Assembly: GCA_028288445.1 (NCBI GenBank)
Contig: JAQBNT010000156.1
Span: forward strand, 19,890-83,889
Length of the DNA: 64,000 bases
Reading direction: 5' to 3'
From: Hymenobacter sp.
GTDB lineage: Bacteria; Bacteroidota; Bacteroidia; Cytophagales; Hymenobacteraceae
Shown: positions 1-64,000 of the stretch, in pieces
How positions within the stretch are numbered: the stretch's first letter is position 1
Layout: every line of letters begins with the position of its first letter
Notes under the pieces: generated by a model
Database searches by the model: none
Told to the model about the DNA's origin: nothing
Seen by the model: only the letters and a program-made list of their open reading frames with translations
Program-made: the position numbers and the translations under genes

Positions 1-1
1 C

Positions 2-604
2 CAGCAACTGCCCAAAGCTTCCAGTTTCCACCTCGGGGCCCAGAACTGCCACCAGAAAGAAAGCGGCGCTTTCACCGGCGAGGTTTCGGCCAAAATGCTG
101 GCTTCGGTGGGCTGCGAATACGTGATTCTGGGCCACTCGGAGCGCCGCCAGTATTTCCGCGAGGATGACGAGTTGCTGGGCCAGAAGCTGAAAGCCGCCT
201 TGGCCGCCGGCCTCAAGCCCATCTTCTGCGTGGGCGAGTCGCTGGACACCCGCGAAGCCGACGAAACGTTCAGCTACATCGGCAAGCAGCTCACTGACGG
301 GCTGTTCCATCTCAGCAACGAGGAGTTTGCCCAGGTTGTGATTGCCTACGAACCCATCTGGGCCATTGGCACGGGCCGCACCGCCACCAGCGCCCAGGCG
401 CAGGAAGTGCACGCCTTCATCCGCGAGCAGATTGCCCGCGCCTACGACGCCCAGGCCGCCCTCGATACCACCATTCTCTACGGCGGCTCGGCCAACGCGC
501 AGAATGCCAAGGAACTGTTCTCGCAGCCCGACGTGGACGGCGGCCTCATCGGCGGCGCGGCCCTGAAAGCGGCCGACTTCACCACGATTATTCAGTCGTT
601 TTAA
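2..604 (+). CDS. tpiA: Triosephosphate isomerase, 5'-truncated by window edge
   Basis: Frame open from base 2; QNCHQKESGAFTGEVSAKMLASVGCEYVILGHSERR, AYEPIWAIGTG and YGGSANAQNA motifs of TIM. Confidence 0.96.
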   Translation, partial: QQLPKASSFHLGAQNCHQKESGAFTGEVSAKMLASVGCEYVILGHSERRQYFREDDELLGQKLKAALAAGLKPIFCVGESLDTREADETFSYIGKQLTDGLFHLSNEEFAQVVIAYEPIWAIGTGRTATSAQAQEVHAFIREQIARAYDAQAALDTTILYGGSANAQNAKELFSQPDVDGGLIGGAALKAADFTTIIQSF

Positions 605-710
605 AGCAGGGTTGAATTTTTAGGGTTGAGTGCAGAGTTGAACGCGCAACACGGCATTGCATTTGACATCTACACTCAACCCGCAACATTCAAAACTCAA
701 TCCTTCCCGA

Positions 711-1061
711 ATGCTCTCCTTTATCCTCACGTTCCTGCTGGCCCTGTTGCCCGCTAAAAGCCCGGCCGCCGGCCCGCTGGAGCCGTGCAAAATATTCGGC
801 TCGGTGTACCTCGAAACCGACCCCGGCCGGCGCAGCTACTGCTACGGCACGGTGTACGTAGAGCCGGAAGAAGCCTTTGCCGACGTGCTGATTTTCAAGG
901 AGAACAACAAGTTATTTGCCGACAAGCCCGGCCTGTGGGCCGATGCGCCCGCCCGCGACTTTGCCGATTACGTGCTGCTGGTGGTCACGGACCGCAGCCG
1001 CGCCGATTTCAGCATTCACTACACTACGGTGCGCTCCTTCGCCGGCTGCAAGACTAACTAG
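711..1061 (+). CDS. Small secreted hypothetical protein (DUF6150-like)
   Basis: ATG at 711 followed by signal-peptide-like MLSFILTFLLALLPAKSPAAG; CKIFGSVYLETDPGRRSYCYGTVYVEPEEAFADVLIFKE. Confidence 0.65.
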   Translation: MLSFILTFLLALLPAKSPAAGPLEPCKIFGSVYLETDPGRRSYCYGTVYVEPEEAFADVLIFKENNKLFADKPGLWADAPARDFADYVLLVVTDRSRADFSIHYTTVRSFAGCKTN

Positions 1062-1064
1062 GGG

Positions 1065-1178
1065 AATTATGAATTAAAAATTATGGGTTATGATTTGATT
1101 GAGACGTGCTTTACTGCACGCTTATCAGCTTGTAGCCAGCGTTTTCAATTCATGACTCATAATTTTTAATTCATAATT
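1065..1178. repeat. AT-rich inverted repeat (29-bp arms, 2 mismatches)
   Basis: 1065 aattatgaattaaaaattatgggttatga pairs with 1150-1178 tcatgactcataatttttaattcataatt. Confidence 0.85.
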
Positions 1179-1185
1179 AAATCAA

Positions 1186-2016
1186 GTGGATTTTATTGAA
1201 CTGACCGTCGAAGCCCCGCGCGAGCTGGCCGACATTCTGGTGGCCGAGCTGGCCGAAGTAGGTTTCGACACCTTTGAGGACACCGACGCGGGCTTCCAGG
1301 CCTACACTACGGAAGATATTTTCAACCCTGATGCAGTGGCCGAAATCATGAGCCGCTACGAGGGCCAGGGCGAGCTGAGCCACTCGCACCGCGTCATCAC
1401 CCGCCAGAACTGGAACGCCGAGTGGGAGAAGAACTTTCAGCCCCTCATCATTGCCGAGCGGGTGTCGGTGCGCGCCCCGTTCCACCCCGAGCCGGCCGGC
1501 GTCGACTACGACATTGTGATAATGCCGCGCATGTCGTTCGGCACGGGCCACCACGAAACCACCGCCCTGATGATTGAAAATCAGCTTGATGTGAGTCACA
1601 AAGGGCTGCGCGTGCTGGATATGGGCACCGGCACCGGCATCCTGGCAATTATGGCCGAAATGCTGGGGGCCCGCCAGGTGCTGGCTGTAGACACCGAGCC
1701 CTGGACCGTGGAAAATGCCCGCGACAACGCCGCAGAAAACAACTGCCACGGCATCGAGTGCCGCCTGGGTGGCGTGGAAACCCTCGCCAACGAGGAGCCT
1801 TTCGACCTCATTCTGGCCAACATCAACCGCAACGTGCTGCTGGAAGACATGCACGAATACGCCCGCCTGCTGCCCAGCGGCCGGCCCATCCTGTTCAGCG
1901 GCTTCTACGAGGAGGACCTGCCCAAAATTCAGGCCGAGGCCAGCAAGCACGGCCTGCGCTACCAGCGCCACCGCACGCTGCGCAGCTGGGTGTCGGCGGT
2001 GTTTGAGAAAGAATAG
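1186..2016 (+). CDS. prmA: Ribosomal protein L11 methyltransferase
   Basis: GTG start; MPRMSFGTGHHETTALMIE, VLDMGTGTGILAIMAEMLGA, LILANINRNVLLE motifs of PrmA. Confidence 0.95.
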   Translation: MDFIELTVEAPRELADILVAELAEVGFDTFEDTDAGFQAYTTEDIFNPDAVAEIMSRYEGQGELSHSHRVITRQNWNAEWEKNFQPLIIAERVSVRAPFHPEPAGVDYDIVIMPRMSFGTGHHETTALMIENQLDVSHKGLRVLDMGTGTGILAIMAEMLGARQVLAVDTEPWTVENARDNAAENNCHGIECRLGGVETLANEEPFDLILANINRNVLLEDMHEYARLLPSGRPILFSGFYEEDLPKIQAEASKHGLRYQRHRTLRSWVSAVFEKE

Positions 2017-2035
2017 CGCCGAGCGCGAATGAAGG

Positions 2036-2067
2036 AACGTCCTGCTTCGTTGCCGAAGCAGGACGTT
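2036..2067. terminator. Perfect hairpin, likely terminator after prmA
   Basis: aacgtcctgcttcg-(4 nt)-cgaagcaggacgtt. Confidence 0.5.
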
Positions 2068-2090
2068 CTGCGTTGGGGTGAGCTGGGTGA

Positions 2091-2114
2091 CATCGTTCCC
2101 GGCAACGATTGCGC
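2091..2114 (+). promoter_or_regulatory. Candidate operator site A upstream of pectate lyase
   Basis: catCGTTCCCGGCAACGATTGCGC; 21-mer repeated at 21099-21119 (minus), 21217-21237, 29376-29396. Confidence 0.65.
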
Positions 2115-2251
2115 GAATAAAAAGGGCCTTGGCGACATATTGCGGGCCATTATGGCCGTAATATTATCATACCGAATTGCCGGGCTTGCGTTCTTTCTGA
2201 TGAGCGGCGCTGCTTCGGTTATTCTCCCACCAGACTCCCAAATTCCCTGCA

Positions 2252-4039
2252 ATGACTTTACTCTCCGCTCGATTTTCTTCGCTTCGTTTTGCAGCCGGCC
2301 GGTCGGCGGTGCGGGTTGGTCTGGGCCTGGTGGCCACGGTGGCCGGTCTGGCGGCCAGCGCGCCGGTGCAGGCCCAGCAACTGTCCTTTCCCGGCGTGGA
2401 AGGGGCGGGGCGGTTTGTGAGCGGCGGGCGGGGCCGGGCCGCTACGCCCACCACGGTGTATGAGGTGACGGGCCTGGCCGATACCAACACACCAGGCACA
2501 CTGCGCTACGCCATCAGCCAGTCGGCTACGGTGGCTCCGTACCGCACCATTGTGTTCCGGGTGTGCGGCACCATTCACCTCACCAACCGGATGAATATTC
2601 CGGCCAATACCACCATCGCGGGCCAGACCGCGCCGGGTGACGGCATCTGCGTGGCCGACCGGCAGGTGACGGTGAATGGTAATAATGTAATTGTCCGCTT
2701 TGTGCGCTTCCGCACGGGGGACCGGTACCCGCAACAAACCGGCATTGGCATGACCAATGGCAACGGCGACGAAGATGCCCTGAGCAGCACCGAGCGCAAG
2801 AACATTGTGGTGGACCACTGCACCATGAGCTGGAGCATGGACGAGGCCTTCACCTTCTATGGTGCCACCACCGACTCGATGACCCTGCAATGGAACCTCA
2901 TTTCGGAGCCGCTGAACTACTCCTACCACTTCGAGACGGGCGACACCGACTACGAGCGCCACGGCTACGGCGGCATCTGGGGCGGCCGGCGGGCTTCGTT
3001 CCACCACAACTTGTTTGCCCACTGCGTGAGCCGCACCCCGCGCTGGAACGGCACCCGCTACGGTGCCGCTGTCGGCTCCGAAAACTGCGATTTCCGCAAC
3101 AACGTCATCTACAACTGGGGCACTGGGGCCAATGCCTACGGCGGCGAGGGTGGTAATTACAACATGGTGAACAACTATTACAAGTATGGCCCCACCACCG
3201 GCACCAGCACCACCAACCGCTCCCGGGTATTTGGCGCCTACAAGCAAACCACCGCGCCGGTGCTGCCTTATCCGCAACTGTACATAGCTGGCAACTATGT
3301 GGATGGCAGCCCCATCGTGACGGCCGCCAACTGGAAAGGCGTGGCCATGAACGGTGGCAGCGCAGCCGACACGGTTCTATCGAAAGTAACGACGCCCTTC
3401 AACGTTGCTCCCCTGAATACCCAAACGGCTCAGGCGGCCTACGCTGCTGTGCTGCAGAATGTGGGCTGCGTGCTGCCCGTGCGTGATGCGCTGGACCAGC
3501 GCATCATCAACGACGTGCAAACGCGTGGCGGTGCCGTCATCGACGTGCAGGGTGGCTTCCCGCACGGCACGCCCATCGCTACCTCGCAGGGTGCCTGGCC
3601 CGTGCTCAGCTGCGGCCCCGCGCCCGCCGACTCGGACCACGACGGCATGACCGACGCCTACGAAACCGCCAACGGCCTCAACCCCAATAGCGCCGCCGAC
3701 CGCCAGACCATCGCCGCCAACGGCTACACCAACCTCGAAAACTACCTCAACGGCCTCGTGGCCGTGGCAACGGGTACCCGGCCCACCGGGGCCGTGCTGG
3801 AGCCCCTGCACCTGTTCCCGAACCCCGCCGCCGAGCAGCTCACCGTGGAGCACCCGCGCTCCGGCGCTGAGGCCCGCCTCACGGTTTACAATTTCGTGGG
3901 CCAGCGCGTGGCCACACTCACGCCCGTAGTGGGCGGCGTTTCCACGCCGGTAAATCTTGGCAACCTGGCCAAGGGCAACTACCTGCTGGTGTATACCGAT
4001 GTCAATGTAAGCCTCTCCGCCAAGTGCGCGCACGAATAA
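2252..4039 (+). CDS. PL1-family pectate lyase with C-terminal T9SS sorting domain
   Basis: FPGVEGAGRFVSGGRGG-like start, TIAGQTAPGDGI, VVDHCTMSWSMDEAF, HHNLFAHCVSRTPRWNG; C-term LFPNPAAEQLTVEH...GNYLLVYTD. Confidence 0.93.
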   Translation: MTLLSARFSSLRFAAGRSAVRVGLGLVATVAGLAASAPVQAQQLSFPGVEGAGRFVSGGRGRAATPTTVYEVTGLADTNTPGTLRYAISQSATVAPYRTIVFRVCGTIHLTNRMNIPANTTIAGQTAPGDGICVADRQVTVNGNNVIVRFVRFRTGDRYPQQTGIGMTNGNGDEDALSSTERKNIVVDHCTMSWSMDEAFTFYGATTDSMTLQWNLISEPLNYSYHFETGDTDYERHGYGGIWGGRRASFHHNLFAHCVSRTPRWNGTRYGAAVGSENCDFRNNVIYNWGTGANAYGGEGGNYNMVNNYYKYGPTTGTSTTNRSRVFGAYKQTTAPVLPYPQLYIAGNYVDGSPIVTAANWKGVAMNGGSAADTVLSKVTTPFNVAPLNTQTAQAAYAAVLQNVGCVLPVRDALDQRIINDVQTRGGAVIDVQGGFPHGTPIATSQGAWPVLSCGPAPADSDHDGMTDAYETANGLNPNSAADRQTIAANGYTNLENYLNGLVAVATGTRPTGAVLEPLHLFPNPAAEQLTVEHPRSGAEARLTVYNFVGQRVATLTPVVGGVSTPVNLGNLAKGNYLLVYTDVNVSLSAKCAHE

Positions 4040-4059
4040 GCGCTTAGCCAAACCAGAAA

Positions 4060-4116
4060 AAAGCCCCGGCCTGATGGTTCCTGCACTGCGGTGCGGGCCA
4101 TCGGGCCGGGGCTTTG
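4060..4116 (+). terminator. Rho-independent terminator-like hairpin
   Basis: aaaaagccccggcctgatgg ... ccatcgggccggggcttt. Confidence 0.7.
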
Positions 4117-4382
4117 CGATACTGAATGAAGGAGAGCCTGCGTAAAAATGGTGAACAGTTTTGCTCAGATTTCTCCTGCATCGGAATGACAAATGGGGGC
4201 GGCGCAATGCTGGTTGCCGCTAGCTGGTCAGAGTGCTTGTTCGGCTATATAATGGTCTGATAGTAAAAATATTGCATCGATAGAGTTGTGAAAAAAAGGC
4301 TTAAGTCCACCCGGGTTTTCTTCGAAACTTTAGAGTGCCCGCTATAGGCTCCCGCTACTTTCATGCTGCATTAACAACCAGC

Positions 4383-5126
4383 ATGAAACGAGCACAGGAT
4401 AAAGTAGTCATCATCACCGGCGGGGCCAGCGGCATCGGGCGGGTATCGGCCCTGCGCTTCGCCGCCGAGGGCGCGAAAGTGGTTGTCTGGGACATTGACA
4501 AGGCCAAAGCTGAGGCCACGCTCAGTGAGATTGAAGCCGTGGGAGGCCACGCCGTGATGGCCATCGTGAACACCACCCAGCCCGAGCAGATTGCCGCCGC
4601 CGCCCAGGCCGTGCACGAGCAGTTCGGCCGCATCGACGTGCTGATAAACAACGCCGGCATTACCCGCGACGCCACACTGCGTAAGATGACGCTGGCCCAG
4701 TGGCAGCAGGTGCTCGATGTGAATTTGACGGGCGTGTTCGTCTGCACCCAGGCCGTGGGCCCGTTCATGGAAGCGCAGCAGAGCGGGCGCATTATTAATA
4801 CGTCGTCGGTGGTGGGGCTGTACGGCAACTTTGGTCAGGCCAACTACGCGGCCACCAAGGCCGGCCTCATCGGCCTGACCAAGACCCTGGCGCGGGAGCT
4901 GGGCAAGTACAACATCACGGTGAATGCGGTAGCGCCGGGCTTCATCGCCACCGACATGATTGATTCCATCCCGGAAAAAGTCATTGATATGTTGAAAGGC
5001 CGCACGCCGCTGCGCCGCCTGGGCACGCCCGAGGACATTGCCAGCGCCTACCTTTTCCTGGCCTCCGATGAAGCCGGCTTCATCTCCGGCACGGTGCTGA
5101 GCGTGGACGGGGCCGTAACGATTTAG
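4383..5126 (+). CDS. SDR family oxidoreductase, FabG-like 3-oxoacyl-ACP reductase
   Basis: TGGASGIGR, NNAG, NTSSVVG...YAATKAG (Ser-Tyr-Lys) and C-terminal SGTVLSVDG motifs. Confidence 0.9.
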   Translation: MKRAQDKVVIITGGASGIGRVSALRFAAEGAKVVVWDIDKAKAEATLSEIEAVGGHAVMAIVNTTQPEQIAAAAQAVHEQFGRIDVLINNAGITRDATLRKMTLAQWQQVLDVNLTGVFVCTQAVGPFMEAQQSGRIINTSSVVGLYGNFGQANYAATKAGLIGLTKTLARELGKYNITVNAVAPGFIATDMIDSIPEKVIDMLKGRTPLRRLGTPEDIASAYLFLASDEAGFISGTVLSVDGAVTI

Positions 5127-5130
5127 CGCC

Positions 5131-6135
5131 ATGCAGACTGCTACCGGCCGCCGCGCGCTCATCACCGCCACGGGTTCCTACGTCCCGGCGCGGGAGCTGC
5201 CCAACAGCTATTTCAACGAGCTGCTGGGCGAGGACGTGGACACTTGGCTGCGCCAGAATGTGAACATTCATTCGCGCCGCTGGTGCGACGACGACGAATC
5301 GGTGGCCGACCTGTGCGAGCACGCGGCCCGGCAGGCGCTGGCCCGCGCCGGCGTGCGCCCCGAAGAACTGGACCTGCTCATCGTGGCCACCGACACGCCG
5401 GAATACGTGTCGCCCTCCACCGCCGCCGTGCTGCAACACCGGCTGGGAGCCACGGGGGCAGGTACTTTCGACCTCAACGCCGCCTGCGCCGGCTTCGTGA
5501 CGGCCCTGGACGTGGCGGCCAAGTACATTGCTTCTGATACACGCTACAACCGCGTGCTGGTCATCGGCGGCTACGCCATGAGCAAATACCTTGACCTCAC
5601 CGACAAGAAAACCGTGACGCTTTTCGCCGACGGGGCCGGGGCCGTGCTGCTCACCTCGGCGGAGAATACCGAGCGCGGCTTCCTCGCCAGCCGCCTGCAC
5701 ACCGAAGGCCAGTACACCGGCTGGATGGGCATCTATGCCGGGGCCACTCGCCAGCCGGTGACGGCGGAAGTAATAGACCATAACGACCACAAGCTAAAGT
5801 TTGTGCACCGCTTCCCCAAGGAAATCAACCCCGATATCTGGACCCGCTTGGCCAAGGAAATGGCCGCCGACATCAATGTTTGCCCTTTCGAGGTCGACCA
5901 TTACGTAATGACGCAACTCAACATCCACGCCATCCACGAAACGCTGGACCGGCTGGGCGTGGCCCGCGAGCGGGCTCCGCTCATCATGCAGCAGTTCGGC
6001 TACACCGGCTCGGCCGCCATCCCAATGGCGCTGGATAAGGCGGTAACTAGCAGTGACATAAAGGAAAACGACCTGGTGTTTTTGATTGGTTCAGGCGGCG
6101 GGCTGGCCTTCGCCGGCGCGGCGTTCCGGATGTAG
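5131..6135 (+). CDS. 3-oxoacyl-ACP synthase III family protein (FabH-like) with atypical catalytic triad
   Basis: FDLNAACAGFVTAL retains nucleophile Cys; C-terminal GSGGGLAFAGAAFRM fold; MTQLN and FGYTGSAAIP replace PHQAN and GNTSAAS. Confidence 0.88.
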   Translation: MQTATGRRALITATGSYVPARELPNSYFNELLGEDVDTWLRQNVNIHSRRWCDDDESVADLCEHAARQALARAGVRPEELDLLIVATDTPEYVSPSTAAVLQHRLGATGAGTFDLNAACAGFVTALDVAAKYIASDTRYNRVLVIGGYAMSKYLDLTDKKTVTLFADGAGAVLLTSAENTERGFLASRLHTEGQYTGWMGIYAGATRQPVTAEVIDHNDHKLKFVHRFPKEINPDIWTRLAKEMAADINVCPFEVDHYVMTQLNIHAIHETLDRLGVARERAPLIMQQFGYTGSAAIPMALDKAVTSSDIKENDLVFLIGSGGGLAFAGAAFRM

Positions 6136-6232
6136 CGCGGACTTTCAGTCCGCGCGTGTTGACTGCTTTCATTCATTAGGCAGTTTTGAATCCACACTCT
6201 GTTCACTCGCGGACTATAAAGTCCACGCTACA
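6131..6232. repeat. Palindromic REP-like element, TGTAGCG(C/T)GGACT family, copy 1
   Basis: tgtagcgcggactttcagtccgcgcg ... cgcggactataaagtccacgctaca; related copy at 46381-46467. Confidence 0.85.
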
Positions 6233-6241
6233 TTCCCACCC

Positions 6242-7858
6242 ATGCACGGCATCGCTACTCCCCAACAAGTAACCGCCACGGCCATTCTGCTGGCGGTGTA
6301 CGCGGCCGTCATTCTGTTCTTCGTGGTGCGCGGCGCGCTGAAAATCAAGAGTATGTCGGACTACGCGGTGGGCTCCGTGCGGTTCTCGCCCGTGGCCGTG
6401 GGCCTCTCGCTGGCGGCTTCCATGACCAGCGCGGCCACGTTCATCATCAATCCCGGCTTCGTGGCCATCAATGGGCTGAGCGCCATGCTTTCCTTCGGCG
6501 TGGTGATGCCGCTGGCTTCGATGATTTCGCTGGTGGTGTTCACCAAGGGTTTCCGCAAGCACGGGCAGACGGTGAAGGCCCACACGCTGGCACAGTGGAT
6601 TGGCTCGCGGTTCCAGAGTCCGGGACTGACGCGCTACTTCGGGTGGCTGTCGCTGCTGCTCATCACCTTCATCGTGCTCATTTGCGTGGGGCTGACGCAG
6701 GTGCTCAGCAACGCTCTGAACGCACCGCCGCTGCCGGTGCTGGTGTCGGTGGTGGTGTTCATCTTCGGCTACATGATGTTTGGCGGGGCCAATTCGATGG
6801 TGTATACCAACACCATTCAGGCCTCGCTGAAGTTGCTGGTGGCCGTGGTGCTGCTCACCTCGGGCTACGAGCATTTCAGCCAGGGCGTGCACGGCTTCAT
6901 TGCCAAGCTGGCCGCCATCGACCCCGCCCTCACGCACGCCACCAACCCCGGCAGCTACCTATTCCGCGACTACTTCGAAATCATCATCTGCCAGATTGTG
7001 ATTGGCACGGCCATCGTGTGCCAGCCACACCTCATCACCAAATCCCTGCTGCTCGACAGCGAAAAGGATGTGAACCGCTACCTCACCACGGCGGTGCTGG
7101 TGCTCACGGTGTTTTTCTCGGTAGTGTTTGTGGGCTTGTATGCGCGGCTTGCTTTCCCAAATCTGATGCTGAATGGGCAGGAGTTAAAGATGGACAAGAT
7201 TATTTCGGCCTACGTGGTGCGCGAATTCCCCGTCTACATTGGCCTGTTGGTTATTCTGGGGCTGATTTCGGCCGGTATTTCCACGCTGGAAAGCCTGATT
7301 CAGTCGCTTTCCAGCACCATCACGGCCGACATCATCAAGCCGCTGCTGCCCGCCACGGCCTTCGCGGGCACAGGTGGTTTCGGCCGCGAAATCCTGCTGA
7401 ACCGCGCCGTGATTGCGGCGCTGGGCGGCCTCGCCATCTGGCTGTCGTACGACCAGTTTGTGAATGCTAAGCTGAGCGTGGCCATCTTCGCTCAGACCGG
7501 CGTTTATGCCTATTTCGCGGCAGCTTTCGTGCCGGTCTGCTTCGGGATTTTCCTGCGCGATGCCCCGCGTGTGGCGGTGACTGCGGGTTCAGTCACGGCG
7601 TTGCTGGTGCATTTCGCGGTGTATTTCGGACGGCTCACGCCCTACATGCAGGCCCCGGTGCGCAACCCGGGCGTGTCGGCGGCGCTGGGGATTCTGGCCT
7701 CGGTGGCGGTCGGCGGCGCGTTGTATCTGGTGCGGCGTAGGGCAGGGAGGACGGAAGAAGCAGCAACTGCTGAAGCGGCTTCAGAAAAGCCGGAAGCGCT
7801 GCTGCAACCAACCATAGAACGTCATGCTGAACTTGCCGAAGCATCTCTTCCGCAGTAG
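6242..7858 (+). CDS. Sodium:solute symporter (SSS) family protein
   Basis: Multi-TM SSS pattern: SDYAVGSVRFSPVAVGLSLAASMTSAATFIINPGF; GLISAGISTLESLIQSLSSTITADI. Confidence 0.9.
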   Translation: MHGIATPQQVTATAILLAVYAAVILFFVVRGALKIKSMSDYAVGSVRFSPVAVGLSLAASMTSAATFIINPGFVAINGLSAMLSFGVVMPLASMISLVVFTKGFRKHGQTVKAHTLAQWIGSRFQSPGLTRYFGWLSLLLITFIVLICVGLTQVLSNALNAPPLPVLVSVVVFIFGYMMFGGANSMVYTNTIQASLKLLVAVVLLTSGYEHFSQGVHGFIAKLAAIDPALTHATNPGSYLFRDYFEIIICQIVIGTAIVCQPHLITKSLLLDSEKDVNRYLTTAVLVLTVFFSVVFVGLYARLAFPNLMLNGQELKMDKIISAYVVREFPVYIGLLVILGLISAGISTLESLIQSLSSTITADIIKPLLPATAFAGTGGFGREILLNRAVIAALGGLAIWLSYDQFVNAKLSVAIFAQTGVYAYFAAAFVPVCFGIFLRDAPRVAVTAGSVTALLVHFAVYFGRLTPYMQAPVRNPGVSAALGILASVAVGGALYLVRRRAGRTEEAATAEAASEKPEALLQPTIERHAELAEASLPQ

Positions 7859-7928
7859 TAATCAATTATTCTTCAACGAAGCGAGCGAGATGCTTCGATT
7901 CCGCTGCGCTGCACTCAGCATGACGTTC
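7817..7928. repeat. Palindromic repeat, GTCATGCTGA-N-GAAGCATCTC family, copy 1
   Basis: gaacgtcatgctgaacttgccgaagcatctcttccgc ... gagatgcttcgattccgctgcgctgcactcagcatgacgttc. Confidence 0.88.
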
Positions 7929-7990
7929 TTTTAGGCTGCTTACGTCTCTACTCGGTTATGCCGGCTTCCCTCCAAAATTCCCACCGCATC

Positions 7991-9490
7991 ATGTACACCA
8001 AAGACTGGGTCGCCAAGTGGGCCCTCTACTCCCCGCACCAAACGGCGCTGAAAGAGCTGGACACCGACCGCGCTTACACCTACGCCGAGCTCAACCAGGC
8101 CGCCAACCACCTCGCCGCCCAGCTCACCCACACGCACCACCTGCAAAAGGGCGACCGCATCATGGTCCTCGCCGAGCATTGCCTGGAGTACGTGGCCCTG
8201 TTTGTGGCCGCCCAGAAAACCGGCCTCATCCTCGTGCCCATCAACTACCGACTGGCCGGCGGCGAAATCGACTATCTGGTGCGCAACTGCGAGCCCGCGC
8301 TGCTCATCTACGAAGAACAGTTTCAGGACAAAGCCCTCGCCCTGCCCGGCCTGGCCGCCGTGCCGCAGGTGTGGCCGCTGCAAACCCTGGCCGACCTCTG
8401 CCAACGCGGCCTGGCCACGCCCCGGCCCGCCTGGGCCGGCCCCGAGCCCGACGAGGACGACCCCGTGTTCATCCTCTACACCTCGGGCACCACGGGCTTC
8501 CCCAAGGGCGCGCTCTACACGCACCGCATGCTGCTCTGGAACAGCCTTAACACCAGCCTGAGTCTGGAAATTACCCCGCAAGACGTTACCATTAATTGCA
8601 TGCCGCCCTTTCACACCGGCGGCTGGAATGTGCTGCTCACGCCGTTTCTGCACCGTGGAGCCACGGTGGGGCTGCTGAAGAAATTCCAGCCCGAGCGCCT
8701 GCTGGCGCTGCTCGACCAGGAGCGGGCCGACATCTTCATGGGCGTGCCTACCATGCTCAAAATGATGATGGAAAGCCCCGTCTTCGCCACCGCCGACCTC
8801 GGCAGCCTGCGCTACTTCATCGTGGGAGGCGAGGCGCTGCCGCTCGAAGTCATCCGGGCCTGGGACCGCAAGGGCATCAAAATCCGCCAAGGCTTCGGCC
8901 TCACGGAGGTAGGCCCCAATCTGTTTTCGCTGCACCAGGACGATGCCGTGCGCAAAATCGGCTCCATCGGGCGGGCCAATTTCTACGTCGAAACTCGCCT
9001 CATTGATGAGCAGGGCCAGGAAGTAGGTCCCAACGAAGTGGGCGAACTCTGCCTGCGCGGCCCCATGACCACGCCCGGCTACTGGCGCGACCCCGAAGCC
9101 ACCGCCAAGGCCCTGCCCGACGGCTGGTTCCGCACCGGCGACCTGCTCCGGCGCGACGAGGAAGGCTATTTCTTCGTGATGGACCGCATCAAAAATATGT
9201 ACATCTCGGGCGGCGAAAACGTGTATCCGGCCGAGATTGAGCGGTTCCTGCTCACCTTCCCCGGCGTGTCGGAAGTGGCGGTTATCGGCGTGCCCGATGC
9301 CCGCTGGGGTGAAGTCGGCAAGGCCTTCATCGTGACCAAAGGGCTGGACATTTCCTGCGAAGCGCTGCAAGCCTATTGCACCGGCAACCTGGCCCGTTTC
9401 AAGGTGCCGAAGTATCTGGAACTGGTGCCCGAACTACCTAAGAACGATACCGGGAAAATCAACAAAAAAGCTCTCCAGGCCACGGTATGA
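7991..9490 (+). CDS. AMP-dependent acyl-CoA synthetase/ligase
   Basis: ILYTSGTTGFPKGALYTH, GFGLTEVGP, GWFRTGDLLRRDEEGYFFVMDRIKNMYISGGENVYPAEIE, C-terminal KNDTGKINKKAL. Confidence 0.94.
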   Translation: MYTKDWVAKWALYSPHQTALKELDTDRAYTYAELNQAANHLAAQLTHTHHLQKGDRIMVLAEHCLEYVALFVAAQKTGLILVPINYRLAGGEIDYLVRNCEPALLIYEEQFQDKALALPGLAAVPQVWPLQTLADLCQRGLATPRPAWAGPEPDEDDPVFILYTSGTTGFPKGALYTHRMLLWNSLNTSLSLEITPQDVTINCMPPFHTGGWNVLLTPFLHRGATVGLLKKFQPERLLALLDQERADIFMGVPTMLKMMMESPVFATADLGSLRYFIVGGEALPLEVIRAWDRKGIKIRQGFGLTEVGPNLFSLHQDDAVRKIGSIGRANFYVETRLIDEQGQEVGPNEVGELCLRGPMTTPGYWRDPEATAKALPDGWFRTGDLLRRDEEGYFFVMDRIKNMYISGGENVYPAEIERFLLTFPGVSEVAVIGVPDARWGEVGKAFIVTKGLDISCEALQAYCTGNLARFKVPKYLELVPELPKNDTGKINKKALQATV

Positions 9491-10446
9491 GCCGCCTGTC
9501 TCGCTTCCTGCCCGCGCTATTCCTCCTTCTCCTCACCGCAAGCATCCCGGCGATGTCTCTTCCGACGCAAACCGAGCCCATCCGCCAGGTTATCGGCTCC
9601 TACGGCTTCCCCGAGCACCGCGTGGCGCTGGCTGATTCGCTGGAAATCGCCTACGTCGATGCCGGCAAGGGCAGCACCACGCTCATTTTTATCCACGGCC
9701 TCAGCAGCTACGTGCGGGCCTGGGAGCGCACCCTACCGGAGCTCAGCCGCGGCAGCCGCTGCCTGGCCCTCGACCTGCCCGGCTACGGCAAATCCTCGAA
9801 GGGCCACTACCCCAGCACCATGAATTTCTACGCCGAGGTCATCCACCTGTTTATCCAGCGCCTACACCTGCGCAACGTGACGCTGGTGGGCCACAGCATG
9901 GGCGGCCAGATTGCGGTGACCCTGGCCCTGAAATACCCCGCCGATGCCCGGAAACTGGTCCTCACCTCGCCGGCCGGCTTCGAAACCTTCACCGCGCCCG
10001 AGCGGGAGCAGCTGCGCGCCTTCTATACGGTGGCGTCCATCCAACACACGCCCGAGGCCCAGGTGCGGGCCAACCACAAGTACAACTTCTACCGTATGCC
10101 CCCGGCCGTGGACCTCTGGATAACCGAGCGCCTGCGCATGATGCAGTGCGACGACTTCGGCCTCTATGCCCTCACCGTGGTCAACAGCATGGCCGGCATG
10201 CTCGACGGCCCCATTTTCGAGCGCCTGCCGCAGGTGCAGCAGCCCACGCTGGTCGTGTTCGGGGCCGAGGATTTCCTGATTCCCAACCGGGCGCTGCACC
10301 CGCAGCTCACCACGGCCCAGGTGGCGGCCGCCGGCGTGGCCCGCCTGCCCCACGCCCAGCAAGTGCTACTGCCCGAAGCCGGCCACTTCGCCCATTACGA
10401 GCAAGCGGCCGAGTTTAATAAGCTGGTGGCGGCGTTTGTGAAATAA
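9487..10446 (+). CDS. Alpha/beta hydrolase with N-terminal signal peptide
   Basis: FIHGLSS, GHSMGG nucleophile elbow, FGAEDFLIP, EAGHFAHYE; ATGA overlap with upstream ligase. Confidence 0.92.
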   Translation: MSRLSRFLPALFLLLLTASIPAMSLPTQTEPIRQVIGSYGFPEHRVALADSLEIAYVDAGKGSTTLIFIHGLSSYVRAWERTLPELSRGSRCLALDLPGYGKSSKGHYPSTMNFYAEVIHLFIQRLHLRNVTLVGHSMGGQIAVTLALKYPADARKLVLTSPAGFETFTAPEREQLRAFYTVASIQHTPEAQVRANHKYNFYRMPPAVDLWITERLRMMQCDDFGLYALTVVNSMAGMLDGPIFERLPQVQQPTLVVFGAEDFLIPNRALHPQLTTAQVAAAGVARLPHAQQVLLPEAGHFAHYEQAAEFNKLVAAFVK

Positions 10447-10447
10447 A

Positions 10448-10480
10448 GAACGTCATGCAGAACGCAACGAAGCATCTCGC
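10448..10480. repeat. Single (half) arm of the GTCATGCTGA-type palindromic repeat
   Basis: gaacgtcatgcagaacgcaacgaagcatctcgc without a matching distal arm. Confidence 0.55.
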
Positions 10481-10565
10481 TTGGATAAGATGCCTTTATT
10501 CCATCAATTGCGAATTGCTGCTTCTACCTTGCAAGAGCAAATGAGATTATAAAGGACAGTAAATA

Positions 10566-11249
10566 ATGGGAGCTTGGAGCGCAGCCATCGATGGCAACGA
10601 TACATTTCTTGACATCTATCAGAACTTCTTTGACCTATACAATCAAGGAGCAACTCCTCAGGATGTTTCGAAGCAGATTGTAAATGACTTTGCCGAGGTA
10701 TTCGATGATTACGATGACAGAAGTAATGCGTTGTTTGCTTTGGCATTAGCTCAGTGGAAAACCAAATCACTCGACCCGAAAATCTTTGAACAAGTCAAGG
10801 AAATTATTGAGAGTGGTAGTGACCTCGACATATGGAAAGGCCCTGACACTAATGACAAGGTTTTAAAGAAGCGAAAGTCCGTTCTTGATAAGTTCTTGAA
10901 TCAAATTTCGGTTGAAAAGGAAAAGCCTAAGCGTAGAGTAAAAACTAAATTTGAGTTTTCGACAGTAGAACTTGTGAGACTTGTTGCCCCTGATGGGAAT
11001 AAGGTGTTTAACGCCAGCGAAGAATTCATAAATGGTGTCTACTCACAAACTGGTTCTATGATTTCCTGGAAATCTGGTGGCGGTTCAGTGTTTTATTTTG
11101 AAGAGCAGGGAAGGACTATAACTGCCCGTTGGGTTGACAGTCAAACACTGGAAATAACCCATGATGAAAATATCATTTTTACGAAGAAAGAAGACAGTTG
11201 CTATTATTGTGGTGACCAAGGAAAGGTGATTTATGTGCCTTCCGCATGA
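10566..11249 (+). CDS. Hypothetical protein in an AT-rich segment, probably horizontally acquired
   Basis: Single clean ORF MGAWSAAIDGNDTFLDIYQNFFDLYNQG...; composition and codons visibly AT-richer than neighbours. Confidence 0.75.
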   Translation: MGAWSAAIDGNDTFLDIYQNFFDLYNQGATPQDVSKQIVNDFAEVFDDYDDRSNALFALALAQWKTKSLDPKIFEQVKEIIESGSDLDIWKGPDTNDKVLKKRKSVLDKFLNQISVEKEKPKRRVKTKFEFSTVELVRLVAPDGNKVFNASEEFINGVYSQTGSMISWKSGGGSVFYFEEQGRTITARWVDSQTLEITHDENIIFTKKEDSCYYCGDQGKVIYVPSA

Positions 11250-11276
11250 CGTCATAAACCACTTCACCCAACCCCA

Positions 11277-11306
11277 AAAAAGCGCGCTGACCCCGCGCTT
11301 TTTTTA
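11277..11306 (+). terminator. Terminator-like hairpin
   Basis: aaaaagcgcgctgaccccgcgcttttttt. Confidence 0.7.
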
Positions 11307-11381
11307 TGCCCTTAACCCACCACCCGCCAACCTCAGAATTTCCGGTAAATTGGACGCCCCTCCCACCCACGCCGCTATTCT

Positions 11382-12809
11382 GTGAAGAAGAAACTAGAGA
11401 AGTTCGCCGAGTTTGCCGCCGATGTGCTGCCCCACGAAGTGGCTTGGCTGCAGCAGGTGCAGCAGTTTCAGGATGCCGACAACCGCGAGATTCTCGAAAC
11501 CCTGGCCTACAACTGCCATCACCCGCGCACGCCGGTGGCCTTCCGGCCCGGCATCGACAAGCGCAAGTATTCCAACCTGATGCAGTGGGTGCAGCAGCGC
11601 CTGGCCAGCATCGACGTGGACAAGCACCTGGTGCACCTCAACGCCCTCGACCAGCAGATTATGACCGATTCCATCGGTCCGGCCGAGGAAAAGGCGCTGC
11701 TCCAGGCCATAGTGCGCTACGACAAGCCGGCCTTCTACTTCGTGAAATTCTACGAGCTCACGCTCAGCTACCAGCAGTTTCTGCTGGTGCGGATGCGCTT
11801 TAAGGAGCACCAGCTGGTGGCCCAGTTCGTGGAGCAGCAGCGGGCGGCGTATGAGCTGAGCAAGGCCACGTTTGCCCAGCTGCACCAGGCCACGCTCGAC
11901 ATCACGAGCCAGTACACCCGCAACGCCACCGAGAGCCGGCAGTGGGAGCCCTGGCTGCTGGCCACGTTCTACGACGACACGCTCGATGGCCTGAACCGCT
12001 ATTTTGCGGTGGTGCGGCTCACGTTTCTGTACTTCAACTACTCGGAGTTCGACAAGCTGAAAGCCGTGTATGAGGCCCTGGATGGCATGCTGCGGCAGGG
12101 CATGTTCTACTCGCGCCGTATCCTGTTCAACTACTACGCCAACAGCGTGTTGCTGCACTCCAAGTTCGACGTGCTGCAACAGGCCGAGGAGTTCGGCTAC
12201 CTCAGCATCAAGCAGAAGAATACTGACCACCTGCACTACCTCAACAACTACAGCGCGATTCTGCTGCGCCAGGGCAAAAGCCACGAGGCGCTGGCCCTGA
12301 TGAAGCAGTCCCTATCATCGTCGCGCCACACCACCAACCTGCGCGACAAAATCGGGTTCATGGCCTTCTACATCAAGTGCCTGAATCTGAACGGCCAGCC
12401 CGCCGACGGCGAAAAGCTGGCCGACAGCTTCCTGCGCGACAACGCCAAGGAGATTCTGGCCCACCGCTGGCACATTTTCTTCGTGGCCTATTTCCAGGCG
12501 CTGGTGCTGCAGGAGAAGTACGACAAACTGCTGCGCACCTGCCACCGGCACCACCTGCTGCAAAAGGAGGCCGACTACCGCACCCGCCCCAACTACGTGC
12601 CCACGCTGGAGTGGTACTACCACATCAGCCGCTACGTGGAGAACGAGATTGACGACGACCAGCTGGTGGCCCTGATTGGCAGCACCGGCCAGCCACATTT
12701 CGGCAATCCGCACAAGCGCCGGCTGCTCGAAGACCAGTTGAATGAGGTGAAATCCTGCATTCCACACTTGTGCGGGCGTATTCGGTCCATGCTGTTGCAG
12801 GCGGGTTAA
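11382..12809 (+). CDS. Hypothetical protein, all-helical/TPR-like
   Basis: GTG start; 475-aa Leu/Gln-rich ORF, no recognisable domain; longest same-frame ORF in the region. Confidence 0.75.
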   Translation: MKKKLEKFAEFAADVLPHEVAWLQQVQQFQDADNREILETLAYNCHHPRTPVAFRPGIDKRKYSNLMQWVQQRLASIDVDKHLVHLNALDQQIMTDSIGPAEEKALLQAIVRYDKPAFYFVKFYELTLSYQQFLLVRMRFKEHQLVAQFVEQQRAAYELSKATFAQLHQATLDITSQYTRNATESRQWEPWLLATFYDDTLDGLNRYFAVVRLTFLYFNYSEFDKLKAVYEALDGMLRQGMFYSRRILFNYYANSVLLHSKFDVLQQAEEFGYLSIKQKNTDHLHYLNNYSAILLRQGKSHEALALMKQSLSSSRHTTNLRDKIGFMAFYIKCLNLNGQPADGEKLADSFLRDNAKEILAHRWHIFFVAYFQALVLQEKYDKLLRTCHRHHLLQKEADYRTRPNYVPTLEWYYHISRYVENEIDDDQLVALIGSTGQPHFGNPHKRRLLEDQLNEVKSCIPHLCGRIRSMLLQAG

Positions 12810-12818
12810 ACGGTTTGA

Positions 12819-12833
12819 GCAACAATCGTTTGC
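12819..12833 (-). promoter_or_regulatory. Weak operator-like site upstream of TonB-dependent receptor
   Basis: GCAACAATCGTTTGC (rc GCAAACGATTGTTGC), resembling the GGCAACGATTGCGC core. Confidence 0.3.
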
Positions 12834-12976
12834 GGGAGGTTAGTGCGGCCGGTGGCGGTTAAGTCCACCGCGCTTATTTGATGCGTAGGAAGGCATTGGG
12901 TGAAGGAGGCCGGTAGATTCGTCCCACTACTGCACTCCGACTCAAAATCCCACCAACTCTTTCAATCCCAACGCAT

Positions 12977-15526
12977 ATGGCCTCTCGACTTTTACTCCTT
13001 TTTCTGCTGATTGTTCAGGCATTGGGGGCTGCGGCCCAGGGCGGCGGCGTGCGCGGCCGCGTCACCGATGCCACCAGCAAAGAAGCCCTGCCGGGCGTGA
13101 GCGTGCTCATCGCCGGCACCACCACGGGCACGTCGAGCGGCAACGCCGGCGAGTTCTCCATCACCGGCCTCAAGCCGGGCACCTACAAAGTGGTGCTGTC
13201 CTCTATCGGCTACGAAGCCATGCCGGCCCGCACCGTCGAAATCGGCTCTGATGTCGTGGATTTGGGCACCATCGGCCTGGCCCAAACCACCGTCATGGCT
13301 GGCGAAGTCGTGGTTTCGGCCTCGCGCCGCCCCGAGAAGCTGACCGAAGCCCCGGCCACCATCGACCTCATCACCGCCAAACAGATTGACGAGCTGCCGT
13401 CCTTCAACGTGGGCGAGCTGCTGGCCCGTCAGAAGGGCGTTGACTACATCCGCACCGGCGTGCTGGGCACGGGCATCAACGTGCGCGGATTCAACAGTGC
13501 CTTCAACCCTAAGAACCTGCAAATGAACGATGCGCGGCTGTCCACGCTCATCGCCACGGGCCTGCCACTGGGGCCATTAACCAGTGTAGTGAAGGAAGAT
13601 ATTGAGCGCATCGAAGTGGTGCTCGGGCCATCGGCCGCGCTCTATGGACCGAATGCCCACAACGGGCTGGTGAACACCATCAGCAAGGACCCGCGCCGCT
13701 CGGCCGGCACCACGGTGGCGCTGGGTTTGGGGAACCAGAGCGTGTTTTCGGGCCGCTTCCGCCATGCGCAGGTTATCAATTCCAAACTGGCGTTCAAGGT
13801 GACGGGCGAGTACACCCGGGGCGTTGACTTTCCCTACGTCGATACAGTGTACTACAACAACACGGCGTTTGCCAGCCCGGCGGTGCCGGCCACGCCCACC
13901 ACGCCGGCCATTCCGGCCAAAACCGGCCAGTTCCACGCCGCACCCGAGATTGATTTGGACCGCACCTTCAAGAGCCTGCACGGTGAGGCGGCGCTCTACT
14001 ACAGCCTCACCGATAAGGCCGATATCATCCTGTCCTACGGCGGCAACCAGTCGAGTTTCCTGGCCCAGACCAATGCCGGCCGCAACCAGATTAAGGACTG
14101 GAGCGTGCAATACCTGCACGCCCGTTATGTGTCGCCGCGCTGGTTTGCGCAGGTTTACAATACCTGGAGCAAGACGGCTGATACCTACGCCATCAACCAG
14201 CGCACCCAGAACTACCTGAGCTTCAAGGATGCCGGTTTCGGTGAAGACGAGGCCCGCAGCCGCTCCTTCACCGAGCAGTGGTTTGGCAAAACGACCACCG
14301 CCGGTGTGGCCTTGCAGCGCGGGGCGGTGTTCAAGGATGCCTCGCGCCGCGTGAACGGCGAAGTGCAGTACAACAACACGTTCGGCATTTTCAACCTCGT
14401 GGTGGGCACGCAGTACCAGCGCGACATGGCCTTCAGCGAACACACGTATTTGTTCGACCGCGATGGTGACATCGTCATCAACCAAATCGGCCTCTACACC
14501 CAAGGCGAACTGACCTTGCCGAGCCATTTCAAGCTCATCGCCGCTGCCCGCGCCGACCAGCACGACCGGTACGGCTTCAACTTCATCCCGAAAGGCGGCG
14601 TGGTGTGGTCCCTCAACGACCAGAACCTGCGCCTCACCTACGGCCAGGGCATCGCCGCCCCCACCATCCTCAACCTCGACGGCTACCTCTTTGGCGGCCT
14701 GCTGCTCGGCAACGGCCAAGGCTTCACCCTGAGCGACGGCACCGTGATTGACAAGCTGAAAGTGGAAACCATCAAAACCGTGGAAATCGGCTACAAAGGC
14801 AAGGTCACGCCCAAGTTTTTCATCGATGCCAACGCTTACTACAACCGCTCACAGAATTTCCTGAGCCCGTCCATCAACATCGCCACCAACGGCCGCAAGG
14901 TGGTGAAGCGCGGCGACACGCCGATGTCGCAGGTGATTCCGGGCACGCCGGAAACCGGCGCGGCCACGGTGCTCACCTACGTGAACTTTGGCCAGGTTGA
15001 CACCTACGGAGCCGATTTCGGTTTCAGCTACTTCCTCTCGTCGTCGCTGAGCCTGGCGCTGAACTACTCCTGGTTTGGCTTCAAGCTCGACCACGACGAC
15101 CTGAAAAACGACGGCAACAAAGACGGCAAAGTGCAGGACGAAATCGACCTGCCCATCAACACGCCCAAGCATAAGGGCAGCCTGGCCTTGAACTACAGCG
15201 GTAAGAAGTTCTTCGGCTCCATTTTCACCCGCTACGTGCAGGCCTACGATTTCTACTCCGGCATCAACGTGGCCGCGGCCGCCAACCCCACGCTCGGCGT
15301 GAAGGAAAACGCCCGCTACGGCCGCACCTGGAACTACGGCCCCCTCGGCGGCTTCACCACCGTGGACCTGAGCGCCGGCTACCGCGTGAATAGCTACCTC
15401 ACCGCCTCGGCCCAGGTCGTGAACCTGTTCGATACCAAGATGCGCGAGTTCGTGGCCTCGCCCTTTATCGGCCGCCTGTATTCGGCTGAGTTGAAGGTGA
15501 TGCTGCCGGCGCTGGGCTCTAAATGA
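12977..15526 (+). CDS. TonB-dependent receptor with N-terminal carboxypeptidase-like regulatory domain
   Basis: Signal peptide; GRVTDATSKEALPGVSVLIAGTTTGTSS; VVSASRRPEKLTEAPATIDLI plug; C-terminal TASAQVVNLFDTKMREFVASPFIGRLYSAELKV. Confidence 0.93.
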   Translation: MASRLLLLFLLIVQALGAAAQGGGVRGRVTDATSKEALPGVSVLIAGTTTGTSSGNAGEFSITGLKPGTYKVVLSSIGYEAMPARTVEIGSDVVDLGTIGLAQTTVMAGEVVVSASRRPEKLTEAPATIDLITAKQIDELPSFNVGELLARQKGVDYIRTGVLGTGINVRGFNSAFNPKNLQMNDARLSTLIATGLPLGPLTSVVKEDIERIEVVLGPSAALYGPNAHNGLVNTISKDPRRSAGTTVALGLGNQSVFSGRFRHAQVINSKLAFKVTGEYTRGVDFPYVDTVYYNNTAFASPAVPATPTTPAIPAKTGQFHAAPEIDLDRTFKSLHGEAALYYSLTDKADIILSYGGNQSSFLAQTNAGRNQIKDWSVQYLHARYVSPRWFAQVYNTWSKTADTYAINQRTQNYLSFKDAGFGEDEARSRSFTEQWFGKTTTAGVALQRGAVFKDASRRVNGEVQYNNTFGIFNLVVGTQYQRDMAFSEHTYLFDRDGDIVINQIGLYTQGELTLPSHFKLIAAARADQHDRYGFNFIPKGGVVWSLNDQNLRLTYGQGIAAPTILNLDGYLFGGLLLGNGQGFTLSDGTVIDKLKVETIKTVEIGYKGKVTPKFFIDANAYYNRSQNFLSPSINIATNGRKVVKRGDTPMSQVIPGTPETGAATVLTYVNFGQVDTYGADFGFSYFLSSSLSLALNYSWFGFKLDHDDLKNDGNKDGKVQDEIDLPINTPKHKGSLALNYSGKKFFGSIFTRYVQAYDFYSGINVAAAANPTLGVKENARYGRTWNYGPLGGFTTVDLSAGYRVNSYLTASAQVVNLFDTKMREFVASPFIGRLYSAELKVMLPALGSK

Positions 15527-15548
15527 GTTAAAGCAGGCTTAATTATAA

Positions 15549-15653
15549 AACGTCATGCTGAGCGCAGTCGAAGCATCTCTACCGCAATAGTAAATCCTGT
15601 CGATTGGATTATTACAGCGGTAGAGATGCTTCGACTGCGCTCAGCATGACGTT
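15549..15653. repeat. Palindromic repeat, GTCATGCTGA-N-GAAGCATCTC family, copy 2
   Basis: aacgtcatgctgagcgcagtcgaagcatctctaccgc ... gcggtagagatgcttcgactgcgctcagcatgacgtt. Confidence 0.92.
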
Positions 15654-15675
15654 CTAGGTTCTGGTGGTTTCCTTG

Positions 15676-16707
15676 TTACCCCACCAGCTTGGGCGCTGGG
15701 TTCGACGACTCGCGCACCACGAGCGTGGTAGGCAGTTTCATCACGCTGGGGCCGGTGCTCTTGTGCTTGCGCTCGATGAGCTCGATGAGGCGCTCAGCGG
15801 CGAGCTGGCCGATTTCCTGGGCCGGCTGGGTCACGGTGCTCAGCGGCGGGTTTAGGAGGTGGGCCGACTGGGAATTGGTGAAGCTGAGCAGGGCCACTTC
15901 GCCCGGCACGTCGATGCCGCGCTGGCGCAGGGCGCCCAGGCAGCCCAGGGCCAGCCGGTCGCTGGCCGTGAAGAAGGCATCGGGCGGCGACGACAGGGCC
16001 AGCAGCTCGTCGACGAGGGTGCCGGCCTCGTCGGGGCCGAAGGTGCCGTAGCGCACCAGGTTTTCATCGAAAGGAACGCCGTATTGCTCCAGGGCGGCGC
16101 GGTAGCCGGCCAGCCGCTCCTGCGCAATGCTGAGGTAGAGCGGAATGGTGAGGTGGGCAATGCGCCGCCGGCCGGTTTGCAGCAGGTGCGAGGTGGCGGC
16201 GTAGGCCCCGCCAAAGTTGTCGGCCACCACCTGGGTCACGTCGAGTCCGGCCGCCACGCGGTCGAACAGCACCAGCGGCATGCCCTGGTCGACCAGCGCC
16301 TTGAGGTGTTTCACGTCGGAGGTTTCGCTGGAAAGCGAGAGCAGGAGGCCGTCAACGCGGCGCGACACGGCCTGCTGCACGTTGGCCACCTCGCGCTCGT
16401 AGCTCTCGTGGGTTTGGAAGATGATGACGTGGTAGCCCCGGTTGTAGGCAATGGCCTCGATGCCGTTGATGGCCTGCGAAAAGAAATTATTCGCAATCTG
16501 GGGCACGATGACGGCGATGGCCTTGCTGCTGCTGCCCTTCAGGCTGAGGGCAATGGGGTTGGGCCGGTAGTTGAGGCGCTCGGCATATTCCATCACCAGC
16601 CGCTTGGTTTCGGGGCTGATTTCGTAGCTGTCGCGCAAGGCCCTAGACACGGTCGAAGTCGACAGGTTCAGGGCGTGCGCGATATCCTTGATGGTGACGG
16701 GGTCCAA
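15676..16707 (-). CDS. LacI family transcriptional regulator
   Basis: VTIKDIAHALNLSTSTVSRALRDSYEISPETKRLVMEYAERLNYRPN HTH; periplasmic-binding-like core. Confidence 0.96.
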   Translation of the reverse strand: MDPVTIKDIAHALNLSTSTVSRALRDSYEISPETKRLVMEYAERLNYRPNPIALSLKGSSSKAIAVIVPQIANNFFSQAINGIEAIAYNRGYHVIIFQTHESYEREVANVQQAVSRRVDGLLLSLSSETSDVKHLKALVDQGMPLVLFDRVAAGLDVTQVVADNFGGAYAATSHLLQTGRRRIAHLTIPLYLSIAQERLAGYRAALEQYGVPFDENLVRYGTFGPDEAGTLVDELLALSSPPDAFFTASDRLALGCLGALRQRGIDVPGEVALLSFTNSQSAHLLNPPLSTVTQPAQEIGQLAAERLIELIERKHKSTGPSVMKLPTTLVVRESSNPAPKLVG

Positions 16708-17083
16708 GCGCGTAGGGTGGTAAGGAAGTACAAGTATCGGCCGGAGCCGCCGGAGCCATTGGCCCCGGGCTAACTACCGGATTATCGGGCCGAATGGTTC
16801 CCCGGTTCGGCCTGGCTTCGGCTCGGCGGGCGGCATCTGGCCGCTGCCGCCGGGGCTGCCGGAGCCTGCGGGGAATCTTCAGCAAGCCAAATCTATTACA
16901 AGAGTACCGATTTTTTGCCCAAGCGGCCGCTAAAACCCCGGCAGTAGCGCGCTGGCGAGTAGCTTGCTGCCCCCAAATGGAGCCCTCGGGTAGGGCGGCG
17001 CTTCATGCCGTCGCCATCTTTGTGCGGTAATCTAGCAGCCGGCCCGTGCGTGTGGGCCGGCGGTTTTTCGACTGAATTCAACC

Positions 17084-19600
17084 ATGAAAGTAGTGCGTGT
17101 GCAAAAAGGAGTGCTGGCCGCCGGGCTGGCCGTGGCCATTGGTCTCACCGCGTTTCGGCTGCGCCCGCCCGAAGAGGGGCTGTTGCCGCGCATTGCCCGG
17201 CAGCTGGCTGAGTATTACACTGCCGCTCGGCAGGAAAAGGTGTACCTGCACCTCGACCGGCCGGTGTACGGCACCGGCGAAACCATCTGGTTCAGCGCCT
17301 ACGTGGTGGACGCCTCCCGGCACGAGCTCGACTCGCTCAACCAGGTGCTGCACGTCGACCTGCTCTCGCCCGAGCGCCGGGTGGTGGCCCGCCGCACCCT
17401 GCGCCTGCAGGGCGGCCGCGCCAGCGGCGACCTTACCATTGCCGACACCCTGGCCGCCGGCACCTATGTGCTGCGCGCCTACACCAACTGGATGCGCAAC
17501 GCCGGCGACGAGTTCGTGTACAGCCGCCGGCTGAGCGTGTGGCCGGCCTCGCCCATTGGCCCGCAGGAGCCCCGCGTGGCCGCCGCGCCCACCACGGCCT
17601 TTGCCCGCGCCCGGGCCGCCGCCGCCGCCCGCCCCGACGTGCAGTTTATGCCCGAAGGCGGCTACCTCGTGGAGGGCCTGCCCGCCGTGGTGGCCTGCAA
17701 AGCCACCGATGCCAGCGGCCGGGGCCTCGACGTGCGCGGCCAGATTCTCAATGACAAAAACGCCGTGGTGGTGCCCGCCTTCAGCAGCCGGCACGCGGGC
17801 ATGGGGCGCTTTGCCTTCGTGCCCGGCACCGGCCAGCGCTACCACGCCCACCTCACCCTGCCCGACGGCAGCACCGCCGACTACCCGCTGCCCGCCGTGC
17901 AGCCCAGCGGCTACACCCTGCACATTGTGGACGGGGGCGAAAACTTCATCGTGGAGGCCCGCTACCGGGGTGCGGGCGGTGCGCCCGCGCCCGGCCCCGT
18001 GCAGCTCATGACCCAGGTGCGCGGCGTGGTGGCCTACCCCGGCCCCCGCACCTTCAGCGGCGATGCGCCCGCCGCGTGGCGCATGCCCAAGAAGAATTAC
18101 CCCAACGGCATCGTGCACTTCACCTTGTTCGATGCGCAGGGCGCGCCGCAGTGCGAGCGGCTGGCGTTTGCCCAGAACGGGGCGGCCGGGCTGCGCATCG
18201 CCATCACCCCCGACCAGCCCAGCTACGGGCCGCACGCGCCGGTGCAGCTGGCCGTGCGCGTGACCGATGCCGCCGGCCAGCCGGTGGCCACCAACTTCTC
18301 GCTCGGCGTGAGCGATGCCGGCCTCAGCGCCCTTGACCCCAACGCCGAAACCATTGCCTCGAACCTGCTGCTGACCTCCGACCTGGTGGGCTACGTGGAG
18401 AACCCGGGCTACTACTTCCGCAGCCCCACGGCCGGCACCAACCAGGCCCTCGACGACCTGCTGCTGACCCAGGGCTGGCGGCGCTTTGTGTGGAAGCAGG
18501 TGCTGGCCGGCCAGGCCCCGCCGCTGCGCTTCGGCCCCGAGCACGACCTGAGCCTGGTGGGCCAGGTGGTGAGCGAGCACGGCAACCGCCCCATCCCCAA
18601 CAGCCAGCTGACCTTCCTGCAAACGCGGCCTGCCAAAAACATCACCACCGGCACCACCAACGCCGACGGCCGCTTCAGCTTCGTGGGCATTCCCGTGGTC
18701 GATACGGCCGTTATCACGCTCCAGGCCCGGCGGTCGCAGGGCGGCAGCAACGTGCTCATCCGGCCCGATGAAGGCCCCGCCGTGCCCGCTCAGGCGCTGC
18801 CGCCGCTGCCCTCGCTGGCGGCAGCCCCGGCGGGGGTAGCGGCCTTTGTGCGCCGCAGCCGCCAGGCCCAGGCCACCGAGCTCGACCTGCACCCCGACAA
18901 GGCCATTCGCAACATCAACCTGGGCAACGTGGCCGTGACGGCCAAGCGCCTGAAAGTGCCCGCCGACGACCCGCGCCGCCTCTACGGGGCCACGGGCGGC
19001 ACCGTGGTCGACTTCACCGAAATCCCCTCGGCCCAATCGGCCCAGAACCTGCTGCAAGTGCTGCAAGGCCGGGTGGCAGGCCTCGTCATCAGCGGCAACC
19101 CGCCGGATATGTCGGCGCAAATCCGGGGCTCCGGCTCGCCCCAGTTTATTCTGGATGGGATGAAAGTGGATATTGACGTCATTTCCACCATTCCGGCGAC
19201 GGATGTCGAGTCGGTCGAAATATTCAAGGGGCCGGAAGGGGCCATCTTTGGCAGCAGCGGCGGCGTTATTGCCATCTACACCAAGCGCGCCGACCCCAAC
19301 TACAAGGGGGCCGACAAAGGCCCCGCGCCGGGCATTGCCATCGTGAAGATGGCCGGCTTCGCCGAGGTCCGCGAGTTCTACCAGCCCCGCTACAACGCCC
19401 TGCTCACCAACCCGCCCGCCGACCCGCGCACCAGCACCCTGTACTGGAACCCCATCGTGCGCACCAACGCCAGGGGCGAAGCCGAGCTGCACTTTTTCAC
19501 CGCCGATGGCAGCGGCACCTTTCAGGCCGTGGCCGAGGGCCTGAGCCTGGACGGCGTGCCTGCTACGGGCAGCGGCACGCTCACGGTGAAAGGCAAGTAA
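17084..19600 (+). CDS. MG2/alpha-2-macroglobulin-like protein with carboxypeptidase-regulatory and TonB plug-like domains, no beta-barrel
   Basis: KVYLHLDRPVYGTGETIWFSAYVVD (MG2), VSEHGNRPIPNSQLTF, LLQVLQGRVAGLVISGNPP...AQIRGSGSPQFILDGM (plug), YWNPIVRTNARGEAELHFFTADGSGTFQAVAEG. Confidence 0.85.
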   Translation: MKVVRVQKGVLAAGLAVAIGLTAFRLRPPEEGLLPRIARQLAEYYTAARQEKVYLHLDRPVYGTGETIWFSAYVVDASRHELDSLNQVLHVDLLSPERRVVARRTLRLQGGRASGDLTIADTLAAGTYVLRAYTNWMRNAGDEFVYSRRLSVWPASPIGPQEPRVAAAPTTAFARARAAAAARPDVQFMPEGGYLVEGLPAVVACKATDASGRGLDVRGQILNDKNAVVVPAFSSRHAGMGRFAFVPGTGQRYHAHLTLPDGSTADYPLPAVQPSGYTLHIVDGGENFIVEARYRGAGGAPAPGPVQLMTQVRGVVAYPGPRTFSGDAPAAWRMPKKNYPNGIVHFTLFDAQGAPQCERLAFAQNGAAGLRIAITPDQPSYGPHAPVQLAVRVTDAAGQPVATNFSLGVSDAGLSALDPNAETIASNLLLTSDLVGYVENPGYYFRSPTAGTNQALDDLLLTQGWRRFVWKQVLAGQAPPLRFGPEHDLSLVGQVVSEHGNRPIPNSQLTFLQTRPAKNITTGTTNADGRFSFVGIPVVDTAVITLQARRSQGGSNVLIRPDEGPAVPAQALPPLPSLAAAPAGVAAFVRRSRQAQATELDLHPDKAIRNINLGNVAVTAKRLKVPADDPRRLYGATGGTVVDFTEIPSAQSAQNLLQVLQGRVAGLVISGNPPDMSAQIRGSGSPQFILDGMKVDIDVISTIPATDVESVEIFKGPEGAIFGSSGGVIAIYTKRADPNYKGADKGPAPGIAIVKMAGFAEVREFYQPRYNALLTNPPADPRTSTLYWNPIVRTNARGEAELHFFTADGSGTFQAVAEGLSLDGVPATGSGTLTVKGK

Positions 19601-19620
19601 ACCAGTGACGGGGGCATACC

Positions 19621-19746
19621 GGAACATTCCGGCATGCCCCCGACGGGCGCAACCACGACCCCGGAACATTCCGGTATGCCCCCAACGGGCGTAACCACGA
19701 CCCCGGAACATTCCGGCATGCCCCCAACGGTCGCGGGCACGACCCC
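19621..19746. repeat. Three tandem 42-bp units
   Basis: ggaacattccgg(c/t)atgcccccRacgg... units at 19621, 19663, 19705. Confidence 0.93.
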
Positions 19747-19788
19747 GGAATGTTCCGGAGTCGTGCCCGCGACCGTTGGGGGCATACC
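19715..19788. repeat. Long hairpin: 36-bp arms, 2-nt spacer, 2 mismatches
   Basis: ggcatgcccccaacggtcgcgggcacgaccccggaa / ttccggagtcgtgcccgcgaccgttgggggcatacc. Confidence 0.93.
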
Positions 19789-19842
19789 GCAACTCAGCGG
19801 AACGCCCCTGACGAGCGCGGCGGGCACTCCGCTGAGTTGCGG
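19787..19842. repeat. Adjacent inverted repeat, perfect 15-bp arms
   Basis: ccgcaactcagcgga ... tccgctgagttgcgg. Confidence 0.88.
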
Positions 19843-19882
19843 AAGCGTCCGCCAGGCAAAACTTCACTGGGGCTAAAAGCAA

Positions 19883-19913
19883 AACGCGCCCCCGGCGAAG
19901 CCAGGGGCGCGTT
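19883..19913. terminator. Hairpin between convergent genes
   Basis: aacgcgcccc-cggcgaagcca-ggggcgcgtt. Confidence 0.65.
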
Positions 19914-19938
19914 GCAAGCGGGCGAAAGCCGGAGCGGG

Positions 19939-20964
19939 CTATTCCTTGGTGATGCGGGCGCTGCTGCGCTGGCCACCGTCGGCGTACTCTACCAGGTAGA
20001 GGCCGCGGCCCAGGCTGCTCAGGTCCACAGCCGTTTCGGTGGTGCCGGGCTGGGCGCTGAAGCTGGCCACGCGGGCCCCGGTGGTGCTGAACACCGTCAC
20101 GCGGGCATCGCGGCTGGCGGCGGTGTGGGGCACGCTCAGGCGGTTCTGCACGGGGTTGGGGTAAGCGGCCAGGTTGGTGCTAGCCAAGCCGGCGCGGGTG
20201 GCCGAAACGACCGCCTGCTGGCTTTTCAGAATCACGTCGCGCAGGATAAAGTAGCGTCCTTCCGTGTCGCTGCCCACCCGGAAATATAGCCGTACGGTAA
20301 GCGTGGCGTTGGCTGCGATGCTCAAGCCGCCGCTGCTTAGGAAAGCCATGCGGTACGTGCTAGTAGGGGTGGTGGCCGAAACGTTCGGCAGCACAATGGG
20401 GTTAGCAGCCGTGGTGGTGCTTGCGGCTCCGAAAGAGCCGTTGGCAGCAGCGCCCAACACGCCGCCCGGGCCCTTGCCCCCGGCAAAGTCTGCCGAGTCG
20501 GTAGCAAAGCCGCTCAGGGAATAGGCAAGAGCGGCGCGGCCGTTAGCCGAGTTAGCCGTTCCGGCCGAAAAAATCAGCGAATCAACGCGCAGAGGAGTTG
20601 TTCCCGAGTTGGTAATGGTAAACTGCTCAAACCACTTGCGGCGCGGACCCGTCGAAATGGCGGAGCTGCCGCCGGCACCCGTGGCAGCCGTGCCAAAGGC
20701 CTGACCCAAGCTCGAATACGGAGCATAAGCAGTGGTAGCCGCGCCAGTTGATGCAACCACGTTGGCCAAGCCATTGGATAGCACATAGCGCCGGAAAGTG
20801 GCAGCGCCTGCGGTCACGCCGGTAGTTGGCCGGCGTACAGCCGCGCTGTCCGAAGCATTACGCTTCAGTGGCCACTGCACGAAAACCTGGGTTTGAGCCG
20901 CTGCCTTTTCGGCCAGGCCCAGGCCAGCTAATAACAATAGTGTGGAAAGTAGATTCTTTTTCAT
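19939..20964 (-). CDS. Secreted protein of unknown function with T9SS type A sorting domain
   Basis: Signal peptide MKKNLLSTLLLLAGLGLAEKAAA; C-term LAAYPNPVQNRLSVPH...GLYLVEYADGGQRSSARITKE. Confidence 0.88.
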   Translation of the reverse strand: MKKNLLSTLLLLAGLGLAEKAAAQTQVFVQWPLKRNASDSAAVRRPTTGVTAGAATFRRYVLSNGLANVVASTGAATTAYAPYSSLGQAFGTAATGAGGSSAISTGPRRKWFEQFTITNSGTTPLRVDSLIFSAGTANSANGRAALAYSLSGFATDSADFAGGKGPGGVLGAAANGSFGAASTTTAANPIVLPNVSATTPTSTYRMAFLSSGGLSIAANATLTVRLYFRVGSDTEGRYFILRDVILKSQQAVVSATRAGLASTNLAAYPNPVQNRLSVPHTAASRDARVTVFSTTGARVASFSAQPGTTETAVDLSSLGRGLYLVEYADGGQRSSARITKE

Positions 20965-21098
20965 GGGGTTGGGATTGGGAGTTGAAATGGAAAGTTAAAG
21001 CGGTACGTCTGGTTGAGTTTAAACAGTATGAGCGGGATATTACTCCTGCAATCTGTGGCTTCTATTACCAAAAACAAAGGATTGGGGCGACTTTAGTT

Positions 21099-21119
21099 GC
21101 GCAATCGTTGCCGGGAACG
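21099..21119 (-). promoter_or_regulatory. Candidate operator site B
   Basis: gcgcaatcgttgccgggaacg = reverse complement of the 21-mer; 135 bp upstream of the 20964 start. Confidence 0.65.
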
Positions 21120-21170
21120 TTGGCGCTGAGTGCAACAGCGGCGCTTAGGTAAAACGATTCATCGGTTAAT

Positions 21171-21211
21171 GCATCGGTCCCGGCCTGACTGCTGCCCGCC
21201 GGGGCCGATGC
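21171..21211. other. Hairpin between divergent operator sites B and C
   Basis: gcatcggtcccggc ... gccggggccgatgc (1 mismatch). Confidence 0.7.
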
Positions 21212-21216
21212 GAGAA

Positions 21217-21237
21217 CGTTCCCGGCAACGATTGCGC
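21217..21237 (+). promoter_or_regulatory. Candidate operator site C upstream of the esterase-GH28 gene
   Basis: CGTTCCCGGCAACGATTGCGC, 124 bp upstream of ATG 21361. Confidence 0.65.
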
Positions 21238-21360
21238 AAAAAAAAGCGCCCGGGCGGGTGAGAACAGGGGGGCAACGGTCGGGAAGCGGCCTAATATTGT
21301 ATAGGGCGATACTGTCCGCGCGGCCCGTTTGGGGCCGGCACTACACTTTCCTTCTCTCCG

Positions 21361-23724
21361 ATGAAATCAACTTTGGTCGCACTGCTGGCCGGGCTCGGCA
21401 CCTGCCTCACGGCAGCCTTCCGCCCGGTCGATGCCCCGAAAACGCAGATTTTCCTGGTCGGCGATTCCACGATGGCCGACAAGGCCGACCTGACCAAGCC
21501 CGAGCGCGGCTGGGGCATGGAGTTCGGCCAGTATTTCGACGGTGGCGTGGTCATCCGCAACACCGCCGTGAACGGCCGCAGCACCAAAAGCTTCCTGCGC
21601 GAAGGCCGCTGGGCGAAAGTGGTGCAGGACCTAAAGCCCGGCGACTGGGTGTTCATCCAGTTCGGCCACAACGATTCGAAGGTGGAGGACAGCGTCCGCT
21701 CGGCCCCGGCCCAGACGCTGTACCGCCAGCTGCTCACCAAATTCGTGCAGGAAGCCAAGGCCAAAGGCGCGAACCCGGTGTTGCTCACGCCGGTGGGCCG
21801 CCGCTATTTCGACGATGCCGGCAAGCGCAAGGACGACCACGGCGAATACCCCGGCGTGGTGCGCGAAGTGGCCAAAGCCCAGAAGGTGCCGCTCATCGAC
21901 CTGCACGAAAAAAGCTGGGCCATGTACTCGGCCATGGGCGAAACCGGCACCCGCCCGCTGTTCTGGAGCTACCTCAACGGCTACTACCAGCCCAACCCCG
22001 TGGCCCCGGCCAAAAACGACAACACCCACTTCTCGGAGTACGGTGCCACCCGCGTGGCCCAGATTGTGGCCGAAGACGTGCAAACCCAGCACCTCGCGCT
22101 GGCCAGCCACCTCGCCCGCACCGCGTTCGAGGGCAAGCTCGCCGCCGACCTGCCCGTGGTGCTGCAAACCATGTTCAAAAAGGACACCTTCAACCTGGCC
22201 AAATACGGTGCCGTGGCCGACGGCCAGACCCTGAACAGCGAGGCGTTCCGCAAGGCCATTGAGGCCTGCGCCGTGACCGGTGGCACCGTGCTGGTACCGC
22301 GCGGCCTGTGGCTTACCGGCCCCATCGTGCTGAAAAGCAACGTGAACCTGCACCTGGCTACCGGCGCGCTCGTGCAGTTCACGGCCGACCGCAGCCAGTA
22401 CCCACTCATCAAAACCACCTGGGAAGGGGAGGAGGCCATCCGCAGCCAGGCCCCGATTTCGGGCGTGGACCTGACCAACATTGCCGTCACCGGCAACGGC
22501 ACGTTCGACGGTGCGGGCGATGCCTGGCGGCCCGTGAAAAAGAACAAGCTCAACGAAAGTCAGTGGCAAAAGCTGGTGGCCTCGGGCGGCGTGCTCAACG
22601 AGAAGAAGGATTACTGGTACCACACGGCTGCTTCGCTGAAAGGCAATATGCTGGCCGCGGCTGGCACCCCACGCAAGAGCCTGAACGTGGGTGATTTTGA
22701 CGATATCCGGGATTTTCTGCGGCCCAACATGCTCAGCCTCACGCGCTGCAAGCAGGTGCTGCTGGAAAGCTTCGTTATTCAGAACTCGCCAGCCTGGACC
22801 ATTCATCCGCTGCTGTGCGAGGACATCACCGTGCGCAACGTGACGGCCCGCAACCCCTGGTATGGCCAGAACACCGATGCCATCGACCTCGAATCGTGCC
22901 GCAACGGCTTGGTGGAAGGCTGCACGTTTGATGTGGGCGACGATGGCCTGTGCATCAAGTCGGGCCGCGACGAAGAAGGCCGCAAGCGCGGCGTGCCCAC
23001 CGAGAACTTCGTCATCCGCGACTGTAAGGTGTACCATGCCCACGGCGGCTTCGTGATTGGCTCCGAGATGTCGGGCGGCGTGCGCAACCTGTACGTGAGC
23101 AACTGCACCTTTATCGGCACCGACGTGGGCCTGCGCTTCAAAACGGCCCGGGGCCGCGGCGGCGTGGTCGAAAATATCTTCGTCGACGGCGTGGACATGA
23201 CCGACATTGCCGGCGAGGCCGTGCTGTTCGACATGTACTACGCCGCCAAGGACCCCGTGCCGCTGGCCGGCGAAAGCACCGCGCCGCCCGTCATCGCCGC
23301 CAAGCCGCTGAACGAAGGCACGCCGCAGTTCAAGAACTTCCGCATCCGCAACATCACCTGCAAAGGCGCGACCACCGGCATCCTGGTACGGGGCTTGCCT
23401 GAGATGAGCATCAAGGACATCAGCATCGAAAATGCGGTGCTCGAAAGCAAGAAAGGCCTGTTGTGCCAGGAAGCCGAAAACATTCGCCTGAAAAACGTGA
23501 CTTTGCTTTCGACTGAAACCATGCCCGTGATGGAAGTGCAGAACAGCCGCAACATCACCCTCGACGGCATCCGCTACGCCAATGGCGCGGAGCTACTCCT
23601 GCGCGTGACCGGCGACCGTAGCAAGGACATCCGCCTGGTGAATACCAACACCAAGCTGGCGAAGAAAGACGTGCAGCTGGGCGACAAAGTGGCCAAGAAA
23701 ACGGTCAGTGTCGCGCAGCGGTAA
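21361..23724 (+). CDS. Fusion of SGNH/GDSL rhamnogalacturonan acetylesterase (CE12-like) and GH28 polygalacturonase
   Basis: N-term IFLVGDSTMADK...GWGMEFGQYF, FIQFGHND, DNTHFSEYGA; C-term NTDAIDLESC, GDDGLCIKSG, GGFVIGSEMSGG, LRFKTARGRGG. Confidence 0.93.
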   Translation: MKSTLVALLAGLGTCLTAAFRPVDAPKTQIFLVGDSTMADKADLTKPERGWGMEFGQYFDGGVVIRNTAVNGRSTKSFLREGRWAKVVQDLKPGDWVFIQFGHNDSKVEDSVRSAPAQTLYRQLLTKFVQEAKAKGANPVLLTPVGRRYFDDAGKRKDDHGEYPGVVREVAKAQKVPLIDLHEKSWAMYSAMGETGTRPLFWSYLNGYYQPNPVAPAKNDNTHFSEYGATRVAQIVAEDVQTQHLALASHLARTAFEGKLAADLPVVLQTMFKKDTFNLAKYGAVADGQTLNSEAFRKAIEACAVTGGTVLVPRGLWLTGPIVLKSNVNLHLATGALVQFTADRSQYPLIKTTWEGEEAIRSQAPISGVDLTNIAVTGNGTFDGAGDAWRPVKKNKLNESQWQKLVASGGVLNEKKDYWYHTAASLKGNMLAAAGTPRKSLNVGDFDDIRDFLRPNMLSLTRCKQVLLESFVIQNSPAWTIHPLLCEDITVRNVTARNPWYGQNTDAIDLESCRNGLVEGCTFDVGDDGLCIKSGRDEEGRKRGVPTENFVIRDCKVYHAHGGFVIGSEMSGGVRNLYVSNCTFIGTDVGLRFKTARGRGGVVENIFVDGVDMTDIAGEAVLFDMYYAAKDPVPLAGESTAPPVIAAKPLNEGTPQFKNFRIRNITCKGATTGILVRGLPEMSIKDISIENAVLESKKGLLCQEAENIRLKNVTLLSTETMPVMEVQNSRNITLDGIRYANGAELLLRVTGDRSKDIRLVNTNTKLAKKDVQLGDKVAKKTVSVAQR

Positions 23725-23748
23725 ACGACATTTGCTTACAAAAAACGC

Positions 23749-23851
23749 CCGTCATGCTGAGCGAAGTCGAAGCATCTCTACCGCAGTACTAAACTCAATC
23801 GAAAGGATTAGTTGTGCGGTAGAGATGCTTCGACTCCGCTCAGCATGACGG
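23749..23851. repeat. Palindromic repeat, GTCATGCTGA-N-GAAGCATCTC family, copy 3
   Basis: ccgtcatgctgagcgaagtcgaagcatctctaccgc ... gcggtagagatgcttcgactccgctcagcatgacgg. Confidence 0.92.
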
Positions 23852-23874
23852 CCTTATATCTAACACCCCACCCA

Positions 23875-25803
23875 ATGAAACCAACTACCCGTCTCATTCT
23901 CCCGCTGCTGGGCCTGGCGCTGCTGAGCGAAACCGCCTCCGCCCAAACGGCGCGGCCGGCCGCCTACTCCCAGCGCATGGCCGACGCCTTCATGACCTGG
24001 CACCCCGATTCGATGGTCATCGGCAAGAACAAAATGGCTGGCTGGGGCTACGAGCAGGGCCTGATGATGTACGCCATGGAGCGCATCTGGGAGCGCACCG
24101 GCGACGCCAAATACTTCAGCTACATCAAGAAAAACCTCGACTACTCGGTGCAGGCCGACGGCAGCATTCTCAAGTATAAGCAGGAAGATTTCAACCTCGA
24201 TAACATGGCCACCGGCCGTGCCCTGCTGCTGCTGAGTCAGATGTCGGTGCCCGGTAATGAAAAGTATATCAAGGCGGTGCAATACCTGCGCAAGCAGCTT
24301 GATGGCCAGCCGCGCACCAAGGAAGGCGGCTTCTGGCACAAAAAGGTTTACGTCAACCAGATGTGGCTCGATGGCTTGTACATGGCCGAGCCGTTCTACG
24401 CCAACTACAGCCAGGTTTTCAACCAGGCGGCGGGCTTTGATGACGTGGCCAAGCAGTTTGCCCTCATCGAAAAGCATTTGGTGGATGCCAAAACCGGCCT
24501 GCTCTACCACGGCTACGACGAAAGCAAGGAGCAAGCCTGGGCCAACAAAACCACCGGCCAGAGCCCCAACTTCTGGGACCGCGGCATTGGCTGGTACGGC
24601 ATGGCGCTGGTCGATGTGCTCGACTATTTCCCCGCCAACCACCCGCAGCGCCCCATGCTCATCAAGGCCCTGCAACGCCTGGCCCCCGCATTGGCCAATT
24701 ACCAGGACCCCAAAACTGGCACTTGGAGCCTCGTGATGGCCCAGGAAGGCCGCAAGGGCAATTACGCCGAAGCCTCCGGTAGCAGCATGTTCGTCTACGC
24801 GCTAGCCAAGGGCGTGCGCCTCGGCTACCTCGATAAAAAGTATAGGGAAGTAGCAAAGAAAGGCTACGACGGCCTGCTGAAAACCTTCGTCGAAACTGAG
24901 CCCACCGGCGCGCTGGCCTTCAACGGCACGGTGAGCGTGGGCGGCCTGGGCGGCAAGCCCTACCGCGACGGCTCCTACGAATACTACCTCACCGAGCCGC
25001 TGCGCAAGAACGATTTGAAGGGCGTCGGCCCGTTCATCCTGGCCAGCACGGAGATGGAAATTGCCGCTGAAAACGCCGTTGGCCAGGGCAAAACCGTGGG
25101 CCTGGACTACTACTTCAACCACGAGATGCGCAAAAGCCCTGTGACGGGCGAGCCGGAGCAGTGGCACTACACCTGGGAGGAGCGCACCCACGGCGGCTTC
25201 TGGCTGTGGGGCAACCAGTTCCGCGAACTGGGTGCCAAAACGGTAGCCGTGCCCACGGCCCCCACCGCCGCCAGCCTCAAGCCCCTGAGCGTGTACATCA
25301 TCGTCGACCCGGACTCGCGTAAGGAGTCGCCCAAGCCCAACTATGTGCAGCCCGCCGACAGCAAGGCCATCACCGAATGGGTAAAAGGCGGTGGCACCCT
25401 CGTCCTCCTCGCCAACGACACGGCCAACTGCGAAATCAAGCACTTCAACGAGTTAGCCAAAAACTTCGGTGTACAGTTCACCAACCAGAGCGTGAACATG
25501 GTGCAGGGCTCGCAGTTCGAGCAGGGCAAAGTGGATTTAACCTCCGGCAAAGCTGTTTTCAAAACTGCCACCACGGCCTACGTGAAGGAACTGGCGGTGC
25601 TATCGGTAGCAACTCCGGCCCAGCCGCTGGTCACCAACAACGGCAAGGTGATTATGGCCACGGCCCGCCTGGGCAAGGGCAAAGTCTTCGTCCTCGGCGA
25701 CCCGTGGCTGTACAACGAGTACACCGACGGCCGCAAAATCCCGGCTTCGTTCGAGAATTTCCAGGCCGGAAAGGACCTGGCAACGTGGTTGCTGGGCAAG
25801 TAA
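23875..25803 (+). CDS. GH105/GH88-type unsaturated rhamnogalacturonyl hydrolase with C-terminal DUF4350-like domain
   Basis: WGYEQGLMMYAMERIWERTGD, VNQMWLDGLYMAEPF, FWDRGIGWYGMALVDVLDYFP; C-term VYIIVDPDSRKESPKPNYVQPADSKAITEWVKGGGTLVLLANDTANCEI. Confidence 0.92.
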   Translation: MKPTTRLILPLLGLALLSETASAQTARPAAYSQRMADAFMTWHPDSMVIGKNKMAGWGYEQGLMMYAMERIWERTGDAKYFSYIKKNLDYSVQADGSILKYKQEDFNLDNMATGRALLLLSQMSVPGNEKYIKAVQYLRKQLDGQPRTKEGGFWHKKVYVNQMWLDGLYMAEPFYANYSQVFNQAAGFDDVAKQFALIEKHLVDAKTGLLYHGYDESKEQAWANKTTGQSPNFWDRGIGWYGMALVDVLDYFPANHPQRPMLIKALQRLAPALANYQDPKTGTWSLVMAQEGRKGNYAEASGSSMFVYALAKGVRLGYLDKKYREVAKKGYDGLLKTFVETEPTGALAFNGTVSVGGLGGKPYRDGSYEYYLTEPLRKNDLKGVGPFILASTEMEIAAENAVGQGKTVGLDYYFNHEMRKSPVTGEPEQWHYTWEERTHGGFWLWGNQFRELGAKTVAVPTAPTAASLKPLSVYIIVDPDSRKESPKPNYVQPADSKAITEWVKGGGTLVLLANDTANCEIKHFNELAKNFGVQFTNQSVNMVQGSQFEQGKVDLTSGKAVFKTATTAYVKELAVLSVATPAQPLVTNNGKVIMATARLGKGKVFVLGDPWLYNEYTDGRKIPASFENFQAGKDLATWLLGK

Positions 25804-25830
25804 AGCCGAACAATAGATGTAATGAGCCAG

Positions 25831-25855
25831 GCCGGCCGGGAATTTCCCGGCCGGC
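25831..25855 (+). terminator. GC-rich palindrome followed by T-rich tract
   Basis: gccggccgggaatttcccggccggc tttgtttt. Confidence 0.75.
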
Positions 25856-25918
25856 TTTGTTTTGGGCGGCTGGGAACGTGAGCACTCACTAGCGAAGCGG
25901 CCAGCGTCGGCGGTCACG

Positions 25919-25932
25919 GAAACGATTACGCA
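25919..25932 (+). promoter_or_regulatory. Diverged operator-like site E upstream of the SSS symporter
   Basis: GGAAACGATTACGC vs GGCAACGATTGCGC; 126 bp upstream of ATG 26058. Confidence 0.45.
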
Positions 25933-26057
25933 GGTAAAACAAAGATTTTCCTTTCAGAAGCGGTTTTTTTGCCGGAACATTACTTTACCATAGCCTCGCC
26001 ACGCTGCGCCCGCTGGTGCTGGCAGTCTCGTCGCTCTAAATCCCCATACCTCGTTCA

Positions 26058-27749
26058 ATGAACCAGCTCGCTACGATTGATTACATCGTTTTCTTCGTCT
26101 ACTTCATCATCGTGTCCAGCTACGGCATCTGGATTTACCGGCGCAAAACCGGCCACGACGGCACCCTCGAAGGCGATTCCAAAGACTACTTCCTCGCCGA
26201 AGGCTCGCTGACGTGGTGGGCCATCGGCTCCTCGCTCATCGCTTCCAACATCTCGGCCGAGCAGTTTGTGGGCATGTCCGGCTCGGGCTTCAAGATGGGC
26301 CTGGCCATTGCCACCTACGAGTGGATGGCCGCCATTACGCTGGTCGTGGTAGCCGTGTTCTTCATCCCGGTTTACCTGAAGAACAACATCGCCACGATGC
26401 CGCAATTCCTGAGCCAGCGCTACAACAGCACGGTGGCCATGATTATGGCTCTCTTCTGGCTGGCGCTCTACATCGTGGTCAATCTGACCTCCATTCTCTA
26501 CCTCGGGGCCATTGCCATCAGCAGCATCGCCGGCCTAAACCTGACGTTCTGCATGTACATGCTGGCCGGTTTTGCGGTCGTTATCACGCTGGGCGGCATG
26601 AAGGTGATTGGCTTCACCGACGTTATTCAGGTGTTCTTCCTGATTCTCGGCGGCCTGGCCACTACCTACCTGGCCCTGAACCTGGTAGCGGAGCACTACG
26701 GCTCCTCAGGTGTTCTCAGCGGCTTCAACCTGATGACGCAGCACGCCGGTGACCACTTCCAGATGATTTTCAAGCGCGACAACGAAAACTACATCGACTT
26801 GCCCGGCCTCACGGTACTAATAGGGGGCATGTGGATTGTGAACCTGAACTACTGGGGCTGCAACCAATACATCACCCAGCGCGCCCTCGGGGCCGATTTG
26901 CCTACGGCCCGCGCCGGTATCCTGTTCGCCGCTTTCCTCAAGCTGCTGATGCCCGTGATTGTGGTGCTGCCCGGCATCGCCGCCTACGTGCTCTACAAGC
27001 AGGACGTGTTTGGCGAATTCGGCAAGGCCATGGTGTCGGGCGGCGAGCTGAACCCCGACCGCGCATATCCGGTGCTGCTCAACATCCTGCCCGTGGGTTT
27101 GAAGGGCCTGTCCTTCGCCGCCCTCACGGCTGCCGTGGTGGCCTCGCTGGCCGGCAAAGCCAACTCCATCGCCACCATCTTCACCCTTGACGTTTACAAG
27201 AAAGTCATCAACCCCGAAGCCTCGGAAAAGACGCTGGTGAGCACCGGCAAAATTGCCGTAGTGGTGGCCATGGTGCTGGGCGTGCTCATCGCGCCGCACC
27301 TCGGCATCGACAAAAAAGGTGGTTTCCAGTATATTCAGGAGTATACGGGATTTGTGTCGCCGGGCATTTTTGCCATGTTCATCCTAGGCTTCTTCTGGAA
27401 GAAAACGACGTCGAGCGCGGCGCTGTTCGCCACCATTGGTGGCTTCCTGCTCTCGCTGCTGCTCAAGTTCCTGCCCGGCATGGTGAACCTGTCGTTCCTC
27501 TCGCCGTTCGGCTTTGCCGTTAAAAATTCCGCCGGCGTGTATGAAATCCCCTTCCTCGACCGGATGGGTTTCGTGTTCCTCTTCTGCGTGATTGGGATGG
27601 TTATCATCAGCCTGTACGAAAAGAGCCGCGGCGTGAAAACCAACGGCTTGGAAGTAGACCGCAGCATGTTCAAGCCGCAGCCCAGCTTCGCTATCGGCAC
27701 GGCCGTTATTCTGGTCATTCTCACCACGCTGTACACCATCTATTGGTAA
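26058..27749 (+). CDS. Sodium/sugar (SSS) symporter, SglT-like
   Basis: SSLIASNISAEQFVGMSGSGFKMGLAIATYEWMA, WGCNQYITQRALGA, AALTAAVVASLAGKANSIATIFTLDVYKK. Confidence 0.92.
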   Translation: MNQLATIDYIVFFVYFIIVSSYGIWIYRRKTGHDGTLEGDSKDYFLAEGSLTWWAIGSSLIASNISAEQFVGMSGSGFKMGLAIATYEWMAAITLVVVAVFFIPVYLKNNIATMPQFLSQRYNSTVAMIMALFWLALYIVVNLTSILYLGAIAISSIAGLNLTFCMYMLAGFAVVITLGGMKVIGFTDVIQVFFLILGGLATTYLALNLVAEHYGSSGVLSGFNLMTQHAGDHFQMIFKRDNENYIDLPGLTVLIGGMWIVNLNYWGCNQYITQRALGADLPTARAGILFAAFLKLLMPVIVVLPGIAAYVLYKQDVFGEFGKAMVSGGELNPDRAYPVLLNILPVGLKGLSFAALTAAVVASLAGKANSIATIFTLDVYKKVINPEASEKTLVSTGKIAVVVAMVLGVLIAPHLGIDKKGGFQYIQEYTGFVSPGIFAMFILGFFWKKTTSSAALFATIGGFLLSLLLKFLPGMVNLSFLSPFGFAVKNSAGVYEIPFLDRMGFVFLFCVIGMVIISLYEKSRGVKTNGLEVDRSMFKPQPSFAIGTAVILVILTTLYTIYW

Positions 27750-27771
27750 TACCGGGCTTGCGTGATTTCAC

Positions 27772-27848
27772 GCAGGGTTAAAAACGTAGTGTCCCGCAGT
27801 GTCGTTCTTTCATTAGAGCACTGCGGGACACTGCGTTTTTAACCCTGC
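27772..27848. repeat. Long inverted repeat (30-bp arms) downstream of the symporter
   Basis: gcagggttaaaaacgtagtgtcccgcagtg ... cactgcgggacactgcgtttttaaccctgc. Confidence 0.9.
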
Positions 27849-27930
27849 GAGACACTGCATGAAATAATATCAGGGCCAGTTATTTAAGTGAAAAATCTTA
27901 CGCACATGACGGGTGCCTTTTGCTGATTCC

Positions 27931-27966
27931 GGCCTCGACGGGCGGGAGTCCAATCCCGTCGGAGCC
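27931..27966. other. Hairpin resembling a tRNA 3' half but not a tRNA
   Basis: ggcctcgacggg-cgggagtccaat-cccgtcggagcc. Confidence 0.5.
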
Positions 27967-28149
27967 ATCTTTTAGGGGCGGAGTGGAATTGAATTAGGGT
28001 TTAAATTGTCTTATTCCGTAGTCGAATAGGCAAGAACAATGATTCGGGCAATATTGATTTGGACTGGTGGCGAATAGCTCCATAAATTAGCAGTGTCCGG
28101 ACGCGCTGCCCGCGTCGGCAGCCCCTCCCCCCAAATCCCACCCCTACCC

Positions 28150-29106
28150 ATGCGCGCACTTTTCCTCTTTTCCCTGCTACTGCTGAGCTTCTCCGGCTTC
28201 GCCCAAACCAAGCAATTCTTGGTGGCCCAGGATGGTAGCGGAGCCTACCGCACTGTGCAGGCCGCCCTCGACGCGGTGCCCAAAAACAACACCACGCCCA
28301 TCATTATCTTCATCCGCAAGGGGGTTTACAAGGAGAAGCTGAACCTGGCCAAAAAGCAGAATTTCGTGCGCCTGGTGGGTGAGGAAGTGAACACCACCGT
28401 GCTCACCTACGACGACTACAACGGCCGCACCCCCGCCAACGGCGAGCCCCTGGGCACGTCCGAAGCTTCCAGCTTCCGGGTCTTCGGCAACGACTTTTCG
28501 GCCATCAACCTCACCTTCGAGAACACCGCTGGCACCGTGGGCCAGGGCCCCGCCATGTGGGTATATGGCGACAAAGCCCAGTTCGAAAATTGCCGCTTCC
28601 TGGGCTTCCGCGACACGCTGTACCCCTACGGCTACGGCAGCCGACAGTATTATAAGAACTGCTACATCGAAGGCACCACTGATTTTATCCTGGGCTCGGC
28701 CACGGCGTGGTTTGAGGATTGCACGCTGTTTTGCAAGGCGGGCGGCACCGTCATCATGGCCCCATCCACGCCCGACAGCATCCGCTACGGCTTTGTGCTA
28801 CAGCGCTGCAAGATTGTGGGCGATGGTACGCCCGGCTCCCTTTTCCTGGCCCGCCCCTGGAAGCCCGCCGCCAAAACCGTGCTGCTCAACTGCGAGCTGA
28901 GCGCCCTCATCACCCCCAAGGGCTGGGACCACTGGGGCAAGGAAAGCAACAAACAGGATGCCTTTTTTGGCGAGTTCAAGTCCATCGGTCCCGGCGCGGC
29001 GCCCAAGGCGCGCATCCTGTGGTCGCACCAGCTTACGCCGCAGCAGGCCGCCTTCTACACCCGCGAAACCGTGCTCGGCGGTTGGGTGCCAAGCGTGCCG
29101 CAGTAA
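28150..29106 (+). CDS. Pectinesterase (CE8)
   Basis: DGSGAYRTVQAALDAVP, GQGPAMWVYGDKAQFENCRFLGFRDTLY, GTTDFILGSATAWFEDC, LARPWKP motifs. Confidence 0.95.
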   Translation: MRALFLFSLLLLSFSGFAQTKQFLVAQDGSGAYRTVQAALDAVPKNNTTPIIIFIRKGVYKEKLNLAKKQNFVRLVGEEVNTTVLTYDDYNGRTPANGEPLGTSEASSFRVFGNDFSAINLTFENTAGTVGQGPAMWVYGDKAQFENCRFLGFRDTLYPYGYGSRQYYKNCYIEGTTDFILGSATAWFEDCTLFCKAGGTVIMAPSTPDSIRYGFVLQRCKIVGDGTPGSLFLARPWKPAAKTVLLNCELSALITPKGWDHWGKESNKQDAFFGEFKSIGPGAAPKARILWSHQLTPQQAAFYTRETVLGGWVPSVPQ

Positions 29107-29132
29107 GCGGCATGCTGGCAGTTGTTTACCGG

Positions 29133-29180
29133 TAGCCCCGGGAGCTTGGCGGCACCAGAGCGCCTAGCTTCCGGGGCTTT
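29133..29180 (+). terminator. Terminator-like hairpin
   Basis: agccccgggagcttggcg ... cgcctagcttccggggctttttctt. Confidence 0.75.
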
Positions 29181-29375
29181 TTCTTGCCTTGGCATGACAG
29201 AATCGGCGGATTTTATGAAAAATATCGGTAAACCTCAAGCAAGTCGACTTTCTTAGTAAAGTTCAATAATGGGTCATGTTGAAGCGGGGCGTATGAGATG
29301 AATGCCCTTCGTTGGGTTTTTAGGGTCTGAGGCAATTTCAAGCCATGGTATGGGTAGGAGAGGGGTACATGGCAT

Positions 29376-29396
29376 CGTTCCCGGCAACGATTGCAC
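29376..29396 (+). promoter_or_regulatory. Candidate operator site D upstream of kduD
   Basis: CGTTCCCGGCAACGATTGCAC (20/21), 126 bp upstream of ATG 29522. Confidence 0.65.
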
Positions 29397-29521
29397 AAAA
29401 AAATATTGTCCAACTCTTGCTTTTGGCTGAGGCTTCACCAAACCTTTAAGAAGCAGGACCGGCCCCAACTGCATTTTTGGGCTTGTTGGCCCTGCTTCAT
29501 CCTCTCAACATCGTCCCTTTT

Positions 29522-30292
29522 ATGACCGCATTTTCTTCTGCATTTAGCTTAGCCGGCAAGCGGGCCCTCGTTACGGGTTGCGACCGGGGTATCGGGCAGG
29601 CCATCGCCCTCGGTTTGGCTGAGGCGGGCGCTGATATCATCGGCGTATCCATGCACATGCCCGCCGGCGGCGAAACCGAAGTAGCGGTGCAGGCGCTGGG
29701 CCGCGAGTACCGGGGCTACCAGGCCGATTTCGGCAAGCTGGACGAATTGCAGGGCTTTATCAAGGAAGTGCAGGCAGATTTTCCGGTTATCGACATTCTG
29801 TTCAACAACGCCGGCATCATCCGCCGCGCCCCCGCCGCCGCGCATTCCGACGAAGACTGGGATGCCGTGCTGAGCATTAACCTCGACGCGCCGTTCCGTT
29901 TGGCCCGCGCCATTGGCGGCCAGATGCTGAAAAACGGCAGCGGCAAAATCATTTTCACTGCCTCGCTGCTCACCTTTCAGGGCGGCATCAACGTGCCCAG
30001 CTACGCGGCCAGCAAAGGCGGCGTGGGCAGCTTGGTGAAAGCCCTTGCCAACGAGTGGGCCGGCCAGGGAGTGAACGTGAACGCCATCGCGCCCGGCTAC
30101 GTGGCCACCGACAACACCGCCGCCCTGCGTCAGGACGAGGAGCGCAGCGCCGCCATCCTCTCGCGTATTCCGGCCGGCCGCTGGGCCTTGCCTACGGACT
30201 ACCAGGGCCCCGCCGTGTTCCTGGCCTCGGCCGCCAGCGACTACGTGCACGGCACCATCCTCACCGTCGATGGCGGCTGGATGGGACGGTAG
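29522..30292 (+). CDS. kduD: 2-dehydro-3-deoxy-D-gluconate 5-dehydrogenase
   Basis: SDR: FSLAGKRALVTGCDRGIGQAIALGLAEAGADIIGVS, NNAGIIRRAPA, PSYAASKGGVGSLVKALANEWA; adjacent to kduI. Confidence 0.93.
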   Translation: MTAFSSAFSLAGKRALVTGCDRGIGQAIALGLAEAGADIIGVSMHMPAGGETEVAVQALGREYRGYQADFGKLDELQGFIKEVQADFPVIDILFNNAGIIRRAPAAAHSDEDWDAVLSINLDAPFRLARAIGGQMLKNGSGKIIFTASLLTFQGGINVPSYAASKGGVGSLVKALANEWAGQGVNVNAIAPGYVATDNTAALRQDEERSAAILSRIPAGRWALPTDYQGPAVFLASAASDYVHGTILTVDGGWMGR

Positions 30293-30298
30293 CTTTGC

Positions 30299-30385
30299 AA
30301 TGAGGAATGAAGAATGAGGAATGAAGAATTGCTTCACCTGATTCATTAGCAACAATTCCTCATTCTTCATTCCTCATTCTTCATT
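30299..30385. repeat. Hairpin whose arms are heptanucleotide tandem repeats
   Basis: aatgaggaatgaagaatgaggaatgaagaatt ... aattcctcattcttcattcctcattcttcatt. Confidence 0.9.
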
Positions 30386-30392
30386 AAAAAAG

Positions 30393-31223
30393 ATGACTCA
30401 GCGCTTTGCCATTGGTCCCCGCGAAACTTCAACCCTCAACACGAGTGGTATCCGGGAGCATTTCCTGATTGAAAATATCTTCACGGCCGGCGAAATCGAG
30501 CTGACCTACACGCACTACGACCGCATGATTGTGGGCGGCGCACAGCCCGCTTCGGCCGCGCTGACGCTGCCGTGCCCCGAGTCGCTGAAGGCCAACTTCT
30601 TCCTGGAGCGCCGCGAGTTGGGCGCGCTCAACGTGGGCGGCGCTGGCACCGTGACGGTGGACGGCACCGTGTACGAGTTGGGCAATCAGGACTGCCTTTA
30701 CGTGGGCATGGGCAGCAAGGAAGTGGCCTTCGCCAGCGCCGACGCGGCCAATCCGGCCAAATTTTACCTGCTTTCGGCCCCGGCCCACGCGGTGCACCCC
30801 ACCGCCCGCCGCACCCAGGCCGAAGCCACGCCCGTGCAAATGGGTGCCCTGGAAACCGCCAACGAGCGCACCATCTACAAATACATCTACGCCGAAGGCA
30901 TCCAGAGCTGCCAGCTGGTGATGGGCCTGACCCAGCTCAAAGCCGGCAACGTGTGGAACACCATGCCCTCGCATACCCACGACCGGCGCATGGAGGCTTA
31001 CCTCTACTTCAACATGCCCCAGGGCCAGCGCGTGCTGCACCTGCTGGGCGAGCCCACCGAAACCCGCCCGCTGTGGGTGAGCAACGAGCAGGCCATTCTC
31101 TCGCCGCCGTGGTCCATCCACACCGGCTGCGGCACCAGCAACTATGCCTTCATCTGGGGCATGGCCGGCGAAAACCGCGAATACACCGACATGGACGCCG
31201 TGCCCCTCGACACGCTGCGATAG
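30393..31223 (+). CDS. kduI: 5-dehydro-4-deoxy-D-glucuronate isomerase
   Basis: YTHYDRMIVGGAQP, WNTMPSHTHDRRMEAYLYFN, PPWSIHTGCGTSNYAFIWGMAGEN motifs. Confidence 0.97.
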   Translation: MTQRFAIGPRETSTLNTSGIREHFLIENIFTAGEIELTYTHYDRMIVGGAQPASAALTLPCPESLKANFFLERRELGALNVGGAGTVTVDGTVYELGNQDCLYVGMGSKEVAFASADAANPAKFYLLSAPAHAVHPTARRTQAEATPVQMGALETANERTIYKYIYAEGIQSCQLVMGLTQLKAGNVWNTMPSHTHDRRMEAYLYFNMPQGQRVLHLLGEPTETRPLWVSNEQAILSPPWSIHTGCGTSNYAFIWGMAGENREYTDMDAVPLDTLR

Positions 31224-31264
31224 CCACCTGATTAAAAAAACTCCCACCCAAATTTAGTTATCTG

Positions 31265-34200
31265 ATGAAAAAACATCTTCTCCTGCTTTGGCTGCTGCTC
31301 CTAGGGAGTATCGGGCTGGCGGCGGCGCAAAGTCGCCAGGTTCAGGGCGTTGTGAAAGCGGCCGACGGGGAAACCCTGCCGGGCGTGACCGTACTGGTAG
31401 AAGGTACCACCAACGGTGCCTCGACCGGGCCGAATGGCGACTTTTCCATTACGCTGCCCGCCAATAGCACCAACACCACGTTGCGGTTCAGCTACGTGGG
31501 CTACGTGTCGCAGGCCGTGAAGGTGGGCGACAAATCGTCCATCAACGTCACGTTGGCTGCTGATAGCAAGCAGCTGGACGACGTGGTGGTTATCGGCTTT
31601 CAGGAAGTGCAGCGCCGCGATGTAACCGGCTCAGTTGCTTCGGTGAATGCGCAGCAAATCAAGGATATTCCGGTGAACTCGGCGGCCGAAGCGCTGTCGG
31701 GCCGCCTGGCCGGGGTGCAGGTCACTTCCTCGGAGGGCCAGCCCGGCTCTTCGGTGCAGGTACGGGTGCGGGGCGGCGGTTCCATCACGCAGGACAACTC
31801 GCCGCTGTACGTGGTGGACGGGGTGCAGGTAGAAAATGCCCTGGCAGTGCTCTCGCCGCAGGACATCGCCTCCGTGGATGTGCTGAAGGATGCCTCGGCC
31901 ACGGCCATTTACGGTGCCCGTGGGGCCAACGGTGTGGTTATCATCACCACTAAAGGCGGCAAGGAAGGCCGTACTACCGTGACGTACAACGGCTTTGCCG
32001 GCTTCCGCCGCATCGTGAAAACGCTGCCCGTGCTGCAATCGGCCGATTATGTAGACTATGCCTATGAAAAGTCGCGCATCTCGGGCGGCACGGCGCTGAC
32101 GGGCTTCAAGAGCCGTTTTGGCAGCCTTACTTTCCGCGACCAGCGGCCGTATAGCAGCACGGTGCCCGGCTACGACACGCTGGGTGTATCGCGCAACGCG
32201 GACTTCATCAACTGGCAGGACCGGGTGTTTGGCGGCGATGCGTTCCAGCAAACCCACAACGTATCGGTGGCCGGCGGGGCCAAGGGCACGACTTACGCCC
32301 TGAGCCTGACGCGCAACGATGAAAACGGCATTCAGCTTAACACCGGCTTTGTGCGGAACCTGGTGAACTTCCGCTTCGACCACAAGGCTAGCGACAAGTT
32401 CCGGGTGGGCTTCACCAGCCGTCTCACCGACCAGGTGGTGACGGGTGCTGGTACTTCCAGCTCCATCACGGCCCCCACCACCAGCACGCGCCTGCGCAAT
32501 GCGCTGGTGTACCTGCCCATTCTGACAGCGGCGCAGGCCAACGCGGGCGTGCCGGTAGACGACTACCCGGACGACGAGTTCTTCTCGGCCTCGAACTCGC
32601 TTTCGAACCCGATTCTGACCATCAACAACGAGGTGCGCAAAAACCGCAGCCGCGTGTTCAACCTGAGCGGCAACGCCAGCTATAACTTCACCAAAAACCT
32701 GTCGTTCCGCTCCACGCTGGGCTTCGACTACACCACTGCGCGGGTGGAGGACTTCTACGGCCAGTACTCGCCGGCGGTGCGCACCCAGAGCGGCCTGCCC
32801 TACATTTCCATCGGCACGACTCAAGCCGTGACGCTCAACAACTCGAATGTGCTGAGCTACACGGTGAAATTTGGTAAGAATACCTTCGACGGCGTGCTGG
32901 GCGAGGAAACTTACCAGCGCCGCAACCCTTACCTGAACGTGACGAGCTACTACCTGCCCAAGGGCATCTCGTTCGAGCGGGCCGTAGACAACATCGGCCA
33001 GCGTGACCCCAACGCCCCCGCCACGCCCCAGCTCGGGCCGCTGACCGGCGTGACCGAAGACTCGCGCCTGCTCTCGGGCTTCGGCCGCCTCAACTACAAC
33101 TACGACGGCAAGTACCTCTTCACGGCCACGTTCCGGGCCGATGGCTCGTCGAAGTTCAAGGGCAGCAACAAGGTGGGCTACTTTCCGGCGGCTTCGGCGG
33201 CCTGGCGCATCTCGCAGGAGAAATTCATGGAGCCCTTCGCGGCCACCGTCACCGATGCCAAGCTGCGCCTGAGCTACGGCCTGTCGGGCAACAACCGCAT
33301 CAAGGATTTTCTATATGACCCGCTGTTTGGTACCAGCACGCTGGAAACCATCCGGGACGGCAGCCTGCTCAATACGTATTACGCCCTCAACGAAAACCTG
33401 ACGCCGGGCGTGGCGGCCACCTCGCTGGCCAACCCCAACCTGAAGTGGGAAACCACGGCCTCGACCAACGTGGGCTTCGACCTGGGCCTGTTCAACAACC
33501 GCCTGCAGCTTACGGCCGATGCCTACTACAACCGCACTTCCGACCTGCTGCTGAACCTGAGCATCAACCCCAGCAGCGGCTACCTCACGCAGCTCATCAA
33601 CATCGGGGCTACCTCGAACCGCGGCTTGGAGCTGCAGGCTACCGGCACCATCATTAAAACGCCGGATTTCACCTGGTCGGCCAACACCAACTTCTCCTTC
33701 AACCGCAACCGCGTGGAGGACCTGGGCGGTCTGGCGGCGCTGCCCATTCAGTATTCGGGCTGGGCCAGCACGGCCATCACCGGCGACTACTATGTGGCCG
33801 TGGGCCAGCCCGTGGGCCTGATGTACGGCTACGTGACGGACTTCTCAAACGGTGGCAAGGGCTTCTATACCGCCGATGACTTCAAGGGCTACAACGCCGC
33901 CAGCAACCAGTGGATTCTGAAGGATGGCATAGCCAGCGATAAAGGCGTGACCGGCTTCAGCAGCAGCGAGGTAACCCCCGGCACCATCAAGCTGAAGGAC
34001 CTCAACGGCGACGGACAGATAACGCCCGACGACCGCCAGGTTATCGGCAACGCCAACCCCAAGTTCACGGGTGGCCTCAACCAGCAGTTTGCCTACAAGA
34101 ATTTCGATGCCAGCATCTTCCTGAACTGGGTGGTGGGCAACGACATCTACAACGCCAACAAGATTGAGCTGACCTCGTACCTGGCCGGCGGCAACCTGGC

Positions 34201-34600
34201 CAACGGCCTGGCCGTGATGAAAGACCGGTACCGCCAGATTGACGAGAACGGTACCATCATCACCGACCTGGCCACCTCGGCCCGCGTGAATCAGAACGCC
34301 AGCATCTGGAGCCCCACGCGCCAGTTGTTCCTGCACTCCTGGGCCATCGAGGACGGCTCGTTTCTGCGCATCAACAACGTGACCATGGGCTACACGCTCC
34401 CCAAGTCGGTTTCGCAGTACGCCAAGCTCCAATCGGCGCGTTTCTACGTGACGCTCAACAACCTCTACACGTTCACCAAATACACCGGCTTCGACCCCGA
34501 AGTCAACACCCGCCGCTCTACCTCGCTCACGCCGGGTGTCGACTACGCGGCGTATCCGCGCAGCCGCGCCTTCCTGTTTGGCATGAACCTGACTTTCTAA
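31265..34600 (+). CDS. SusC/RagA family TonB-linked outer membrane protein
   Basis: VQGVVKAADGETLPGVTVLVEGTTNGASTGPNGDFSI, SVQVRVRGGGSITQDNSPLYVVDGV, DASATAIYGARGANGVVIITTK. Confidence 0.97.
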   Translation: MKKHLLLLWLLLLGSIGLAAAQSRQVQGVVKAADGETLPGVTVLVEGTTNGASTGPNGDFSITLPANSTNTTLRFSYVGYVSQAVKVGDKSSINVTLAADSKQLDDVVVIGFQEVQRRDVTGSVASVNAQQIKDIPVNSAAEALSGRLAGVQVTSSEGQPGSSVQVRVRGGGSITQDNSPLYVVDGVQVENALAVLSPQDIASVDVLKDASATAIYGARGANGVVIITTKGGKEGRTTVTYNGFAGFRRIVKTLPVLQSADYVDYAYEKSRISGGTALTGFKSRFGSLTFRDQRPYSSTVPGYDTLGVSRNADFINWQDRVFGGDAFQQTHNVSVAGGAKGTTYALSLTRNDENGIQLNTGFVRNLVNFRFDHKASDKFRVGFTSRLTDQVVTGAGTSSSITAPTTSTRLRNALVYLPILTAAQANAGVPVDDYPDDEFFSASNSLSNPILTINNEVRKNRSRVFNLSGNASYNFTKNLSFRSTLGFDYTTARVEDFYGQYSPAVRTQSGLPYISIGTTQAVTLNNSNVLSYTVKFGKNTFDGVLGEETYQRRNPYLNVTSYYLPKGISFERAVDNIGQRDPNAPATPQLGPLTGVTEDSRLLSGFGRLNYNYDGKYLFTATFRADGSSKFKGSNKVGYFPAASAAWRISQEKFMEPFAATVTDAKLRLSYGLSGNNRIKDFLYDPLFGTSTLETIRDGSLLNTYYALNENLTPGVAATSLANPNLKWETTASTNVGFDLGLFNNRLQLTADAYYNRTSDLLLNLSINPSSGYLTQLINIGATSNRGLELQATGTIIKTPDFTWSANTNFSFNRNRVEDLGGLAALPIQYSGWASTAITGDYYVAVGQPVGLMYGYVTDFSNGGKGFYTADDFKGYNAASNQWILKDGIASDKGVTGFSSSEVTPGTIKLKDLNGDGQITPDDRQVIGNANPKFTGGLNQQFAYKNFDASIFLNWVVGNDIYNANKIELTSYLAGGNLANGLAVMKDRYRQIDENGTIITDLATSARVNQNASIWSPTRQLFLHSWAIEDGSFLRINNVTMGYTLPKSVSQYAKLQSARFYVTLNNLYTFTKYTGFDPEVNTRRSTSLTPGVDYAAYPRSRAFLFGMNLTF

Positions 34601-34612
34601 TTGCTTCCTATC

Positions 34613-36400
34613 ATGATAACGATAAAACCATTTTTTCGCCCGGCCCTGGTGGCGCTTGGGCTGGCCGGGTTCACCAGCCTGGTGTCGTGCAAAGACTACC
34701 TGGAAGTGGAACCCACGGCGGTAGATACCTCCACGGCCGTGTTTAGCACCGTGAGCGGGGCCTACAATTCCGTTATCGGAGCTTACGCGCCGATGGCCGG
34801 CGACGCGGCGTACGGCAGCCGCATCAGTACCTACTTCCCCTACGATTCCGAGGATTTCCTTAACTCGCCCACTGGCACCGATGCCGGCGACGGCCGCCGG
34901 GGCATTGCCCGCTATGTATCGACGACCACCAATGCTGACGTTCGCAACGCCTGGAACTCGCTGTACCGGGGCATTGAGCGGGCCAACATTTGCATCAAGT
35001 ACATCCCGAGCATGACGCAGTACGCCGGCGGCACCGACCAGGCCGCTGTGCAGCGCCTCTACGGCGAGGCCCTCACCCTGCGCGCGCAGTACTACTTCGA
35101 GCTGGTGCGCAACTGGGGCGACGTGCCCGCCCCCTACGAGCCCACCGTGACCGGCCAGGACCTGAACATCGTGCGCACCAAGCGCAATGCCATCCTCGAC
35201 CGCATGATTGCCGACCTGGCCCTGGCCACGCCGCTGGTGCCCTGGCGCTCGGCCGCCGGCTCCGATGAGCGCATCAGCAAAGGGGCCGTGAAGGCCCTGC
35301 GCGCCCGCTTGGCCCTGTACCGCGCCAGCTTTTACTACGACCCCGAAAGCAAAAGCATGCTGCAGGCCGCCGACCGCAATACGTACTATGAAATCGTGCG
35401 CACCGAGTGCAACGACATCATGAACAACCGCGCCGAGCACGACCTCAACGCCAGCTTCGAGGAGCCTTTCCGTGCCATCTGCGAGTACCGCCGCGACGTG
35501 AAGCACGAAACCATTTTCGAAATTGCCATGGGCGGCACCACCAGCCCTTCCACCACCGACAGCAAGCTCGGCTATGCCACAGGGCCGCGCGTAACGGCTA
35601 TTTCGGCGGCCTACGGCTCGACTACCCAAGGCTCGATTGTGGCAACGCCCACGTACTTCTACGCCTTCGACTCGACCGATACCCGCCGCGACATTACGCT
35701 GGCCCCGTACAGCATCGACGCCGGCCCCAAGCGCCTGCACACCACGTCGGTCAGTATTTACGACGGCAAATTCCGCCGCGAATGGAGCAGTAATGCTTCG
35801 CTGCGCTCCAGCGGTGCCCAGGGCATGGGCTTCAACTGGCCGCTCATCCGCTTCTCCGATGTGCTGCTGATGTACGCCGAAGCCGATAACGAGCTGGGCA
35901 ACGGCCCGAGCACTAAAGCCATCAGCGCCCTCAACGAAGTGCGGGTGCGCGGCTACGGTGCGGCCACACCGCCGGCCGTTGGCACGGGCTACGCGGCTTT
36001 CCAAACGGCCATCATGCGGGAGCGCCTGCTGGAGTTCGGTGGGGAAGGCATCCGCAAGTATGACCTGATTCGCTGGAACCGCCTGGGTGCTACGTTCCAG
36101 CAAATCAAAACCACCCTCAACACCCAGGTAGCTAACCTGAACGCGGTGCTGCCGCAGTACATCTACTACACCACGCCCACCACCTACGGGCCGCTGCGAA
36201 TACTCAATTCCTACTACAAGCCTTCGGCCACGGTAGCGGCCCCGACCGGTACCACGCGGGTGAACTGGATTAGCTCGGCCATTACTGCCGAGCGCATCAA
36301 CGACATCGCCTCGGGCTTCACCGAAGCGCACCAGCTGCTGCCCATCCCATCCGAGTCCATCAACCTCAACAACAAGCTGACGCAGAACCCCGGCTACTAA
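34613..36400 (+). CDS. RagB/SusD family nutrient-uptake outer membrane lipoprotein
   Basis: Lipoprotein-like LVSCKDYLEVEPT; ALTLRAQYYFELVRNWGDVPAP; RFSDVLLMYAEADNELG; RERLLEFGGEGIRKYDLIRW. Confidence 0.96.
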   Translation: MITIKPFFRPALVALGLAGFTSLVSCKDYLEVEPTAVDTSTAVFSTVSGAYNSVIGAYAPMAGDAAYGSRISTYFPYDSEDFLNSPTGTDAGDGRRGIARYVSTTTNADVRNAWNSLYRGIERANICIKYIPSMTQYAGGTDQAAVQRLYGEALTLRAQYYFELVRNWGDVPAPYEPTVTGQDLNIVRTKRNAILDRMIADLALATPLVPWRSAAGSDERISKGAVKALRARLALYRASFYYDPESKSMLQAADRNTYYEIVRTECNDIMNNRAEHDLNASFEEPFRAICEYRRDVKHETIFEIAMGGTTSPSTTDSKLGYATGPRVTAISAAYGSTTQGSIVATPTYFYAFDSTDTRRDITLAPYSIDAGPKRLHTTSVSIYDGKFRREWSSNASLRSSGAQGMGFNWPLIRFSDVLLMYAEADNELGNGPSTKAISALNEVRVRGYGAATPPAVGTGYAAFQTAIMRERLLEFGGEGIRKYDLIRWNRLGATFQQIKTTLNTQVANLNAVLPQYIYYTTPTTYGPLRILNSYYKPSATVAAPTGTTRVNWISSAITAERINDIASGFTEAHQLLPIPSESINLNNKLTQNPGY

Positions 36401-36465
36401 CCGCCGACCCGCTGCCGACAAGCAAACTGAGTTTTTAATGGGTTTCGGCCCGCACATTCCAACGC

Positions 36466-37581
36466 ATGATGACGCTGCAAATACTGCTCCTGCTGGCAGG
36501 GCTGGGCAAGGTGGGACTTGGAACTACGCCGACCCAACAGGAAGTGGTAGCCACGGGCGGTTCGGAACGTTTCCGGGCCGCCCAGGCTGCGCCGTCGCAA
36601 GCCGTGGGGCAGGATACCACCGCTGAAAAAATGCTGGTGTTTCAGCGGGCCGTGGGCGGCTGGCCCAAAGCCGTGGGCACCAAGAAAGTGGATTACCACT
36701 ATCCGCTCAGCGCCGCCGAACGGGCCAGTACCATCAAGGATAAAAATCGCAACGACGCCACGATTGACAACAACGCCACGAGCCGCGAAATCAGCTACCT
36801 GGCCGAAGCGTATCAGAAAACCAACAACCCGGCCTACCGCGCCGGGGCTGAAGCCGGCATCCGCTTTCTGCTGAAAATGCAGTACGCCAACGGCGGCTTC
36901 CCCCAGTATTACCCCGATTTCAGCAATTACCGCCACCAGATTACCTACAACGACAATGCCATGGTGCGGGTGCTGGAGGTGCTGCGCAAAGTAGCCCGCC
37001 AGCAAGCCCCCTTCACCGGCCTCGATGCCAAGCTGGTGCCCCAGGCCAAAGCGGCCGAGGAGCGTGGTATCAGCTGCATTCTGAAAACGCAGTACGTGCG
37101 CAAAGGCCAGCCCACGGCCTGGTGCGCCCAGTACGACGAGAAAACCCTGCAACCGGCCAAAGCCCGCGCCTTCGAGCTGGCCTCGCTGAGCGGCGACGAG
37201 TCGGTGGAAATTGTTCGGTTTCTAATGGGCATTGAAAACCCCACACCGGAAGTGTGCAAGGCCATCGACAGCGCCGTGGCGTGGTTTGAAAAGGTGAAAA
37301 TGGAAGGCTACGCCGTGCAGGAAGTCACGCTGCCATCTTCCAAAAAAGTGCTTGACCGCATCATTGTGCCCACGCCGGGCGCAGTACTGTGGGCCCGCTT
37401 CTACGAGCTTGATACCGACCGCCCCATCTACGTGGGGCGCGACAGTCAGGTGCATTACCAGCTCACCGAAATTGAAAACGAGCGCCGCGCCGGCTACCTG
37501 TACGCCGGGGTTTGGCCCGAAAAATTATTAAAAAAAGACTATCCGGCCTGGCAGAAGCGGGTGAGTACGGGAGGGCACTAG
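36466..37581 (+). CDS. PelA/PL10-type pectate lyase
   Basis: MLVFQRAVGGWPKAVG, ATIDNNATSREISYLAEAY, QYANGGFPQYYPDFSNYRHQITYNDNAMVRVLEVL, TAWCAQYDEKTLQPAKARAFELASLSGDES. Confidence 0.94.
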   Translation: MMTLQILLLLAGLGKVGLGTTPTQQEVVATGGSERFRAAQAAPSQAVGQDTTAEKMLVFQRAVGGWPKAVGTKKVDYHYPLSAAERASTIKDKNRNDATIDNNATSREISYLAEAYQKTNNPAYRAGAEAGIRFLLKMQYANGGFPQYYPDFSNYRHQITYNDNAMVRVLEVLRKVARQQAPFTGLDAKLVPQAKAAEERGISCILKTQYVRKGQPTAWCAQYDEKTLQPAKARAFELASLSGDESVEIVRFLMGIENPTPEVCKAIDSAVAWFEKVKMEGYAVQEVTLPSSKKVLDRIIVPTPGAVLWARFYELDTDRPIYVGRDSQVHYQLTEIENERRAGYLYAGVWPEKLLKKDYPAWQKRVSTGGH

Positions 37582-37635
37582 CCGCCCCGAATTCTAGCTT
37601 CGTTCAGCAACCAACCCTATTTCCAGCCCATCGAC

Positions 37636-39171
37636 ATGGACACGCTCACCCAACAACTGGCCCTGGCCACTCCTCATACTTCGGCCGCCGTGTCCTGGCC
37701 CACGTCGGCGCTGCTCACGCTGCCCGAAAAAGTGCTGCAATTCGGCACTGGCGTGCTGCTGCGCGGCCTGCCCGATTTCATGATTGACGAGGCCAACCGC
37801 CAAGGCGTGTTCAACGGCCGCATTGTGGTGGTGAAAAGCACCGACGGCGGCGACGCCACGGCTTTTGAGCGTCAGGACAACCTCTACACCGTGTGCGTGC
37901 GCGGTGTGGACGACGGCCACCCGGTGGAGGAAAACGTGGTGTGCGCCAGCATCAGCCGCGTGCTCTCGGCCAAAAGCCAGTGGGCCGACGTGCTGAAATT
38001 CGCCGCCAGCCCCGACCTGCAAGTGGTGATTTCCAATACCACCGAAGTCGGCATTCAGCTGGTGAACGAGGACATACACCTTACGCCGCCCACGTCGTTT
38101 CCGGGCAAGCTGCTGGCCGTCCTCTACGCACGTTTTGAGGCTTTCAAAGGCGATGTGAACCGGGGCTTGGTCATCGTGCCTACCGAATTGATTCCTGACA
38201 ACGGCCGCAAGCTCGAAGCCATTGTGCTGGAGCTGGCCCACCGCAACGACCTCGGCAGCGCCTTCATCGACTGGCTCGAAGCGGCCAACGATTTCTGCAA
38301 TACGCTGGTGGACCGCATCGTGCCCGGCCGCCCCGAGCCCGCTGCCTACGAAGCGCTGCAAGCCGACCTGGGCTACCAGGACGACCTTCTGACCATGGCC
38401 GAAGCCTATTCGCTCTGGGCCATCGAAGGCGGCGAGCGGGTGCGCGAGGTGCTGTCGTTTCACACGGCCGCTACGGGCGTGGTTATCCGGCCCGACATCA
38501 CGCTGTTCCGCGAGTTGAAGCTGCGTTTGCTGAATGGTACGCACACGCTCAGCTATGGCCTAGCCCATCTGGCCGGTTGCACCACGGTGCGCGAGTCGCT
38601 GGAAAACGAAGACCTGGCGCGCTTCATCCACAACCTGATGCTGGCTGATTTGCTGCCAGGCATTCCCTACGCCGTGGATGAGAAAGTGGGCCAGCGCTTC
38701 GGCATGCAGGTCCTCGACCGTTTCCGCAACCCCTACCTGGAGCACCGCTGGCTCGCCATTGCCATGCAGGGCACCGCCAAGATGCAGATGCGCAACGTGC
38801 CCACGTTGCTGCACTACTACCAGACGCACAATGCCGTGCCGCACTACATGGCGCTGGGCTTCGCGGCCTACCTGCTGTTTATGCGCAACACCGCCACCGG
38901 GGCCAGCACCGGCCAGGGCGAAGCCAACGGCCAGCCCTATACCATTCAGGACGACCGCGCCGGCTACTTCGCCGAGCTCTGGACCAAGTTCTCGCCCGAG
39001 GAGCTGACCAAGGCCGCCCTGCGCAATACCGCCCTCTGGGGCCACGACCTCACCCGCCTGCCCGGCTTTGCCGATAAGGTAAGCCATTACCTGACGCAGC
39101 TGTTGGAAGAAGGCGCGCCAGCCACGCTGGCCGCGTTTTTCACTAAGAAAGCCGCGGTTATTAATTCCTGA
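37636..39171 (+). CDS. uxaB: Tagaturonate reductase
   Basis: EKVLQFGTGVLLRGLPDFMIDEANRQGVFNGRIVVVKST; VVISNTTEVGI; LRLLNGTHTLSYGLAHLAG. Confidence 0.93.
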   Translation: MDTLTQQLALATPHTSAAVSWPTSALLTLPEKVLQFGTGVLLRGLPDFMIDEANRQGVFNGRIVVVKSTDGGDATAFERQDNLYTVCVRGVDDGHPVEENVVCASISRVLSAKSQWADVLKFAASPDLQVVISNTTEVGIQLVNEDIHLTPPTSFPGKLLAVLYARFEAFKGDVNRGLVIVPTELIPDNGRKLEAIVLELAHRNDLGSAFIDWLEAANDFCNTLVDRIVPGRPEPAAYEALQADLGYQDDLLTMAEAYSLWAIEGGERVREVLSFHTAATGVVIRPDITLFRELKLRLLNGTHTLSYGLAHLAGCTTVRESLENEDLARFIHNLMLADLLPGIPYAVDEKVGQRFGMQVLDRFRNPYLEHRWLAIAMQGTAKMQMRNVPTLLHYYQTHNAVPHYMALGFAAYLLFMRNTATGASTGQGEANGQPYTIQDDRAGYFAELWTKFSPEELTKAALRNTALWGHDLTRLPGFADKVSHYLTQLLEEGAPATLAAFFTKKAAVINS

Positions 39172-39183
39172 TTGAATATAAAA

Positions 39184-39290
39184 AGAACGTCATGCTGAGT
39201 GAGTGAGCCACAGTGTCTCTGCCCTGATACTATTTCCTTCGCTGCAACGAAGCGGCAGAGATGCTGCGGCCCCGCTTGGCCCGATGATTC
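39184..39290. repeat. Degenerate GTCATGCTGA-type palindromic repeat
   Basis: gaacgtcatgctgagtgagtgagccacagtgtctctgcc ... ggcagagatgctgcggccccgcttggcccgatga. Confidence 0.6.
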
Positions 39291-39310
39291 CCCGATAATT
39301 ACCCATTGAT

Positions 39311-40963
39311 ATGAAACACCAAGTTGCCCGCATTCACCCCGCCGATAACGTGCTGGTCGCCCTCGTCGACCTGCCCATCGGTACCGAAGTGCCTTGGGAA
39401 AATGGCTTTATTACCACCGCCGAAGCCATTCCGGCCAAGCACAAGCTCGCGCCCCTGGGCCTGACGCAGGGCCAACCCGTGACCATGTACGGCGTGCTCG
39501 TGGGCACTGCCCGCGAGGCCATCCGCCCCGGCGGCCGCCTCACCACGGCCAACATGCAGCACGCTACCAACAGCTATGACGAGCACGCCCACCAGCGCGC
39601 CGCCTGGACCGCGCCCGACGTAACCGCCTGGCAGGACCGCACCTTCCAGGGCTACCACCGCGCCGACGGCCGCGTGGGCACCGCCAACTACTGGCTGGTT
39701 ATCCCGCTGGTGTTCTGCGAAAATCGCAACATCCAGGTGTTGCAGGATGCCCTGATTACCGACCTCGGCTACGCCCGCCGCAAAACCTACCAGCCCGAAA
39801 CCCGCAAGCTGGTGGAGCTCATGCAGGCTGGCAAAACGGTGGAGGAAATCCTCAGCGCCGACCTCGAAGCCAGCGCCGATTTGGCCCAGAACAACCGCCC
39901 GTTTCCGAACGTGGACGGCATCCGCTTCCTCTCGCACGAGGGCGGCTGCGGCGGCATCCGCCAGGATGCCCAGACGCTGTGCGGCCTGCTGGCCGGCTAC
40001 ATCACGCACCCCAACGTGGCCGGTGCCACCGTGCTCAGCCTCGGCTGCCAGAACGCGCAGGCCAGCATGTTGCAGGATGAAATCGCCAAGCGCGACCCCA
40101 ACTTCAGCAAACCCCTCTACATCCTCGACCAGCAGAAGCTAGGCACTGAGGAAACCCTCATCAGCACCGCGCTACGCCAGACGTTTGCCGGGTTGATGAT
40201 TGCCAACCAGGCCCGTCGTGAGCCTGCGCCCTTGAAGGCCCTGAACATCGGCTTGGAATGCGGCGGCTCCGACGGCTTCTCCGGCATCTCGGCCAACCCG
40301 GCCCTGGGCCACGTTTCCGATATGCTGGTGGCCTTGGGCGGCTCAGTCATCCTGGCCGAATTCCCGGAGCTGTGCGGCGTGGAGCAGGAACTCGTGGACC
40401 GCAGCGTGAACCAAGAAACCGCCGAGCGTTTCAGCAGCCTGATGAAGGCTTATGGCGACAGCGCCGTGGCCGTGGGCTCGGGCTTCGACATGAATCCCTC
40501 GCCCGGCAACATTCGCGACGGCCTTATTACCGATGCCATGAAATCGGCTGGCGCGGCCCGCAAAGGTGGTTCCTCGCCCGTGGTGGCCGTACTCGATTAT
40601 CCCGAGCTGGTGACGAAGCCGGGCCTAAACCTGCTCTGCACGCCCGGCAACGATGTGGAATCGACCACTGCCGAAGTAGGGTCTGGGGCCAATATCGTCC
40701 TCTTCACTACCGGCCTGGGTACGCCCACCGGCAACCCCATCGCGCCGGTTATTAAGGTGTCCAGCAACACAGCTTTGGCCCGCCGGATGCCCGATATCAT
40801 CGACGTGAACACCGGCACCGTGATTGACGGCGAGGAAACCATCGAGCAGGCCGGTGAACGCATTCTCGACTACGTCATTCGCGTGGCTAGTGGGGAGGAA
40901 GTGGCCGCTGTGCGCCACGACCAAACCGATTTCATTCCGTGGAAACGCGGCGTTTCGCTGTAG
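39311..40963 (+). CDS. uxaA: Altronate dehydratase
   Basis: N-terminal SAF-like region; GYHRADGRVGTANYWLVIPLVFCENRN, HEGGCGG, LGLECGGSDGFSGISANPALG. Confidence 0.95.
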   Translation: MKHQVARIHPADNVLVALVDLPIGTEVPWENGFITTAEAIPAKHKLAPLGLTQGQPVTMYGVLVGTAREAIRPGGRLTTANMQHATNSYDEHAHQRAAWTAPDVTAWQDRTFQGYHRADGRVGTANYWLVIPLVFCENRNIQVLQDALITDLGYARRKTYQPETRKLVELMQAGKTVEEILSADLEASADLAQNNRPFPNVDGIRFLSHEGGCGGIRQDAQTLCGLLAGYITHPNVAGATVLSLGCQNAQASMLQDEIAKRDPNFSKPLYILDQQKLGTEETLISTALRQTFAGLMIANQARREPAPLKALNIGLECGGSDGFSGISANPALGHVSDMLVALGGSVILAEFPELCGVEQELVDRSVNQETAERFSSLMKAYGDSAVAVGSGFDMNPSPGNIRDGLITDAMKSAGAARKGGSSPVVAVLDYPELVTKPGLNLLCTPGNDVESTTAEVGSGANIVLFTTGLGTPTGNPIAPVIKVSSNTALARRMPDIIDVNTGTVIDGEETIEQAGERILDYVIRVASGEEVAAVRHDQTDFIPWKRGVSL

Positions 40964-40978
40964 CCCACCAAAGAATTT

Positions 40979-40995
40979 ACGCAACCGTTTTCGCT
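40979..40995 (-). promoter_or_regulatory. LacI-family operator-like site upstream of uxaC
   Basis: ACGCAACCGTTTTCGCT (rc AGCGAAAACGGTTGCGT); 117 bp before ATG 41112. Confidence 0.4.
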
Positions 40996-41048
40996 AATAA
41001 ATACCCGAATCAGGACGGCCCATGAGGGTTACGCGCCCGCGCCAGGCC

Positions 41049-41056
41049 TACCTTCG
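41049..41056 (+). promoter_or_regulatory. Possible Bacteroidota -7 element upstream of uxaC
   Basis: TACCTTCG, close to TANNTTTG. Confidence 0.35.
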
Positions 41057-41111
41057 ACCCCTGAAATCATTCGAATTTATCAGAACCCTGGTTCTGCCTT
41101 CCTGATTGATT

Positions 41112-42545
41112 ATGAAGCCTTTTCTCAACGACGATTTCCTGCTCCAGACCGCCACGGCCAGCACGCTCTACCACGAGTATGCAAAGCAGATGCCCATCAT
41201 TGATTACCATAACCACCTGCTGCCCGACCAGATAGCTGAGGACAAGCAGTTCGAGAACATCACGCAAATCTGGCTCTACGGTGACCACTACAAGTGGCGC
41301 GCCATGCGGGCCAACGGCGTGCCCGAACGCTACATCACCGGCGACGCTTCGGACTGGGAGAAGTTTGAGAAATGGGCCGAAACCGTGCCCTACACGCTAC
41401 GCAACCCGCTCTACCACTGGACGCACCTGGAATTGCAGCGCTACTTCGGCATCACTGAGCTGCTGAACAAGGACAGCGCCCGCCGCATCTACGACGAGTG
41501 CAGCGCCAAGCTCCAGACCCCCGAATATTCGGTGCAAAGCCTGCTCAAAAAGATGCAGGTCGAAACCCTGTGCACCACCGACGACCCGGCCGATTCGCTG
41601 GAGCACCACCAGGCCATTGCCGCCGCCGGCTTCGGCGTGAACGTGCTGCCCACCTTCCGCGCCGACAAGGCGATGGCCGTGGACGATGCCCGCAGCTACA
41701 ACGCCTACCTCGACAAGCTGGGCGCAGTGGCCGAAGTAGAAATAAACACCTTCGCCGACCTGGAGACGGCCCTGCGCCGCCGCCACGACTTCTTCGCCAG
41801 CGTGGGCTGCCGCCTGTCGGACCACGGCCTGGAGCACATCTACGCCGCCGAATATACGGCTGATGAAGCCAGCACCATCTTCCTGAAAATCCGGGGTGGC
41901 AGCGAGTTGACTCATGCTGAAAACCACCAGTTCAAGGCCGCCGTGTTGGTTTTGCTGGCTGAGATGGACTGGGAAAAAGGCTGGACGCAGCAATACCACA
42001 TCGGCGCGCTGCGCAACAACAACTCGCGGATGCTTCGCGAGCTTGGTCCTGATACCGGCTGGGACTCCATCGGCGACTTCGCACAGGGCCGCGCCCTGTC
42101 CACTTTCCTTGACCGGCTCGACGGCCAGGACAAACTGGCGAAAACCATCATCTACAACCTCAATCCGGCCGACAACGACCTGATTGCGACGATGATTGGC
42201 AACTTCAACGACGGCTCGGTGGCCGGCAAAATGCAGTTCGGCTCCGGCTGGTGGTTCCTCGACCAGAAGGACGGCATGGAGAAGCAGCTCAATGCCCTGA
42301 GCAACATGGGCCTGCTGCCGCGCTTCGTGGGGATGCTCACGGATTCGCGCAGCTTCCTCTCGTACCCGCGCCACGAGTATTTCCGCCGCGTGCTCTGCAA
42401 CCTGCTCGGCAACGACGTGGAAAACGGTGAGCTGCCGGCCGACATGGAATTGCTGGGACGTACCGTGCAAAATATCTGCTACGGCAACGCCAAGGAGTAT
42501 TTCGGCTTTGGCAAGGTGGTGGAAGCCGCTGCCGTAGCTGTGTAG
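41112..42545 (+). CDS. uxaC: Glucuronate isomerase
   Basis: MPIIDYHNHLLPDQIAEDKQFENITQIWLYGDHYKWRAMRANGVPE; WTQQYHIGALRNNNSRMLRELGPDTGWDSIGD; MLTDSRSFLSYPRHEYFRR. Confidence 0.97.
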   Translation: MKPFLNDDFLLQTATASTLYHEYAKQMPIIDYHNHLLPDQIAEDKQFENITQIWLYGDHYKWRAMRANGVPERYITGDASDWEKFEKWAETVPYTLRNPLYHWTHLELQRYFGITELLNKDSARRIYDECSAKLQTPEYSVQSLLKKMQVETLCTTDDPADSLEHHQAIAAAGFGVNVLPTFRADKAMAVDDARSYNAYLDKLGAVAEVEINTFADLETALRRRHDFFASVGCRLSDHGLEHIYAAEYTADEASTIFLKIRGGSELTHAENHQFKAAVLVLLAEMDWEKGWTQQYHIGALRNNNSRMLRELGPDTGWDSIGDFAQGRALSTFLDRLDGQDKLAKTIIYNLNPADNDLIATMIGNFNDGSVAGKMQFGSGWWFLDQKDGMEKQLNALSNMGLLPRFVGMLTDSRSFLSYPRHEYFRRVLCNLLGNDVENGELPADMELLGRTVQNICYGNAKEYFGFGKVVEAAAVAV

Positions 42546-42559
42546 CGGCTGTTTCCGCC

Positions 42560-42661
42560 TGTCATCCTGAGCGGAGCGAAGGACCTTCTCACGTTTGCAT
42601 CGAATAGATTACTGTAAACCGTTCAAGCCTGAGAAGGTCCTTCGCTCCGCTCAGGATGACA
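42560..42661. repeat. Palindromic repeat (GTCATCCTGAGCGGAGCGAAGGACCTTCTC variant)
   Basis: tgtcatcctgagcggagcgaaggaccttctc ... gagaaggtccttcgctccgctcaggatgaca. Confidence 0.9.
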
Positions 42662-42699
42662 ATAGTTTCCAGAATCTCAAGTACCCAACCACCCCTAGA

Positions 42700-43710
42700 A
42701 TGAAGCAAGTTGTCACGTTCGGCGAAATCATGATGCGGCTGTCGCCGCCGCTGAATTACCGGTTCGCGCAAACCCAGCACCTCGAAATCACCTACGGCGG
42801 CGGCGACGCCAACGTGGGCGCTTCGCTGGCCGGGCTGGGCGTGCCCGCCGCCCATGTCACCTGCTTCCCTGCTAATGATTTCGGCCACGCGGCTGCCCAG
42901 CAGTTCCGCGCTCTGGGCGTGAATATGGACGCCACCGTGTACGAAGGCGACCGCCTCGGCCTGTATTTCCTGGAAGTGGGGGCGGGGATGCGCCCCAGCA
43001 AAGTGGTGTACGACCGCGCCAACTCGGCCTTCGCGCACCTCGACCCGGCCAAATTCAACTGGGATGAAATCCTGAAAAATGCCGGCTGGCTGCACTGGAC
43101 GGGCATCACGCCCGCCATTTCGGCCACCACGGCCGAGGCCACGCGCCAGGCCATTGCCACCGCGCGCCGCCTGGGCATTACCGTATCGGCCGACGTGAAC
43201 TACCGCCGCAACCTGTGGCAGTATGGCCAGACGGCCCAGAGCGTAATGGCGGAATTGGTGGCGGGCTGCGATATTGTGGTCTGCTCTGAGAACGATGCGG
43301 AGGACTTGTTCGACATCGTACCTGAGCCCGGTACCGACAACAAGTTCGTATCCGTCGCCCGGCAGGTGATGGCGCGGTTCCCACAAATCAAGCAGGTAGT
43401 AACTACCCGCCGCAAAACCCACAGCGCCTCGCACAACGGCCTGAAAGGCATTTTCTACGACGGCCAGCAGTTCCTCGAAACCGTCACCTACGACATCAAC
43501 CCCATCGTGGACCGCATTGGCGGCGGCGATGCCTTCATGGCCGGCTTCATCTACGGCTCGCTGGCTTATAACAACCCGCAGCAGGCCCTCACCTTCGGCG
43601 TAGCGGCTTCGGCCCTCAAGCACACCATCCACGGCGACGTTAACTTAGTGACCGTGGCCGAGGTGGAAGAAATCATGAAGGGCAACACCAGCGGCCGTTT
43701 GCTGCGCTAA
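42700..43710 (+). CDS. kdgK: 2-dehydro-3-deoxygluconokinase (PfkB family)
   Basis: MKQVVTFGEIMMRLSPPLNYRF, GGGDANVGASLAGLG, DRIGGGDAFMAGFIYG. Confidence 0.94.
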   Translation: MKQVVTFGEIMMRLSPPLNYRFAQTQHLEITYGGGDANVGASLAGLGVPAAHVTCFPANDFGHAAAQQFRALGVNMDATVYEGDRLGLYFLEVGAGMRPSKVVYDRANSAFAHLDPAKFNWDEILKNAGWLHWTGITPAISATTAEATRQAIATARRLGITVSADVNYRRNLWQYGQTAQSVMAELVAGCDIVVCSENDAEDLFDIVPEPGTDNKFVSVARQVMARFPQIKQVVTTRRKTHSASHNGLKGIFYDGQQFLETVTYDINPIVDRIGGGDAFMAGFIYGSLAYNNPQQALTFGVAASALKHTIHGDVNLVTVAEVEEIMKGNTSGRLLR

Positions 43711-43722
43711 ATTCAACCAACC

Positions 43723-44379
43723 ATGCCCCGTCATACCCCTGCCGAAACCCTTGCCACGCTGCTCCGCTACCCGGTGGTGCCGGTGTTTTACCACGCCGAT
43801 GCGGCCTACACGCAGCGCATTTTGCAGGCCTGCTACACGGGCGGCATCCGTGTGTTCGAGTTTGTGAACCGGGGCGATAAAGCCCTTTCTGTGTTCACCG
43901 AGCTCCAGGATTTTGTAGCCCAGCAGTGCCCGGATATGATTCTGGGTATCGGCACGATTTACAAAGCTGCCGATGCCGAGCAGTTTATCGCCGCCGGAGC
44001 CGAGTTTGTGGTGCAGCCCCTGGCTACTGCTGAGGTAGCCGAGGTGTGCCGCGCTCATGATATTCCGTGGCTGCCCGGTGCCATGACGCCCACCGAGATT
44101 TACAACGCCAGCGAGCTGGGCGCGGCCGTGGTGAAGATTTTCCCTGGCAATCTGGTCGGCCCCGACTACGTAAAGGCCCTGCGCGGCCCCATGCCCCACA
44201 CCAAGCTCATGGTGACCGGCGGCGTGGAGCCCACCGAAGCCAGCCTTTCGGCTTGGTTTGGCGCGGGCGTGAATGCCGTGGGCATGGGCTCGCAGCTCTT
44301 CAAAAATGCCGACGATACCGACGCTTTGGCTGCCAGCATTGGCCAGTTGATGCAGGTGGTCGAAACCCTGAAAAAATAG
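43723..44379 (+). CDS. kdgA: 2-dehydro-3-deoxyphosphogluconate aldolase (KDPG aldolase)
   Basis: VVPVFYHADAAYTQRILQACYTGGIRVFEFVNRG, LGIGTI, PWLPGAMTPTEI, VVKIFPGNLVGPDYVKALRGPMPHTKLMVTGGVEPT. Confidence 0.94.
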   Translation: MPRHTPAETLATLLRYPVVPVFYHADAAYTQRILQACYTGGIRVFEFVNRGDKALSVFTELQDFVAQQCPDMILGIGTIYKAADAEQFIAAGAEFVVQPLATAEVAEVCRAHDIPWLPGAMTPTEIYNASELGAAVVKIFPGNLVGPDYVKALRGPMPHTKLMVTGGVEPTEASLSAWFGAGVNAVGMGSQLFKNADDTDALAASIGQLMQVVETLKK

Positions 44380-44451
44380 TGCCCGATGGTGCGCAAGGCG
44401 CGCCATTGGGTTGATTCCGAGTAGTGCCCTGGTTTCAAATTCCCGAACTCG

Positions 44452-45816
44452 ATGATGACATCTTCCACGCAGGCCCCGCCTGATTCTCCATTGGCCACGG
44501 CAAATGCCGTCATCGGCAAATACCGCTGGACCATTTGCTCGCTGGTATTCTTTGCCACCACGATTAACTACCTCGACCGGGCGGTTATTTCCTACCTCAA
44601 GCCCGACCTGGAAAAGGCGTTTGGCTGGGGGGTGGCCGACTATGCCAACATTGAGCTGACCTTTAAAGTGGCCTACGCGCTGGGCATGGCGGGGGTAGGG
44701 CGCGTCATCGACAAGCTGGGTACCAAGCTGGGCTACGCCCTGGCCACCACCCTCTGGAGCATCGCCGCCATGGCCCACGCCCTGACTACCGGCACGTTCA
44801 GTTTCAGCGTGGCCCGCGGGGCACTGGGTGTGATGGAGGCCGGCAACTTTCCTTCGGCCATTAAGACAATTGCCGAGTGGTTTCCGCAGCGCGAGCGGGC
44901 GTTGGCGACGGGCATCTTCAATTCCGGGGCTAATGTGGGGGCCATTGTGGCTCCGCTCACCGTGCCATTCATTGCCGCGCACTACGGCTGGCAGTGGGCG
45001 TTTGTGATTACCGGAGCGCTGGGATTTATCTGGCTGGTGCTGTGGATGATGATATACGAAACGCCATCCAATAGCAAGCGGCTGAGCAAAGCAGAGTTTG
45101 ACTACATCAACGCCGATATTCCGGTGGGCCTGCCCACTGAGGGCGTGACGGAGGAGAAGCCCAAAGCCTCGTGGGCGACGCTGCTGGGCTACCGCCAAAC
45201 CTGGGCCTTCGTGGCGGGCAAGTTCCTGACTGACCCTATCTGGTGGTTCTACCTGTTCTGGTTGCCTGATTTCCTGGGCAAGCAATACGGCCTGACAGGT
45301 ACAGAGCTGGCATTGCCCACCGCCACGGTATACATTCTGTCGAGTATCGGCAGCGTGGGTGGCGGCTATCTGCCGCTGGGCTTCATCAAGCGCGGAATGC
45401 CCGCGTTTCAGGCCCGCAAAACGTCCATGCTGCTGATTGCCTGCTGCGTGTTCCCGATTGTGTTTGCGCAGTGGCTGGGCGGGATGAATATGTGGCTGGC
45501 GGTGCTGGTTATCGGCATCGCGGCGGCCGCGCACCAGGCCTGGAGCGCCAATATTTTCACCACCGTGTCGGATATGTTCCCGAAGCGGGCGGTGGGCTCG
45601 GTCACGGGCATTGGCGGCATGGCGGGCGGTTTGGGCGGCATTGCCCTCACGGCGCTGGTGCAGAAACGCATGTTTGTGTACTACGAAAGCATTGGCCAAA
45701 TCGACAAGGCGTACTACATCATGTTTTTCATCTGCGGCGCAGCTTATTTGCTGGCCTGGGTGCTGATGTTCACGCTGGTGCCGCGTATGGAGCCCATCAA
45801 GCTCGACGACGAATAA
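44452..45816 (+). CDS. MFS transporter, ExuT-like hexuronate transporter
   Basis: YRWTICSLVFFATTINYLDRAVISYLKPDL; EAGNFPSAIKTIAEWFPQRERALATGIFNSGANVGAI. Confidence 0.93.
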   Translation: MMTSSTQAPPDSPLATANAVIGKYRWTICSLVFFATTINYLDRAVISYLKPDLEKAFGWGVADYANIELTFKVAYALGMAGVGRVIDKLGTKLGYALATTLWSIAAMAHALTTGTFSFSVARGALGVMEAGNFPSAIKTIAEWFPQRERALATGIFNSGANVGAIVAPLTVPFIAAHYGWQWAFVITGALGFIWLVLWMMIYETPSNSKRLSKAEFDYINADIPVGLPTEGVTEEKPKASWATLLGYRQTWAFVAGKFLTDPIWWFYLFWLPDFLGKQYGLTGTELALPTATVYILSSIGSVGGGYLPLGFIKRGMPAFQARKTSMLLIACCVFPIVFAQWLGGMNMWLAVLVIGIAAAAHQAWSANIFTTVSDMFPKRAVGSVTGIGGMAGGLGGIALTALVQKRMFVYYESIGQIDKAYYIMFFICGAAYLLAWVLMFTLVPRMEPIKLDDE

Positions 45817-45908
45817 GCATTATTCCTGAAACGGCACGGCCTTCTTTTTGAGCTATTGGCGGTGAATGCCGCGCCGTTCGGGCTTCCCTCTAATCTATAT
45901 TTAAGGAT

Positions 45909-46376
45909 ATGAAAACGCGGCCGTTACTGCTGGCGCTGTTGCTGGTTTTGCCCTTACTCGTCTTTGCCCAGGCTCCCAATTCCAAGAAAATGACTGCCGA
46001 AAAGGAAGTGGGAGCCCTGGAGCGTCAGCGCTTCGAAGCACAGGTGAAAAAGGACTACGCCGTGCTTGAAAAACTGTTGGGCGATGACCTCGTTTACACC
46101 CACGGCGACGGCCACGAAAACACCAAAGCTGAGTACATCCAGAGCATCAAAGACGGCAAAAGCCAGTACGGCAAAATCGAAATAGATGCCCTGAACGTGC
46201 GCGCCTACAACGACGATAAAATGGCCGTCGTGAACGGTACCATCCGCATCACCTCGCCGCCCAAGCCCGACGGCAGCACCAGCGTGGCCCGCATCAAGTA
46301 CGTGGTGGTGCAAATCAAAGACAAGAAAAAGGGCTGGCAGGTAGTGCTCTGGCAGGCCCAGAAGCAAGCCTCGTAA
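45909..46376 (+). CDS. NTF2-like/DUF4440 family secreted protein
   Basis: Signal peptide; DYAVLEKLLGDDLVYTHGDGHENTKAEYIQSIKDGK; WQVVLWQAQ. Confidence 0.85.
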   Translation: MKTRPLLLALLLVLPLLVFAQAPNSKKMTAEKEVGALERQRFEAQVKKDYAVLEKLLGDDLVYTHGDGHENTKAEYIQSIKDGKSQYGKIEIDALNVRAYNDDKMAVVNGTIRITSPPKPDGSTSVARIKYVVVQIKDKKKGWQVVLWQAQKQAS

Positions 46377-46380
46377 AAAT

Positions 46381-46467
46381 TGTAGCGTGGACTCTGCAAG
46401 TCCGCGCGTTGCCCAAACGTTACCCTTCCAAACCGCCCACACACGGACTCGCAGAGTCCGCGCTACA
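46381..46467. repeat. Palindromic REP-like element, TGTAGCG(C/T)GGACT family, copy 2
   Basis: tgtagcgtggactctgcaagtccgcgcg ... cacggactcgcagagtccgcgctaca. Confidence 0.85.
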
Positions 46468-46478
46468 TGCCCCACCCC

Positions 46479-47492
46479 ATGTCCCAGACCCTTACCGAAA
46501 ACGCCCTTGCCACGCCCGTTGGCACCACGCTGGAGCGCTATATTATGCGAAAGCAGGCCGAGTTTCCGTACGCCACGGGGGAGCTCTCGCAACTGCTGCG
46601 CGATATCGCCCTGGCCGGTAAAATCGTGAACCGAGAGGTGAACCGCGCCGGCCTTTCGCGCATCACCGGGGCCATGGGCGAGCAGAACGTGCAAGGCGAA
46701 GCCCAGCAAAAGCTCGACGTGGAAGCCAATATCCGTTTCATCCGCGCCCTCACCAACGGTGGCGAGGCCTGCGCGGTGCTGTCGGAGGAGAACGAGGAAA
46801 TCATCCAGACCGGCAACGAAAATGGGAAATATGTGGTGGCCATCGACCCGCTCGACGGCTCCTCAAATATTGACGTGAACGTCAGCATCGGCACCATTTT
46901 CGGGATTTACCGCCGGGTATCGCGCATCGGCGGGCCGGCCCGCAAAGAAGACTTTTTGCAGGGCGGGCGGGCGCAGATTGCGGCGGGCTACATTTTGTAT
47001 GGCTCCAGCACCATGCTGGTGTACACCACCGGGCACGGCGTGACGGGCTTCACCTACGAAAACTCGCTGGGCGAATTTTTTCTCTCGCATCCCGATATCA
47101 AGATTCCGCAGCACGGGCCGGTGTTCAGTTGCAATGAGGGTAACTGGTTTGATTATCCCGAGTTTGTGCGGACCTACCTCACCACCTGCAAGGAGCGCCG
47201 CCTCACGGCCCGCTACGTGGGCTCGCTGGTGGCCGACTATCACCGCAACCTCTTCACGGGCGGCATCTACCTCTACCCGCCCACGGCCGACAAGCCCGGC
47301 GGCAAGCTCCGCCTGCTCTACGAATGCTACCCGCTGGCCTTCCTCATCGAGCAGGCCGGCGGCATGGCCGTGACCGGGGCCGATGTGGTCCTCGACGTGC
47401 CGCCCACCGCCGACCTGCACCAACGCGCTCCGCTCTTCGTGGGCTCTGCCGATTTGGTGAAGGAGCTACAAGCTGTAGCCGCCTCCCGATAG
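46479..47492 (+). CDS. fbp: Fructose-1,6-bisphosphatase class 1 (start could be 46467)
   Basis: [45 protein letters not shown]. Confidence 0.95.
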
Positions 47493-47493
47493 C

Positions 47494-49509
47494 ATGGCTG
47501 CGCGGGCAAAAATCGGGCTGCTACTTGGGCTAACCGTGCTTTTCGGACGTGCGGCCCAGGCCCAGCAGCACGGCCCCAACGTGCTCGACTGGAAAGCCCC
47601 GGCCACCCTCAGTACCTACCTGTTTCAGCAGCTGCACGCGCAGTACGCGCCCCGTGCGGCTGAGCTGGACCGCGCCGCGCAGTCGGCCTCTGGGGCGGTG
47701 GCTTACCGCGACAGCGTGCAGGCGCGCTTCCGGCGGGTGCTAGGGCCAATGCCGGCGCGCACGCCGCTACGGGCGCAGGTGACGGGCAAGCTACAGCGGC
47801 CGGGTTTTCAGATTGAGAAAATCATCTACGAAAGCACACCGCACCACCACGTCACGGCCAATCTGTACGTGCCGGCCGGCAAGGGGAAGAAGCCCGGCGT
47901 ACTGCTGTTCTGCGGCCACGAGCAGGAATCGAAAGCCACGGTTTCATATCAGAAAACGGCCATTCTGCTAGCGCAACATGGGTTTGTGGTGCTGGTGATT
48001 GACCCCATTTCGCAAGGCGAGCGGATGCAGCTGACCGATGCGGCCGGCAAGTCGCTCACCCGCGGCGGCACTACTGAGCACACGCTCATGAATGCCGACG
48101 CAGCCCTGCTCGGCCAGACCACACCCGGCGAACAGTTCTGGGACAACGCCCGCAGCCTCGACTACCTGCTTACGCGCCCGGAAGTGGACACCGCCCGGCT
48201 GGGCTGCCTCGGCAACTCCGGCGGTGCTACCCAAACGGCCTATTTCATGGCGCTGGAGCCGCGCATGAAGGTGGCCGCGCTGTGCAGCTACGTGGCCAGC
48301 GGCGAGAAAAACCTGGAGCTGACCGGCCCCGCCGACGGCTGCGTGCAACTGCCCGGTGCTGGCCGCGCCCGTCTCGACATCGCCGACTGGCCCATCATGT
48401 TCGCGCCCAGGCCGCTGCTGATGCTGGCCGGCCGCTACGATTTTGTGGACTACACCCAAATCGAGGCCGCCACCGCCGAAACCCAGAGCATCTACCAGGC
48501 TTTGGGCAAGCCGGAGCAGCTCAATTTATTCGCGTACGATGACGGTCACGGCATTTCGCAGCCCAAGCGGGAGGTGGCCGTGGCATGGTTCCGGCGCTGG
48601 CTTTACGGCGATGCCACGCCAATACGGGAAGGAAATCTGCCGATTTCAACCACCAAAGAGTTGCAATGCACGGCCACCGGCCAGGTCAACACCGCGTTCC
48701 AGGATGAAGTTACACTAGGCGCTCAGCATCTGGCCGAAGCTCAGAAACTGGCCGCTCGCCGCCCGGCCACGGCCGCCGAAATCGTGGCGGCAGTGCGGCA
48801 GCAGCAGCTTGGCTACGCCCCGGCAATAACCAACGAGGCACAGCCCAAACAGGTAGAAATAAGGCCGCTGGATACGCTGCGCCGCGCTGGCCTGACCTTG
48901 CAAAAGTTCGTGTTGCGCCGGCCCGGCGAGCCACCACTGCCGCTGCTGCTGGCCCTGCCCGCCGGCCCGGCGCGGCCCACCAAAGTTCTCATCTGGCTGG
49001 CCGATGGGGGCAAAGCAGCCGTGCTCGACAGCAGCGCGGCGCAGGTTCAGGCTTACCTCCGGCAAGGCACCGCTGTAGTGCTGGCCGACCTGCGCGGCCT
49101 GGGCGAAACCGCCGACCCCAGCGCCGCCGTCGACCCCAAATACTACAACCGCGAATACCGCAACGCCCAGCTGGCCCTGCACGAAGGCCGCCCGCTGCCC
49201 ATCCAGCGCCTGGCAGATATCGACATTCTGCAAATGTTTGTGCGCAACACCGACCCGCTAGCGGGCGCGCTCGTGGAGCTGCGTGCCAATGGTAGAGCCG
49301 TGGTGCCGGCGCTACACACAGCCCTGCTCTGGCCGACTATTACGCGCCTGACGGTGGACAAAATGCCGGCCTCATATCAACAGTTACTGGCGCAGCCAGC
49401 TACCAAAAACGTCTACTCCGAAGTGCTGCCCGGCGTGTTGCGGTACTTCGATTTGCCGGACTTGCAGCGGGTGCTGGGGGACAGACTGGTGATAGGGAAA
49501 AACCCGTAG
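47494..49509 (+). CDS. Secreted two-domain alpha/beta hydrolase (acetyl xylan esterase-like)
   Basis: FCGHEQESKATVSYQ, LGCLGNSGGATQTAYFMALEPRMK, APRPLLMLAGRYDFVDY; starts 2 bp after fbp stop. Confidence 0.82.
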   Translation: MAARAKIGLLLGLTVLFGRAAQAQQHGPNVLDWKAPATLSTYLFQQLHAQYAPRAAELDRAAQSASGAVAYRDSVQARFRRVLGPMPARTPLRAQVTGKLQRPGFQIEKIIYESTPHHHVTANLYVPAGKGKKPGVLLFCGHEQESKATVSYQKTAILLAQHGFVVLVIDPISQGERMQLTDAAGKSLTRGGTTEHTLMNADAALLGQTTPGEQFWDNARSLDYLLTRPEVDTARLGCLGNSGGATQTAYFMALEPRMKVAALCSYVASGEKNLELTGPADGCVQLPGAGRARLDIADWPIMFAPRPLLMLAGRYDFVDYTQIEAATAETQSIYQALGKPEQLNLFAYDDGHGISQPKREVAVAWFRRWLYGDATPIREGNLPISTTKELQCTATGQVNTAFQDEVTLGAQHLAEAQKLAARRPATAAEIVAAVRQQQLGYAPAITNEAQPKQVEIRPLDTLRRAGLTLQKFVLRRPGEPPLPLLLALPAGPARPTKVLIWLADGGKAAVLDSSAAQVQAYLRQGTAVVLADLRGLGETADPSAAVDPKYYNREYRNAQLALHEGRPLPIQRLADIDILQMFVRNTDPLAGALVELRANGRAVVPALHTALLWPTITRLTVDKMPASYQQLLAQPATKNVYSEVLPGVLRYFDLPDLQRVLGDRLVIGKNP

Positions 49510-49588
49510 AGACGCATAGTTACGTCTTGTCTTTGACCGGAAACCGCTGAAACGGCCCAGACGACGAGACGCAAATATGCGTCTCTAC
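49506..49588. repeat. Palindromic element of the GTAGAGACGCA type
   Basis: gtagagacgcatagttacgtct ... agacgcaaatatgcgtctctac. Confidence 0.88.
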
Positions 49589-50616
49589 AGCGAGGTGGGC
49601 TGCTCCAGTAGCTCGTTCTGCCATAGCAATTGCTCATCGCGAATAGGGTAGGGCACGTCGTGGCGAATTGCCTGAAACACGGCTTCGAACAAGCCCATAT
49701 AGTCGCCGGGCGCGGCGGGGTCGGGCGTGGTGCTGAGGGTGCCGTCGGGCGCGGCCAGGGTGAGGCGGCCTTCCTGGACAGGCTTTTCGTGGCCGTATTC
49801 GGGAGCCAGGGGCGAGAGGCCTTGCAGCAATTGGGCTTCCTGGCCATCGGTGCGGCCTTTTTGGTAGCTGCCTTGGGTGCCGTGCAGCACGTAGGCCGGG
49901 ACGGGGTCGGCAATGAGCAGGCCCGAGCTTACCCACACGTTGAGGCCGGCGGGATAGCGCAGGTGCAGCGAGAAAAAGTCGTCGACCTGGGTACCAGGAC
50001 GGTAGCTGCCCAAGGTTTTGTGCGTGCTGAGTGGCTTCCCGAACAGGCTCAGGGCCTGGTCGATGATGTGCGGGCCGAGGTCGTAGAGCAGGCCCGCGCC
50101 GGGGCCGGGTTCCTCCTTGAATTTTTTGAAATGCAGCGCCGGCTTGTACCGGTCGTAGCGGATGTGCACTTCGAAAAGCTGACCCAACTGGCCGCTTTCC
50201 ACCACGCGGCGCACGGCCTGGAAGTCGCTGTCCCAGCGGCGGTTCTGGTAGGCCAGCAGGCGGCGGCCCTGTTGCTTGGCCAGGGCCAATAATTCCTGGA
50301 GCTGGGCAACGGACGTGGCCACGGGCTTTTCCAGCAGGACGTGCTTACCGGCGCGCAGGGCCTGGCTGGCCAGGTCGAAATGAGTGTTGCTGGGCGTATT
50401 CACCACCACCAGCTCGATGGTGGGGTCGTCCAGTACCTCGGCCACGCTAGGGTAGCTACGAATGTTCGGGTAGTCCAATTTCATGCGCTGCTCGGTGCGC
50501 TCGGCCACGCCGTAAAGCTCGAAGCCGGGGTGCGCGGCCAGAAAGGGGGCCTGAAAAAGCTTGCCCGACATGCCGTAGGCCAGCAAAGCGGTGCGAATAG
50601 GGGAGGGGGAAGTCAT
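49585..50616 (-). CDS. Gfo/Idh/MocA family oxidoreductase
   Basis: IRTALLAYGMSGKLFQAPFLAAHPGFELYGVAER; VVVNTPSNTHFDLASQALRAGKHVLLEKPVA. Confidence 0.95.
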   Translation of the reverse strand: MTSPSPIRTALLAYGMSGKLFQAPFLAAHPGFELYGVAERTEQRMKLDYPNIRSYPSVAEVLDDPTIELVVVNTPSNTHFDLASQALRAGKHVLLEKPVATSVAQLQELLALAKQQGRRLLAYQNRRWDSDFQAVRRVVESGQLGQLFEVHIRYDRYKPALHFKKFKEEPGPGAGLLYDLGPHIIDQALSLFGKPLSTHKTLGSYRPGTQVDDFFSLHLRYPAGLNVWVSSGLLIADPVPAYVLHGTQGSYQKGRTDGQEAQLLQGLSPLAPEYGHEKPVQEGRLTLAAPDGTLSTTPDPAAPGDYMGLFEAVFQAIRHDVPYPIRDEQLLWQNELLEQPTSL

Positions 50617-50950
50617 GCGTCAAATGTAAACCCCGGCCGGGCTAGCAGCCGAGGAAAAGGGAAAAGGATACTGGCGGGAAAAAACGTGATAATCAAAAGG
50701 CAAAGCACTTTAAGCCCGGCCGTTGGCGAATTGCTTTTTCAGTTGTGCCTAACTTGTACCGGGTTTTTATGCGCCGCGCCAGGCACTATCCTTCGGGCCA
50801 GGCGTTTGCGTTGAAAAACCACCCGTTGGATTGTGTGCGGCCGGGCGGGCCGCCACCGGCCGGAGCGGAGCGATGCCGGGCGATACTGCCCGGCCCGCCG
50901 CCGCCCAAAGCCGGGCCACTGGGTCATTGTTACTGAACTATACAGACTTT

Positions 50951-53900
50951 ATGAAGCAAGCAATTGGTGTTTTTGTCGCGTGGCTGGGGCTGGTTGCGGC
51001 CGTGCCCGCGCTGGCGCAAACCAAACCCGCCGCGCCTACCGGCGCGGCCCCGGCCGCCGCCGCGCCGCGCTACCAGGTCGGCAAGCTCTCGACCGACCCC
51101 GCGCAGTACATCAACGACGTGCAGGGCATGATGGCCAGCACCAACAACGCGGCGGCCCGCGTGACCGGTGCCCGTCTGAAGGAATTGTGGGCTTCCAACA
51201 GCCTCACCAGCTCGCAGCAGGCACGCATCGTGGCGATTTCGCAAACCATGCTGGCCAAGAAGTTCAAGCCCCGGCCGCACTTTGAAATGCTGTTTGGCAG
51301 CATCGTGAACGGGAAGAACCTGGCCAAGCTCAGCGACCAGCAGATGGACCAGTACCTCGACGTGCTGAACCAGACCCTGGATAAGGAAGCCCCGCAGGAA
51401 ACCGAAAAATTCCTCGTCAGCACCAACCGTTTCTTCAACGGCGGCTACCTCTACCGCTCGGGCTACAATACGCTGCGCGCCGTGGCCGGCACCGTTTCGT
51501 TCGCCTATTCGCCCATCGCGGCCCCCGAATCGAACCTGGAATTTGGGGCTCCCACGCCCGCTCCCAAGGCAGAGCCGCTGCCCGCCGCCAAGCCCGTGGC
51601 CAAAAAGCCGGCTGCGGCCAAGCCCGTAGCGAAAGCCGCCGCCAAGCCCGCGCCCAAGAAAAAATCGAGCAGCGGCTGGGACACGGCCGATATGTGGTCG
51701 TCGCCCTCTGGCGGCGGCTGGGGCGATGCCGACGACGGCTGGGGCGCGCCCGTGAAAAAAGCGCCCGCCAAGAAAGCCACTGCCGCCAAGCCGGCTACCA
51801 AAGCCACTCCGGCCACGGCCGCCGCCAAACCAGCGGCCACCGCTACCACGCCGGCTTCCTCCGATTTTGATGCGCCGGCCCCGTCGTTCACGCCCTCGGC
51901 GGTGTACGACGCCTACGCGCCGCCGCCCGCCCGGGGCGCGGTGATTGTGGTGAAGGACGCCGACCTGTTCATGGCCACGGCCGGCGACTCGGTGTTTCTG
52001 AAAAAGGTGAGCGGCATGGCCGTACCCGGCACCAACCGCTTCATTGCCACGGGCGGGCAGTTTGTGTGGTCCATCAAAACCAATCTGGTGACGGCCGAGC
52101 TCGCGGGCTTCGACTTCGACATGACCAAGCCCGAGTTCACGGCCCAGCCCGTGACCCTGACCTACCCGGCCGTGCTGGAAGCGCCCGTGAAAGGGGCTCT
52201 CAGCTACAAGAGCGTGCGGCGCAAGCCCGGCGCGCCCGACACCGGCTACCCACGCTTCATCTCGCTCACCAACGATGCCCGCATCAAGAACCTGGGCGAC
52301 AACATTCAGTACCGGGGCGGCATTTCGATGGCCGGCGGCAAGGTGCTCAGCGCGGCCCTCGACGGCTCGCTGGCCAACCTCACGGTGAGCCTGGAGGGCA
52401 AGCCCAAGTTCAAAGCCGCCTCGCGGGCCTACGTGCTCGGCGACTCAGTGATTACGGCCACCCGCGCCGCCGTTACCATTTACGAGGGTGCCAAGGACTC
52501 GCTCACGCACCCCGGCGCGCAGCTCAAATACCTCAAAGGGAAGCAGCAACTCAAGCTCTCGCGCGAGGAAGGCCTCTATAAAAACACGCCCTATAGCGAC
52601 TCCTACCACCAGCTCGACATCCGCACGGAGGCCCTGACCTGGAACCTGCGCCAGCCCACCATCGACTTCGCGGTGCTGTCGTCGAAAAACCAGAGCTCGG
52701 CCGATTTTGAGAGCAAGGAATTCTTCACCAACAACCGCTACCAGCAGCTCAAGAGCATCAACCGGCTGCACCCGCTGCAGATGCTGGTGGGTTACAGCCA
52801 AGCCCACGGCGACGCGAAAACCATCAACGTGAGCGAGCTGGCCGACAACCTGAAAACCTCCGTGCCCAACATGCGCTCCGACATGGCCGGCCTGGCCCGC
52901 GACGGCTACGTGGCCTGGAACCCCCAGACCGGCGACGTGACCATTCTGCCCAAAGGCTCCCACTACGTGGCCTCGGCCCGCGACAAAAAGGACTACGACC
53001 ACATCGCCATCAAGTCCTTGTCGGGCTCGGGCCGCAACGCCACGCTCAACCTGAACACCAACGAGCTGCTGGTGCGCGGCGTGGAGCGCTTCAACTTCTC
53101 CGACGATTCGGCCACGGTGTACGTGAAGCCGGACAGCGCCATTATCCGCATCGGCAAGAACCGGAACATCGACTTCAGCGGCGCGGTGGTGGCTTCGGCT
53201 ATGCGCTTTAAGGGCAAGGATTTCAAGTTTGATTACGACGGTTTCTACGTCGACATGGCCAAGATTGACTCCATCGTCATTCGCAGCGAGGCCAAGAATG
53301 CCAAGGGCAAGCCCACCGGCAAGCACGCCGACTTTGCCCTCACCAACAAGGGCAAGTTCTCGACCGGCCGCCTCTACCTGAATGACCCCAAGAACAAATC
53401 GGGCCGCAAGAAGAAGGGCCAGTACCCGTCCTTCGACTCCAAGAGCGGGGCCAACGTGTATTTCGGCAAGCAGGACGTGCTGGGCGGGGCCTACGACTCG
53501 ACGATGGTGTTCGACATTCCGCCGTTTAAGCTGGATTCGCTGAACGGCATCGGCAAGTCGTCGGCGGGGTTCGATGGCACGTTCCGTAGCGGCGGCATCA
53601 TTCCCGACATCAAAACCAAGCTCACGATGCAGGAAGACGGCTCGCTGGGCTTCGTGTACGACGTGCCCAAGGACGGCTTCCCGCTCTACAAGGGCCGGGG
53701 CCGCGTCTTCAACAAGGTGAAGATGGACGGCAAGGGCCTGCAAGCCAACGGCACCATCACCTACCAGACCGGCACGTTTACTTCCGACCAGTTCGTGTTC
53801 TACCGCGACTCGGTGGTGACCGTGGGCAAGACCGGGGCCATCGCGGCCAAGAAGGCCGAGGGCGTAGATATTCCAAAAATGAGTTTGCCCACCGGCTACC

Positions 53901-56581
53901 TCATGAACTGGAACGTGCGCCAGGATTCCATGTACCTCACCACGCCGCGCTCGGGCGAGGCCATTCGCCTATACACGGCGGCGGCCGACCCCAAGAGCAA
54001 AACGCCCACTGCGGGCGGCTACAGTTTCAAGGGCACGGCCCTGCTCACGCCGCACAATGCCGGTGGCAACGGCCGCTTGGATGGCCCGCAGTCGTTCATC
54101 AAGTCGCCGGAGTTTACGTTTAAATCCGACAGCTATTCGGGCAAAAAGGCCGCCCTCAGCATCAAGTCGGGCGAGGCTAATAAGCCTGCCCTCACGGCCA
54201 ACGATGTGGCCTTCGACTATGACCTGAAGCGTGGCTTCGCCGATTTCAAGCGCGAGGAAGGCAGCAAGGCCAGCATCGACTTGCCCTACTCAAAATTCAA
54301 AACCACGCTTAGCGGCGGGCACTGGGACTTCAAGAAGAAGCTGGTGCAGCTGCGCGTAGCCCCCGGGGCCGACTCCACCAAGTCGTCGTTTTACTCCACC
54401 AACCCCGACCAGATGGGCCTGAAGTTTAAGGCATCCTCCGGCGTGTATGACCTGGCCAAATACCAGATGAAAGTGGGCGGCGTGCCCCACATCGCCGCCG
54501 CCGATGCCTGGGTTATTCCCGATTCGGGCAAGGTGAACATCCTGGCCAACGGCCGCCTGCAGCGCTTCAAAAACGCCGGCATCGAGCTTGATTCGCTGGC
54601 CAAGTTCCACAAGCTCTACAAGGGCAGCATCGAAGTATTGTCGAAAGTGGCCTTCACCGGCAACGCGCTCTACAGCTTCAAAACGGCCCGCGACTCGGTG
54701 GCCCTGCGCTTCACCAACTTCGAGCCCGACCCCAACGCCGTGCTGGCCGGCACTGGCAAAGGCGGCAAGGGCTTGCTGGGCCGTAAGAAAAATGAAGACA
54801 ACGCCGACGCTGCCGCCGGCCCCGCTACCATTGCCAGCGCCAACGTGGAAGCCAACGCCAAGTTCAAGCTCACGCCGCGCATCGGCTACCGGGGCGCGGT
54901 GCAGCTGAACTCGCAGCGCCGCGGCTTCGTGTTCGATGGCCAGGTGCAGCTGCAATTTGGCAAAGGCGGCGCCTCCGCCGAGTGGATTCCGGTGAAGGAC
55001 TCCATCGACCCGAAGAACTTTAGTTTGAACCTGAAGGACATCAAGGCCGAAGACGGCACCCCGCTCGTAACCGGCCTGTTCATGTCGGACCAGAGCAGCA
55101 AGGTGTACCCGCTCTACGCCTCCTCGGTACCCAACCCCACCGACGTGCCCATCTTCAAAGTGGATGGCAAGCTGCGCTACGATGACCGCAAGGGCCAGTA
55201 CAGCATCTCGCGCAACGACCCCACTGACGTGAACGCCTACGAGGGCGCGTCGCTCACCTACGCCGACTCCACCAACACGCTCAGCTTCCGCGGGCCGATG
55301 TCCTTCATCAACTCCAGCAAGGACTACAAGATGATGGGCAGCGGCGTGGGCACCGCCAACCCCGACAGCGCCCGCTACACCATCGACGCGCTGCTGGGCA
55401 TCGACATCAACATGCCCCCCAAGGCCATTGATGCGATGGGCATCGAGATTGCCAAAATCACCAAAAACTCGCCCGAAGCCCAGGATGGCTCCACCAACGA
55501 GCTCTACAAAATCGGCCAGTTTATCGGCGACAAGGGCGTGGAGGCCTACACCATGCGCAAAGGCACCGCCGACCCGCTCATGAAACTCTCGCCCAAGTTC
55601 CTGCACACCCTGCTGCTGAGCAAGGTGAACCTGCGCTGGAACGAGAAGAAGCGCGCCTGGTACTCGGTGGGCCAGCTTGGCATTGCGGGCGTGGGCAAGC
55701 AGCCGCTGAATGCTTTGATTGACGGGATGATTGAAATCCGCCGCGAAAACGGTACCGACCTCGTCGAGATTTACCTGGAGCCCGAGCCCCAGAGCTGGTA
55801 CTACCTACGCTACGCCAACAACATCCTGCTGGCGAAGTCGCAGAACGAAGCCTTCGACGCCGAAGTGGGCGGCAAGGCCAAGGGCGACTACCAGACGGCC
55901 ACCAGCTACGGCGCGTTCCTGGGCGACTACTCCGACGTGGACGCTTTCCGCTCGCACTTCCAGCGCGATTTCCTGGGCAAGACCGGCAAGCTGGCCGCCC
56001 GCCCGCCCGCGCCCGCGCCGGCCGAGAAGTTTGACACCGTGGACGACAAGAAGAAGAAGAAAAAGGGCAAGGGCGACGATGCTTTCGGCGAAGCCGATGC
56101 CAGCGCCAACCCCGGCAGCGCCCCCGCCGAGGCCGCGGCTGAGCCGGTTTCCAAGAAGAAGAAAAAAGCCAAAGACAATGACCCCTTCGGCGATGGCGTG
56201 CTGGATGAGCCGGTGGCCGCCCCCGCGAAAAAGGAAAAAGCCAAAGAGAAAACCGCCGACGCTCCGGCTGCGGCAGCGCCAGCCGCTACCACACCGGCCG
56301 CCACTACGCCGGCCGCTGCTACGACGCCCCCCGTCAGCACGCCCCCCGTCAGCACGCCGGCCGTCAGCACGCCGGCCGTCAGCACGCCAGCCGCCACCAC
56401 GCCGGCTGCTGACGCCGCTCCCGACCCCGCCGACGCTAAAAAAGAAGCCGACCGCCAGGCCAAAGAAGCCGAAAAACTGAAAAAGGAGGAAGAGAAGGCG
56501 AAGAAAGAAGAGGAGAAAAAGAAGAAGGAGGAGGAGAAGCAGAAAAAGAAAAAATCCGACGACCCCTTTGGCGACAGCTAG
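50951..56581 (+). CDS. Giant secreted protein (about 1877 aa) of unknown function with Ala/Pro/Lys-rich low-complexity segments
   Basis: Signal peptide MKQAIGVFVAWLGLVAAVPALAQ; one uninterrupted ORF; repeated K-rich [D/N]DPFGD motifs at the C-terminus. Confidence 0.88.
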   Translation: MKQAIGVFVAWLGLVAAVPALAQTKPAAPTGAAPAAAAPRYQVGKLSTDPAQYINDVQGMMASTNNAAARVTGARLKELWASNSLTSSQQARIVAISQTMLAKKFKPRPHFEMLFGSIVNGKNLAKLSDQQMDQYLDVLNQTLDKEAPQETEKFLVSTNRFFNGGYLYRSGYNTLRAVAGTVSFAYSPIAAPESNLEFGAPTPAPKAEPLPAAKPVAKKPAAAKPVAKAAAKPAPKKKSSSGWDTADMWSSPSGGGWGDADDGWGAPVKKAPAKKATAAKPATKATPATAAAKPAATATTPASSDFDAPAPSFTPSAVYDAYAPPPARGAVIVVKDADLFMATAGDSVFLKKVSGMAVPGTNRFIATGGQFVWSIKTNLVTAELAGFDFDMTKPEFTAQPVTLTYPAVLEAPVKGALSYKSVRRKPGAPDTGYPRFISLTNDARIKNLGDNIQYRGGISMAGGKVLSAALDGSLANLTVSLEGKPKFKAASRAYVLGDSVITATRAAVTIYEGAKDSLTHPGAQLKYLKGKQQLKLSREEGLYKNTPYSDSYHQLDIRTEALTWNLRQPTIDFAVLSSKNQSSADFESKEFFTNNRYQQLKSINRLHPLQMLVGYSQAHGDAKTINVSELADNLKTSVPNMRSDMAGLARDGYVAWNPQTGDVTILPKGSHYVASARDKKDYDHIAIKSLSGSGRNATLNLNTNELLVRGVERFNFSDDSATVYVKPDSAIIRIGKNRNIDFSGAVVASAMRFKGKDFKFDYDGFYVDMAKIDSIVIRSEAKNAKGKPTGKHADFALTNKGKFSTGRLYLNDPKNKSGRKKKGQYPSFDSKSGANVYFGKQDVLGGAYDSTMVFDIPPFKLDSLNGIGKSSAGFDGTFRSGGIIPDIKTKLTMQEDGSLGFVYDVPKDGFPLYKGRGRVFNKVKMDGKGLQANGTITYQTGTFTSDQFVFYRDSVVTVGKTGAIAAKKAEGVDIPKMSLPTGYLMNWNVRQDSMYLTTPRSGEAIRLYTAAADPKSKTPTAGGYSFKGTALLTPHNAGGNGRLDGPQSFIKSPEFTFKSDSYSGKKAALSIKSGEANKPALTANDVAFDYDLKRGFADFKREEGSKASIDLPYSKFKTTLSGGHWDFKKKLVQLRVAPGADSTKSSFYSTNPDQMGLKFKASSGVYDLAKYQMKVGGVPHIAAADAWVIPDSGKVNILANGRLQRFKNAGIELDSLAKFHKLYKGSIEVLSKVAFTGNALYSFKTARDSVALRFTNFEPDPNAVLAGTGKGGKGLLGRKKNEDNADAAAGPATIASANVEANAKFKLTPRIGYRGAVQLNSQRRGFVFDGQVQLQFGKGGASAEWIPVKDSIDPKNFSLNLKDIKAEDGTPLVTGLFMSDQSSKVYPLYASSVPNPTDVPIFKVDGKLRYDDRKGQYSISRNDPTDVNAYEGASLTYADSTNTLSFRGPMSFINSSKDYKMMGSGVGTANPDSARYTIDALLGIDINMPPKAIDAMGIEIAKITKNSPEAQDGSTNELYKIGQFIGDKGVEAYTMRKGTADPLMKLSPKFLHTLLLSKVNLRWNEKKRAWYSVGQLGIAGVGKQPLNALIDGMIEIRRENGTDLVEIYLEPEPQSWYYLRYANNILLAKSQNEAFDAEVGGKAKGDYQTATSYGAFLGDYSDVDAFRSHFQRDFLGKTGKLAARPPAPAPAEKFDTVDDKKKKKKGKGDDAFGEADASANPGSAPAEAAAEPVSKKKKKAKDNDPFGDGVLDEPVAAPAKKEKAKEKTADAPAAAAPAATTPAATTPAAATTPPVSTPPVSTPAVSTPAVSTPAATTPAADAAPDPADAKKEADRQAKEAEKLKKEEEKAKKEEEKKKKEEEKQKKKKSDDPFGDS
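56324..56383 (+). repeat. Four tandem 15-bp units inside the giant gene (encode TPPVS/TPAVS)
   Basis: acgccccccgtcagc x2, acgccggccgtcagc x2. Confidence 0.92.
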
Positions 56582-56588
56582 GCGAGCT

Positions 56589-56741
56589 AGCCGCGTAGCG
56601 GCGGCCGGTTTGTAGCCGGTAGCTCACCGGCCGCACAAAGCCGCGTAGCGGTGACAGAACCCTCGGGCAAATCTGTCGCCGCTACGCGGCTTTTGCGTAG
56701 CCAGCGCCGTGGTTCTACAAACCGGCCGCCGCTGCGCGGCT
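56589..56741. repeat. Nested palindromes built from GCCGCGTAGCGG
   Basis: Outer: agccgcgtagcggcggccggtttgtag / ctacaaaccggccgccgctgcgcggct; inner: aaagccgcgtagcggtgacaga / tctgtcgccgctacgcggcttt. Confidence 0.88.
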
Positions 56742-56808
56742 GTGCTCCGCATTGAGTTCCGTTATTTTGCGCCTCTCCGGCTCACGCCATTCGCCCCATC
56801 CTGCTCCC

Positions 56809-57453
56809 ATGAACCTCCTCTACATCGCCCTGGCGCTCCTGGCCGCCTACCTGCTCGGCTCTATTCCCACGGCCTTGTGGGTGGGCCGGCGCTTTTTCAA
56901 CCTGGCCGATATCCGCGAGCACGGCTCGGGCAATGCCGGGGCCACCAACACCTTCCGCGTCCTCGGGCCCAAGGCCGGCTCCTTCGTGCTGCTCATTGAT
57001 GCGCTGAAGGGTTTCGTGGCCGCGTATTTCCTGCCGCAGTGGCTGGTGGCGCAGGGGGCCATCGCGCCGGAGCACGAGCTGTATTACCGGCTGGCCTGCG
57101 GCGCGCTGGCCGTGGTGGGGCACATCTACCCGGTGTTTGCGCAGTTCCGGGGCGGCAAGGGCGTGGCCACCATCCTGGGCATGATGCTGGGCGTGGCCCC
57201 GGCCACGGTGGGCGTGTGCATGCTCGTCTTTATCGGGATGCTGCTGCTGTTTCGCTACGTGAGCCTGGCCAGCATGACGGCCGGCGTCACCTTCGCGCTG
57301 CTGCAATTGCTGCCCCAGTTCCGGCCGGCGCAGCCTTTTCTGGTGTACGTGGGGTTCGTGCTGGCCGCGCTGCTCATCTACACTCACCGGGCCAACATCG
57401 GCCGCCTGCGGAGCGGCACCGAGAGCCGCGTGCCGCTGCCGTGGGCGAAGTAG
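56809..57453 (+). CDS. plsY: Glycerol-3-phosphate acyltransferase PlsY
   Basis: LLGSIPTALWVGR, IREHGSGNAGATNTFRVLGPKAG, FAQFRGGKGVATILGMMLG. Confidence 0.96.
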   Translation: MNLLYIALALLAAYLLGSIPTALWVGRRFFNLADIREHGSGNAGATNTFRVLGPKAGSFVLLIDALKGFVAAYFLPQWLVAQGAIAPEHELYYRLACGALAVVGHIYPVFAQFRGGKGVATILGMMLGVAPATVGVCMLVFIGMLLLFRYVSLASMTAGVTFALLQLLPQFRPAQPFLVYVGFVLAALLIYTHRANIGRLRSGTESRVPLPWAK

Positions 57454-57492
57454 TTAGATGCTATTCAATCCAGAAACGTAGGCTAACAGTAG

Positions 57493-57546
57493 TGCAACAG
57501 AAATGGGGTGCAACAAATCAGATTGTTGCACCCCATTTCTGTTGCA
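57493..57546. promoter_or_regulatory. Perfect 24-bp inverted repeat with four TGCAACA half-sites before the HTH-like gene
   Basis: TGCAACAgaaatgggGTGCAACAA-atcaga-TTGTTGCACcccatttcTGTTGCA, ends 16 bp before ATG 57563. Confidence 0.88.
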
Positions 57547-57562
57547 TTACCTTCGCTTCACA

Positions 57563-58108
57563 ATGGCTGACCATACCCGCGAACACTTTAACATTACCCA
57601 AGAGCGCCTGGCTTGGTGGCTCGGCGTGAACCGCACCACGCTGGCCCTCTCCGAAACCGGCCAGCGAAATATGCCATCGAGCTTCCGGCTGCAAGCTGCC
57701 CGGCTACATGAGGCCGCCCGGGGGCAGGCGCTCACGGCCGAAGGGGCTTTAGCCGCCGCCCCGCCGCCCTTACCCCCACCCGCGCCTGACGCCGCGCCGC
57801 TCACGGCTCGCCTTCGTCACTGCCGCCACCTCATCCGCAACCAGCAATACACCTTGGAACGGATGCGCGAACGCGCTGCCCCGTATGAGGCCCGCCTAGC
57901 CGCCCTGCCCGCTCTACGGGCGTGGACCGGCCCGGTGCCCCATCCCACCCAGGAAGAAAACTGGCTGGCCCTGTTTGAGGCTGAAGCAGTAGAAGCATTG
58001 GGCAACGACTGCGGGGCTGGCCCCCGGCGCCTGCTCGAAGCCCGCATTGCCGGACTGGAACGTGAGGCAGAACTGCTGGAAGAAATATTGAGCGGCATCA
58101 CCGATTGA
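57563..58108 (+). CDS. HTH-like (XRE-type) DNA-binding protein with coiled-coil-like C-terminus
   Basis: NITQERLAWWLGVNRTTLALSETGQRNMPSSFRLQAARLHEA. Confidence 0.75.
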   Translation: MADHTREHFNITQERLAWWLGVNRTTLALSETGQRNMPSSFRLQAARLHEAARGQALTAEGALAAAPPPLPPPAPDAAPLTARLRHCRHLIRNQQYTLERMRERAAPYEARLAALPALRAWTGPVPHPTQEENWLALFEAEAVEALGNDCGAGPRRLLEARIAGLEREAELLEEILSGITD

Positions 58109-58183
58109 GGCGCGCGGGCCTCGGTGTCCACTGCTGGTGGATGGTTTCCGTATAAGCAGCGTTCCACCATTGCGTCACTCCTT

Positions 58184-58780
58184 ATGGTTCGTCCCCTTGT
58201 TCTCGGAATTTGCGGCCTGCTGCTGGTGCGTCCGGCTGCCGCCCAAACGCCGGCCCCGGCCCGCGCCACCGCGCCGGCCCCGGCCGAAGCGCCCGTGGGC
58301 TTTCACTGGCAGCCGCTGCCCGAAGTGAAAGCCACCCTGCCACTGCCCTACACCTGGAACTACAAGGCCGAAACCAGCCGCGACGCCCAGGCCTACTTCC
58401 TCACCCGGGAGAAAATAGTGCCTGGCCGCCTGTTCCAAACCGGGTTGTCGCTGAACGTGGTGCGGCGCATGACGGCCAAATCCAAGCAGTCGGCGGGGGC
58501 TTATGCCCAGGCTTTTAGTGCCAAGAGCGGGCACGGGCCCGGGCAGCAGGTGTTGGGCCAGGAAACCAAAACGCAGGGCCCGCTGCGGCTGTTTGGGGTG
58601 CGCTACCGCGTGGCCAACGCCGGGGCCGACGCCAAAATCATCCAGCAATGGGCCATCGCCAACACCACCACCGACACCTTCTACCTGCTCGTCTTCGAAA
58701 GCCCCGAGAAGGACTGGCCGCAGGCCTGGAAGCTGGGCGAGGAGATGATAAAGCAGCTCCGGCTCGATGCGGGCGTGTAG
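58184..58780 (+). CDS. Secreted hypothetical protein, paralogue A
   Basis: Signal peptide; ends in FYLLVFESPEKDWPQAWKLGEEMIKQLRLDA. Confidence 0.8.
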   Translation: MVRPLVLGICGLLLVRPAAAQTPAPARATAPAPAEAPVGFHWQPLPEVKATLPLPYTWNYKAETSRDAQAYFLTREKIVPGRLFQTGLSLNVVRRMTAKSKQSAGAYAQAFSAKSGHGPGQQVLGQETKTQGPLRLFGVRYRVANAGADAKIIQQWAIANTTTDTFYLLVFESPEKDWPQAWKLGEEMIKQLRLDAGV

Positions 58781-58800
58781 CCGGCGCTAGCTTCGCCGGC

Positions 58801-59376
58801 ATGTTGCGTTTCCTGTGGGCCGTTGTGGCCTTGTCGCTCGCCCTGCCCGCCGCCGCGCAGCGCTACAACGTGCCGCTGGCCGCCCCGCCCGCCGGCTTTG
58901 CCTGGCAGGCCCTGCCCGATGGCAAGGCCGCCGCGCTGCTGCCCGCCGGCTGGTACTACCGCGCCGAGGGCCAGAAGGGCGCGCCCACCTACTGCCTCAC
59001 CCAGGAACAAATCGGCGAAAGCGGCGAGTTTCAGACGGGGCTCGCGCTGCAAGTGGTGCGGAAGGCCACGGCCCACACCCGGCACCCCGCCGCCGAATAC
59101 GCCGAGCTGCTGATGCTGCGCACGGGCTTCGGCCGGGGCCAGCAGGTGCTGGAGAAGGCGGCGGCCGTGGAAGGCCCTTGGCACAAATGGACCGTGCGCT
59201 ACCGCGACGCCCCGCCCGATGCCGACCCGCGCATCGTGTACCAGCTGGCCCTGGCCAACGCCAAAACCGACACCCTCTACCTGCTCACCTTCGAAAGCCC
59301 CGAAAAAGACTGGGCCGAAGCCTGGCAGCTGGGCGAGGTGATGGTGCGCGAGCTGGTGCTGGATGCGCGGCAATGA
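58801..59376 (+). CDS. Secreted hypothetical protein, paralogue B
   Basis: Signal peptide; ends in LYLLTFESPEKDWAEAWQLGEVMVRELVLDA, parallel to the upstream gene. Confidence 0.8.
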   Translation: MLRFLWAVVALSLALPAAAQRYNVPLAAPPAGFAWQALPDGKAAALLPAGWYYRAEGQKGAPTYCLTQEQIGESGEFQTGLALQVVRKATAHTRHPAAEYAELLMLRTGFGRGQQVLEKAAAVEGPWHKWTVRYRDAPPDADPRIVYQLALANAKTDTLYLLTFESPEKDWAEAWQLGEVMVRELVLDARQ

Positions 59377-59431
59377 GCCGGCCCGTAATATATTTATGGG
59401 GCAGGTAACCGGTCCTTTAAAGCAAGCAGCC

Positions 59432-59968
59432 ATGGGAAAGCAATTCACTGAAATCGACGCGGCCACGCGGGCCTTCATCGAGCGGCAGCACATGTTTTTT
59501 GTGGCCACCGCCGCTCCCGATGGCCGGGTCAACGTGTCGCCCAAAGGCCTCGATACGCTGCGGGTGCTGGGGCCCAACCAAGTTGCCTGGCTCAACCTGA
59601 CCGGGAGTGGCAATGAAACCGCCGCGCACTTGCGGGAGCAAAACCGCATCACGCTTATGTTTTGCGCCTTTGAGGGCAAGCCCAACATCCTGCGCCTCTA
59701 CGGCGCGGCTGCCGTGTGGCACCCCCGCGACGCGCAATGGGACGAGCTGATGCCCCTGTTTCCGCCGCTGCCCGGGGCCCGCCAGATTTTCGTGGTCAAT
59801 GTCGACCTCGTGACTACCTCCTGCGGCATGGCCGTGCCCTTTCTGGAGTATCAGGGCGAACGGGAGGAGTTGAGCCGCTCCCTCGAAAAGAAAGGCCCGG
59901 CCAATGTGCAGGCGTACTGGGAGCAGCGCAACCAGCTCAGCCTCGACGGTAAGCCAACCGGTATTTAG
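59432..59968 (+). CDS. Pyridoxamine 5'-phosphate oxidase family protein
   Basis: HMFFVATAAPDGRVNVSPKGLDTLRVLGPNQVAWLNLTGSGNETAAHLREQNRITLMFCAFEG. Confidence 0.9.
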   Translation: MGKQFTEIDAATRAFIERQHMFFVATAAPDGRVNVSPKGLDTLRVLGPNQVAWLNLTGSGNETAAHLREQNRITLMFCAFEGKPNILRLYGAAAVWHPRDAQWDELMPLFPPLPGARQIFVVNVDLVTTSCGMAVPFLEYQGEREELSRSLEKKGPANVQAYWEQRNQLSLDGKPTGI

Positions 59969-60083
59969 TGGCAGCGTCCACGGCACGAGGACTGCTGTAG
60001 CAGTCAGCCCGCGCCATCGTTCCGGGGGGTGCAATAGCGCCAGCCGCAGCAGCAGGCCGGTTGTTATCCCAAAACCAACCTGT

Positions 60084-60320
60084 ATGGCTCCAGCCAACCG
60101 CTTCGATTTGGCAGGCGTCGCCGAAGTCGAAAAGCAAGGCTTGAGCTTTTGCGCCAGCAATGCCACCGCCGCCGAATTTCAGGTAAGCAAGGTATTACAA
60201 GTGCTGCCCAACGGCACCGTGGCCGGCCACGCCGGCCTGCCCGTGGCCGAGGTACGCACGGCCGTGCGGGCCATCAGCACCATTCTCGACAAAGAGCACT
60301 TCTACCAAAAGGAGTTTTGA
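60084..60320 (+). CDS. Small conserved-looking hypothetical protein
   Basis: 78-aa frame starting MAPANRFDLAGVAEVEKQGLSFCASNATAAEFQ, same strand as neighbours. Confidence 0.5.
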   Translation: MAPANRFDLAGVAEVEKQGLSFCASNATAAEFQVSKVLQVLPNGTVAGHAGLPVAEVRTAVRAISTILDKEHFYQKEF

Positions 60321-60378
60321 GGCCCGGGGCTGCTACTTTTACTCCCGCATTCTCAACCCCATCCCAAACTTGCTCCGC

Positions 60379-61743
60379 ATGGCCAATTACCTCGCCGATA
60401 ACCAAACCCGCTTCCTCAACGAGCTGATGGACTGGCTCCGCATCCCGTCCGTGTCGGCCGACCCCAAGTTCCACGCCGACGTACTGAAAGCCGCCGACTT
60501 CCTCAAAACCCGCCTCGAAGAAGCCGGCGTGCAAAACGTGGAAATCTGCCCCACGGCCGGCAACCCCATCGTGTACGGCGACTACATGGTAAGCCCCGAG
60601 GCCAAAACCGTGCTCGTGTACGGCCACTACGACGTGCAGCCCGCCGACCCCTATGAGCTGTGGACCTCGCCGCCCTTCGAGCCGGTTATCAAAGACGAGA
60701 AAATCTACGCCCGCGGTGCCTGCGACGACAAAGGTCAGGTGTATATGCACGTCAAGGCCTTCGAGATGATGATGCGCGACGGTCAGGGCGGCGTGCCCTG
60801 CAATATCAAGTTCATGTTCGAGGGCGAGGAGGAAATCGGCTCCAACAACCTCGAAATCTTCGTGAAGGCCAACAAGGAAAAGCTGAAGGCCGACGTCATC
60901 CTCATCTCCGATACCGGCATCCTGGCCAACGACGTGCCCAGCATCGAGGTGGGCCTGCGCGGCCTGAGCTACCACGAAGTAACCGTGACCGGCCCCAACC
61001 GCGACCTGCACTCCGGCCTCTACGGCGGTGCGGTGCAAAACCCCATCAACGCCCTGTGCGAGATGATTGCCAGCCTGCACGACGCCAACGGCCACATCAC
61101 CATCCCCGGCTTCTACGACAACGTGGACGAGCTGAGCGCCGACGAGCGCGCCGAAATGGCTAAGGCTCCGTTCTCGGAGGACGAGTTCAAAAAGAGCATC
61201 GGCCTGCCCGATAGTTATGGCGAAAAAGGCTACAGCAGCATGGAGCGCACCAGCATCCGCCCCACGCTCGACGTGAACGGCATCTGGGGCGGCTACACCG
61301 GCGAGGGGGCCAAAACCGTCATCGCCTCGCAGGCCCACGCCAAAATCTCCATGCGCCTGGTGCCCCACCAGACCTCGGATGAAATCACGGCGCTGTTCCA
61401 GAAGCATTTCGCCAGCATCGCGCCGCAGGGCGTGACGGTGGAGGTACGCCCCCACCACGGCGGCGAGCCCGTAGTGACTCCTACCAACTCCGTGGCCTAC
61501 AAAGCGGCCGCCGATGCCATGGAAACCACCTTCGGCAAGCGCCCGGTGCCCACGCGCGGCGGCGGCTCCATCCCCATCGTGGCCATGTTCAAGTCGGAGC
61601 TGGGATTGGATACCGTGTTGCTCGGCTTCGGGCTCGACTCGGACGCCATCCACTCGCCCAACGAGCATTTCGGCGTGTTCAATTTCCTGAAAGGCATCGA
61701 AACCATCCCGCACTTCTACCGCAACTACGCGGCGGCCGAGTAG
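60379..61743 (+). CDS. M20 family dipeptidase
   Basis: VLVYGHYDVQPADPYELWTSPPFEP, YARGACDDKGQVYMHVKA, KFMFEGEEEIGSNNLE. Confidence 0.96.
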   Translation: MANYLADNQTRFLNELMDWLRIPSVSADPKFHADVLKAADFLKTRLEEAGVQNVEICPTAGNPIVYGDYMVSPEAKTVLVYGHYDVQPADPYELWTSPPFEPVIKDEKIYARGACDDKGQVYMHVKAFEMMMRDGQGGVPCNIKFMFEGEEEIGSNNLEIFVKANKEKLKADVILISDTGILANDVPSIEVGLRGLSYHEVTVTGPNRDLHSGLYGGAVQNPINALCEMIASLHDANGHITIPGFYDNVDELSADERAEMAKAPFSEDEFKKSIGLPDSYGEKGYSSMERTSIRPTLDVNGIWGGYTGEGAKTVIASQAHAKISMRLVPHQTSDEITALFQKHFASIAPQGVTVEVRPHHGGEPVVTPTNSVAYKAAADAMETTFGKRPVPTRGGGSIPIVAMFKSELGLDTVLLGFGLDSDAIHSPNEHFGVFNFLKGIETIPHFYRNYAAAE

Positions 61744-61765
61744 TCCCGGCGCACCTTGCCGAACG

Positions 61766-61806
61766 CAAAAAAGGCCCGGCTTCCGCAATGGAAGCCGGGC
61801 CTTTTT
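61766..61806. terminator. Bidirectional terminator between convergent genes
   Basis: aaaaaaggcccggcttcc-gcaat-ggaagccgggccttttt. Confidence 0.85.
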
Positions 61807-61825
61807 ATTGATTCCGGCCCGATGA

Positions 61826-62416
61826 TTAGCCGCCGAACGAGTACGTGAGGTACAGCTGAAACGCGCTGTTGCGGATGTTGTTCTGCACCGTCACATTGCC
61901 CACCGTTTGCGCTTTGGGAATGTTGGTGAAGCCGCCGTTGTAGCGCAGGCCGATGCCCAGGCCGGTTTTGCGTTGGTAGCCCAGGCCCGCCAAGTAGCCG
62001 AAATCGATGGTGTTGAAGGCCGGCTTGATGTCGGTGGACGTGTTGCCCGCCTTCTGCTGCGCCGCTACCAGAAACCCAACCTGCGGCCCGGCTTCAAAAA
62101 ACAGGCCGTCGGCGTTCACATGGAAGGCGAGGGGCACGTCCACGTAGTGCAGGCGGTTTTTGAAATCAACGACGCTCGGGTTAGAGCCTTTCTGGGAATA
62201 AATAATTTCGGGCTGAAAGGCAAACAGGCGGGTCAGTCCGATATTGGCGAATGCCCCCGCGTGAAAGCCAAAAATACTTTCCTCGCTGGGTGCCTGCTTG
62301 CCCACAAACGAGGTGTAGGAAGCGCCCGCCTTCAGGCCCAGCGAAACGTTGCTTTGCGCCTGGGCGGCGCTGCTCAGGCCGGCCAGCAGCGCAAGCGTGC
62401 ATACTATCTTTTTCAT
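61826..62416 (-). CDS. PorT-like outer-membrane beta-barrel protein
   Basis: Signal peptide MKKIVCTLALLAGLSSAAQA; DGLFFEAGPQVGFLVA; GLGIGLRYNGG. Confidence 0.9.
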   Translation of the reverse strand: MKKIVCTLALLAGLSSAAQAQSNVSLGLKAGASYTSFVGKQAPSEESIFGFHAGAFANIGLTRLFAFQPEIIYSQKGSNPSVVDFKNRLHYVDVPLAFHVNADGLFFEAGPQVGFLVAAQQKAGNTSTDIKPAFNTIDFGYLAGLGYQRKTGLGIGLRYNGGFTNIPKAQTVGNVTVQNNIRNSAFQLYLTYSFGG

Positions 62417-62538
62417 CAGTCGAAGCAATAAGGTACCCCGCAAAGCTACGGCCGCGCTGCTTTCGCTCCTCCGGCTGGCACACAAAAACCCGGCTTCCAC
62501 GCGGAAAACCGGGTTTCGGGTGCCGTGCGGCGCGGTGC

Positions 62539-63135
62539 CTACTTGCTGCCCCCGAAGGCGTAGCCCAGGTTGAGCCAGAAGGTGCTGGCGCGCAGGCTGC
62601 CGGTGCCGAGGCTGTTGGCCGCCGTGTCCTTATAGGTGTGGCTGATGCCGCCGTCGTAGCGCACGCCCAGCGAGAGGCCCACCGGCAACTCGTAGCCTAG
62701 GCCCACCACGTAATCGAGGGCCACCGGCGTCACGTCGCGGCTTTTGATGTCCGCGCCAGCTTCGTCTTTTCCCGACAGGGCAAAATTGACTTCCGGGCCG
62801 GCTTCAAAAAACAGGCCGTCGGCGTGGTAGCGGGCCAGCAGCGGCACGTTGATGTAGTCCACGTCGCGGCTCTGGTTGAGCAGGTCCTTGGCATCGAAAT
62901 ACTGCTTGGTGTACAGCGCCTCGGGGTGGAAGGAAATGGCCTCCCCAAAGTACACATCGGCCATGAGGCCGGCCTGGTAGGCCGAGTGGTTCACCGACGA
63001 GTAGCCGGTGCTGCTGCCCGACAAGCTGGTGATGCCGTAGCCCGCCTTGATGCCGATGCTATTGGCGGGCTGCTGCGCCTGCGCCGCGCCGATGGTGCTG
63101 GCCAGCAGTGCGATGGGAAAAAGGAGTTTTTTCAT
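62539..63135 (-). CDS. PorT-like outer-membrane beta-barrel protein
   Basis: Signal peptide; FHPEALYTKQYFDAKD; ADGLFFEAGPEVNFALSGKDEAG; SLGVRYDGGISHTY. Confidence 0.9.
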   Translation of the reverse strand: MKKLLFPIALLASTIGAAQAQQPANSIGIKAGYGITSLSGSSTGYSSVNHSAYQAGLMADVYFGEAISFHPEALYTKQYFDAKDLLNQSRDVDYINVPLLARYHADGLFFEAGPEVNFALSGKDEAGADIKSRDVTPVALDYVVGLGYELPVGLSLGVRYDGGISHTYKDTAANSLGTGSLRASTFWLNLGYAFGGSK

Positions 63136-63255
63136 GATGAAGAAACGGTGAAGATATTGATAGTCAGAGTTAAAGCTGCTGAATAAATGGGCTTGGGCCG
63201 TATACCGGCCACACTGAAAATAGGTTGCGGCCAGCGTTGCGGCTAGGGCACAAAA

Positions 63256-63284
63256 AAGCCCGGCGCTGGGGAGCGCCGGGCTTT
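63256..63284 (-). terminator. Terminator-like hairpin
   Basis: aaagcccggcgct-gggg-agcgccgggcttt. Confidence 0.75.
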
Positions 63285-63305
63285 CATTGGGCCGGGTCGG
63301 GAAGC

Positions 63306-63905
63306 TTATTTGCCGCCGAACAGGTAGCCCAGCTGCAGCTGGAATACCGAATTGCGAACTTTGGACGAGCCCGAAGGGTCGTTGATGTCGGCAATGCCAC
63401 CGTTGTAGCGTATGCCCAGTTCCAGGCCCTGCGGCAGCTGGTAGCCTACGCCTACGAGGTAGCCGAAGTCAACTTTGCGGGTGCCGTCGGTGCTGGTGCT
63501 GGTGCCCGAAATGAAGCCCGGGAAGTTAACCTCGTCTTTTTCCGCAACCAGGAAGCCCACCTGGGGACCGGCTTCGAAGAACAAACCATCGGCTTTAACG
63601 CGCAACAGCAGCGGCAGGTCGATGTACGAGAGGCGCGACTGAATGTAGTTCGAACCGCTTTCGTAGCGCAAGCCTTTCTGGGAATACAGCAGCTCGGGGT
63701 GAAACGAGATGAGGTCGCTGAAGCTGACATCGGCCATGATGCCGGCCTGCGGAACCACCAGATTCTTTTTGTCGGTACCGGACACATCGTCGCCGGACAC
63801 CGTAGCCAGACCAACGCCCGCCTTAACGCCGAAGCGGGTTGTCTGTGCATTTGCCACACCAGCCATACCAGCCAGCAGCGCGAGAGATAGAATAAGTTTT
63901 TTCAT
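63306..63905 (-). CDS. PorT-like outer-membrane beta-barrel protein
   Basis: Signal peptide MKKLILSLALLAGMAGVANA; FHPELLYSQKGLRYESGS; DGLFFEAGPQVGFLVAEKDE. Confidence 0.9.
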   Translation of the reverse strand: MKKLILSLALLAGMAGVANAQTTRFGVKAGVGLATVSGDDVSGTDKKNLVVPQAGIMADVSFSDLISFHPELLYSQKGLRYESGSNYIQSRLSYIDLPLLLRVKADGLFFEAGPQVGFLVAEKDEVNFPGFISGTSTSTDGTRKVDFGYLVGVGYQLPQGLELGIRYNGGIADINDPSGSSKVRNSVFQLQLGYLFGGK

Positions 63906-64000
63906 CAAACAGAAAAGTGAGGAAGAAATGAAGCGACAAAGCTAGGAGGAAAATAATAAGCAAATCGGATAAAGTAATTTATCAAATATTTTTTTTGAAG

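Follow-up and report, generated by a model that had tools for sequence, protein, structure and literature searches.

Gene organization of the pectin locus

The window, that is, the whole stretch of 64,000 nucleotides of Hymenobacter DNA analyzed here, contains a gene for a protein of 341 amino acids at 19939–20964 (−), called as an open reading frame with an ATG start. Its N terminus, MKKNLLSTLLLLAGLGLAEKAAAQ, has the appearance of a Sec signal peptide (residues 1–24, 20893–20964 (−)); throughout this work, signal peptides were judged by eye, and gene starts were taken as the first in-frame ATG. A lipobox of the SusE/F type was sought, and cysteine was found to be absent from residues 1–30. 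The C terminus carries a T9SS type-A sorting domain (residues 268–335, 19960–20163 (−)), which was matched by Por_Secre_tail PF18962 over the same residues (40.8 bits, cut-off 27) and by TIGR04183 over residues 268–340 (34.8 bits, cut-off 23). Beyond this tail, searches of Pfam and NCBIfam gave no match above cut-off. The open reading frame and both tail models agree with the first-pass annotation, which had described a signal peptide and a T9SS tail on a protein with no recognized enzyme motif. The T9SS translocon protein SprA is encoded in the same genome, referred to here as the host genome (TIGR04189, 1990 bits, contig C65), and the sequence of the 341-residue protein suggests that it is displayed on the cell surface. 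The body of the protein, approximately residues 26–250 (20215–20889 (−)), was given the working name DOM and assigned as an uncatalogued beta-sandwich domain from its paralogs in CE8 proteins and from structural modeling. The protein shares its apparent signal peptide and PF18962/TIGR04183 tail with general T9SS type-A cargo and differs from it in having the pectin-associated DOM, and no known cargo domain, as its body.

A complete homogalacturonan system is encoded within the window. A T9SS pectate lyase of family PL1 (PF00544 and PF18962) lies at 2252–4039 (+), and a LacI-family regulator (PF00356 and PF13377) lies at 15676–16707 (−). Across an intergenic gap from the DOM gene, and divergent from it, is a fusion of an SGNH esterase with GH28 (21361–23724 (+); PF13472, Lipase_GDSL_2, and PF00295, Glyco_hydro_28), so the esterase-GH28 neighbor named in the first-pass annotation was borne out. 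The fusion is followed by genes for a GH88-family hydrolase (23812–25803 (+), PF07470), a sodium:solute symporter (SSF; 26058–27749 (+), PF00474) and a CE8 pectin methylesterase without DOM (28093–29106 (+), PF01095). A further run consists of an SDR dehydrogenase and a KduI-family isomerase (29477–31223 (+), starting at 29477 and 30393; PF13561 and PF04962), a SusC and SusD transporter pair (31265–36400 (+), starting at 31265 and 34601; PF07715/PF00593 and PF07980) and a PL10 pectate lyase (36466–37581 (+), PF09492). Galacturonate catabolism is represented at 37636–43710 (+) by a mannitol-dehydrogenase-like UxaB, the altronate dehydratase UxaA, the isomerase UxaC and a PfkB-family kinase, all assigned with Pfam. 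No SusE/F-like gene is present between SusD and PL10 at this locus; the usual SusE/F position is empty, because PL10 comes immediately after SusD. The DOM gene itself is ~10 kb from susD on the opposite strand and not directly 3′ of it.

Several other features of the region were recorded. Between the DOM gene and the LacI gene, an oppositely oriented gene for an 838-residue protein with MG2 and TonB-plug matches (17084–19600) fills the slot where relatives have CE8-DOM genes. In the gap that separates this gene from the 3′ end of the DOM gene, 19611–19808 is densely filled with direct and inverted repeats of the CCGGAACATTCCGG type, perhaps terminators or an array of REP elements. A 101-nucleotide REP- or MITE-like sequence occurs in two intergenic copies that are 86% identical (15551–15651 and 23750–23850), and each copy is almost perfectly an inverted repeat in itself (CGTCATGCTGAGC...GAAGCATCTCTACCGC). 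The stretch from the SSF gene to the CE8 gene contains, at 27768–27852, a 34-nucleotide inverted repeat with 94% complementarity and a 17-nucleotide loop.

Distribution and enzyme fusions of DOM

Searching the host genome with the 341-residue protein returned paralogs, several of them far larger than the query. Three are CE8 pectinesterases in which a DOM region of ~210 residues follows the enzyme on its C-terminal side, another is a 1543-residue Fn3 protein with three DOM copies, and a further one is a second stand-alone T9SS DOM protein (373 amino acids), encoded divergently from a DUF4955-like T9SS protein. A stand-alone DOM gene reduced to a truncated remnant, lacking a signal peptide, was also seen beside a second LacI gene on contig C241 (L011 4317–4775).

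Strong DOM matches were found in 21 of 61 genomes of the genus and, in the rest of the sampled class and phylum, in two genomes only, both of one other family. A second survey of named genomes, with one genome for each of 84,980 species, gave 44 DOM loci from Hymenobacter, Chitinophagaceae and related Bacteroidota MAGs. Fusion to CE8 was seen in 33 of 58 DOM proteins in the genus and phylum survey and in 41 of 55 in the named-genome survey, counts that are not additive because the two surveys have species in common. The seed alignment held three CE8-borne copies, and later matches were not selected for CE8. The close DOM family is uncatalogued and recurs in Hymenobacter and Chitinophagaceae.

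Three polyproteins from Chitinophagaceae, of 2090–2525 amino acids, unite PL1, CE8 and DOM (L145 8030–14455, L151 5267–12841 and L155 6584–12853), one of them in the order PL1-DOM-CE8-DOM. Their PL1 N termini are 53–58% identical to the PL1 of the window, and each is in effect a homogalacturonan attack in one protein. When the close-family proteins were scanned with Pfam, no enzyme domain other than CE8 and PL1-CE8 was detected; the large DOM proteins without CE8 consist of Fn3 or Ig-like repeats with a T9SS tail and nothing else. The number of DOM copies per protein ranges from one to three among the relatives, most often on secreted pectin methylesterases, and some proteins carry them in tandem (DOM-DOM after CE8, or the three copies of the Fn3 protein). 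Tandem copies are common among binding modules. Attachment to pectinases in one to three copies per chain, together with export as a lone protein from a PUL without SusE/F, is best explained by a pectin-binding module.

More remote relatives were also identified, and profile comparison backs their kinship with DOM (probability 97.8 and 97.3). They occur as tandem modules N-terminal of CE8 (L106 and L108), as a module behind an SGNH esterase and adjoining CE8 (L107), and as generic beta-sandwich repeats of unrelated secreted proteins (L111 and L112). From this last group it follows that pectin specificity does not extend to the wider fold; in the close family, the link to pectin is strong. Co-occurrence at the level of whole genomes was considered as additional evidence and set aside as weakly specific: strong CE8 matches are present in 19 of 21 DOM genomes and 21 of 40 others (p 0.004), and the GH10 xylanase used as a control tracks DOM as well (18 of 21 and 23 of 40, p 0.04).

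The position of DOM between enzyme and T9SS tail, the superfamily members in unrelated secreted proteins and the absence of a clear CBM match would also fit a structural spacer or stalk without a ligand, one that holds T9SS cargo off the surface or aids its folding or display. DOM would then have stayed with CE8 by descent, and the stand-alone protein would be a component of the surface coat or a relic of a CE8-DOM gene. This is the main rival to a pectin-binding module, and we consider it unlikely, since DOM is also found at N-terminal positions and between PL1 and CE8 rather than next to the tail alone, and since it is missing from other T9SS cargo encoded at these loci, PL1 and GH28 included. 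Moreover, the stand-alone protein has no enzyme to hold, yet 22 non-redundant clusters retain it in intact form together with its operator. The presence of several DOM copies per chain, and the adjacency of stand-alone and CE8-DOM genes in several clusters, could alternatively point to a docking module, in which the stand-alone protein and the DOM copies on CE8 proteins associate, either mutually or through a common partner, into a pectinase complex at the surface. Such docking appears improbable: a recurring partner module is missing from the other enzymes of the locus, and many genomes have CE8-DOM proteins only.

Predicted structure of DOM

For structural analysis of the putative pectin-binding module, the mature protein was modeled with AlphaFold2 (pLDDT 87), and DOM was then modeled alone because multi-domain alignments had swamped the fold search made with the complete protein. 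The domain-only model (pLDDT 85.5, pTM 0.86) is an all-beta sandwich. A fold search of the PDB with this model gave nothing at E 0.001, the best match having E 1.7e-3 and a TM score of about 0.26. The top matches are rich in CBM3, CBM22, CBM35 and CBM4 structures, with query TM scores of about 0.2–0.35, so the predicted fold is compatible with a CBM-like domain and proves nothing by itself. A viral fold library gave no useful match, and a sequence search of the PDB returned a single match at chance level. Likewise, 64 DOM sequences compared with Pfam and NCBIfam showed no meaningful family match, CBM families included, and no description of DOM was found in the open-access literature.

Within the family, the aromatic residue W76 is near-invariant and is missing from the window protein. 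Conserved polar positions include D16, R21, R103, D105, D133 and R202, which, together with secretion of DOM as a stand-alone protein, might be expected of an uncharacterized pectin-active enzyme such as an esterase or lyase. We regard a catalytic role as very improbable. The conserved motifs RVDS, YEQF and LTVRLY sit on predicted strands and look structural in the model, DOM matches no catalytic family, and most copies are already attached to an enzyme, often two or three to a chain. Docking and catalysis are both less likely than the spacer role.

Synteny and the shared operator

The close association with pectin genes is maintained around the stand-alone DOM genes of other genomes. Among 22 non-redundant genes, 18 have an SGNH-GH28 gene within the stretch examined, and 11 are divergent from it as in the window. 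Typically, an SSF-GH88-SGNH-GH28 run diverges from the DOM gene, which is in many cases followed by CE8-DOM(-DOM), and then LacI. The closest ortholog found, 76% identical over the domain, has two CE8-DOM genes immediately downstream (L143).

The first-pass annotation had also claimed an operator shared with the esterase-GH28 gene, with an inverted copy of it ahead of the DOM gene, and two exact copies of a 23-bp repeat, TTGCGCAATCGTTGCCGGGAACG, are indeed present between the genes, inverted with respect to each other at 21097–21119 (+) and 21217–21239 (−); none was expected from shuffled sequences. The start of the first copy is 133 bp away from the DOM gene's first base, and 122 bp separate the end of the second from the start codon of SGNH-GH28; each gene therefore possesses an inverted copy of its own. 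As operator sites, these span 21096–21122 (+) (matrix score 44.4) and 21214–21240 (−) (score 45.0), each with its TTTG end toward its own gene. Copies with one mismatch occur at 2094–2116 (−), within the site upstream of the PL1 gene (2091–2117 (−), score 45.2), and at 29376–29398 (−), within the site upstream of the SDR-KduI-SusC-SusD-PL10 run (29373–29399 (−), score 44.4).

This repeat forms the core of a longer conserved element of ~33 bp (TTATTTGCGCAATCGTTGCCGGGAACGTTGCCA), found genus-wide, that contains two CG-centered imperfect palindromes 12 bp apart. The element is directional, its TTTG end facing the gene in 102 of 112 assigned sites, and typically lies 80–135 bp before the first in-frame ATG. 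Across the genus it also precedes PL1, SGNH-GH28, SDR/KduI and susC genes. When a TAnnTTTG promoter was sought at constant spacing from it, few matches were obtained. DNA looping was considered and found to be unsupported, as the paired operators of the divergent region are about 84–159 bp apart with no clear helical phase.

A weight matrix was built from eight host-genome sites, which are partly DOM promoters; the sites of other genomes did not enter into it. Host sites lie upstream of the window gene, CE8-DOM genes (C111 and C300), the triple-DOM gene (C4) and the stand-alone gene (C216), with a weak site (score 10) upstream of a PL1-CE8-DOM run on contig C241; the reversed-matrix control gave one match in 200 kb. 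In other genomes, where the loci are partly redundant, 94 matches fell in the 62 kb upstream of DOM genes and 76 in the remaining 1.47 Mb, compared with 1 match for the reversed control. The operator was located upstream of 21 of the 22 non-redundant stand-alone DOM genes. An automatic count placed it at 24 of 26 stand-alone DOM genes and 41 of 780 other open reading frames (p about 2e-26, a value that treats loci as independent, which is not fully true). It also precedes 37 of 58 CE8-DOM, 11 of 12 SDR, 30 of 39 PL1 and 19 of 27 SGNH-GH28 genes. By the same per-gene count it was found at none of the operon-internal GH88, KduI and SusD genes, and six large DOM proteins with Ig-like repeats are without it.

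LacI orthologs, mostly 77–97% identical, are present in most DOM clusters, and because the full-length ones in Hymenobacter are 71–97% identical to the LacI of the window, this conserved regulator is likely to read the operator. LacI regulators of galacturonate use, such as KdgR and UxaR, have been predicted in Bacteroides (PMC3878776), where the LacI gene is likewise clustered with galacturonate enzymes and the operators are CG-centered. The rhamnogalacturonan PULs of B. thetaiotaomicron are assigned to HTCS regulators (PMC3878776), unlike the situation in Hymenobacter, where one directional element of ~33 bp spans secreted enzymes, DOM proteins, SDR/KduI and susC.

Two further occurrences were observed in the host genome. 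The operator is found ahead of a second SusC/SusD pair on contig C58 (L174 922 and 6373), beside a 940-residue uncharacterized secreted protein. A variant of the operator, the GGTAACG form, lies on contig C216 (L175 7506–7551), between another LacI gene and a 775-residue secreted protein whose N terminus resembles a PL6-type lyase; this variant suggests paralogous LacI regulons with sister operators.

Proposed function of the stand-alone DOM protein

Based on domain fusions, gene order and shared regulation, the product of the window gene is probably a non-catalytic, surface-displayed and CBM-like accessory protein of the homogalacturonan system that binds pectin. The pectin link of the DOM family is very well supported; ligand binding, and the form of pectin bound, are our inference. 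DOM would bind homogalacturonan or its partly de-esterified form, and the bound pectin would be kept close to the surface enzymes and SusCD. Points against this reading are the lack of a significant CBM match in structure or sequence, the missing W76, the remote relatives in unrelated secreted proteins and the six large DOM proteins that have no operator. The original suggestion of an accessory protein that binds pectin or sits at the cell surface, made by guilt by regulation, is strengthened by the CE8 and PL1-CE8 fusions, by synteny and by the operator in other genomes. The distribution of orthologs and paralogs, when checked, was tied to pectin loci through the fusions, the adjacency of SGNH-GH28, GH88, CE8 and LacI genes, and the shared operator.

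The stand-alone protein may act like a surface glycan-binding protein of the SusE/F type or like an enzyme-borne CBM. SusE and SusF are surface glycan-binding proteins of Bacteroidota PULs, and the stand-alone DOM protein resembles them as a secreted and probably non-enzymatic protein encoded in a PUL that has SusC and SusD. It differs in being T9SS cargo rather than a lipoprotein, in its domain and in the position of its gene, across the cluster from SusCD instead of directly after susD. CBM77 is an enzyme-borne carbohydrate-binding module of pectinases. Like such CBMs, DOM is a predicted beta-sandwich module, probably non-catalytic and sometimes in tandem, on pectin-active enzymes; in contrast to them, it has neither a Pfam CBM sequence match nor a significant fold match and is also made as a free-standing T9SS protein. 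More tentatively, and with somewhat less confidence than in pectin binding itself, we propose that DOM founds a new family that recognizes homogalacturonan, that a T9SS protein with a single DOM takes the place of the SusE/F lipoprotein, and that one directional, genus-wide operator read by LacI governs the system. Pectin drives colony expansion in flavobacteria by way of an unknown recognition step (PMC8056085), and it is a matter of speculation that a DOM protein could act in such a process.

DOM is absent from Pfam and NCBIfam and yet is part of numerous secreted pectin methylesterases and of some polyproteins that join a pectate lyase to a methylesterase. Naming it would therefore close a recurrent gap in how pectin degradation is annotated in Bacteroidota associated with plants and soil, and with the operator, regulon genes can readily be listed throughout Hymenobacter. 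If DOM binds pectin, it would be one more pectin-recognition module and would suggest that the type IX system is able to deliver the glycan-binding partner of a PUL.
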